Positions 1 through 35,009 of a stretch of 35,009 nucleotides of DNA are shown here, in pieces. Source of the DNA: Phycisphaeraceae bacterium (GTDB lineage Bacteria > Planctomycetota > Phycisphaerae > Phycisphaerales > UBA1924); the NCBI GenBank assembly GCA_021604785.1, contig BQJQ01000006.1, positions 1 through 35,009 on the forward strand, given 5' to 3'. A program made the translations under genes and the position numbers. The notes under the pieces are model-generated. The model did not search any database and was not told the DNA's origin. It worked only from the letters and a program-made list of their open reading frames with translations. Each line of letters starts with the position of its first letter. Position 1 is the first letter of the stretch.

Positions 1-41
1 TCGGGGACGCCGTCGACCGGTGCGTCGCGGCGTTGGGATAA
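1..41 (+). CDS. possible C-terminal end of an upstream gene (partial)
   Basis: The first bases read as an open frame (…GDAVDRCVAALG) that ends in TAA at 39-41. It could be the tail of a gene that starts outside the window. Thirteen codons are too few to identify anything, and the frame could be open by chance in GC-rich DNA. Confidence 0.3.
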   Translation, partial: GDAVDRCVAALG

Positions 42-93
42 GCGGCTAAACGCACCCGGCAAGCGGGGGGGGCCGAATCCCAATTACACTGGC

Positions 94-1488
94 GTGGCCA
101 CCTTCTTCACTCCCATGCGCGAGGCGCTGCTGGACCCGATGACGCTGACGCTGCCCTTTGTCCGTGAATCGCGGCGTGTTGGCGTGATCGGTCTGTACCA
201 GTCGGGGAAGACGACGTTTTTGACGTCGCTGATCGCGCACCTGCGCGCGCACGACCCGGGCGCGTTGCACCTGGGGCGCGGGGTGGAGGTGTTCCCGCCG
301 ACCGAGCTTGAGCCCGAAGTGGGGTTCGCGCGGTTTGACTTTGAGGGCAACCGAGCGCGGCTGGCGCGCGAGGGGCGCTGGCCCGACAAGACCGGCGCGA
401 GCTCGCAGTACCGGGCGGACCTGTCGGTGCAGCAGGGGGGACACGACGGGCGGGTGCGGCTGACGCTGACCGACTGCCCGGGCGAGCGCCTGGCGGACCT
501 GCCGATGGCGGGGCGGTCGTACGGCGCGTGGTCGGACTGGATGCTCGAGACGCTGGGCGGGGCGCAGCACGCCGAGCATGCGCGCGCAGTATTGGACGCA
601 ACGGCGTCGGGGACCGACGACGCGGAGTTGATGACGCGGGCGTATCGCGGGACTTTGGCGAGGCTGACGCTCGCGTTCACGCCGATCGCGAGCCCGTCGT
701 ACTTCCTGCTCGATGAAGGGGGATCGGAGGTACCGCCCGAGGCGCGGTCGGTGGAGCGGCTGGTGTCCGAGCGGTTCGCGGGGTTGAGCGAGGGCGAGCA
801 GTTTGCGCCCATGGGCGAGGCGCACCGCGCGCAGCGCGCCGAGATGGCGCGCGTATTCGAGCGGCGGTACCTCGCGTACCGCAAGCATGCGGTGGACCCG
901 CTGGCTCGGTGGCTCAAGCGGTGCCATCACCTGATGGTGCTGGTGGACGTGCCGATGATTTTGGCGGGAGGGGTCGGGATGCTGCGGGCGCACGCGGCGC
1001 TGATCGATCAGATCCTCGCGTACGCCGACCCTGGGTTCGGGGCGGCGGGGGAGTGGGTCCGGCGCGCGACGGCGGCGGTCGGGGTGCCGCTGGCGGGGGT
1101 GCGCCGGGTGACGTTCGTCGCGACCAAGTCGGACAAGGTCCACCCGGAGGACCGGGAGAAGCTCGACGCGTTGCTGCGCCAGTTGGTGCGTGAGCCGGTG
1201 CGTCGGCACCAGGCGCGCGCTCAGCACCTGGACATCGACTACTTCATCTGCTCGGCGGTGCGGTCGACGGCGTCGGGCGCCGATGGGCGGCTGGTCGGGC
1301 GGCTGCCGGGGCAGGGGGGGGACGCGAGCTTTACGGTCTCGCGTGTGCCCGCGGCGTGGCCGGCCGAGGCGTGGGGTGAGTATCGGTTCGCGAGCGTGAA
1401 GCCTCGGATGCCCGAGAACGAGATGTACCCGCCGGCGCACACGGGCATGCACCTGGTGGCGCGGGCGGTGCTGGGGATCGACGCGTGA
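94..1488 (+). CDS. YcjX-like P-loop NTPase (DUF463 family)
   Basis: A 464-residue GTPase-like protein of the YcjX/DUF463 family. A Walker A motif, GLYQSGKT, lies at residues 33-40. A Walker-B/switch-like stretch, TDCPGERL, is near residue 129, and a TKSD motif near residue 344 resembles the guanine-specificity motif. The length matches the family (about 460-490). In E. coli ycjX is adjacent to ycjF in the phage-shock (psp) regulon. The same pairing occurs here, with the DUF697 gene following after 13 bp, but no pspA/B/C genes are visible. The start is GTG at 94; an in-frame ATG at 115 (MREALL) is the alternative. The exact cellular role of the family is not settled; a membrane-stress role is inferred from E. 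coli. Confidence 0.88.
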   Translation: MATFFTPMREALLDPMTLTLPFVRESRRVGVIGLYQSGKTTFLTSLIAHLRAHDPGALHLGRGVEVFPPTELEPEVGFARFDFEGNRARLAREGRWPDKTGASSQYRADLSVQQGGHDGRVRLTLTDCPGERLADLPMAGRSYGAWSDWMLETLGGAQHAEHARAVLDATASGTDDAELMTRAYRGTLARLTLAFTPIASPSYFLLDEGGSEVPPEARSVERLVSERFAGLSEGEQFAPMGEAHRAQRAEMARVFERRYLAYRKHAVDPLARWLKRCHHLMVLVDVPMILAGGVGMLRAHAALIDQILAYADPGFGAAGEWVRRATAAVGVPLAGVRRVTFVATKSDKVHPEDREKLDALLRQLVREPVRRHQARAQHLDIDYFICSAVRSTASGADGRLVGRLPGQGGDASFTVSRVPAAWPAEAWGEYRFASVKPRMPENEMYPPAHTGMHLVARAVLGIDA

Positions 1489-1501
1489 GTGGAGGTTCGC
1501 G

Positions 1502-2596
1502 ATGAGCGAGAGCGACTTCGAGCGGTTCGGTGTGCCCCCGAGCGCGGTGCTGGACTCGCGCCCGATCGGGGAGGACGAGCTGCGCTCGATCCTCGAGTCT
1601 GAGGGCGATGACGAGGCGCTGCACGACGATGAGGCGATGGAGGCGTTGACGGTTCGGGACACGGGGCTGTTCCCGAGCCCGCTGGCGTGGCTGCGCGGGC
1701 CGGCGGCGGTGTCGGCGCTTGTCGTGCTGGGCGGGGTGCTGGTCCTGCTGGTGGTGAGCCAGGTGGTGGCGGTGTTGTCGGACGTCGCGACGCTGCCGGT
1801 GTGGGGGCAGTACGGGGTGTACGCGCTTTTGGCGCTGGCGGTGGGCGCGGTGGTGTTCGGGTTTGCGCGCGTGACGCTGGCGTTTGCGCGGTTCAAGGCG
1901 ACGCCGCGGTACTCGTTCAAGGCGTTGCAGCAGCTGGCGGACCGCGCAGATCTGCGCGAGCGCGCGCACACGGACCTGAGCGGGGCAGCGGCGCAGCTCG
2001 CGGGGATCGTCAAGCGGTACCCCTGCAAGACCGACGAGCAGCGCGCCAAGCTGGTGCGTCTGGGGTTCAAGCGCGACAGTCTCGAGCGGTTCGCGTCGGA
2101 CCGGGACCGGCTGCTCGAAGAGCACGGGGAGATCAGCCCGTCGGCGTGGTTGGCGCGGTACCGCGAGCTGTTCGGGCAACCCATAGACGAGGCGGCGCGC
2201 CGGGCGATCCGGCGCCGGTCGCTTTTGGTTGGGGCGAAGACGGCGGCGGTGCCGCACGGCGGGCTGGACACCGCGATCCTGCTGACGCACGCGTACCTGA
2301 TGATCGCGGATCTGTGCACGCTGTACCAGCTGCGGACGAACCGGGCGGGGACGATCGCGTTGACGTGGCGGATCATCGTGGCGGCGTTCGTCGCCGGGCG
2401 GCTCGAGGACCTGACCGACGAAGCCGCCCAGGAGCTGACGCGCCTGGCGACGGGTGCGACGGCGGGGACGCTGGCCAAGGCGTCCACGGCGGTGGCGGGT
2501 CGCGTGGTGGGCAAGGCGGCCGAGGGCGTCGTGAACGCGACGTTCGCGTACCGGCTGGGGCGGGCGGCGATGATTCGGCTTCGCCCGTTGGACTAG
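1502..2596 (+). CDS. YcjF-like DUF697 membrane protein
   Basis: A 364-residue inner-membrane protein of the YcjF/DUF697 type. An acidic, soluble N-terminal region of about 60 residues is followed by two hydrophobic segments (about 66-95 and 103-130) and then a long C-terminal domain. That domain carries the alpha-helical DUF697-like region (…GGLDTAILLTHAYLM…, …RIIVAAFVAGRLEDLTDE…). A clear Shine-Dalgarno sequence, GGAGG, at 1491-1495 lies 6 nt before the ATG, which fixes the start. It sits directly behind the YcjX-like gene and is presumably co-transcribed. Family assignment rests on architecture and neighbour; the function is unknown beyond the link to membrane stress. Confidence 0.82.
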   Translation: MSESDFERFGVPPSAVLDSRPIGEDELRSILESEGDDEALHDDEAMEALTVRDTGLFPSPLAWLRGPAAVSALVVLGGVLVLLVVSQVVAVLSDVATLPVWGQYGVYALLALAVGAVVFGFARVTLAFARFKATPRYSFKALQQLADRADLRERAHTDLSGAAAQLAGIVKRYPCKTDEQRAKLVRLGFKRDSLERFASDRDRLLEEHGEISPSAWLARYRELFGQPIDEAARRAIRRRSLLVGAKTAAVPHGGLDTAILLTHAYLMIADLCTLYQLRTNRAGTIALTWRIIVAAFVAGRLEDLTDEAAQELTRLATGATAGTLAKASTAVAGRVVGKAAEGVVNATFAYRLGRAAMIRLRPLD

Positions 2597-2757
2597 GTGG
2601 TGATCCTCTGTCCCGATTTTTTCTGTGACTTCCGAGAAAATTCGTGCGCACATCGTGTCGTGATGTTGCATTTGGCGCCCGGGGTGCACGGATCCCCGCT
2701 GTGCTCAGGGGGGGCCAGGCGTGCAACACAGGGGGCGTCTTGGGCGTACAAGTTCGT

Positions 2758-3330
2758 ATGCGAGGTGCGGGGGGCTCGGTCACGGATTTGATCCCGCGTT
2801 GGCGGCGGGGTGATCGTGGCGCGGAACACGAGATCTTGTCGGCGTTGTACGACGATTTGAGGTCGGTCGCGGGGCAGCATTTGCGGCACGAGCGCGTCGG
2901 GCACACGATGACGCCGACGGCGTTGGTGCATGAGGCGTACCTGCGGCTGATGGGCGCCGAGCCGCCCGAGGTGACGTCACGGTCGCACCTGCTCGGGATC
3001 ATCGCGCGGCTGATGCGGCAGATCCTGGTGAACCACGCGCTGGCGAAGAAGACGCTCAAACGTGGCGGGGGGCGGCCCACGCTGTCACTCGAGGCGGCGA
3101 CGGTGGCGCTCGAAGAACGCAGCGGGGACTTGGTCGCGCTCGACGAGGCATTGGGCAGGCTAGCGCAGATCGACCCGCGCCAGGCGGCGATCGTGGAGCT
3201 GCGATTCTTCGGAAACCTGACGATTCAGGAAACAGCGGACGTGCTGGGAGTTTCGGCGAGGTCAGTTGTGAGCGGGTGGGCGTTCGCGCGGGCGTGGCTG
3301 CATGGTGAGTTGCGGTGCGATGAACTCTGA
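2758..3330 (+). CDS. ECF-type RNA polymerase sigma factor (planctomycete ECF/kinase-linked type)
   Basis: A 190-residue sigma-70 family protein. Region 2 includes TALVHEAYLRL and the segment through RLMRQILVNHA. A linker, KRGGGRPTLSLEAA, leads into region 4, …LAQIDPRQAAIVELRFFGNLTIQETADVLGVSARSV, a helix-turn-helix for -35 recognition, followed by W-FARAWLHGEL. This pattern is typical of the ECF factors that planctomycetes encode next to Ser/Thr kinases. The frame stays open upstream to 2644, but the family's N-terminus (VTDLIPRWRRGD) begins close to the ATG at 2758, so that start is preferred. Its last 11 bp overlap the kinase gene if that begins at 3320. This implies translational coupling and a possible phosphorylation-linked signalling pair. 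No anti-sigma factor is visible. Confidence 0.9.
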   Translation: MRGAGGSVTDLIPRWRRGDRGAEHEILSALYDDLRSVAGQHLRHERVGHTMTPTALVHEAYLRLMGAEPPEVTSRSHLLGIIARLMRQILVNHALAKKTLKRGGGRPTLSLEAATVALEERSGDLVALDEALGRLAQIDPRQAAIVELRFFGNLTIQETADVLGVSARSVVSGWAFARAWLHGELRCDEL

Positions 3331-5824
3331 ACGTTGGCAGCGGCTGAATGCGTTGTTTGACCGGGCGGTCGGGCTCGAGGCTGATGAGCGTGATGCGTTC
3401 GTGCGTGCGGTCGGGGATGACGAGCCCGAGATGCATGGGGAGTTGGTCCGGCTGATCAGATCGCACGGGGCCGATCCGGGGTTTCTTTCGGAACCCCCGG
3501 CAGAACTCGGTGATGCGACCGAACCAGAGCGGATGACGGAGGGGACGCGGCTGGGGCCATACCGCGTCGAGTCGTTCATCGGCGAGGGCGGGATGGGAAC
3601 GGTGTACCGCGCGACGCGGGCCGATGAGCAGTATGAGCAGACCGTCGCGATCAAGGTGATCCGGCGGGAGGTTGCGACGCTCGGGTTGCTCGGGCACTTT
3701 CGGCGGGAGCGGCAGACGCTTGCAGAACTGCAGCACCCGAGTATCCCGCGGTTGATCGATGGGGGGACGACGCCGGATGGTCTGCCGTACCTGGTGATGG
3801 AGTTTGTGGTCGGGACGCCGATGCTGGCGCATTGCGAGCGCGTGGGCAGCGGTGTGCGCGAGCGGCTGGAGATGTTTCTGAGTGTGTGCGACGCGGTGCG
3901 GTATGCACACAGCCGGTTCATCGTTCATCGGGACATCAAGCCGGGGAACATCCTGGTGAGCGATGCGGGCGAAGTGCGGCTGTTGGACTTCGGGATCGCG
4001 CGGCTGGTGCTCGAACCGATTGAGCGCGGCGGCGTGGCCGACACGGTGACCGTGTTCACGCCCATGACGCCGGAGTATTCGAGTCCTGAGCAGGTGCGGG
4101 GCGAGGTGGTCTCGGCGGCGACGGATGTGTATTCGCTTGGGATGGTGCTGTATGAGTTGCTGACGGGTGTGCGGGCGTATGGGCTGGAGGGGATGGCGCG
4201 GTACGAGCGGGAGCGGGTGGTGTGTGAGGAGGAGCCGCGGTCGCCGAGCGACGCGTGCCGGGACCGTTCGCGGGCGTTGCGCGGGGATCTGGACGCGGTG
4301 GTCCTCCGGGCGTTGGAAAAGGACCCGGAGCGTCGGTACGGATCCGTCGAGGCGTTCGCGGCGGATATCGGGCGGCATCTGCGCGGCGAGCCGGTGCGGG
4401 CGCGCCGGACGCCGGCGGCGGTGCGGGTGCTGAAGTTCGCGCGTCGGCGCACGCCGGTGTTTGCGGCGATCGCGGTGAGCGCGGCGTCGGTCGTGCTGGC
4501 GGTGGGGGGGCTGACGTGGGGGATCGTGCACGCGGAGTCGTCGCGGGAGCGGGCGGTGGAGGACCGGAACGCGGCGGTCGCAGCCGAGCAGGATGCGCGG
4601 GACGCGGTTGTGTTCCTGGAGAGGCTGCTTGGGCGGGCCACGCCGTTTGCGCACGGACGGCCCGCGACGATCCAGGACCTGCTGGACGACGCGGACGCGC
4701 TGATTGCTGAGGAACTTCAGGGGCGGCCCGAGGTTGAGGCGGGGGTGCGGCTGGCGCTGGCCCGCATTCACTTCCAGCTGTTGCAGTACCAGGGCGCCGT
4801 GCCGCATGGGGTGCGGGCGTTGGCGCACTACCGGGCGACGCGGGAGGCGGACGACCCTGCGATCGCGGAGTGTTTGTTGATCGTCGGGCGCTGCCTCGCG
4901 GAGTTGTCGTTTACCGAGCGGGCGTCGGCTGACGGGGTGGCGGTGATGCTGCGCGAAGCGTCGGGGATCGTCCAGCGGGCGCACCCGCCGGGGCACCCGG
5001 AGATCGCGGCGGCGCGTGTGGCCCTGGCGATCGGGATCTGGGCTGAGGCTGGCGGCGGGCGGGCGCCGGACGAGACGGTGGGGTTGCTCGAAGGGGCGTT
5101 GGAGATGTTGGCGGCGGCGGGCGAGGGGGAGTCCGCGATTGCGGCGGGCGCGACGCTTGGGCTCGCGTACGCGAAGGACGGGCGGGGCGAGCGGGCGGAG
5201 GCTGGGCGGTTGTTTGCGCGCGCAACGGAGATCTATAGGCTGAATCCGGGGGCGGGCGCGGCGCCTTCCACGCTCGAAGCGCTCTCTGCGTACGCCGGGT
5301 TCTTGCACGACACGGGGGAGCCCGGGCGTGCGATCGGTGTGCTTGAGACCTATGAATCTGTCGCGCCGGAGGCGCCGCTCGCGTCCACGCGCGACATGCT
5401 GTGGCGATGGGCTGCGGCAGCGTACGAGTGCGGCGACACGGCGGCGGGGGATCTTCGTTTGGCGCAGGCGGTCGGGTACGAGGAACAACTCAGGGCGGGT
5501 GCGGCGTCGCACGTGTCGAGTTCGGGGCATGATGAACTCGGCGCGGGTGTTGGCGAACTCGCGGACTCGGAGCGCGAGCGGATGTTGGTCATGGCCTTGA
5601 CCGGGGGCGTGCCTGTGTACGCGGATCGGCCCCATGAAGTGCAGCGGCTGATCGGGCAGGTCGTGCGTGTTTCGCTCGCGATCGGCGGGGGGGCGATGGC
5701 TGGCGAGGTGCTCGGGGAAGGTGCCGCGTTGCTTGAGGCGGGCGGGGTAGATCCGGAATTGGAGGGCCTCCGCGCGATGCGGGGACTTTCGGATCGCTTC
5801 AAAGGCGAGGTTGCAGGCGGGTGA
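3320..5824 (+). CDS. membrane Ser/Thr protein kinase with C-terminal TPR-like region
   Basis: About 834 residues. A short N-terminal segment (NSERWQRLNALFDRAV) typical of planctomycete kinases is followed by a complete Hanks-type kinase domain: glycine loop GEGGMGTVYRA (about 88-98), AIKVIRRE lysine, catalytic HRDIKPGNIL (about 203-212), DFGIAR and the activation-segment SPEQ. One transmembrane helix (about 382-408) anchors it, leaving a long Ala/Leu-rich helical region with TPR-like character outside the membrane. ATG at 3320 is preferred because it begins the conserved MNSERW segment; ATG at 3302 is an in-frame alternative. The overlap with the sigma gene suggests a sensor kinase acting with or on that ECF factor, as in other planctomycete ECF-kinase pairs; this is inference. 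Confidence 0.9.
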   Translation: MNSERWQRLNALFDRAVGLEADERDAFVRAVGDDEPEMHGELVRLIRSHGADPGFLSEPPAELGDATEPERMTEGTRLGPYRVESFIGEGGMGTVYRATRADEQYEQTVAIKVIRREVATLGLLGHFRRERQTLAELQHPSIPRLIDGGTTPDGLPYLVMEFVVGTPMLAHCERVGSGVRERLEMFLSVCDAVRYAHSRFIVHRDIKPGNILVSDAGEVRLLDFGIARLVLEPIERGGVADTVTVFTPMTPEYSSPEQVRGEVVSAATDVYSLGMVLYELLTGVRAYGLEGMARYERERVVCEEEPRSPSDACRDRSRALRGDLDAVVLRALEKDPERRYGSVEAFAADIGRHLRGEPVRARRTPAAVRVLKFARRRTPVFAAIAVSAASVVLAVGGLTWGIVHAESSRERAVEDRNAAVAAEQDARDAVVFLERLLGRATPFAHGRPATIQDLLDDADALIAEELQGRPEVEAGVRLALARIHFQLLQYQGAVPHGVRALAHYRATREADDPAIAECLLIVGRCLAELSFTERASADGVAVMLREASGIVQRAHPPGHPEIAAARVALAIGIWAEAGGGRAPDETVGLLEGALEMLAAAGEGESAIAAGATLGLAYAKDGRGERAEAGRLFARATEIYRLNPGAGAAPSTLEALSAYAGFLHDTGEPGRAIGVLETYESVAPEAPLASTRDMLWRWAAAAYECGDTAAGDLRLAQAVGYEEQLRAGAASHVSSSGHDELGAGVGELADSERERMLVMALTGGVPVYADRPHEVQRLIGQVVRVSLAIGGGAMAGEVLGEGAALLEAGGVDPELEGLRAMRGLSDRFKGEVAGG

Positions 5825-5834
5825 TCGGGCGTAT

Positions 5835-5855
5835 TCCGCGGTGATCGTGCGCGGA
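5835..5855 (+). terminator. weak hairpin after the kinase gene
   Basis: TCCGCG (5835-5840) can pair with CGCGGA (5850-5855) around a 9-nt loop, starting 10 bp after the kinase stop codon. No T-tract follows, so this is only a candidate terminator. Confidence 0.25.
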
Positions 5856-5950
5856 GTGGTCCTTGTTCTTGCATGTATTGGTGTGCCGGTCCCTGATTGC
5901 GGCGCGATCGGTTCGGCGGTCCATACCTGTGTGTTCAAGGAGTGAGGCGA

Positions 5951-7426
5951 ATGACAACCCGGAGCAGAGGACAACTCGGTGCGATCATAATGGCGGCTAC
6001 GACAGTGGTGGCGGGCGGGGACGCGATGGGGCAGTTCGCCGAGGGCGACGTGGAGGTCATCCATGAAATCCTTGGGGCCAACGCGGGCGACAATCTTGGG
6101 TGGCAGGTGTGCGCGGTCGCAGACTACAACGGCGACGGGGCGATGGAGTTCATGTACGGCGTCGCGGGCGCGGACCCGGCCGGGATCAGCAACGCGGGCG
6201 TGATCGAGCTCCGCGACGGGGCGACGGGGGCGCTGATCCGCTCGCACGCGGGGACGCGCGTGAACGAGGGGCTCGGGTATGTTTGCGATGCTGGGGATGT
6301 GAACAACGACCAGATCGTCGATTACATGTTCGGGTCGCAGGACGGGTACGTCTACGTTTACTCGGGGGCCGACGGCGTGCTGCAGTACGAGTTCACGGGC
6401 GCCGCGGGGACGAACTTCGGGTTTCGCTCGTGTGGGATCGGTGACGTCACTGGGGACGGGTTCGGGGAGATGCTCATCGGGGCGTGGTCGAACGACGAGG
6501 CGGGCAACAACTTCGGGAAGGCGATCGTCTATTCAGGCGCGGACGGATCGGTTGTGCGGGAGCACTTCGGCATTCGTGCGAATGGGCAGTTCGGGCACAC
6601 CGTCTCGGCGCTGGGCGACATCGACGGGGACGGCGTGTCGGAATATAGCGTGGGGGCGCCGGGCCCCTACTCGGCGAGCCATCGCGGCGTGTTCTTCGCG
6701 TATTCGGGCGCGACGGGGTCCGAGTTGTACACGTTCAACGCGCGTACAACGGGGCGGATCTTTGCGGCGTGGCAGCAATGCCACGGCTTCCAGCACCTGA
6801 ATTACGACGGTGTGATCGACATTCTCGCGTGCGACATTTCGGATGTCGGGGCCGGGTTTGAGGCGGGGCGTTTGTACGCGATCGATGGGGCGACCGGGGC
6901 GGAGCTTTACACGATCGCCGGTTTCACGGCGAACAGCGGGCTCAGCGGCGTGCCGTGGAACGAGGCGGGGTCGATCGGGGACCTGACGGGTGATTGCATA
7001 TCGGACTTGGTCGTCGCGTCTTGGAAAAGCCAGGTCGGGGGTGCGAATGCGGGGCAGGCGCATGTGATCGATGGGCGCACACACGCGGTGCTCCGGACCA
7101 TCACGTGCAACGGCACGAACGCGAACTTTGCGGGCACGCTGGCCGGGGCGGGCGATGCAAACGGGGACGGGATCACGGACTATATCTTCGCCGCCAACGG
7201 GTACGACGGGGCGCGCGGGGCGGTCTGGGTGGTCGCGGGCCAGGACCACACGCAGCCGTCGCCGGCGGATCTTGACGGCAACGGGGTGTTGAATGTGGAC
7301 GACATCGACGCGTTCGTGACGGCGTTCGTGACGTTCTCGCTGGATGCGGACATGGACGGGAATTTCGTGCTGAACGTGGACGATGTGGATGCGTTCGTGG
7401 TGTTCTTCACCGGCAACTGCCCGTGA
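5951..7426 (+). CDS. secreted FG-GAP repeat protein with C-terminal Asp-rich repeat
   Basis: 491 residues. The strong Shine-Dalgarno AAGGAG at 5937-5942 lies 8 nt before the ATG at 5951 and fixes the start, although the frame is open further upstream. A plausible signal peptide precedes about seven FG-GAP / integrin-alpha-like repeats. Each has a calcium-binding-like Asp loop, for example DYNGDGAMEF, DVTGDGFGEM, DIDGDGVSEY, DLTGDCISDL and DANGDGITDY, which suggests a beta-propeller. The C-terminus has two Asp-rich copies, DLDGNGVLNVDDIDAFV and DMDGNFVLNVDDVDAFV, resembling dockerin/EF-hand motifs. This ending recurs on planctomycete exoproteins. The protein is probably extracellular and adhesive or binding; its ligand is unknown. 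Confidence 0.85.
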   Translation: MTTRSRGQLGAIIMAATTVVAGGDAMGQFAEGDVEVIHEILGANAGDNLGWQVCAVADYNGDGAMEFMYGVAGADPAGISNAGVIELRDGATGALIRSHAGTRVNEGLGYVCDAGDVNNDQIVDYMFGSQDGYVYVYSGADGVLQYEFTGAAGTNFGFRSCGIGDVTGDGFGEMLIGAWSNDEAGNNFGKAIVYSGADGSVVREHFGIRANGQFGHTVSALGDIDGDGVSEYSVGAPGPYSASHRGVFFAYSGATGSELYTFNARTTGRIFAAWQQCHGFQHLNYDGVIDILACDISDVGAGFEAGRLYAIDGATGAELYTIAGFTANSGLSGVPWNEAGSIGDLTGDCISDLVVASWKSQVGGANAGQAHVIDGRTHAVLRTITCNGTNANFAGTLAGAGDANGDGITDYIFAANGYDGARGAVWVVAGQDHTQPSPADLDGNGVLNVDDIDAFVTAFVTFSLDADMDGNFVLNVDDVDAFVVFFTGNCP

Positions 7427-7474
7427 CGCGACCGGGCTGGGCGTGATTCTCGTGTGATCCGTTTGTATACTCGT

Positions 7475-7525
7475 TTGGCCAGATTCAGCGGGCGAAGCCG
7501 CGGCACGCTCGCCTTGCCTGGCCAA
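7475..7525. repeat. inverted repeat with nested hairpin abutting the dif-like site
   Basis: TTGGCCAG (7475-7482) and CTGGCCAA (7518-7525) are perfect 8-bp inverted repeats separated by 35 bp. A nested GGCGA (7491-7495) / TCGCC (7509-7513) can pair inside. The right arm ends exactly where the dif-like site begins. It could act as a terminator for the upstream FG-GAP gene, although no T-tract follows, or as a protein site beside dif. Confidence 0.4.
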
Positions 7526-7553
7526 GCTTTACATAACATGCATTATCGGGCCT
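7526..7553 (-). other. dif: candidate dif site (XerC/XerD recombination site)
   Basis: A 28-bp element with the 11-6-11 layout of bacterial dif sites lies in a non-coding gap. The arms on the plus strand are GCTTTACATAA (7526-7536) and TTATCGGGCCT (7543-7553), with a 6-bp centre CATGCA. On the minus strand the XerD-side half reads TTATGTAAAGC; its first nine bases equal those of the B. subtilis dif arm (TTATGTAAACT). By my alignment, 18 of 28 positions match the E. coli dif and 18 of 28 match the B. subtilis dif. It lies within several kilobases of a change in plus-strand GC skew, as expected near a replication terminus. The site sequences used for comparison are from memory. Confidence 0.6.
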
Positions 7554-7605
7554 TGGGTTTGGTGCTCCTGTTGCTCCACAGGCTCGGTGTCTGGCCCAAT
7601 GAGAA

Positions 7606-7633
7606 ACGGCCCGCCCAGGGTGGGACGGGCCGT
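7606..7633 (-). terminator. terminator of the downstream paralogue (7684-9066)
   Basis: ACGGCCCG (7606-7613) pairs perfectly with CGGGCCGT (7626-7633), with an inner CCC/GGG extension and a small loop. On the minus strand it lies 50 bp after the stop codon and is followed by GTTTCTC, a short T-rich run. It closely resembles the hairpin after the neighbouring paralogue at 9118-9144. Confidence 0.7.
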
Positions 7634-7683
7634 GGAGATTGGTGGCGTTGATGCGTTCCGGGCGGGCGGCGACGCGTGCCTGC

Positions 7684-9066
7684 TCAGCCGTCGTCACCGG
7701 TCGTGGTGACCTCGGGCTCGCAAACCCAGACGCCGAAGGCGTGCCCCCGGGGCGCGCCGTGCAGGGCGGGATCCGAGACGGGCGTTGGCATGTCGAACCC
7801 GATCGGCGCGTTGCGGTACTTCGCTTCGTTCAGGCGGATGTTGCACGCGCGACGCCCCTCGAAGAGCCAGACGGTGCGCTTGCCCGCGGCGAAGCCCTGC
7901 TCGGAGAAGATCGTCAGCCAGTAGTTGTGTCCGCTGGCGAGAACGACGCCCTCGGGGCAGACGAAGGTGAGCCCATAGACGCGCAGACCCTCGACCGTGA
8001 GCGGGATGTCGGACTCGAAGATGGACGTGGGCGCGAACTTGTACAGTGCGGCGTCCGGGCTGTTCTCGGGCATGTCGCAGACGTTGTTGTAGATCTCGGC
8101 GTAGAGGGTCGAGATGTCGCAGTTGGTTGCGACGAACGCCTCGATGCGGCAGATGCCCCACTCTTCGATCTCGCCGCAGGGGTCAGAGAGTTGGAAGTCA
8201 TCGAACGAGCGGTTCCAGGGCGCGTTCTGGGAGAGGATGGGGTCGTAGAGCCCGCCGTTGGGGGTCGTGTCGATAAAGAGCTGATCGAGCACGCGCCAGC
8301 AGCACTTGCCCTCGACGCGCATGTACATGTCGGTGCAGATGCCGCAGCAGAGTTCGTCGGCGGCGGGCGACCACTCGGGCAGGCCGAAGGCGGGCGCGTT
8401 GACGTGGGCCTGGCGGCCTTGGATCTGGCCTTTATTGGCGGACATCCAGAACCCGAAGCCGCCGATGGGCGACTGCCCGCGATCGACGCTGTCGTGCGCC
8501 GGGGAGAACCAGCGGAGGTCCTCGCCTTGCTTGAACGAGTCGACGTAGTAGGAGATCTCCCAGATGGCGTAGCCCTCGAGCTCGCCGCCCGGGGCACCGT
8601 CCACGAGGGTGAAGTCGAACTGCTCGATGGGGACGGTGGCGAGCGACGAGTCGGGCTTGCCGTCGCAATCGGGGAAGATGGAGAGCGTGGTGTTGGGCGT
8701 GTAGCCGTTGGTGATCGCCATGCGGACGTAAACGAACTGGCAGTCGTAGAACATGCCTTCCTTGAGCCAGCAGTCGTCGGCGACGCGTGACTCGACGTGG
8801 TCGTTGACGGTGCTCATGTAGCCGACCGCGCGGTCCTCGAGGCCGTTGTCCCAGAGGGCGTCGGAGAGGACGGTGTCGGCGTCGCCGGCGACGCCGCCGG
8901 AAGGGGCGCCGAGCAGGCGGAGGGCAACATCGGGCGACTCCCCCACGGCCGAGCGTTCGGGCGTGGCGGGGCCGCGGACGGCGCGTTGCTGGGCGTGGGC
9001 GGAGCCAGCGGCGGCTGCAAGGATCGCGAGTGCGGCGATTGAGACGCGGGCAGGGTACAGATTCAT
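7684..9066 (-). CDS. secreted Cys-rich protein of unknown function (paralogue B)
   Basis: About 460 residues starting at ATG 9066; a GTG at 9075 is less likely because the signal peptide begins at MNLYPARVS. The signal peptide is MNLYPARVSIAALAIL…AHA, with cleavage after AHA. I do not recognise the family. Visible features are many Cys pairs (DDCWLKEGMFYDC, CCGICTDMYMRVEGKCCW), two DD-x-L segments (VADDCWL and FDDFQL) that each open a half of the protein, and a C-terminal RGHAFGVWVCEPE. The two halves look like diverged beta-sandwich repeats, which is inference. It is a tandem duplicate of the gene at 9187-10542; the central region is about two-thirds identical by eye. It has its own terminator at 7606-7633. 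Likely exported and disulphide-bonded. Confidence 0.8.
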   Translation of the reverse strand: MNLYPARVSIAALAILAAAAGSAHAQQRAVRGPATPERSAVGESPDVALRLLGAPSGGVAGDADTVLSDALWDNGLEDRAVGYMSTVNDHVESRVADDCWLKEGMFYDCQFVYVRMAITNGYTPNTTLSIFPDCDGKPDSSLATVPIEQFDFTLVDGAPGGELEGYAIWEISYYVDSFKQGEDLRWFSPAHDSVDRGQSPIGGFGFWMSANKGQIQGRQAHVNAPAFGLPEWSPAADELCCGICTDMYMRVEGKCCWRVLDQLFIDTTPNGGLYDPILSQNAPWNRSFDDFQLSDPCGEIEEWGICRIEAFVATNCDISTLYAEIYNNVCDMPENSPDAALYKFAPTSIFESDIPLTVEGLRVYGLTFVCPEGVVLASGHNYWLTIFSEQGFAAGKRTVWLFEGRRACNIRLNEAKYRNAPIGFDMPTPVSDPALHGAPRGHAFGVWVCEPEVTTTGDDG

Positions 9067-9117
9067 GATGGGCACGCTTTCGGGTTATGGGGCGAACATC
9101 TGGCCTCAGAACGAAGA

Positions 9118-9144
9118 CGGCCCGCCCCGGGAAGGGGCGGGCCG
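9118..9144 (-). terminator. terminator of paralogue A (9187-10542)
   Basis: CGGCCCGCCCC (9118-9128) pairs perfectly over 11 bp with GGGGCGGGCCG (9134-9144) around a 5-nt loop, 42 bp after the stop codon on the minus strand. T-rich sequence (TCTTCGTTC) follows it on that strand. It separates the two paralogues, so each is probably its own transcription unit. Confidence 0.8.
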
Positions 9145-9186
9145 CGAAATGCGAAGGGTCAGGTCAGAGACCTGAAGGGTTGCCGA

Positions 9187-10542
9187 TTACGGCGTGCCGG
9201 GATCGCAAACCCAGACGGAGAACGCGTGGCCGCGGGGCGCGCCATGCAGACCAGCGTCGGAAACGCCGGTGGGCATGTCGTAGCCGATCGGGGCGTTGCG
9301 GTACTTGGCCTCGTTCAGGCGGATGTTGCAGGCAGCACGCTGCTGGAACAGCCAGACCGAACGCTTGCCGGCGACGAAGCCCTGCTCAGAGAAGATCGAG
9401 AACCAGTAGTTCTGACCGGTGGGCAGGAGGTCGTCGGGGCACCAGAAGACGAACTTGTAGACCGGCAGCGCGGTGGTGCCGGAGTTGATCGTCATGCCCA
9501 GGTCCTCGTAGAAGGACGGGGTCAGACGGTAGGGGGCGGCGTCCGGATCGACCGGCATGTCGCACTCGTTGTTGAAGATCTCACCGTAGACGGTGGTCAC
9601 GTCGCAGTTGGTGGCGAAGTACGCCTCGATGCGGCAGATGCCCCAGTTGTCGACCTGCTTGCAGGGGTCGGCGAGCTGGAAGTCATCGAAGGAGCGGTTC
9701 CAGGGCGCGTTCTGGGCGAGGACCGGGTCGGTCAGGCCGTCCAGATCGAAGTTGCTCTGGGCGAGGACGCGCCAGCAGCACTTGCCCTCGACACGGAGGT
9801 ACATGTCGGTGCAGATGCCACAGCAGATCTCCTGCTCAGCGGCGGTCCACTCGGGGAGGCCGAAGCCGGCGGCGTTGACGTGGGTCTGGCGACCCTGGAT
9901 GACGCCGTTGTTGGCCGAAACCCAGAAGCCGAAGCCACCCTCGACCGAGAGGTCGCCGTCACGGTCGACATCGTCGTGGACCGGGGAGAGCCAGCGGATC
10001 TGCTCGCCCTGGTAGAACTGATCGACGTAGTAGCAGATCTCCCAGACGGCGGTGCCGTCGAGGTCGCCACCGGGGGCGGCGTCGATCAGCGTGTAGTCGA
10101 ACTGCTCGACCACGACCGGAGCCACGGAGGAGTCCGGCTTGCCGTCGCAGTCACGGTACATGTAGAGCTGCGTGTTGGGCAGGAAGCCGTTGGTGATGGC
10201 CATACGCACGTAGACGTACTGGCAATCGTAGAACATGCCTTCCTTGAGCCAGCAGTCGTCGGCGACCTGCGAGCTGACGTGAGCGTTCACAGTGCTCATG
10301 AAGGCAACACGGCGATCCTCGTCGCCGTTGTACCACAGAGCGTGCGAAGCGTTGGAGTTACCACCGTCGCCGTCGACGATGCCGTCACCAACGAGCATGA
10401 TCTCGGGGGCTTCGGTGACCTTGGTCGCCTTGCCGCCGTTGATCGCGCCCGAGCTGGTGAAGCGCTGGGCGTCGGCGCCGCCGACACACAGGGCCAGAGC
10501 TGCGGCAGCGGTAAACGCTGCGGAACCAGTACACATCTTCAT
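9187..10542 (-). CDS. secreted Cys-rich protein of unknown function (paralogue A)
   Basis: 451 residues from ATG 10542. The purine-rich GAGGGGAG lies 8 nt upstream on the minus strand, so this start is better than the GTG at 10551. The signal peptide is MKMCTGSAAFTAAAALALCVGGADA. It shares the layout of its downstream paralogue: VADDCWLKEGMFYDC, GGFGFWVSANNGVIQGRQ, EICCGICTDMYLRVEGKCCW, RSFDDFQLADPC, SEQGFVAGKRSVWLFQ and RGHAFSVWVCDPG. Conserved paired cysteines suggest an extracellular, disulphide-stabilised fold. The two genes arose by tandem duplication that included the terminator. I recognise no catalytic motif, so no function is assigned. Confidence 0.8.
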   Translation of the reverse strand: MKMCTGSAAFTAAAALALCVGGADAQRFTSSGAINGGKATKVTEAPEIMLVGDGIVDGDGGNSNASHALWYNGDEDRRVAFMSTVNAHVSSQVADDCWLKEGMFYDCQYVYVRMAITNGFLPNTQLYMYRDCDGKPDSSVAPVVVEQFDYTLIDAAPGGDLDGTAVWEICYYVDQFYQGEQIRWLSPVHDDVDRDGDLSVEGGFGFWVSANNGVIQGRQTHVNAAGFGLPEWTAAEQEICCGICTDMYLRVEGKCCWRVLAQSNFDLDGLTDPVLAQNAPWNRSFDDFQLADPCKQVDNWGICRIEAYFATNCDVTTVYGEIFNNECDMPVDPDAAPYRLTPSFYEDLGMTINSGTTALPVYKFVFWCPDDLLPTGQNYWFSIFSEQGFVAGKRSVWLFQQRAACNIRLNEAKYRNAPIGYDMPTGVSDAGLHGAPRGHAFSVWVCDPGTP

Positions 10543-10978
10543 TGCTGTCACTCCCCTCAGATTTGGTGATCTGAATTGACGATTGATGCACCAACATCAC
10601 CTTCCCACCGGGGCGCATCAATCCCCGGAGGTACGTCTCGAACAACAAGTTTTGGGGTGGGCGTCTTCTCTCCGCACAACCCCGAAAGCCCGGGGTTACC
10701 CTCGGGCGCCACGCATCCTAAGCCATTGTCCTACATGGGTGCAAGCCCTGTCGTCAAGAAACTCGCACGAGCCAGAATCGACCTGTTTCGGGCCGGGATG
10801 GTCACGCGGGATTCATCGCGATCGCGGGTCATAGCTACCCCAGATCAACAGCCATCTGACACGGGGGCCGAGAACCGGACCGCCCGTTCGCCGGCGGTCA
10901 CGTCCTGTGACGCCGGTCTATCTTCAATGTGGCACCATTCGTAGGGCTACGCAAACTTTCCAACGGATTATCGGGCAA
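10543..10978. other. gene-free stretch upstream of paralogue A
   Basis: This is about 436 bp without a convincing gene, less GC-rich than the neighbours. Three hairpins are visible. CCGGGG (10608-10613) / CCCCGG (10623-10628) would lie in the 5' leader of paralogue A on the minus strand. AACCCCG (10678-10684) pairs with CGGGGTT (10691-10697). CCGGCG-TCAC (10891-10901) pairs with GTGA-CGCCGG (10907-10916). The last is a weak terminator candidate for the lipid-kinase gene, whose stop is at 10979. The promoter of paralogue A must lie here, but I see no clear -35/-10 pair. Confidence 0.5.
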
Positions 10979-11944
10979 TTACCTAACTTCACATGTGCCC
11001 GGTGCTGTGGGTGTTCCGGGTGTGGGTGTGCCTTTGGAGCTTGAAAACACGGTCTCCGTGCGTTGCAAAGGTGTGAAGACGGGTAGCTTGGCGCGTTGCA
11101 GCGAGAACTCGGTGCGGGTCTGCGTTTCGTGTGCGTTTTGCCACTCGCCGTCGATCTGGATCGGGGTTCTCGGGTCATGGAGGTCTACACCGACGCGCAT
11201 TCCGGTGGCTACGACCGCGCGTGGGTGGGTCCCGACACTCCGGCGCCACGCGCTGACCCCCCACCGCAGCACACCCACCGAGCCGTCCGCGGGCAGGAAC
11301 GCGACGTGGAGGTCGCCGGAGAAGAGGGACGCGTCCGGGCAGGGGTCGAGGTGGGCGGCATATTCACGCGTGTTCGCGATGATGAGCACGCCCTGGTCTG
11401 CGTTCACGATGCGGCGACCGTCCACCTCGACGGTGAGGCTCGGGATCGCCGGGCGGAGCAGCTCGCGGACCATGGGTTCGACGTACGCCAGGTGCCCGAT
11501 CGCCCGGCGGCGGCTCAGGGCAACTCGGCGGACCACGCTCGCGTCCGGGCCAAGGCTTGCCATGATCAGGAACGGGTCCGGGCCGGCCATGCCAACGTCG
11601 GCGAGCCCGGTTTGCCCGGATTCCATCGCGTCGAGCATCGCCCGCGGCGACCGACGCATGTCCAAGGCCCGGGCGAAGAGGTTCTCGTTGCCCGTGGGTA
11701 TCTGATAGATCGGGGCCCGGGCCTCGATGGCCGCGGCAGCGGACCGGTTCACGGTGCCGTCCCCCCCCACCACGGCTAGGGCGTCGGCGTGGGCGAGCTT
11801 CTCGGGATCGAGGCGTTCGGACCCCCCCACCTCGAGGAGCTTGCACCGGTGCCCGCGCGTCCGGGCGGCGGCGCGGAGGTCGCGGGCGAGGCGGGCGGCG
11901 ATGCCGCGCCCGGACTTCGGGTTGGCGAGCACGACAAGGTCCAC
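10979..11944 (-). CDS. diacylglycerol kinase family lipid kinase
   Basis: 321 residues with a GTG start at 11944. The N-terminal DAGK catalytic domain shows the nucleotide-binding loop VVGGDGTVNRS (GGDGTVN at 60-66). The segment IPTGNENLFARAL (about 82-94) matches the usual GTGNDFAR region with substitutions. LANPKSGRG at residues 6-14 is the conserved opening of the family. This matches the YegS/BmrU-type ATP-dependent lipid kinases (COG1597), which phosphorylate diacylglycerol, sphingosine or related lipids; the substrate here cannot be told. The C-terminus ends in a Pro/Thr-rich tail (GTPTPGTPTAPGT). It is transcribed divergently from the map gene, and the 66-bp gap must hold both promoters. 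Confidence 0.88.
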   Translation of the reverse strand: MDLVVLANPKSGRGIAARLARDLRAAARTRGHRCKLLEVGGSERLDPEKLAHADALAVVGGDGTVNRSAAAAIEARAPIYQIPTGNENLFARALDMRRSPRAMLDAMESGQTGLADVGMAGPDPFLIMASLGPDASVVRRVALSRRRAIGHLAYVEPMVRELLRPAIPSLTVEVDGRRIVNADQGVLIIANTREYAAHLDPCPDASLFSGDLHVAFLPADGSVGVLRWGVSAWRRSVGTHPRAVVATGMRVGVDLHDPRTPIQIDGEWQNAHETQTRTEFSLQRAKLPVFTPLQRTETVFSSSKGTPTPGTPTAPGTCEVR

Positions 11945-12010
11945 GGGCCCAAGGGTAGCCGGACGCGGCGCCAGCCCCGGCGTGGGCGGGCGTCGCTACG
12001 ATCGCGGTCC

Positions 12011-12835
12011 ATGAGCCGCCCGCCAGTCCGGAATCAAGCCGACGCCGACGCCGCCACCGCCGCCGCGGAGAAAGTGGTCGAGATCCATCGGCGCCTGTCC
12101 AAGCATCTTGCCGCGGGGCAGACGCTTGGGCAGATCGACGCGTTCGTCGGGAAGTGCCTCGATGATCTGGGGTGCAAGAGCTGCTTCTTCAAATACTCGC
12201 CTGGGCGGATGCCGCCGTTCCCATCGCAGGCGTGCCTTTCGGTGAACGAGTGCGTCGTGCACGGCACCGCCGGGTACCGGACCGAGCCGCTGGGTGAGGG
12301 GGACGTGCTCAAGATCGACATCGGCGTGAGCTACCGCGGGTGGATCGGTGACGCCGCGTGGACGTATGTCTTCGGCACCCCCACCGACGAGGTCGCCCGT
12401 CTGTGCAAGGCGGGCAAGCAGTCGCTGGCGTTGGGGATCGAGCAGATTGGACCTCGGACGCCCTATATGGAATGGGCCAAGGCGGTGCAGTCGTGCGTGG
12501 AGGGGGACTTCGGGTTCCACCTGGTGCGCGGGCTGGGCGGGCACGGGTACGGGCGGAAGCTGCACGCGCCGCCGTTCGTGTCGAATACGGTGCCGAACTC
12601 GCCGTTCGAGTGGCCCGAGGCGCGGATGACGCCCGAGCCGGGGACGCTGATCGCGCTCGAGCCGATGCTCGCGGTGGGCACGGGGCAGACGCGGCAGGAG
12701 CCGCGGACGTGGCCGATCTACTCGGCGGACGGGTCGATGACCGTCCACTACGAGCACGACGTGCTGGTGACCGAGGACGGGAACCGGGTGCTGACCGCGG
12801 GGCTGACCGAGATTGAGGACGTGATCACGCGATGA
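12011..12835 (+). CDS. map: methionine aminopeptidase, type I
   Basis: 274 residues. It removes the initiator methionine from nascent proteins in the cytoplasm. The pita-bread fold signatures are visible: LSVNECVVHG (substrate-side His), the two metal-binding Asp in KIDIGVSYRGWIGDAAWTY, the His in GLGGHGYGRKLH, and the Glu ligands in LIALEPML and VHYEHDVLV. The ATG at 12011 is chosen because the family's N-terminus begins here; the frame stays open upstream only by overlapping the divergent lipid-kinase gene. Its stop codon overlaps the trpA start (ATGA), implying coupling with tryptophan synthesis, an unusual pairing. Confidence 0.93.
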   Translation: MSRPPVRNQADADAATAAAEKVVEIHRRLSKHLAAGQTLGQIDAFVGKCLDDLGCKSCFFKYSPGRMPPFPSQACLSVNECVVHGTAGYRTEPLGEGDVLKIDIGVSYRGWIGDAAWTYVFGTPTDEVARLCKAGKQSLALGIEQIGPRTPYMEWAKAVQSCVEGDFGFHLVRGLGGHGYGRKLHAPPFVSNTVPNSPFEWPEARMTPEPGTLIALEPMLAVGTGQTRQEPRTWPIYSADGSMTVHYEHDVLVTEDGNRVLTAGLTEIEDVITR

Positions 12836-13650
12836 ACCGGGTCGAGCAGGCATTCGCGGGGGCGAAGGAACGCGGCGTGGGCGTGCTGATCCCGTACGTC
12901 TGCCCGGGCGATCCGGCAGCAGACACCGTCGAGCGGCTCGTGCCCGCGCTCGAGCGGGCCGGTGCGGGCGTGATCGAGATCGGCGTGCCGTACTCGGACC
13001 CGATCGCGGACGGGCCGGTGATCGCCGCGGCGATGCACCGGGCGCTGATGGCGGGCACGACGCCCGAGGGCGTGTTTGAGCAGGTCGCGCGGGTACGCGG
13101 GCAGGTCTCGTGCGGGCTGGTCGCGATGGTCTCGGTGAGCCTCGTCCACGCGGCAGGGATCGAGGCGTTCATCGGGCGGGCGAAGGACGCCGGGTTTGAC
13201 GGGTTCATTTTTTCGGACGCGCCGCTCGAGGAATCGGGCGAGCTGACGGCAGCAGCGGCAGATGCGGGGCTGACGTGCACGCTGCTGGTCTCCCCTACCA
13301 CGCCCAAAGACCGTGCCGAGCGAATTGCCAGGGCGTGCACCGGGTTCGTCTACATGTTGGCCCGCTCGGGCATCACCGGCGAACGGTCGGACGCGCCCGA
13401 CGTGGCGGATCGCGTCCGGGCCTTGCGTTCAGCGACGGACACGCCCATCGCCTGCGGGTTCGGGATCTCCAGCGCGGACCACGTCCGGGCGGTGGTGAAC
13501 GAGGCGGACGGGGCGATCGTGGGCAGCGCGCTCGTTCGACGCCTGTCTGAAGCGAGCTTCCGGGGCGAGGATTACGTACGCGCGGGCGAGGCCTTCACCG
13601 CCGAACTGGCGACGGGGCTCTCGGGCCACCGCGACGCGCCGCACGCCTGA
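12832..13650 (+). CDS. trpA: tryptophan synthase alpha chain
   Basis: 272 residues. It cleaves indole-3-glycerol phosphate to indole and glyceraldehyde 3-phosphate in complex with TrpB. The TIM-barrel signatures are PYVCPGDP (usually P-x-x-TAGDP) and VIEIGVPYSDPIADGPVI, which carries both catalytic residues (Glu and Asp). The C-terminal phosphate-binding region is CGFGISSADHVRAVVNEADGAIVGSALV. The length is normal (about 260-280). The ATG overlaps the map stop by 4 bp. No other trp genes are in the window, so trpA is separated from trpB, at least in this stretch. Confidence 0.93.
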   Translation: MNRVEQAFAGAKERGVGVLIPYVCPGDPAADTVERLVPALERAGAGVIEIGVPYSDPIADGPVIAAAMHRALMAGTTPEGVFEQVARVRGQVSCGLVAMVSVSLVHAAGIEAFIGRAKDAGFDGFIFSDAPLEESGELTAAAADAGLTCTLLVSPTTPKDRAERIARACTGFVYMLARSGITGERSDAPDVADRVRALRSATDTPIACGFGISSADHVRAVVNEADGAIVGSALVRRLSEASFRGEDYVRAGEAFTAELATGLSGHRDAPHA

Positions 13651-13910
13651 TATCCAGATGTCGTGACCGAGAATCGAGGAAACCCTTGCGGGTTGCGCCG
13701 AGGGGTCGGGTTGTGCCTGCGCGGGGAACGCGGCAAGGCGGGCAACTGGGGTGACACCCGTGTTTCAGATTCGAGGGTCTACGAGCCGGTTGCGACGCCG
13801 CGGGGTTGGGGGACACCGCGGCAGGGTCGCACCGGCGATCGAGTGGGACAGGAAACACGAGGCGGCGGACGCGCTCAGACGCGTCGCCCACACCGAGGGA
13901 GAAGCTACCG
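13651..13910. other. intergenic region between trpA and the secreted protein gene
   Basis: About 260 bp. AACCC-TTGC-GGGTT (13681-13694) is a short hairpin that could end trpA transcription. GCCGCGG (13797-13803) and CCGCGGC (13816-13822) form a second hairpin in the probable leader of the next gene. No ORF here looks protein-like, and I recognise no riboswitch. Confidence 0.4.
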
Positions 13911-14963
13911 ATGTTGGGGATCAAGCCTGTATGTATCACGATGAGCCTTACGGCGATGCTGACCGCGACACCAGCCATGGCTGCCGCCGGGAGCGCGCCG
14001 CAGACGTTCACCCGGCCCCAAGCCGCCGCGTCGACCGATGGTGATCCGGCCGGTGGGGTCACCCAGCTGACGGCGGGCGCGATGCCCAACCCGGACGACC
14101 TGATCGCGTACTGGCCCTGTGCCTCGGCGGCACCGGCGTCGAGCAACCCGCACTACTTCAGCTTCAGCCTCAACAAGCAGGAGGGGTGGAAAAACCTCCT
14201 CAAAAGCCAGCTGATGCCGGCGGTCGAGGATCTCGGGTTCAAACGGCTCGCGTTCCACCTCCCGCTGGGCAAGAACACCGCCGAGGACGGGCACATGGGC
14301 ATCGACGCCCCGGACGACCTGGCCGAGGACGGGCACGAGTGGGTGATCGACAAGTGCGTGCGCGCGTTCGACTACATCCACAAGCGGCATCCCGACGTCG
14401 AGATCATCGTCTACCTCGGCTCGCACGACGCGGACCAGGACGACGATCTCAACGACGGCGAGTACTGGGAGCACTACGACCGGATGTGGCGCGGCGTGCA
14501 GCCGTTCCTCGACCGCGACTACATCTCGATCGTGCTCGACAACACCGTGGTCTTTGATGAGGACCATCCCTACGCCCGCTTGGCGCAGATCGTCAAGTAC
14601 TACAAGGACCGGCAGGGTCGGTTCGTGGGCGTCGAGGGCTCGCCGCAGAAGCACCTCGATTGGACGCGTGACTTTGCCGTGATGATCACGGAGTCGACCT
14701 GGCAGCGTCAGCGTCACAACGGAAACATCGCATTGTCCGATCTCGGGGGCGAGGTCATCGGCATCGTGGACGGGCACTCGAAGAAGTACTGGAACGAGAA
14801 CTGCAACGGCGACCCGATGGAGCTTGCCGCGTGCATCGTCGAGGACGGGCGCACGCCGGCGGTGCAGGTCTGGTGCGAGTTCAAGGACATGACGGCCCAG
14901 GAGATCGCCGAAGAGATCGGGCGCCGCAACAGCGGGACGATCGCCGACGGCTCGGACAGCTGA
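13911..14963 (+). CDS. secreted protein of unknown function, possibly TIM-barrel-like
   Basis: 350 residues from ATG 13911; GAGGGAGAAG lies a few bases upstream. The signal peptide is MLGIKPVCITMSLTAMLTATPAMA, with cleavage after AMA. The mature part has alternating strands and helices: FKRLAFHLPLG, …DVEIIVYLGSHDADQ, DYISIVLDNTVVFDE, GRFVGVEGSPQKH, FAVMITESTW and …VQVWCEFKDMTAQEI. This order suggests a TIM barrel with acidic residues at strand ends, as in some glycoside hydrolases, but I recognise no family and assign no activity. A strong terminator follows at 15002-15034, so it is probably monocistronic. Confidence 0.75.
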   Translation: MLGIKPVCITMSLTAMLTATPAMAAAGSAPQTFTRPQAAASTDGDPAGGVTQLTAGAMPNPDDLIAYWPCASAAPASSNPHYFSFSLNKQEGWKNLLKSQLMPAVEDLGFKRLAFHLPLGKNTAEDGHMGIDAPDDLAEDGHEWVIDKCVRAFDYIHKRHPDVEIIVYLGSHDADQDDDLNDGEYWEHYDRMWRGVQPFLDRDYISIVLDNTVVFDEDHPYARLAQIVKYYKDRQGRFVGVEGSPQKHLDWTRDFAVMITESTWQRQRHNGNIALSDLGGEVIGIVDGHSKKYWNENCNGDPMELAACIVEDGRTPAVQVWCEFKDMTAQEIAEEIGRRNSGTIADGSDS

Positions 14964-15001
14964 CCCCCACCGCTCCCTGTTCGCACACGATTCCTCCAAC
15001 T

Positions 15002-15034
15002 ACGGGCCGCGCCGGCACCCCCGGCGCGGCCCGT
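15002..15034 (+). terminator. strong hairpin terminator after the secreted protein gene
   Basis: ACGGGCCGCGCCGG (15002-15015) pairs perfectly over 14 bp with CCGGCGCGGCCCGT (15021-15034) around the loop CACCC. It lies 39 bp after the stop codon and 17 bp before the tRNA gene. Only GTTCGT follows, with no long T-tract. Confidence 0.8.
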
Positions 15035-15051
15035 GTTCGTACACTCAGGGC

Positions 15052-15124
15052 GGCCCCGTAGCTCAGCGGTTAGAGCAAGCGACTCATAATCGTAAGGTCC
15101 CCGGTTCGAATCCGGGCGGGGCTA
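15052..15124 (+). tRNA. tRNA with CAU anticodon, probably tRNA-Ile2 (lysidine type)
   Basis: A full cloverleaf: acceptor GGCCCCG (15052-15058) pairs with CGGGGCT (15117-15123), with one G-U pair. The D-stem is GCTC/GAGC, the anticodon loop CTCATAA is at 15083-15089, the T-stem is CCCGG/CCGGG with loop TTCGAAT, and the discriminator is A. CCA is not encoded. The D-loop (AGCGGTTA) and the GCGA-CTCATAA-TCG anticodon arm resemble E. coli tRNA-Ile2 more than elongator tRNA-Met. The C would then be changed to lysidine by TilS to read AUA. Elongator Met remains possible. The outermost anticodon-stem pair (A-A) is mismatched. Confidence 0.93.
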
Positions 15125-15475
15125 TTGGCAGTGTCACGCAAAGCCCCGCATACCGCGGCAAATGCCCGTTCGATGAAACTGTGGTCCCTCAGGCTCTCGC
15201 CTTGGATTCCATCCGGTTCGGGGCCAAGCCAACGCCCGAGTGTGCGGCCGCCGTGGCATGCTGCCGGCCAACGACGCCCGCAGGCCGGCGCGAGGGGGGC
15301 GATCTGAACTCGCGCCCCGCGAGGGGAGTTCCTACGAGCGCACGGCCGGCGTCCGCGTTGAGGAGGTCTCCTCAAGACTTCCACCATCTGCCAATACGAA
15401 AAACGCGCCGGGCAGCGAAGCCCGGAGCGCCAAGGTGGAGAACAAGGAGCGGGCCATCCCGCTCGAGTCGCGCGA
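15125..15475. other. non-coding stretch between the tRNA and the zincin gene
   Basis: About 350 bp with no believable gene. It holds a near-perfect palindrome TTGAGGAGGTCTCCTCAA (15358-15375) and, at its right end, the terminator of the minus-strand gene. Short frames here that translate to tRNA-like peptides come from the tRNA gene and are not proteins. Confidence 0.6.
15399..15430 (-). terminator. rho-independent terminator of the zincin gene
   Basis: On the minus strand CCGGGC and GCCCGG (15408-15413 with 15420-15425) form a 6-bp stem with loop TTCGCT. Flanking GCGC/GCGC partly extends the stem, and a run of five T (15399-15403) follows. It lies 46 bp after the stop codon of the gene at 15476. 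Confidence 0.82.
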
Positions 15476-16846
15476 TCAGGCCCGGCGGCGGCGTGTTGCC
15501 ACAACGCCCATGAGCGAGATCAGGACTGCGGTCCCCGGAGCCGGGATCACGAAGCCGTCCCCGGTGAGGAAGTACCCCCCCATGTCGAAGTAGTACGCCG
15601 CGTTGAATGCGGCGGCGTCCTGGACATGCCCGCCGAAGCTGGAGATCTGAGCGAAGTACTGACCAGCCGCGAGCGTGTCCTCGAACGAGGTGAACATGGT
15701 GCTCGAGTCTTCCGTGCCCGTCCCGATGATGTTGCCCGCATCGTCGAGGATCGTGAGCATGCCGCGGAAGGTCGCACCGTTGTCGGCGATGCCCGCCACG
15801 AGCAGGTCGTTCCCGTCGTTGAGGACCAGCGAGATCTCGGTGGAGCCATCGGAGTAGAACGAGAAGAAGTCGGTCGTGTAGTGCTCGCTGCCGATCGGCT
15901 GCGGGTTGCCCGCGTCGAGCGGGTTGATCCACCCGGCGTGGGTGGAATCGGTCACGTCGATGTTGCCGGCGCCATCGATCGCGAGCGCCGTCGCGGTGCC
16001 CATGGTGTGGCCGATCCCGTCGTCGACGAAGCTCATCCCGGAGTTGCCCATGATGACGGCGACGTCGTTCTGAATAAACTGGTTCCCGAAGTCATCGACC
16101 GCATCGCCGACGCGCCAGGTGACCCGCTGGCGGTCGTAGGCGTTGCCCATGGTCCCGACGTAGCTGCCTGCGCCACTGAACGAGTCGCCAAGACCGTACT
16201 CGTTAACGTGCGTGGCGCCGGTGAAGTCGCCCTGGTGCTGCAACCCGAAGGTGTGCCCGCCCTCGTGCGACGCGATATTTCCGATGTAGTTTCCATTGGC
16301 GACGTCACTGCCGAACGAGACATCCTGGCTGAACATCCAGTTCGTGTGCAGCCCGCTGCCGATTGTCTGGGCCGAGTCAATGACACCAAGGCCCGCCAGC
16401 CCGTCGGCGCCGCCCTGCCACCCGTCGTTGCCGGGGGGACCGATGATCGTGTGCATCATCCGGGGCTGCGAGTCGTAGAAATTCTGACGCTGCACGTCGT
16501 TGCCCGCCATCCCAGCGGCTATCGCCGGGTCGACGGTCGTGATGTTGACGTCGACCCCGCGGTACTGGTTCGAGAGCGCCGCCCAGATCGCCTTGATCTC
16601 GGTGACATCGCCGGCGGTGAACGCCTCGCCGGGCCCCCGGCCGTTAAGCCCGAGGTTGTTGCCCGGCGTGCTGCCGATCCACGTCCCGTTGTAGTTGAAC
16701 CCCGCGGGGTCGATGTAGATCGTGTACGCGGCGCCGGGGCGGCTGCTCAGCTCCGGGACCCCCGTCGCGTGGAGCTGGGCCGACGCCGGAGCGCCTGCGA
16801 ATACGATAAACCCTGCCGTGAGCAGGGCGGTGCGATGAAAAGCCAT
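15476..16846 (-). CDS. secreted zincin metalloprotease-like protein with PEP-CTERM-type sorting signal
   Basis: 456 residues from ATG 16846, fixed by the Shine-Dalgarno GGAGGA 6 nt upstream on the minus strand. The signal peptide is MAFHRTALLTAGFIVFAG…ASA. A zinc-binding motif HEGGHTFGLQH (HExxHxxGxxH, metzincin type) lies near residue 193, and TMGNAY downstream could serve as the Met-turn. A C-terminal beta domain resembling the bacterial pre-peptidase C-terminal region (DFFSFYSDGSTEISL…) follows. The last residues, IPAPGTAVLISLMGVVATRRRRA, show the Pro-rich motif, hydrophobic helix and Arg cluster of PEP-CTERM proteins, which are anchored and cleaved by an exosortase. It is probably an extracellular protease; activity is inferred from the motif only. 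Confidence 0.85.
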   Translation of the reverse strand: MAFHRTALLTAGFIVFAGAPASAQLHATGVPELSSRPGAAYTIYIDPAGFNYNGTWIGSTPGNNLGLNGRGPGEAFTAGDVTEIKAIWAALSNQYRGVDVNITTVDPAIAAGMAGNDVQRQNFYDSQPRMMHTIIGPPGNDGWQGGADGLAGLGVIDSAQTIGSGLHTNWMFSQDVSFGSDVANGNYIGNIASHEGGHTFGLQHQGDFTGATHVNEYGLGDSFSGAGSYVGTMGNAYDRQRVTWRVGDAVDDFGNQFIQNDVAVIMGNSGMSFVDDGIGHTMGTATALAIDGAGNIDVTDSTHAGWINPLDAGNPQPIGSEHYTTDFFSFYSDGSTEISLVLNDGNDLLVAGIADNGATFRGMLTILDDAGNIIGTGTEDSSTMFTSFEDTLAAGQYFAQISSFGGHVQDAAAFNAAYYFDMGGYFLTGDGFVIPAPGTAVLISLMGVVATRRRRA

Positions 16847-17017
16847 GGTCTCTCCTCCGAGTGTGCGGCACAAACTCTGGGCGAACCCGGACCGCCACCC
16901 GGGAGAACCCCCGCGGCCCGGCGAACGCTCGTCCTGAATGGGAGGATTATGAGGCCGTGCCGAGAATCGACCATGGGACCTTGGTCGTATACGCAATGAT
17001 CTTCACAGTGCAGGCCG

Positions 17018-17650
17018 TTAGCGCATGCTTTGTGTCAACCCGGCCCGCTCGGCCATGCGGACGAGCTCGGCGAGCGTTGATGCCCCGAGTTTTTGCATGA
17101 CCCGTGACCGGTGCACCTTCACGGTCTTCTCGGCGCTTCCCAATTCCGCGGCGGTCTGTTTGTTCAGCTTCCCCGCCACGACGTGGAGCATGACCTCGTG
17201 CTCGCGGGGCGTGAGGCTCGCGAGCCGCGACCTGAAGTCATGGACCTCGGCGTGCTCCTCGCGGGAACGCTGGCCGGCCTCCAGAGCCGCCCGGATCGCC
17301 TCGAGCAATTGCTCGTCCGAGCAGGGCTTGGTGAGGAAGTCCGCGGCTCCTCCCTTCATCGCCCGGACGCTCATGGGGATGTCGCCGTTACCTGTCAGGA
17401 ACACGATCGGGATCGAACCATCGATCCGGGCGAGTTCTTCCTGCAGGCCCAGCCCGTCGAGCCCGGGCATCGTGACGTCGAGGACGACGCACCCGCTCGC
17501 ATCAGGATCCTGGCGTTCGAGGAACGCCGCCGCGGACTCGAATGTCACGGCGCGCAGCCCCGCCGAGCGGAGGAGACGCTCGACCGCGCGGCGGACGGCC
17601 GGGTCATCGTCAACGATGCACACCGTGTCTGCCTGGAGCGGATGGGTCAT
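17018..17650 (-). CDS. FixJ/NarL-type response regulator
   Basis: 210 residues from ATG 17650; the frame is open upstream but lies inside the kinase gene. The N-terminal receiver domain has the acidic pocket VDDDPAVRR (14-16), phosphoacceptor Asp58 in VVLDVTMPGLDG, the switch Thr in VFLTGNG and the Lys in FLTKPCSDEQ. The C-terminal LuxR-type helix-turn-helix reads LTPREHEVMLHVVAGKLNKQTAAELGSAEKTVKVHRSRVMQKL. This is the FixJ/TodT pattern. The start overlaps the kinase stop (ATGA), so the two form an operon and a cognate phosphorelay. Target genes are unknown; the nearby secreted-protein genes are candidates by position only. Confidence 0.93.
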   Translation of the reverse strand: MTHPLQADTVCIVDDDPAVRRAVERLLRSAGLRAVTFESAAAFLERQDPDASGCVVLDVTMPGLDGLGLQEELARIDGSIPIVFLTGNGDIPMSVRAMKGGAADFLTKPCSDEQLLEAIRAALEAGQRSREEHAEVHDFRSRLASLTPREHEVMLHVVAGKLNKQTAAELGSAEKTVKVHRSRVMQKLGASTLAELVRMAERAGLTQSMR

Positions 17651-20600
17651 GGGTTCGGTGCGGGGAGCTTGAACGTAAACCGGGCCCCGCCGCCCTCGCG
17701 GTTCCGGGCCAGCAGCGTCCCGCGGTGTGCTTCGATGATCGTGCGGCTCAACGATAGCCCGAACCCGAGCCCCTGCGGTTTGGTCGTGAAGAATGCATCG
17801 AACACACGGCCTTCGCCCTCGGGCGCGATCCCCGGGCCCGTGTCCGAAACGCACACCTGGACGCCTCCGCCCGCCGCACCGGTGGTTCGGATCTCGAGAC
17901 GGCGCTCGGTTGCCGGGACCGCGGCCATCGCGTCGCAAGCGTTCAGGATGAGATTCAGCAGCACCTGCTGCAGTTGGACATGGTCGGCCGGCACCGCGGG
18001 CAGTTCCTCGGCAAGGCGGAAGGTGCATCCCACACGACGGGCACGCAATTCGCCTTCCATCAAACGCACGGCGTCCCGGGCAATCGCGTTGACGTCCGCC
18101 GGCTGCGGGTGAAACTCGCTCTTTTTCAAAAGCGTGCGCAGGCGCTTGATGACCTCGCTCGCCCGCTTGTCGTCCTCGACGATGTCGCCGAGGATCTCCT
18201 TGATGTCCTCGTCATGGCCTTCCTTGCTCGCGAGGAACCGCTGGGCGGCCTGCGCATTGCTCAGAATCGCGGCGAGCGGCTGGTTCAGCTCGTGCGCCAG
18301 GGACGCGGAGAGCTCACCGAGCGATGCCACCCGCGTTAGGTGCGCCACGTGATTGCGGTGCTCGCTCGCGGCGGCCTCGGCCTGCGCCAGCCGCTCGCGG
18401 GCGCGCAGGCGGACGATCCGGTGACGCGTCACCAGGCCCATCGCGCCGGCACCGCTCGCGATGATCAGAACCATCGCCCCGGCCCGGAACCAACCCGTCT
18501 GCCAGTAGAACGGACGCACGGTAAATGACACGGACGTCGGGGTTGTTTGCCAGATGCCATCATCGTTTGCAGCGGCGACCTCGAACTCGTACCGCCCCGG
18601 GTCCAGCGCGACGAACCTGGCCTGCCGGGTGCCGTGTGTGTCTGTCCACGCATCGTCGAGACCACGCAGGCGATGCTTGAACCTGATCTTGGCGGGGTTG
18701 GCATCGTTGAACGCCGTGAACCGGATCGCGACCTCGCGCGTGCCAGGCGGGAACTCGGGCGGCGGTTTCCCGGAACTGGCGCGGGATGCCCGGGCGCCGT
18801 CGGCTTCGACCGACTCGATCCGAGCATCAGGCGGAGCAGGGCGAGACTTGAACCGGACGGGGTCGACCAGCACAAGGCTCCTGACCGTGGAGAAGAGCAG
18901 CCGCCCGTCCCGCGTGCGCACGCCGCTCGGGCTGAACCCGAGCGTGCATTCTGGCTCGGTCATGCCGTCCGACTCGTCGATCACAACAGGGTGCAGCGCA
19001 TCGGCTGTCCCCGCCTCGACCTCGAACACGCGGCGTTTCGAGACGCGCGAGATGCCCCGGATCGAGCCGAGCCAGAGGTCCCCGTCATCGTCCTCGATGA
19101 TCGACGAGATCACGTCGTTGTGCAGCCCCTGGCTCGTGTTGACATATCCGAACCGCTCGCCGCGAAACCATGCGAGCCCTCTGCCTTGCGTCCCGATCCA
19201 GAGCGTGCCCTCGGCGTCCTCGTACAACGCGCTGAGCAGATCTGTGGGCAGGCCGTCCGCTGTAGACCAACGCTCCACGGCCCCGCTTTGATTCACCCGG
19301 TGGAGCCCCGTGCCGCGCGTCGCGATCCAGACGCCCTCGTCCGCGTGGCGCGCCATCGCGGCGATCGGTGCACCGAGGTCGCCGGACGGGATCAAGCTCG
19401 GATCCAGCCCGGAGAGTCTTCGCACTATCCCGTCGAGACCCCCGACGAGCACCGAGCCCCCCGGTTCTTCGCAGAGCGACGTGTACGACTCGTCGAGGCG
19501 CTGAACCGTTCGGATCTCACCCGTCCCCGCATCACGGCGGAGCACGAACGTGTGGCCCGCGACGTACAAGTCCCCGCTGTCGGCGCGCAGGCACGACTGC
19601 ACGAACTGGCTCGTATCAACCGCCTCGATGCCGCCAACCCGTTCGATTGCGTCGAGCGGGCAACGGAACAACCCGCCACCCCACGTCGCGATCCAGAATT
19701 CTCCCTCGCCGAGTTCCGCGACGCCCCGCAGTTCGCCGGGCGCGGCGACCGGATAGACACCGATCCGCGATTCTGCATACCGCGTCACCCCGTCGCTCAG
19801 TGTGCCGACCCAAACCGCCCCGTCATTCGCGATCTCGATCGAACGGATCGCGGGGTCATCTCCCCCGTGTACCGGATGGAACCGGCCGCCGCGGAACACG
19901 TGCAGCCCCTGCTCGTGCGAGCCCGCCCAGATCTCCCCTGGAACCCGCTCGGCCAGGCAATAGAGGAAGCTCATCGGCACGCCGTCCGACGTGGTGTATT
20001 CCGACCAACGCCCGCCGCGCAGCGTGAGCAACACGCCGTTGCCGACGCTCGCCCACAGGTCTCCACCCGAATCAACCAGCAGCGCCGAGGGCGGGTACTT
20101 CCGTGTTGTCTCCGGCGACTCGATGAACTCGCACGCGCCGTCTTGGTACCGAAAGAGCCCCACTTCTTCGATCCCGAACCAAACCTCGCCCGCCGGTCCG
20201 GTCGCCAAGCTGCGAACCCGCTCCGCCGCCCCGAGCGACGCACCGATCGCCCCCGAGTGATCAGCTCCAGCCCACCGTTGAACCCCGGCACCCGTTCCCA
20301 CCCAGATCGTGCCGTCATCGGCGCCCGCGATGTGAAGCACGTCGTCGCTGAGCAACCCGTCGGCGGTCGTCACCGTCGTGATGCAGCCGTCACTCATCCG
20401 GCTCAGCCCGCCCCCGAGCGTTCCGATCCAGACGCCGCCATCCCCGTCATCCAGGAGCGCCGTCACGATGACCGAGCCGAGCCCGTCGGCAAGCCCGTAC
20501 ACCTCGAACCGAACGCCATCAAACCGCGCGAGCCCGCCCTTGGTGCCCAGCCACAGGTACCCGTCGGAAGTCTGCTCCAGGCAGAGCACCGAGTCCTGTG

Positions 20601-20742
20601 GCAAGCCATCGTGGCCCTCCCAGGACCCGACGACCCAAGCCCCGCTGGGATCTGGCGCATCGGCGCGGGTCGGGCTTGTCCAACCCGCACACGCCACGAT
20701 CGACGCGAGCCAATACCTCCAGGGTGGTGCAGTGGCAGGCAT
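17647..20742 (-). CDS. sensor histidine kinase with periplasmic two-component propeller and Y_Y_Y domain
   Basis: 1031 residues. After a signal peptide (about 1-28) comes a long repeat region with two-component-regulator-propeller motifs such as GYLWLGTKGGLARFDG, GGVWIGTLGGGLSRM, GTIWVGTGAGV, GTLWIGTQGRGLAWF and GDLWLGSIRGISRVS. It probably forms two seven-bladed propellers. A Y_Y_Y domain (RFTAFNDANPAKIRFKHRL…) follows, then a transmembrane helix near residue 750. Inside the cell there is HisKA with SASLAHELNQPLAAILSNAQ (His near 815) and HATPase with LNLILNACDAM, VSDTGPGI and GFGLSLSRTI. The sensor half resembles hybrid systems that detect polysaccharide breakdown products, but receiver and DNA-binding domains are on the separate partner protein. 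The ligand is unknown. Confidence 0.93.
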   Translation of the reverse strand: MPATAPPWRYWLASIVACAGWTSPTRADAPDPSGAWVVGSWEGHDGLPQDSVLCLEQTSDGYLWLGTKGGLARFDGVRFEVYGLADGLGSVIVTALLDDGDGGVWIGTLGGGLSRMSDGCITTVTTADGLLSDDVLHIAGADDGTIWVGTGAGVQRWAGADHSGAIGASLGAAERVRSLATGPAGEVWFGIEEVGLFRYQDGACEFIESPETTRKYPPSALLVDSGGDLWASVGNGVLLTLRGGRWSEYTTSDGVPMSFLYCLAERVPGEIWAGSHEQGLHVFRGGRFHPVHGGDDPAIRSIEIANDGAVWVGTLSDGVTRYAESRIGVYPVAAPGELRGVAELGEGEFWIATWGGGLFRCPLDAIERVGGIEAVDTSQFVQSCLRADSGDLYVAGHTFVLRRDAGTGEIRTVQRLDESYTSLCEEPGGSVLVGGLDGIVRRLSGLDPSLIPSGDLGAPIAAMARHADEGVWIATRGTGLHRVNQSGAVERWSTADGLPTDLLSALYEDAEGTLWIGTQGRGLAWFRGERFGYVNTSQGLHNDVISSIIEDDDGDLWLGSIRGISRVSKRRVFEVEAGTADALHPVVIDESDGMTEPECTLGFSPSGVRTRDGRLLFSTVRSLVLVDPVRFKSRPAPPDARIESVEADGARASRASSGKPPPEFPPGTREVAIRFTAFNDANPAKIRFKHRLRGLDDAWTDTHGTRQARFVALDPGRYEFEVAAANDDGIWQTTPTSVSFTVRPFYWQTGWFRAGAMVLIIASGAGAMGLVTRHRIVRLRARERLAQAEAAASEHRNHVAHLTRVASLGELSASLAHELNQPLAAILSNAQAAQRFLASKEGHDEDIKEILGDIVEDDKRASEVIKRLRTLLKKSEFHPQPADVNAIARDAVRLMEGELRARRVGCTFRLAEELPAVPADHVQLQQVLLNLILNACDAMAAVPATERRLEIRTTGAAGGGVQVCVSDTGPGIAPEGEGRVFDAFFTTKPQGLGFGLSLSRTIIEAHRGTLLARNREGGGARFTFKLPAPNP

Positions 20743-20972
20743 GCCGAGCGTATTGCCGGTATGGGCCGAGAGCCAGTTCGACCATCGAACAGGCCCAGGT
20801 TCGCGGGGTCGCTTGGATGCATGGCGTGCGAAATCGAGGTTCGTCGGTGCTTGCCGAAGGAGGCGAGAGCTGGGATCGGTGGTTGTGCAGACTCACCGAA
20901 CCCGTGCTTGGGCTTCACCGCGAAGAACACCCGTCGCGGTTGCGAACGCCGCTCGGAGCGTCCGGCTCAGGC
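20743..20972. other. gap upstream of the sensor kinase
   Basis: About 230 bp with no supported gene. The kinase promoter must lie here, but no clear promoter elements are visible. It adjoins the degraded region that begins at 20973. Confidence 0.4.
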
Positions 20973-21269
20973 TCATTTGCCCCCGCTTGGATGAAACGGG
21001 GCAAGGCCCAGCGTTAAACTGATGAGTCGTTTGCCCGCGCTGGGACGCGTCGGTTTCATCCGCTCGGCCAACAGCCCGATGTGCCGGTTCACCTCGCGGA
21101 GTTCATCGTCCGAGAGCCAGGCCGTGAGTTGGATCGCGCCCGTGTCCCGAAACGGACCACGGGTTCGCGCGCCGCGGGCTTCGAAGGAACGCCCGAGCAG
21201 CCGCTGCGCACGCGCTAAGACGTTCTTCGCATAGCGGATGGTCAGCGCTACGATCCTTGCGTCGTACAC
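20973..21269 (-). pseudogene. C-terminal remnant of a probable winged-helix transcriptional regulator
   Basis: A 98-residue frame with a GTG at 21269. Its second half, AIQLTAWLSDDELREVNRHIGLLAERM…GKRLISLTLGLAPFHP, resembles the dimerisation/effector end of ArsR-like winged-helix regulators. The DNA-binding helix-turn-helix that should precede it is missing. The frame closes at a TAG only 21 bp upstream, exactly where an unrelated gene fragment starts on the other strand. It therefore looks like a 5'-truncated remnant at a rearrangement junction near 21265. The family call is by pattern memory and is uncertain. Confidence 0.4.
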
Positions 21270-22091
21270 GACCCCGTGCGGCGGGCTCTACAGCACGGTT
21301 GACGATCTGGCGACTCCAACTCCGGCACGGCCCCGACGGTGTGATCGGCCCGGGCGCCTTGGTTCGTACACGCACCGGCTTTCAGACAAACGAAGCTTTT
21401 TCCTACGGCTACGACATCGGGCTCACCGCCACGCTCCGCGGCGGCACCGCTTTCATCGGGAACGTACGGCTTTGCGTCCGGGATGTACTTCCATCCCAAG
21501 ACCGGCAACGGCCTCTCGTCCTCCGAAACGTGACCGGCAACGTGTTCCAGGATGACGAGCTCTGCTTCGACGCACTCGAGCTCGTGGTGATCAAGGCAGA
21601 GCCCGAAGTGGAAGCGCTCATCGAGGAGGGCCGCTCGGCCTTCGACGCCGGCCAGTGGGACAAGGCCGTCTCGGCATACACCCCGCTAAGCCATCGCTCA
21701 CTGAAGGAACGCCGAGATTCATACCAACTCGGGTTCGCATTGTTCGCACAGGGCAGCGATCTCCAACAAGCCATCCGATGGTTTCGCACCGCGTATCAAC
21801 TCGGTCACAGCCTCCCGGAGTCCGCGTACTTCACGGCCTCCTGCTACCCGCTCAGGGAGGACCCGGACCAGTCGCTCACGTAGCTCAAGTAAAGCCCGCG
21901 AAGCAGGGGTCGACGTTCGTGAATTCGTCGCGAATGACCAGCTGGCGTACGTCTCGTTCGACTCCGCCGCATACACAGGGGGCGCGATGCAGAACTGGGG
22001 GCGAGGGTATCAGTCTATGGTGAAGACCCAAAACGACTGGCAGATCAGTGCCGTCGCCTGGACCGAAACCCTCGTGCCCACCGAACCATGA
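21262..22091 (+). pseudogene. broken beta-lactamase-family serine hydrolase with TPR tail
   Basis: Pieces in three frames add up to the C-terminal half of a PF00144-type serine hydrolase. CGGLYSTVDDLA (frame from 21238) continues after a shift near 21310 as RLQLRHGPDGVIGPGALV…GFQTNEAFSYGYDIGL…GGTAFIG. After another shift near 21465 it reads YGFASGMYFHPKTGNGL, then near 21515 it returns to the previous frame as VLRNVTGNVF. A TPR-like tail follows (EEGRSAFDAGQWDKAVSAY…, AIRWFRTAYQLGHSLPESAYFTASCY). Near 21881-21891 a TAG replaces the expected Tyr codon and one extra T shifts the frame. The reading then runs as KARE-AGVDVREF… to a TGA at 22089. The catalytic SxxK N-terminal half is absent. It is clearly non-functional. 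Confidence 0.75.
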
Positions 22092-22141
22092 TGGCCCTCC
22101 AACATCACGGCGAGCGTGCCAGAGAACACCCGTGGAGGGCC

Positions 22142-22461
22142 GAGGAGTTCAACCTTCAACAAATCGGGGTGACAGGGCACCAGTTGAACTATTTGGCAGC
22201 GAGATCAGCCGGTGGAACCTAGAAACGCGGGTTCTGGTTTCGCCGTGAACGCCTGGCACCGACACGGGGCGTATTCACCGCTCCCATCGGCGGGCCACGA
22301 TTCACGTTCGCCCGGGCACCTCCGTCATGGTGCTGTGCGTTCCGTCGTTGCAGGCGGATGAAGATCGGGACCAGTTCGTCGCGGCGGGCGATACGTACGT
22401 CGCCTACGGGCAACACACCGACTACTTCGGCGTGGTGTGTAAAATGAACCAAAATTGCTGA
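22142..22461 (+). other. unassigned coding-like fragments
   Basis: Two short stretches read like protein but lack a start, are in different frames and match nothing I know. EEFNLQQIGVTGHQLNYLAARSAGG (frame ending TAG 22220-22222) is the first. GTSVMVLCVPSLQADEDRDQF…YGQHTDYFGVVCK (ending TGA 22459-22461) is the second. They are probably more debris of a decayed gene. The following stretch to 22717 has similar hints (SAFLAQGDQVWLAR) but nothing assignable. Confidence 0.3.
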
Positions 22462-22717
22462 TCGGCTTGGTTCCCGAGCCCGGCCGGGCCAAACGTTGGC
22501 CCGGATATGCGGAGCCCCAAGCCTGTATTGCGGAACCGCGACGCCGCCCACTCGGGCCATAATCCCCGTGAAGGGAATCGGAGTGACAGAACCTCAGCAA
22601 AGTGCGTTTCTAGCTCAGGGAGACCAAGTATGGCTTGCGCGGTGAAGCCGGCACCCTGTCCACCGTACGATGGTTCTTGCTTCGCCTTTGCCGCTATGGG
22701 TCTGGCTGACGACGCCC

Positions 22718-23164
22718 TCACGCCTCTGCCCTGAGGCGGAGCGTCATTTCGATCTGCACCGCTGCACCGGATGGGGGCTGCGCGGCACCGGTCGCAGTGC
22801 GGGCATGGCGACCATTCTCACCAAACACGCAATGAGCAACTCGGAAGCACCATCAATCACATAGGGCTGCTCCGTGAACGTCGAGGCAGATCGCACGAAG
22901 CCTTGCATCCGTTCAACGGATTCGACAAGATCGAGATTCCCGATCTCTAGCACGAATAATGCTGAGCAGCAATACGATCGTATCGCGTGCGGCACGCTCG
23001 GCAGCGTCGCGATCAAGATCGGTGCCGACCTCGCCGCGCTGCGTGCTCACGCGGGCCGCGACATACAGCAACTCTCCCGAAAGCTTGCACCCGAGGTAAT
23101 TGGCGACAGGCTGCTTGGGTGGCGCAAGCTCGATGCCCAGTTCGGACAACCGCTCTTCGACCAT
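22718..23164 (-). pseudogene. RidA (YjgF/YER057c/UK114) family gene broken by two frameshifts
   Basis: Reading the minus strand from ATG 23164 (or 23170) gives MVEERLSELGIELAPPKQPV-ANYLGCKLSGELLYVAARVS…AARDTIVLLLSI in one frame. Near 22948 the match moves to a second frame: EIGNLDLVESVERMQGFVRSASTFTEQPYVIDGASELLIA. Near 22829 it moves to a third: VFGENGRHARTATGAAQPPSGAAVQIEMTLRLRAEA, ending in TGA (22720-22718). The reconstructed length of about 149 residues matches the family. RidA proteins hydrolyse reactive enamine/imine intermediates of amino acid metabolism. Two shifts in 450 bp, inside a wider degraded region, argue for decay. It is divergent from the Rieske-glutamate synthase gene. Confidence 0.85.
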
Positions 23165-23177
23165 GCCCATGAACGGG

Positions 23178-23206
23178 TTTCCACCGAAGTGACCAACTTG
23201 TATAGT
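23178..23206 (+). promoter_or_regulatory. candidate promoter of the Rieske-GltS operon
   Basis: TTTCCA (23178-23183) and TATAGT (23201-23206) are separated by 17 bp, in sigma-70-like spacing. They lie 32 bp before the ATG at 23238 and just upstream of the RidA remnant's start on the other strand. Only the -10 box is a good match. Confidence 0.4.
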
Positions 23207-23237
23207 GTAGCGAAGACGAAACGGCGGGAGAGACCAC

Positions 23238-24866
23238 ATGAAGAAGGTCGCGGTCGCGGTTTGGAGTGAACTCGTACCTGACGCCCCCGTTGGCACGGTT
23301 GTCGCCAATGTTGACCTCGTCGTCACGCGGTACCAGCGCAACGGACAGGACCAAGTGAGTGTCCTCTACGGCCGCTGCCTGCATCGCGGCGCCCTCATGG
23401 CGGACGGGCATGTGGATGGGGACAACCTCATCTGCGGAGTACACGGGTGGGACTATCGGGTCGACAGCGGCGTCTCCGAGTACAACAACGCCGAGCGCCT
23501 GCACAAGTTCAGCGCTTGGATCGAGGACCACGGCGGCGCGCGCTCGGTCGTGGTCGATGCGGACGAGATCGTGGCGTGGGAGGATGCGAACCCTCAGCCG
23601 TTCAAACGTGATGAGTACCAGGGGCTTTACCAGGACACGAATCCCGACGAGGCCGAGCCGCACGTCGGGCTCATCCAGTCGCTCGCCCGAGACGGGCTAA
23701 GCAAGTTCGGGCACCACGGCCCCAGCGGCGCGATGGGCGTCGAGCGCCAGAAGCTGCCGAGTTGGGATGATCTGCAGTTCGTCACGGCCCAGATGGCGAC
23801 CAAGCCCCTGCTCGACGAGCACCCGGTCGAGACAAGCGTCACAATCGGCCCGCGGGCCAAGAAGCCGCTGACCCTCAAGATCCCGCTGTTCGTCAGCGAC
23901 ATGAGCTTCGGAGCGCTCTCGGCCGAGGCCAAGGTGGCGCTCGCCAAAGGCGCCGAGCTCGCCGGCACGGGCATCTGCTCGGGCGAGGGCGGCATGCTGC
24001 CCGACGAACAAGCCGCCAACTCACGCTACTTCTACGAGCTCGCGAGCGCCAAATTCGGGTTCTCCATGGACAAGGTCTCCAAGTGCCAGGCGTTTCATTT
24101 CAAGGGCGGGCAGGGCGCCAAGACGGGCACCGGCGGGCACCTTCCCGGCGAGAAGGTTGACAAGGTCATCGCCTCGGTCCGAGGCATCCCCGTGGGCTCC
24201 CCCGCAATCTCGCCCGCGACGTTCGCCGACCTCGTCACACCCGCCGACTTTGCGCGCATCGCCGACGAGGTCCGCGACATCACCGGCGGCATCCCCATCG
24301 GGTTCAAGCTCAGCGCCCAGCACATCGAGGACGACATCGACTTCGCCCTCGGAGCCGGCGCCGACTACATCATCCTCGACGGCCGCGGCGGCGGCACCGG
24401 CGCCGCCCCGCTGCTCTTCCGCGACAACATCTCCGTGCCCACCATCCCCGCCCTCGCCCGCGCCCGGCGCCACCTGGACACAAAGAGCCCGGACACGACA
24501 CTCGTGATCACCGGCGGCCTGCGCACGCCGGCGGACTTCGCCAAGGCGCTGGCCTTGGGCGCCGACGCGATCGCCGTCTCGAACGCTGCGATCCAGGCGA
24601 TCGGATGCCTGGGCATGCGGGCGTGCAGCTCGAACAACTGCCCCGTCGGCATCGCGACCCAGAAGCCCGGGCTGCGCCAACGACTCGTCATCGATGAGTC
24701 CGCCACGCGGCTCAAGAACTTCTTCGAAGCGTCCACGCACCTCATCGCCGTCATGGCCCGCGCGTGCGGGCACGATTCACTTTCCAAGCTCGCTCCGCGT
24801 GATCTCGTCGCCTGGAAACGCGAGCTCGCCGATCTCGCCGGCGTGCGCTACGCGGGTGTGTCGTGA
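23238..24866 (+). CDS. Rieske [2Fe-2S] domain fused to FMN-dependent glutamate synthase-type domain
   Basis: 542 residues. Residues 1-105 form a Rieske ferredoxin-like domain with cluster ligands Cys47, His49, Cys66 and His69 (CLHRG and CGVHGWDY). Residues from about 150 onward are the FMN-binding glutamate synthase barrel (GltS/GltB2 type): PLFVSDMSFGALSAEAKVALAKGA, GTGICSGEGGMLPDEQ, FHFKGGQGAKTGTGGHLPG, SPATFADL and DGRGGGTGAAP. CLGMRACSSNNCPVGIATQ near residue 456 carries the [3Fe-4S] cysteines. There is no glutamine amidotransferase domain. The Rieske domain probably feeds or accepts electrons for the flavin; the real substrate is unknown. It opens a tight operon, with its TGA overlapping the next GTG by 4 bp. 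Confidence 0.92.
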   Translation: MKKVAVAVWSELVPDAPVGTVVANVDLVVTRYQRNGQDQVSVLYGRCLHRGALMADGHVDGDNLICGVHGWDYRVDSGVSEYNNAERLHKFSAWIEDHGGARSVVVDADEIVAWEDANPQPFKRDEYQGLYQDTNPDEAEPHVGLIQSLARDGLSKFGHHGPSGAMGVERQKLPSWDDLQFVTAQMATKPLLDEHPVETSVTIGPRAKKPLTLKIPLFVSDMSFGALSAEAKVALAKGAELAGTGICSGEGGMLPDEQAANSRYFYELASAKFGFSMDKVSKCQAFHFKGGQGAKTGTGGHLPGEKVDKVIASVRGIPVGSPAISPATFADLVTPADFARIADEVRDITGGIPIGFKLSAQHIEDDIDFALGAGADYIILDGRGGGTGAAPLLFRDNISVPTIPALARARRHLDTKSPDTTLVITGGLRTPADFAKALALGADAIAVSNAAIQAIGCLGMRACSSNNCPVGIATQKPGLRQRLVIDESATRLKNFFEASTHLIAVMARACGHDSLSKLAPRDLVAWKRELADLAGVRYAGVS

Positions 24867-25264
24867 TACCCGCGGCGATCCATCCCGAGCCCGCAGCCGG
24901 TGCCATCGACGGCGCCCACGCCCTCGTCATGCACGCGCTCGAGTGGGCCGTGCTGGGCATCAACACCGTCTGCGCCGCCGTGCTGATCTGGGGCGTGCTC
25001 ATCGGGATCGCGCGGTTCGTCCTCCTCGAGGCCCGGTGGGGCAAGAGGGACACCACGCGCTGGCCCGCGCTCCGCCAACGCGTCGGGCAGTACCTCCTCT
25101 TCGGGCTCGAGCTGCTCATCGCCGCGGACATCATCGAGACCATGATCCGCCCCACCCTGTCCCAGCTCGCGATCCTCGGCGGCGTGTCGCTGCTGCGGAT
25201 TGTCACCGGGTACGCGCTCGGGCGGGAGCTGAACGAGATCGCCGCCAAGGATCCCCATGACTGA
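24863..25264 (+). CDS. DUF1622 family small membrane protein
   Basis: 133 residues from GTG 24863, overlapping the previous stop codon. Three hydrophobic stretches (about 24-52, 75-94 and 100-118) and the segment GLELLIAADIIETMIRPTLSQLAILGGVSLLRIVTGYALGREL are typical of DUF1622 inner-membrane proteins. The function is unknown. Its position between two Rieske fusion enzymes, overlapping both genes, suggests that it anchors or connects them at the membrane; this is inference. Confidence 0.85.
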   Translation: MIPAAIHPEPAAGAIDGAHALVMHALEWAVLGINTVCAAVLIWGVLIGIARFVLLEARWGKRDTTRWPALRQRVGQYLLFGLELLIAADIIETMIRPTLSQLAILGGVSLLRIVTGYALGRELNEIAAKDPHD

Positions 25265-27305
25265 GAAAAAGGTCACGCTCACCTGGCACAAAGTCGCCGA
25301 CCCGGGCGAGCTCCCCGAGGGGCGCGTCAAGACCGCGGCGATCGACCGGGGCGACTCGGTCGTGCAGGTCTGTCTCACGCACCACGAGGGGCGGTACGGC
25401 GCGCTCCAGAACGCCTGCCCGCACCAGGGAGGCCCGCTGGGCGAGGGCTCGATCGAGTGCGCCGATGGAACGAAAGAGTGCTATCTCCGCTGCCCCTGGC
25501 ACGGGTGGGACTTCCACCCCATCACCGGCAAGCCACCGGGCGGGTACGACGACGGGCTGACGACCTACCCCGTCGAGGAGCGCGACGACGGCGTCTATGT
25601 CGGCATCGAGCCCGAGACCCCGCACGAGCGCACGGTCACGGACGTCATGGCCGAAACGATGGTCGCGTGGGGGCTCACCAGCATCTTCGGCATGGTCGGG
25701 CACTCGAACCTCGGGCTCGCCGACGCGATCCGGCGCCGGTGCCTCGCGGGCGAGTTGGAGTACATCGGCATCCGCCACGAGGGGGCCGCGGCGTTCGCCG
25801 CCAGCGCCTTCGGTAAGCTCACCGGCCGCCCCGCCGCCTGCCTCACCATCGCCGGCCCCGGCGCGACAAACTTGCTCACCGGGTGCTGGGACGCGCGGGT
25901 GGACCGCGCCCCGCTGCTCGCGCTGACCGGGCAGGTGAACCAGCAGGTCTTCGGGCCCGGCGCGTTCCAGGAATTGCCGCTGCAGGAAGCCTTCGGCGCC
26001 GTCGCCGCGTTCAGCCATGTGTGCCTGCCGGGTTCGAACCACGCCGAGTTGGTGAGCCTGGCGATGAAGACCGCGATAATTGAGCGCAACGTCGCGCACA
26101 TCATCTTCCCCGACGACGTGCAGACGATGCACGCAGCCGACGACATCGCGACGGGCACGCCCGCAGGCCGCGTCGCGGCGATCGAGATCACGCCGCCGAA
26201 GCCTGAGTTCGAGCAAGCCACGGCGATGCTCCGCGCGTCCAAACGCCCCGTCATCATCGTCGGGCATGGCGCCAGGTTCGAGATGCCCGCCGTCATCGCG
26301 CTTGCCGAAGAGCTGAAGTGCCCCGTCCTCACGACGTTCAAGGGCAAGGGCCTCATCGGCGACAGCGGCGCGCCCATCAACGGCGGCCACCCCCTCGGCG
26401 GCGGCGTGCTCGGGCGATCCGGCACCCCCATCGCCAGCTGGTTTATGAACGAGTCCGACCTGCTGCTCGTGTTCGGGGCCTCGTTCAGCAACCACACCGG
26501 CATCACGCCCAAGAAGCCGACCATCCAGGTCGACGCCGACCGGATGACCCTCGGCAAGTTCCACGGCGTGGACGTCCCGCTCTGGGGCGAGATCGGCGTG
26601 ACGGCCCGCGCGATGCTCGATACCGCCCGTGGCGCGCACGCCTCGGCCGATCACACCGCCGAGATCGCCAAGCGCTGGTCGATCTGGCGCGCCGAGAAGC
26701 AGTCCCGCCTGGACGACGACACCGGGCACGGCGTCAACTCCGCCGCCGTCTTCGACGCCATGACCCGGCTCGTCCCCGCGGATGCGATCATCGGCGTGGA
26801 CGTCGGCAACAACACGTACAGCTTCGGGCGGTACTTCGAGGCCTCGGGCGCGCAGAGCGTGCTCATGTCCGGGTACCTCGGCTCGATCGGGTTTGGCTAC
26901 CCCGCCGCGATCGGCGCGTGGGCCGCGACGCGCGCCCACGCGGTGTCGAAGGACCCGTTCTGGGACCGGTTCAAGGGCCGCCCGGTCTTCGCGGTCACCG
27001 GCGACGGCGGGTTCGGGCAGTACCCGTGGGAGGTCAACACCGCGGTCAAGCACGCCATGAACATCACGCACGTCCTGCTCCGAAACGACGAGCTGGGCAA
27101 GATCTCCAAGGAGCAGCGCGCCGGCGCGTGGGAAGTCTGGGAGACCAAGCTCACCAACCCGAACATCGCCGAATACGTCACGTCCTGCGGCGGGCTCGGG
27201 CTCCGCGTCAATGCAAAGGGCAGGCTCGACGACGCGCTCGAACAGGCGATGGCCTACCCGGGACCCTCGACAGTCGAGATCCTCACCGACGTGGAGCTGA
27301 TCTGA
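25257..27305 (+). CDS. Rieske [2Fe-2S] domain fused to thiamine-diphosphate enzyme (pyruvate oxidase / acetolactate synthase-like)
   Basis: 682 residues. The Rieske domain (about 1-120) has ligands Cys54, His56, Cys79 and His82 (CPHQGGP and CPWHGWDF). A complete three-domain ThDP enzyme follows. The pyrimidine-binding domain has the catalytic Glu175 in IRHEGAAAFAA and the loop AGPGATNLLTG. The central domain is …KRPVIIVGHGARFEMP…. The ThDP/Mg-binding domain has VTGDGGFGQYPWE near residue 582. It resembles pyruvate oxidase, which couples decarboxylation to an electron acceptor; a built-in Rieske cluster would fit such a role. Substrate and acceptor are unknown. It overlaps the DUF1622 gene by 8 bp and the next gene by 1 bp. 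Confidence 0.92.
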   Translation: MTEKKVTLTWHKVADPGELPEGRVKTAAIDRGDSVVQVCLTHHEGRYGALQNACPHQGGPLGEGSIECADGTKECYLRCPWHGWDFHPITGKPPGGYDDGLTTYPVEERDDGVYVGIEPETPHERTVTDVMAETMVAWGLTSIFGMVGHSNLGLADAIRRRCLAGELEYIGIRHEGAAAFAASAFGKLTGRPAACLTIAGPGATNLLTGCWDARVDRAPLLALTGQVNQQVFGPGAFQELPLQEAFGAVAAFSHVCLPGSNHAELVSLAMKTAIIERNVAHIIFPDDVQTMHAADDIATGTPAGRVAAIEITPPKPEFEQATAMLRASKRPVIIVGHGARFEMPAVIALAEELKCPVLTTFKGKGLIGDSGAPINGGHPLGGGVLGRSGTPIASWFMNESDLLLVFGASFSNHTGITPKKPTIQVDADRMTLGKFHGVDVPLWGEIGVTARAMLDTARGAHASADHTAEIAKRWSIWRAEKQSRLDDDTGHGVNSAAVFDAMTRLVPADAIIGVDVGNNTYSFGRYFEASGAQSVLMSGYLGSIGFGYPAAIGAWAATRAHAVSKDPFWDRFKGRPVFAVTGDGGFGQYPWEVNTAVKHAMNITHVLLRNDELGKISKEQRAGAWEVWETKLTNPNIAEYVTSCGGLGLRVNAKGRLDDALEQAMAYPGPSTVEILTDVELI

Positions 27306-28723
27306 TGCGCACAAATCTTGTCACGCTGGGCGTGCTTGGCACACTCTTCGCCGGGTGCTCGTCCGGGCCCGTCGCGCCGGACCTCGCCGCGATCTACAAC
27401 GACGCTGCCCAGTCCATCGGCGACGCACGCACGCCCGTTGTGGTCATCCCCGGCATCCTCGGGTCCAAGCTCGAAGAGCCGTCGAGCAGGATTCCGGTCT
27501 GGGGCGCGTTCGTGTACGGCGCCGCCGACGCGGACACGCCCGAGGGCGCTCGTCTGGTCGCGCTGCCGATGCATGAGAGCGTCCCGCTGCGCGACCTGCT
27601 CGACGAGGTCGCCCCGACCGATGTGCTCGACCGCCTGAAGGTGGACACGCTCGGGTTTGTGCGCGGCGTTGAGTTCGACGCCTACGTCAACATCATGCGC
27701 ACACTCGCCGCGGGCAAGTACCGCGACCCGGACCTCACCGAGCCGGGTGAGATCGACTACGCCGGAGCGCACTACACCTGCTTCCAGCACGCGTACGACT
27801 GGCGGCGCGATATCGCCGAGAGCGCCGCGGCGCTCGACGGGCGGATCCGCGAGGCCCAGGCCGCCGCCCGCTCGGCCCGCGGGCTGCCCGATGGTGCGCC
27901 GATGCGTGTCGATGTCGTGGCGCACTCGATGGGCGGGCTGGTGCTGCGGTACTACCTGCGGTACGGCGCCCAGCCGCTGCCCGAGGACGGCTCGCTCCCG
28001 TCGCTCACCTGGGCGGGCGCCACGAACGTCTCCAACGCGATCCTCGTCGGCACGCCCAGCGCCGGCTCGGCGTTGTCGCTCGAGCAGCTCGTCCACGGTA
28101 AGGACCTGAACCCGATCGCCCCCAACTTCCGCCCCGCGGTGCTGGGCACCATGCCCGCGGTCTATCAGCTCCTCCCGCGCGCTCGCCATCACGCAGTGAT
28201 CGACGCCGACTCGGGCGAGCCGATTGACCTCTTCGACCCCGCGGTGTGGGAACGCTACGGGTGGGGGCTCGCGGACCCGGACCAGGACGTGTACCTGCGG
28301 TGGCTGCTGCCCGAGGCCGATTCGCGTGAGGACCGGCGCAGGATCGCGCTGGAACACCTCACCAAGTGCCTCGCCCGCGCCGAGCAGACGCACCGGGCTC
28401 TGGATGTTCCTGCGACCCCACCACCAGGCACGCGTCTGAGTCTGTACGCGGGCGACGGGGTAGACACGCCCGCGGTCTACGCCGTGGACGCGCGCGGGCG
28501 GATCCGGCTCGCCGAGTCCGCGCCGGGCGACGGCACGGTCTCTCGCACCAGCGCCCTGATGGACGAACGCGTGGGATCCGCATACGCCCCGGGGCTCCGC
28601 TCTCCGATCGCGTGGGACCGCGTGCAGTTCTGCTTCACCAACCACATCGGGCTGACGCGCGACCCGGCGTTCGTGGATAACGTGCTCTACACGCTGCTCG
28701 AAGAGCCGAGGACAGCCCGCTGA
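27305..28723 (+). CDS. LCAT-like alpha/beta hydrolase lipoprotein (lipase/acyltransferase)
   Basis: 472 residues. An N-terminal lipoprotein signal has Cys18 after LFAG, an atypical lipobox with Phe at -3. The domain is of the lecithin:cholesterol acyltransferase / PGAP1 lipase type. VVVIPGILGSKLEE opens the fold. The nucleophile elbow AHSMGGLVLRYYLR has its Ser near residue 207, an Asp lies in PGDGTVSRTSAL (about 406), and a His in FTNHIGLTRD (about 446). It probably acts on phospholipids or other acyl esters in the envelope; the substrate is unknown. The start overlaps the preceding stop (TGATG) and the stop overlaps the next small ORF in the same way, so it belongs to the operon. Confidence 0.88.
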   Translation: MRTNLVTLGVLGTLFAGCSSGPVAPDLAAIYNDAAQSIGDARTPVVVIPGILGSKLEEPSSRIPVWGAFVYGAADADTPEGARLVALPMHESVPLRDLLDEVAPTDVLDRLKVDTLGFVRGVEFDAYVNIMRTLAAGKYRDPDLTEPGEIDYAGAHYTCFQHAYDWRRDIAESAAALDGRIREAQAAARSARGLPDGAPMRVDVVAHSMGGLVLRYYLRYGAQPLPEDGSLPSLTWAGATNVSNAILVGTPSAGSALSLEQLVHGKDLNPIAPNFRPAVLGTMPAVYQLLPRARHHAVIDADSGEPIDLFDPAVWERYGWGLADPDQDVYLRWLLPEADSREDRRRIALEHLTKCLARAEQTHRALDVPATPPPGTRLSLYAGDGVDTPAVYAVDARGRIRLAESAPGDGTVSRTSALMDERVGSAYAPGLRSPIAWDRVQFCFTNHIGLTRDPAFVDNVLYTLLEEPRTAR

Positions 28724-28845
28724 TGCACCCAAGCACCGTCATTCTGCTCGCCCTCGCGCTGTATGCGGCGCCGAGCATCGTGTTCGCGGGCATGTTCGTG
28801 TGGTGCGGAGCGGGCGCGATCGATCCCGTAGGGTCCAAATATTGA
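28723..28845 (+). CDS. small membrane ORF, possibly truncated by the mobile element
   Basis: A 40-residue frame, MHPSTVILLALALYAAPSIVFAGMFVWCGAGAIDPVGSKY. It has one hydrophobic helix and overlaps the lipase stop by 1 bp, the same spacing used elsewhere in this operon. The last codons (PVGSKY) look unlike the start. The integrase remnant begins 44 bp later, so the original 3' end may have been lost. It is too short to assign to a family. Confidence 0.5.
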   Translation: MHPSTVILLALALYAAPSIVFAGMFVWCGAGAIDPVGSKY

Positions 28846-28888
28846 GCCGAGCTTCTGAGAGGCCGGAATCCAGACGCTGCCTTGCTCC

Positions 28889-29451
28889 ATGGCCCGAACT
28901 CTGCACCCCTGGAAGCTACTGAGCGTGATTGTCGCAGGCATACTCAACGATCACCACCAGCGTGTCATCTCGTGATCGATCTGTCAACGCGCAGAGTCGA
29001 GATAGTCGGGATGAGCAGCCAGCCGCATGGTGCGCGGGTTACCAACCCGCTCCGCCGTCTGCTCGACGATTTCGAGGGGTTCCTCGCGAGCCACACGCAC
29101 CTGATCCACGACCGGGACCCGCTATTCACGGGAGCCATGGTCGACATACTGCAAGCCTGCGGTATCGAATCCGTCAAACTTCCACCGCGAAGCCCGAATC
29201 TGAACGCATACGCGGAACGCTTCGTCCGCTCGATCAAGAGCGAGTGTCTCGAGCACGTCATCCCGATCGGTGAGCAACATCTGCGGAGAGCAGTCGACTC
29301 GTACGTCGAGCACTACAACCGCGACCGCCCGCACCAAGGCCTAGGCAACAACCTGCTGCACCCATGCGCTCAACTCGTGCCGTCCGAGGACAGGATCGTG
29401 TGTGACGAGAAGATCGGCGGCCTGATCCGCTCATACCGACGCGCGGCCTGA
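28889..29451 (+). pseudogene. integrase/transposase (rve core) with internal deletion
   Basis: The N-terminus MARTLHPWKLLSVIVAGILNDHHQRVIS, from ATG 28889 to TGA 28973-28975, matches the usual start of a DDE integrase-core transposase. The same DNA, read in another frame from about 28964, goes straight into the catalytic core: VIDLSTRRVEIVG, LIHDRDPLFTGAM, …KLPPRSPNLNAYAERFVRSIKSECL, and HYNRDRPHQGLGN, ending at 29451. The region between, including the helix-turn-helix and the first catalytic Asp, is missing. The joint also changes frame. A single deletion of probably 150 or more codons explains this. No terminal inverted repeats are visible, so it is a dead remnant. Confidence 0.85.
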
Positions 29452-29690
29452 ACTCCCCCACTTCATTTGGTGAAACTGCGAACCCAGCGACCGTTCGGGG
29501 TCGTGATCGTGCGCACATCGCGGATCAAGCCAGCTGCTTCACGCTGTAATCATCGTGATTCCACTTCGGCTGAGTATTTGGACTCTACGGGATGGTCGGG
29601 GACTCTCAGTTGCAAGTGGCGAAGCCGGTATTCTACGACCAAACACCCCAATTACCGGCTTTGGAGTCGCGGTCGTATGAACGCAATGAA
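29452..29690. other. non-coding stretch after the integrase remnant
   Basis: About 240 bp without a credible gene. It holds a 9-bp inverted repeat, AAGCCGGTA (29622-29630) and TACCGGCTT (29653-29661), separated by 22 bp, of unknown role. Confidence 0.45.
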
Positions 29691-29725
29691 AAGCGGAAGG
29701 CTTTGATATTCAAAGACTTCCGCTT
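29691..29725 (-). terminator. terminator of tRNA-Pro
   Basis: AAGCGGAAG (29691-29699) pairs with CTTCCGCTT (29717-29725), and the inner CTTTG/CAAAG extends the stem by 5 bp with a 5-nt loop. On the minus strand TTTTC follows. It lies 3 bp beyond the 3' end of the tRNA gene on that strand. Confidence 0.85.
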
Positions 29726-29727
29726 CA

Positions 29728-29803
<76 letters not shown>

Positions 29804-29914
29804 TGTCGGGCCGAGGCCCGAGGGCACAGGGTAGGTTCCCCCGCCGCCGCCGTCCAAGGGAAACCGGGCGCCCGTTCGGCGTCCTCCCGGGCGCGTGCCC
29901 GATATCCTCCCAGC

Positions 29915-31246
29915 GTGAGCCCACACCCCGCCGCCGAGCCTCTGATCATCGTCAATGGTCGCGTGATCGACCCCGCCTCCGGGCACGACGGCGTCGCTGA
30001 CGTCGCCGTCGAGGACGGGCGGGTCGGCGCGATCGGGGCGAAACTGGACCGCTCCCCCGCGGCCCGCGTCCTGGACGCCGAGGGGTGCCTGGTCGTGCCC
30101 GGGCTCATCGACCCGCACGTCCACCTCCGCGAGCCGGGGCAGACTCATAAGGAGGACATCGCGTCGGGCACCGCCGCCGCGGTCTCGGGCGGGTTCACGA
30201 CCGTCTGCTGCATGCCCAACACGAGCCCCGCGATCGACACGCCGGACATGGTGCGGATGATCACTGCCCGCGCGCGCGAGACGGCAGTCTGCCGCGTCTT
30301 CGTCGTCTCCGCCGGCACGCAGGCCCGCAAGGGTGAGCGCCCCGCCGAGATCGGTCTGTGCGCCAACGCCGGCGCCGTGGGCATCTCCGACGACGGCGAT
30401 GTGATCGAGTCCGCCGGCGTGATGAAAGCCGTGCTCGCCGAGACCGCCCGCGCCGGGCTCGCCTTCATGCAGCACGCCCAGGACCCGACACTCACCCGCG
30501 GCGCCGCGATGCACGCGGGCACGGTGTCGGCCAAGCTCGGGCTCGGTGGGTGGCCCCGCGAGGCCGAGGAGATCATCGTCGAGCGCGACGTGCGCCTGAA
30601 CCGTTCCATCGGATGCCGCTACCACGTCCAGCACGTCTCTTCGGCGGGCACCGTCGAGATCCTCCGGCGCGCTCGCGCCGAGGGACAGCCCGTATCCGGC
30701 GAGGCATCCCCCCACCACCTCCTGCTTGCGCACGAGGCGTGCGACGGGTACGACACCCTCGCCAAGATGAACCCCCCGCTCCGCGAGCAGGCCGACGCGG
30801 ACGTGCTCCGCGAAGGCGTCGCCGACGGCACCATCACGATCCTCGCGACCGACCACGCCCCGCATACCGCCGAGGAAAAGTCCGCCCCCTTCGCCGACGC
30901 CCCCTTCGGGATCATCGGGCTTGAGTCCGCCCTCGCCCTCTACGCCGAGGCGCTCGTCCACACCGGCGCCATCGACTGGCCCCGCCTGATCGAGCTGATG
31001 ACCCTCGAATCCGCCAAGCTCTGCGGGCTCGACGCCCGCGCCGGCCTCGGCGCGCTCACCGTCGGCGGCCCTGCCGATGTGACCGTCATCGACCCCGACC
31101 TCACCTGGACACTCACCGAATCCGAGCTCGCCGGCAAGAGCACGAACACTCCCTTCCTCGGTCGACAACTCCGGGGGCGCGCGATCGCCGCCATCGTCGC
31201 CGGTTCGGTCCGCATGGAGCGTGAGCGTGCCTTCGCCAGAGCCTGA
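29915..31246 (+). CDS. pyrC: dihydroorotase
   Basis: 443 residues from GTG 29915. It closes carbamoyl-aspartate to dihydroorotate in pyrimidine synthesis. The amidohydrolase signatures are [20 protein letters not shown] (metal-binding HxH near residue 69 and substrate Arg), [13 protein letters not shown], the metal His in [19 protein letters not shown], and the catalytic Asp in ATDHAPHT near residue 315. The length and motifs match the class I (PyrC/AllB-like, about 430-residue) enzymes, most closely dihydroorotase. It is co-directional with the metal ATPase and overlaps its predicted start by 26 bp. Confidence 0.93.
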
Positions 31247-33113
31247 CCACACCGCCGGCCCGATCCGCTCGCTCTGGGCGCACAAGGACGTCGCGATCGC
31301 CGTCCTCGCGCTCGCCGCGATCGCCGCGCACCTCGTCATCAGATACGCCCTCGACGGCTCCGAAGCGTCGTACCGCCTCCCCCTCTGGATCGCCCTAATC
31401 GGAGGCGGCGGCCCGCTCGTCCTCGAACTCGCCGCCAAGGCCATCCGCCGCGAGTTCGGGTCCGACCTCCTCGCCGGCATCTCCATCGTCACGTCGATCT
31501 TGCTCGACGAGCACCTCGCCGGCGTCCTCGTTGTCCTCATGCTCTCGGGCGGCGAGGCCCTCGAGGGCTACGCCGTCCAGCGCGCCTCGGGCGTCCTGCG
31601 GGCCCTGGCCAAGCGCGTCCCCTCCGTCGCCCACGTCCGCCGCAACGGGCGCATGGCAGACGTCACGATCGACGAGGTCGTCGTCGGCGACCGCGTCGTC
31701 ATCCACCCGCATGAGATCGTTCCCGTGGACGGCACCGTCGTCGAGGGCCACGCCGTCATGGACGAGTCGTTCCTGACCGGCGAGCCCTACATGATGTCCA
31801 AGGCCCCGGGCTCCGCCGTCATCTCCGGCGCCATCAACGGCCAGTCCGCCGTCACCATCGAGGCAACCGCCCTCGCCAAGGACTCCCGCTACGCCAAGAT
31901 CATGGCCGTCATGCAGGACTCGGCCCAGCGCCGCCCGAAGATGCGCCGGCTCGCCGACTCGCTCGGCGCGTGGTACACCCCCCTCGCCGTCGCGCTCGCG
32001 CTGGGCGCGTGGGGCGTCTCGGGCGACCCGGTCCGCTTCCTTGCCGTGCTCGTCGTCGCCACGCCCTGCCCGCTTCTCATCGCGATCCCCACCGCGATCA
32101 TCGGGTCGATCTCGCTCGCCGCCAAGCGGGGCATCATCGTCAAGGACCCCGCGACCCTCGAAACGATCGACACCTGCCGCACGATCATCTTCGACAAGAC
32201 CGGCACCCTCACCTACGGCACGCCCACGCTGACCGAGATCCTCCCCGCCGAGGGCATCGACCCGGACCGCGCCCTCGCCCTCGTCGCGGCGCTCGAGCAC
32301 TACTCCAAGCACCCGCTCGCCGGTGCGATCGTCCGCCGCGCCCAGCGCGAGACCCTCCCGACCTACGAGCCCCGCGAGATCGCCGAGCCCCGCGGCCAGG
32401 GCCTCCGCGGCGTCGTGGACGGCGTCGAGGTCCTCGTCACCGACCGCCGCCGAACCCTCGAAGCCCAGCCCGACGCCCAGCTCCCCCCCACCGCCGAGGG
32501 GCTCGAATGCGTCGTCGTGCTCGACGGTCGCTACGCCGCCACGCTCCGGTTCCGCGACGAGCCCCGCGCCGGCAGCCGCGCCTTCATCGAGCACCTCACC
32601 CGCAAGCACAAGTTTGACCGCGTCATGCTCGTCTCGGGCGATCGGAAGAGCGAAGCCGAGTACCTCGCCGAGAAGGTCGGCATTCCCATCGTCTTCGCCG
32701 AGCAGACCCCCGAGCAGAAAGTCGAGATCGTCCGCGCCGAATCCGAGCGAGCCCGCACCTGCTTCGTTGGCGACGGCATCAACGACGCCCCCGCCCTCAT
32801 GCTCTCGACCGTCGGCATCGCCTTCGGGCGCGCCAGCGACATCACCACCGAAGCCGCCGGCGTCGTCGTGCTCGACACCACCTTGGAGCGCGTGGACGAG
32901 TTCTTCCACATCTCCCGCCGCCTCCGCCGCGTCGCCCTCCAGAGCGCGGTCGGCGGGATGATCCTGAGCATCGTCGGCATGCTCATCGCCGCCGCCGGCT
33001 ACCTGCCCCCCGTCGCCGGGGCGATCTCGCAGGAGCTCATCGACGTCTTCGCTGTCGCCAACGCGCTGCGGGTTGCGATCCGCCCGAAATCACTGACGGA
33101 CATCGAGGAGTAG
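31221..33113 (+). CDS. heavy-metal translocating P1B-type ATPase
   Basis: 630 residues. It pumps a transition-metal cation across the membrane at the cost of ATP. The actuator loop contains ESFLTGEP near residue 185. The transmembrane metal motif is [11 protein letters not shown] near 281, a TPC variant in place of the usual CPC. DKTGTLT near 325 gives the phosphorylated Asp, SKHPLAGAI near 362 is the HP locus, and [10 protein letters not shown] near 519 the hinge. There is no N-terminal HMA or Cys/His-rich metal-binding domain. The TPC motif points away from Cu(I) pumps, but the metal cannot be told. Start GTG 31221 overlaps pyrC; GTG 31227 is an alternative. Confidence 0.92.
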
Positions 33114-33121
33114 AGTTCAAG

Positions 33122-33547
33122 ATGAGCGTTGAAAGCGCCCTCAATCGGCCAATCCCGAAATGGGTCGCCGCCGTGGTCATCATCAGTGTCACGGCGGCGC
33201 TGATCGCCTTCGTCATCCCTCGCGTTCGGGCCAACTGGGGCGGCCGCCAAGCCGAGCGCATGGCGGCATGCCAAGTGGTCATTGATCGGGAGGTGCCCAT
33301 GCTCCGAGATGACCCGCGATGGGAGGACGTCAAGTTTCACGCCAATGCGAATGAAACCGTGTACATCTACGGGTTCGTTCAATCGGATGAGGATGCCAGA
33401 GCTTTGTGGGATGTGGCGAATCCGTGGTCCGCCGAAGTGCCGCTGACGTGGTCTATCGAGGTGAGAGACTGGTACCCTCCGGACGGCGAATGGACCGGGC
33501 ATCCGGATTGGTGGCCTGGGCGGAGGATTGGATCCTGGCAGGAATAG
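33122..33547 (+). CDS. small membrane-anchored protein, BON-like C-terminal domain (uncertain)
   Basis: 141 residues with one N-terminal transmembrane helix (about 14-33). A soluble part follows: VIDREVPMLRDDPRWEDVKFHANANETVYIYGFVQSDEDARALWDV. The alternation of a 'V-x-V-x-G-V-x-S-x-x-D' strand and helix recalls BON or related small alpha/beta domains. I do not recognise a family with confidence. It starts 8 bp after the ATPase stop codon and may be co-transcribed. No catalytic motif is visible. Confidence 0.65.
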   Translation: MSVESALNRPIPKWVAAVVIISVTAALIAFVIPRVRANWGGRQAERMAACQVVIDREVPMLRDDPRWEDVKFHANANETVYIYGFVQSDEDARALWDVANPWSAEVPLTWSIEVRDWYPPDGEWTGHPDWWPGRRIGSWQE

Positions 33548-33640
33548 CCACCCCCCAGAAAGACCTTTCCAGATGAGGGCCATATCATCCCTTCCCCCGG
33601 GCACGCGGCCCGCGGAGTTGGAAGAGAAAGGACGGACCCC

Positions 33641-34678
<1,038 letters not shown>

Positions 34679-34706
34679 CCCGTCCCCGGTTCTCGGACTC
34701 TTCTCG

Positions 34707-34734
34707 CGCCCGGGCCGATTCGCCCGGGCGTTTT
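34707..34734 (+). terminator. rho-independent terminator of gap
   Basis: CGCCCGGGC (34707-34715) pairs perfectly with GCCCGGGCG (34722-34730) around the loop CGATTC, followed by TTTT (34731-34734). It begins 29 bp after the stop codon. Confidence 0.92.
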
Positions 34735-34895
34735 CATGCGCCCCCGTCAAACCGGGCGAACCCTGCCGATCGCGCCGGCGTCCAACCCCTTCGGCGCACC
34801 CCGGACGGGGTTCAACTTGCCCGCTCGCGTGCCCCCGCCAACGGGTGAGGTACAGTCTCACCCGAGCCCATCCGCGTCCCGGAGAAACGCCCGCA

Positions 34896-35009
34896 ATGAC
34901 CCAGGCGGCGACCACATCGCCCGCGCCCGACTCACCCCAAGCGGTCAACCCGGACGCTCTGCGCGAGCTCGTCATCGAGCCCAAACGAGGCTGGATCGCC
35001 GTCGACTGG
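34896..35009 (+). CDS. 5' end of a gene, possibly an ABC-2 type polysaccharide export permease (partial)
   Basis: 38 codons from ATG 34896 run off the window end. A Thr/Ala/Pro-rich start is followed by LRELVIEPKRGWIAVDW. The segment IEP-x-RGW-x-x-x-DW is a common opening of ABC-2 type permeases for O-antigen or teichoic acid export, where it precedes 'RELW-x-YRELL'. The decisive region lies outside the window, so the call is tentative. Confidence 0.5.
   Translation, partial: MTQAATTSPAPDSPQAVNPDALRELVIEPKRGWIAVDW

Follow-up and report, generated by a model that had tools for sequence, protein, structure and literature searches.

In model bacteria, recombination at the chromosomal dif site depends on FtsK acting at a septum built by FtsZ, and Planctomycetes are known to divide mostly without FtsZ. 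The closest described systems are those of Escherichia coli, with dif, XerCD and FtsK, and of Bacillus subtilis, with dif, RipX-CodV and SpoIIIE-SftA. In the B. subtilis system the SRS motif is GAGAAGGG (PMC9764985), and variants of SRS and of its E. coli counterpart, KOPS, have been described in other groups (PMC5357621, PMC9764985). In the survey of Kono et al. 2011, dif prediction failed in Planctomycetes, with zero of one genome (PMC3025954), and no later report of dif or KOPS in a planctomycete was found in the open-access literature. In this study, we have analysed a 35,009-nucleotide stretch of DNA (the window), which is one entire contig of the 273-contig draft genome of a Phycisphaerales bacterium, and in which a dif site had been proposed at positions 7526-7553.

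The 28-bp site and its immediate setting

Read on the minus strand, from 7553 to 7526, the site has the sequence AGGCCCGATAA|TGCATG|TTATGTAAAGC. It comprises an XerC arm (AGGCCCGATAA, 7543-7553, with the group consensus ARGTCCKATAA derived from alignment and position counts), a 6-bp central region (TGCATG, 7537-7542, placed by the layout, with poorly conserved inner positions) and an XerD arm (TTATGTAAAGC, 7526-7536, with the group consensus TTATGTNAAAY derived from alignment), all on the minus strand. The 11-6-11 architecture put forward in the original prediction is borne out by this direct reading of the 28 bases, and so is its count of 18 of 28 positions shared with E. coli dif; B. subtilis dif is likewise identical at 18 of 28. 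The gap that had been described as gene-free, 7427-7683, contains shadow ORFs only, and is flanked by convergent genes, an FG-GAP/dockerin-like gene on the plus strand (5897-7426) and a gene on the minus strand (7684-9075).

The inverted repeat reported to abut the site is real, with a stem at 7473-7482/7518-7527 (GTTTGGCCAG/CTGGCCAAGC). Together with a TTT it makes up a plus-strand hairpin (7473-7530) which lies 3' of the upstream plus-strand gene and touches dif. This hairpin is probably the transcription terminator of that gene, the evidence for which is weak since its stability is no greater than that of shuffled sequences (z -0.4 to -1.2). A second, intrinsic-terminator-like hairpin, that of the convergent minus-strand gene (7606-7633, minus strand, z -4.6), is the stronger terminator-like candidate of the two.

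A weight matrix trained on other genera, with the bacterium's own genus left out, scores the site at 41.4 bits, the runner-up position in the window reaching -2.5 bits, and the number of equally good matches expected by chance in 2 x 2.87 Mb (both strands) is about 4e-7. A further sequence model, R1, gives the site 27.2 bits (E 1e-5). It is the single match in the draft genome (2.87 Mb, 273 contigs, 88% complete), where the search for a second or better match proposed with the original prediction returned none better; no other dif-like site was found when up to 3 mismatches were allowed in the window and up to 1 in the genome. Contact with a hairpin and a location in a convergent intergenic gap would also suit an AT-rich palindrome that arose there by chance, possibly belonging to a terminator. 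The minute chance expectation and the recurrence of the same 28 bp phylum-wide, between flanks that differ, nevertheless make such a coincidence exceedingly improbable.

Distribution, gene neighbourhood and chromosomal position

Comparison with relatives, which had been suggested as a check, revealed the same 28-bp site, usually in one copy per genome. With a degenerate pattern it was found in 43 of 61 relatives, almost always singly, and another degenerate pattern matched in 215 of the 247 genomes of the class, some of these matches being due to chance, as a backward control pattern also matches in a number of genomes. A sequence model built from 52 sites recovered most of the genomes missed by the patterns, among them a genus whose XerC arm has diverged. 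At E<=0.1 this model matches 317 of 393 planctomycete genomes, with a single copy in roughly nine in ten of them, while about 20% of the 393 have no match at this threshold; the reversed control model matches 21 of 393, a background of about 5%, none of them below E 0.017. When 75 sites were aligned, the conserved block proved to be the 28 bp, with information near zero beyond the end-adjacent bases, namely an A just before the block and a weaker base just after it.

Among named database loci, matches to the exact core come mostly from Phycisphaerales and other Planctomycetota, and flanking DNA connects the relatives of the bacterium's own family with records named Phycisphaeraceae and Planctomycetota. 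The exact core pattern is also present in seven records labelled Sphingomonas, Deltaproteobacteria, Bacteroidota and others, so that XerC arms of the GTCC type also occur outside Planctomycetota. Two genomes depart from the usual copy number. In the complete planctomycete genome G579, two dif-like sites in opposite orientation lie about 50 bp apart (contig C1, 1332185-1332287). In the case of G057, an identical dif sequence is found at two contig ends (C1:100-127 and C10:1-28), which may stem either from a break in the assembly at dif or from a genuine duplication.

The genes beside the site have also been kept in other genera. A same-order block formed by a DAGK-like gene (minus strand), an M24 peptidase gene (plus strand) and trpA (plus strand) occupies 10979-13650 of the window, and the order and orientation dif-DAGK-M24-trpA are maintained in a named Phycisphaerales genome and, within the extent of the locus, in G018. 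G228 and G254 have their M24 and trpA genes on that same side of dif, at a distance of 8-12 kb. Between dif and this block, the window carries two tandem genes for secreted proteins (7684-9075 and 9187-10551, both on the minus strand), which are 63% identical, have in common a C-terminal GLHGAPRGHAFxVWVC-like motif and show no Pfam, PHROGs or NCBIfam match where tested. Farther to the right, two adjacent plus-strand genes, one glutamate-synthase-like (23238-24866) and one for a TPP enzyme (25257-27305), each encode an N-terminal Rieske domain.

This neighbourhood bears on the idea that the site is an attachment site left by a mobile element that exploits Xer recombination (an IMEX, a phage or a plasmid that had inserted at dif), rather than the working dif. 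Such elements do use dif-like sites, and the additional sites in G057 and G579 would fit their activity. Here, however, the genome holds one site only, five neighbouring or unknown genes lack any phage-family match, the remaining genes tested belong to housekeeping or ordinary families, and the same gene block adjoins the site in other genera, all of which renders this origin very unlikely.

The position expected of a chromosomal dif is best seen in G181, a relative with a complete 3.84-Mb chromosome, in which GC skew switches from plus to minus at the site, at 3.243 Mb: positive values span about 1.6 to 3.1 Mb, negative values run from 3.35 Mb round the circle to about 1.4 Mb, and the reverse switch lies some 1.75 Mb away from the site. 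The change near the site in G228 is suggestive only, and sampled GC skew gives no clean switch in G254, G195 and G086, where it is weak or dominated by gene strand. Within the window, the skew is +0.216 to the left of the site and -0.026 to its right, and the cumulative maximum falls near 16 kb. In one genus, represented by five genomes of the phylum, ftsK itself is no more than about 100-120 kb away from dif.

Recombination machinery and a candidate orienting motif

The bacterium's own genome carries genes for two recombinases, one XerC-like and one XerD-like, both with RKHRHY-type catalytic motifs; the two proteins narrowly miss the strict NCBIfam equivalog cut-offs but pass the general Xer subfamily model. 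Its FtsK carries a gamma domain (84 bits), as found in 115 of the 118 planctomycete genomes sampled, and FtsZ exceeded the cut-off in none of these 118. The candidate dif call is supported by a single match, by conservation of the 28 bp across the phylum, by the gene block kept beside the site in other genera, by the skew switch in G181, by the Xer and FtsK proteins and by a polar motif, described below, that converges on the site, and we regard 7526-7553 as almost certainly the chromosomal dif of this Phycisphaerales bacterium.

The gamma domain normally forms the extreme C-terminus of FtsK. In the bacterium's own FtsK reading frame (814-3114, minus strand, locus L036 on contig C21), as well as in loci L289-L307, it is followed by a tail of 30-240 residues, often about half D/E; this tail occurs in the window's own family and order.

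In ten relatives, octamers were screened for a strand bias that points to dif, and GGNGGGGG and related motifs ranked highest. Written as RGNGGGGG, the motif points toward rather than away from dif at a ratio of 187:40 in the 20-kb discovery flanks of these ten relatives. The polarity is retained in data that played no part in discovery: 28:2 in the window (binomial p 9e-7), 107:37 in 77 other loci (p 4e-9) and 157:32 in 44 named-record loci, nearly all from Planctomycetota (p 5e-21). To the left of the site in the window, 12 plus-strand copies (62-5691, starting at 62, 65, 1044, 1092, 1313, 1314, 2707, 3064, 4501, 4738, 5443 and 5684) run toward dif and none away; to the right, 16 minus-strand copies (11258-34839) run toward it and two away (12499 and 28260). 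The motifs of the model systems were also counted. The E. coli KOPS gave 20:17, not clearly polar, and 57:30, weakly polar, in the independent sets, and the B. subtilis SRS is too rare near the sites to be judged.

G-rich motifs track GC skew, and the converging octamers might accordingly be a by-product of G bias on the leading or coding strand, with no role in guiding FtsK. The reversed control motif GGGGGNGR does show a mild bias of its own (67:41 and 114:55), but the skew of RGNGGGGG lies far above it. Moreover, the polarity is kept in genes that face away from dif (45:15 toward:away, and 8:1 in the window) and between genes (45:17), all by rough gene calls from a caller seeded with known genes, and it persists where pooled GC skew is close to zero (0.036 and 0.008). 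An origin in base composition therefore appears unlikely, though it retains appreciable weight, and RGNGGGGG is, on sequence grounds, a likely candidate for the FtsK-orienting sequence.

The working of the site can be pictured by analogy with E. coli, from which XerCD binding, XerD activation and recombination would be carried over. One 11-bp arm, at 7543-7553, would be occupied by XerC and the other, at 7526-7536, by XerD. Should sister chromosomes become linked in a dimer, polar G-rich octamers, in this bacterium probably (A/G)GNGGGGG, would direct the FtsK located at the division site along the DNA to the terminus. On arriving at two XerCD-bound copies of dif, its gamma domain would activate XerD, and strand exchange over the 6-bp centre would convert the dimer into two monomers.

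Comparison with known systems

Sites of this kind are known; what is new is the placement in a phylum for which the earlier survey gave no dif prediction and in which FtsZ passed the cut-off in none of the 118 genomes sampled, together with a different candidate orienting motif. We lean toward a broader reading, in which the Planctomycetota retain XerCD, dif and FtsK throughout the phylum without FtsZ, and in which FtsK would read a different octamer, (A/G)GNGGGGG. If this is true, dimer resolution in planctomycetes would be linked to division machinery that works without FtsZ. The phylum-wide set of dif sites, with the candidate motif, would serve to mark the terminus of replication in draft genomes and makes chromosome separation in these bacteria testable.

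With the E. coli system, the planctomycete one has in common the 11-6-11 layout, 18 of 28 bases, separate XerC and XerD proteins, the gamma domain of FtsK and polar motifs converging on the site. It differs in the XerC arm, which is of the GTCC type here and GTGCGC in E. coli, in the orienting motif, for which RGNGGGGG is the candidate here and GGGNAGGG (KOPS) the E. coli sequence, and in FtsZ, over the cut-off in none of the genomes sampled. In the case of B. subtilis, the XerD arm begins with TTATGTAAA in both systems, and the group consensus is identical to its dif at 21 of 28 positions. The sites of Kono et al. 2011 (PMC3025954) are of the same kind as those described here, having been identified with a profile and being predicted to lie close to the GC-skew switch. 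Whereas that main published survey recovered dif in zero of one planctomycete genome, the present set covers about 80% of 393 and fills the phylum that had been left empty.
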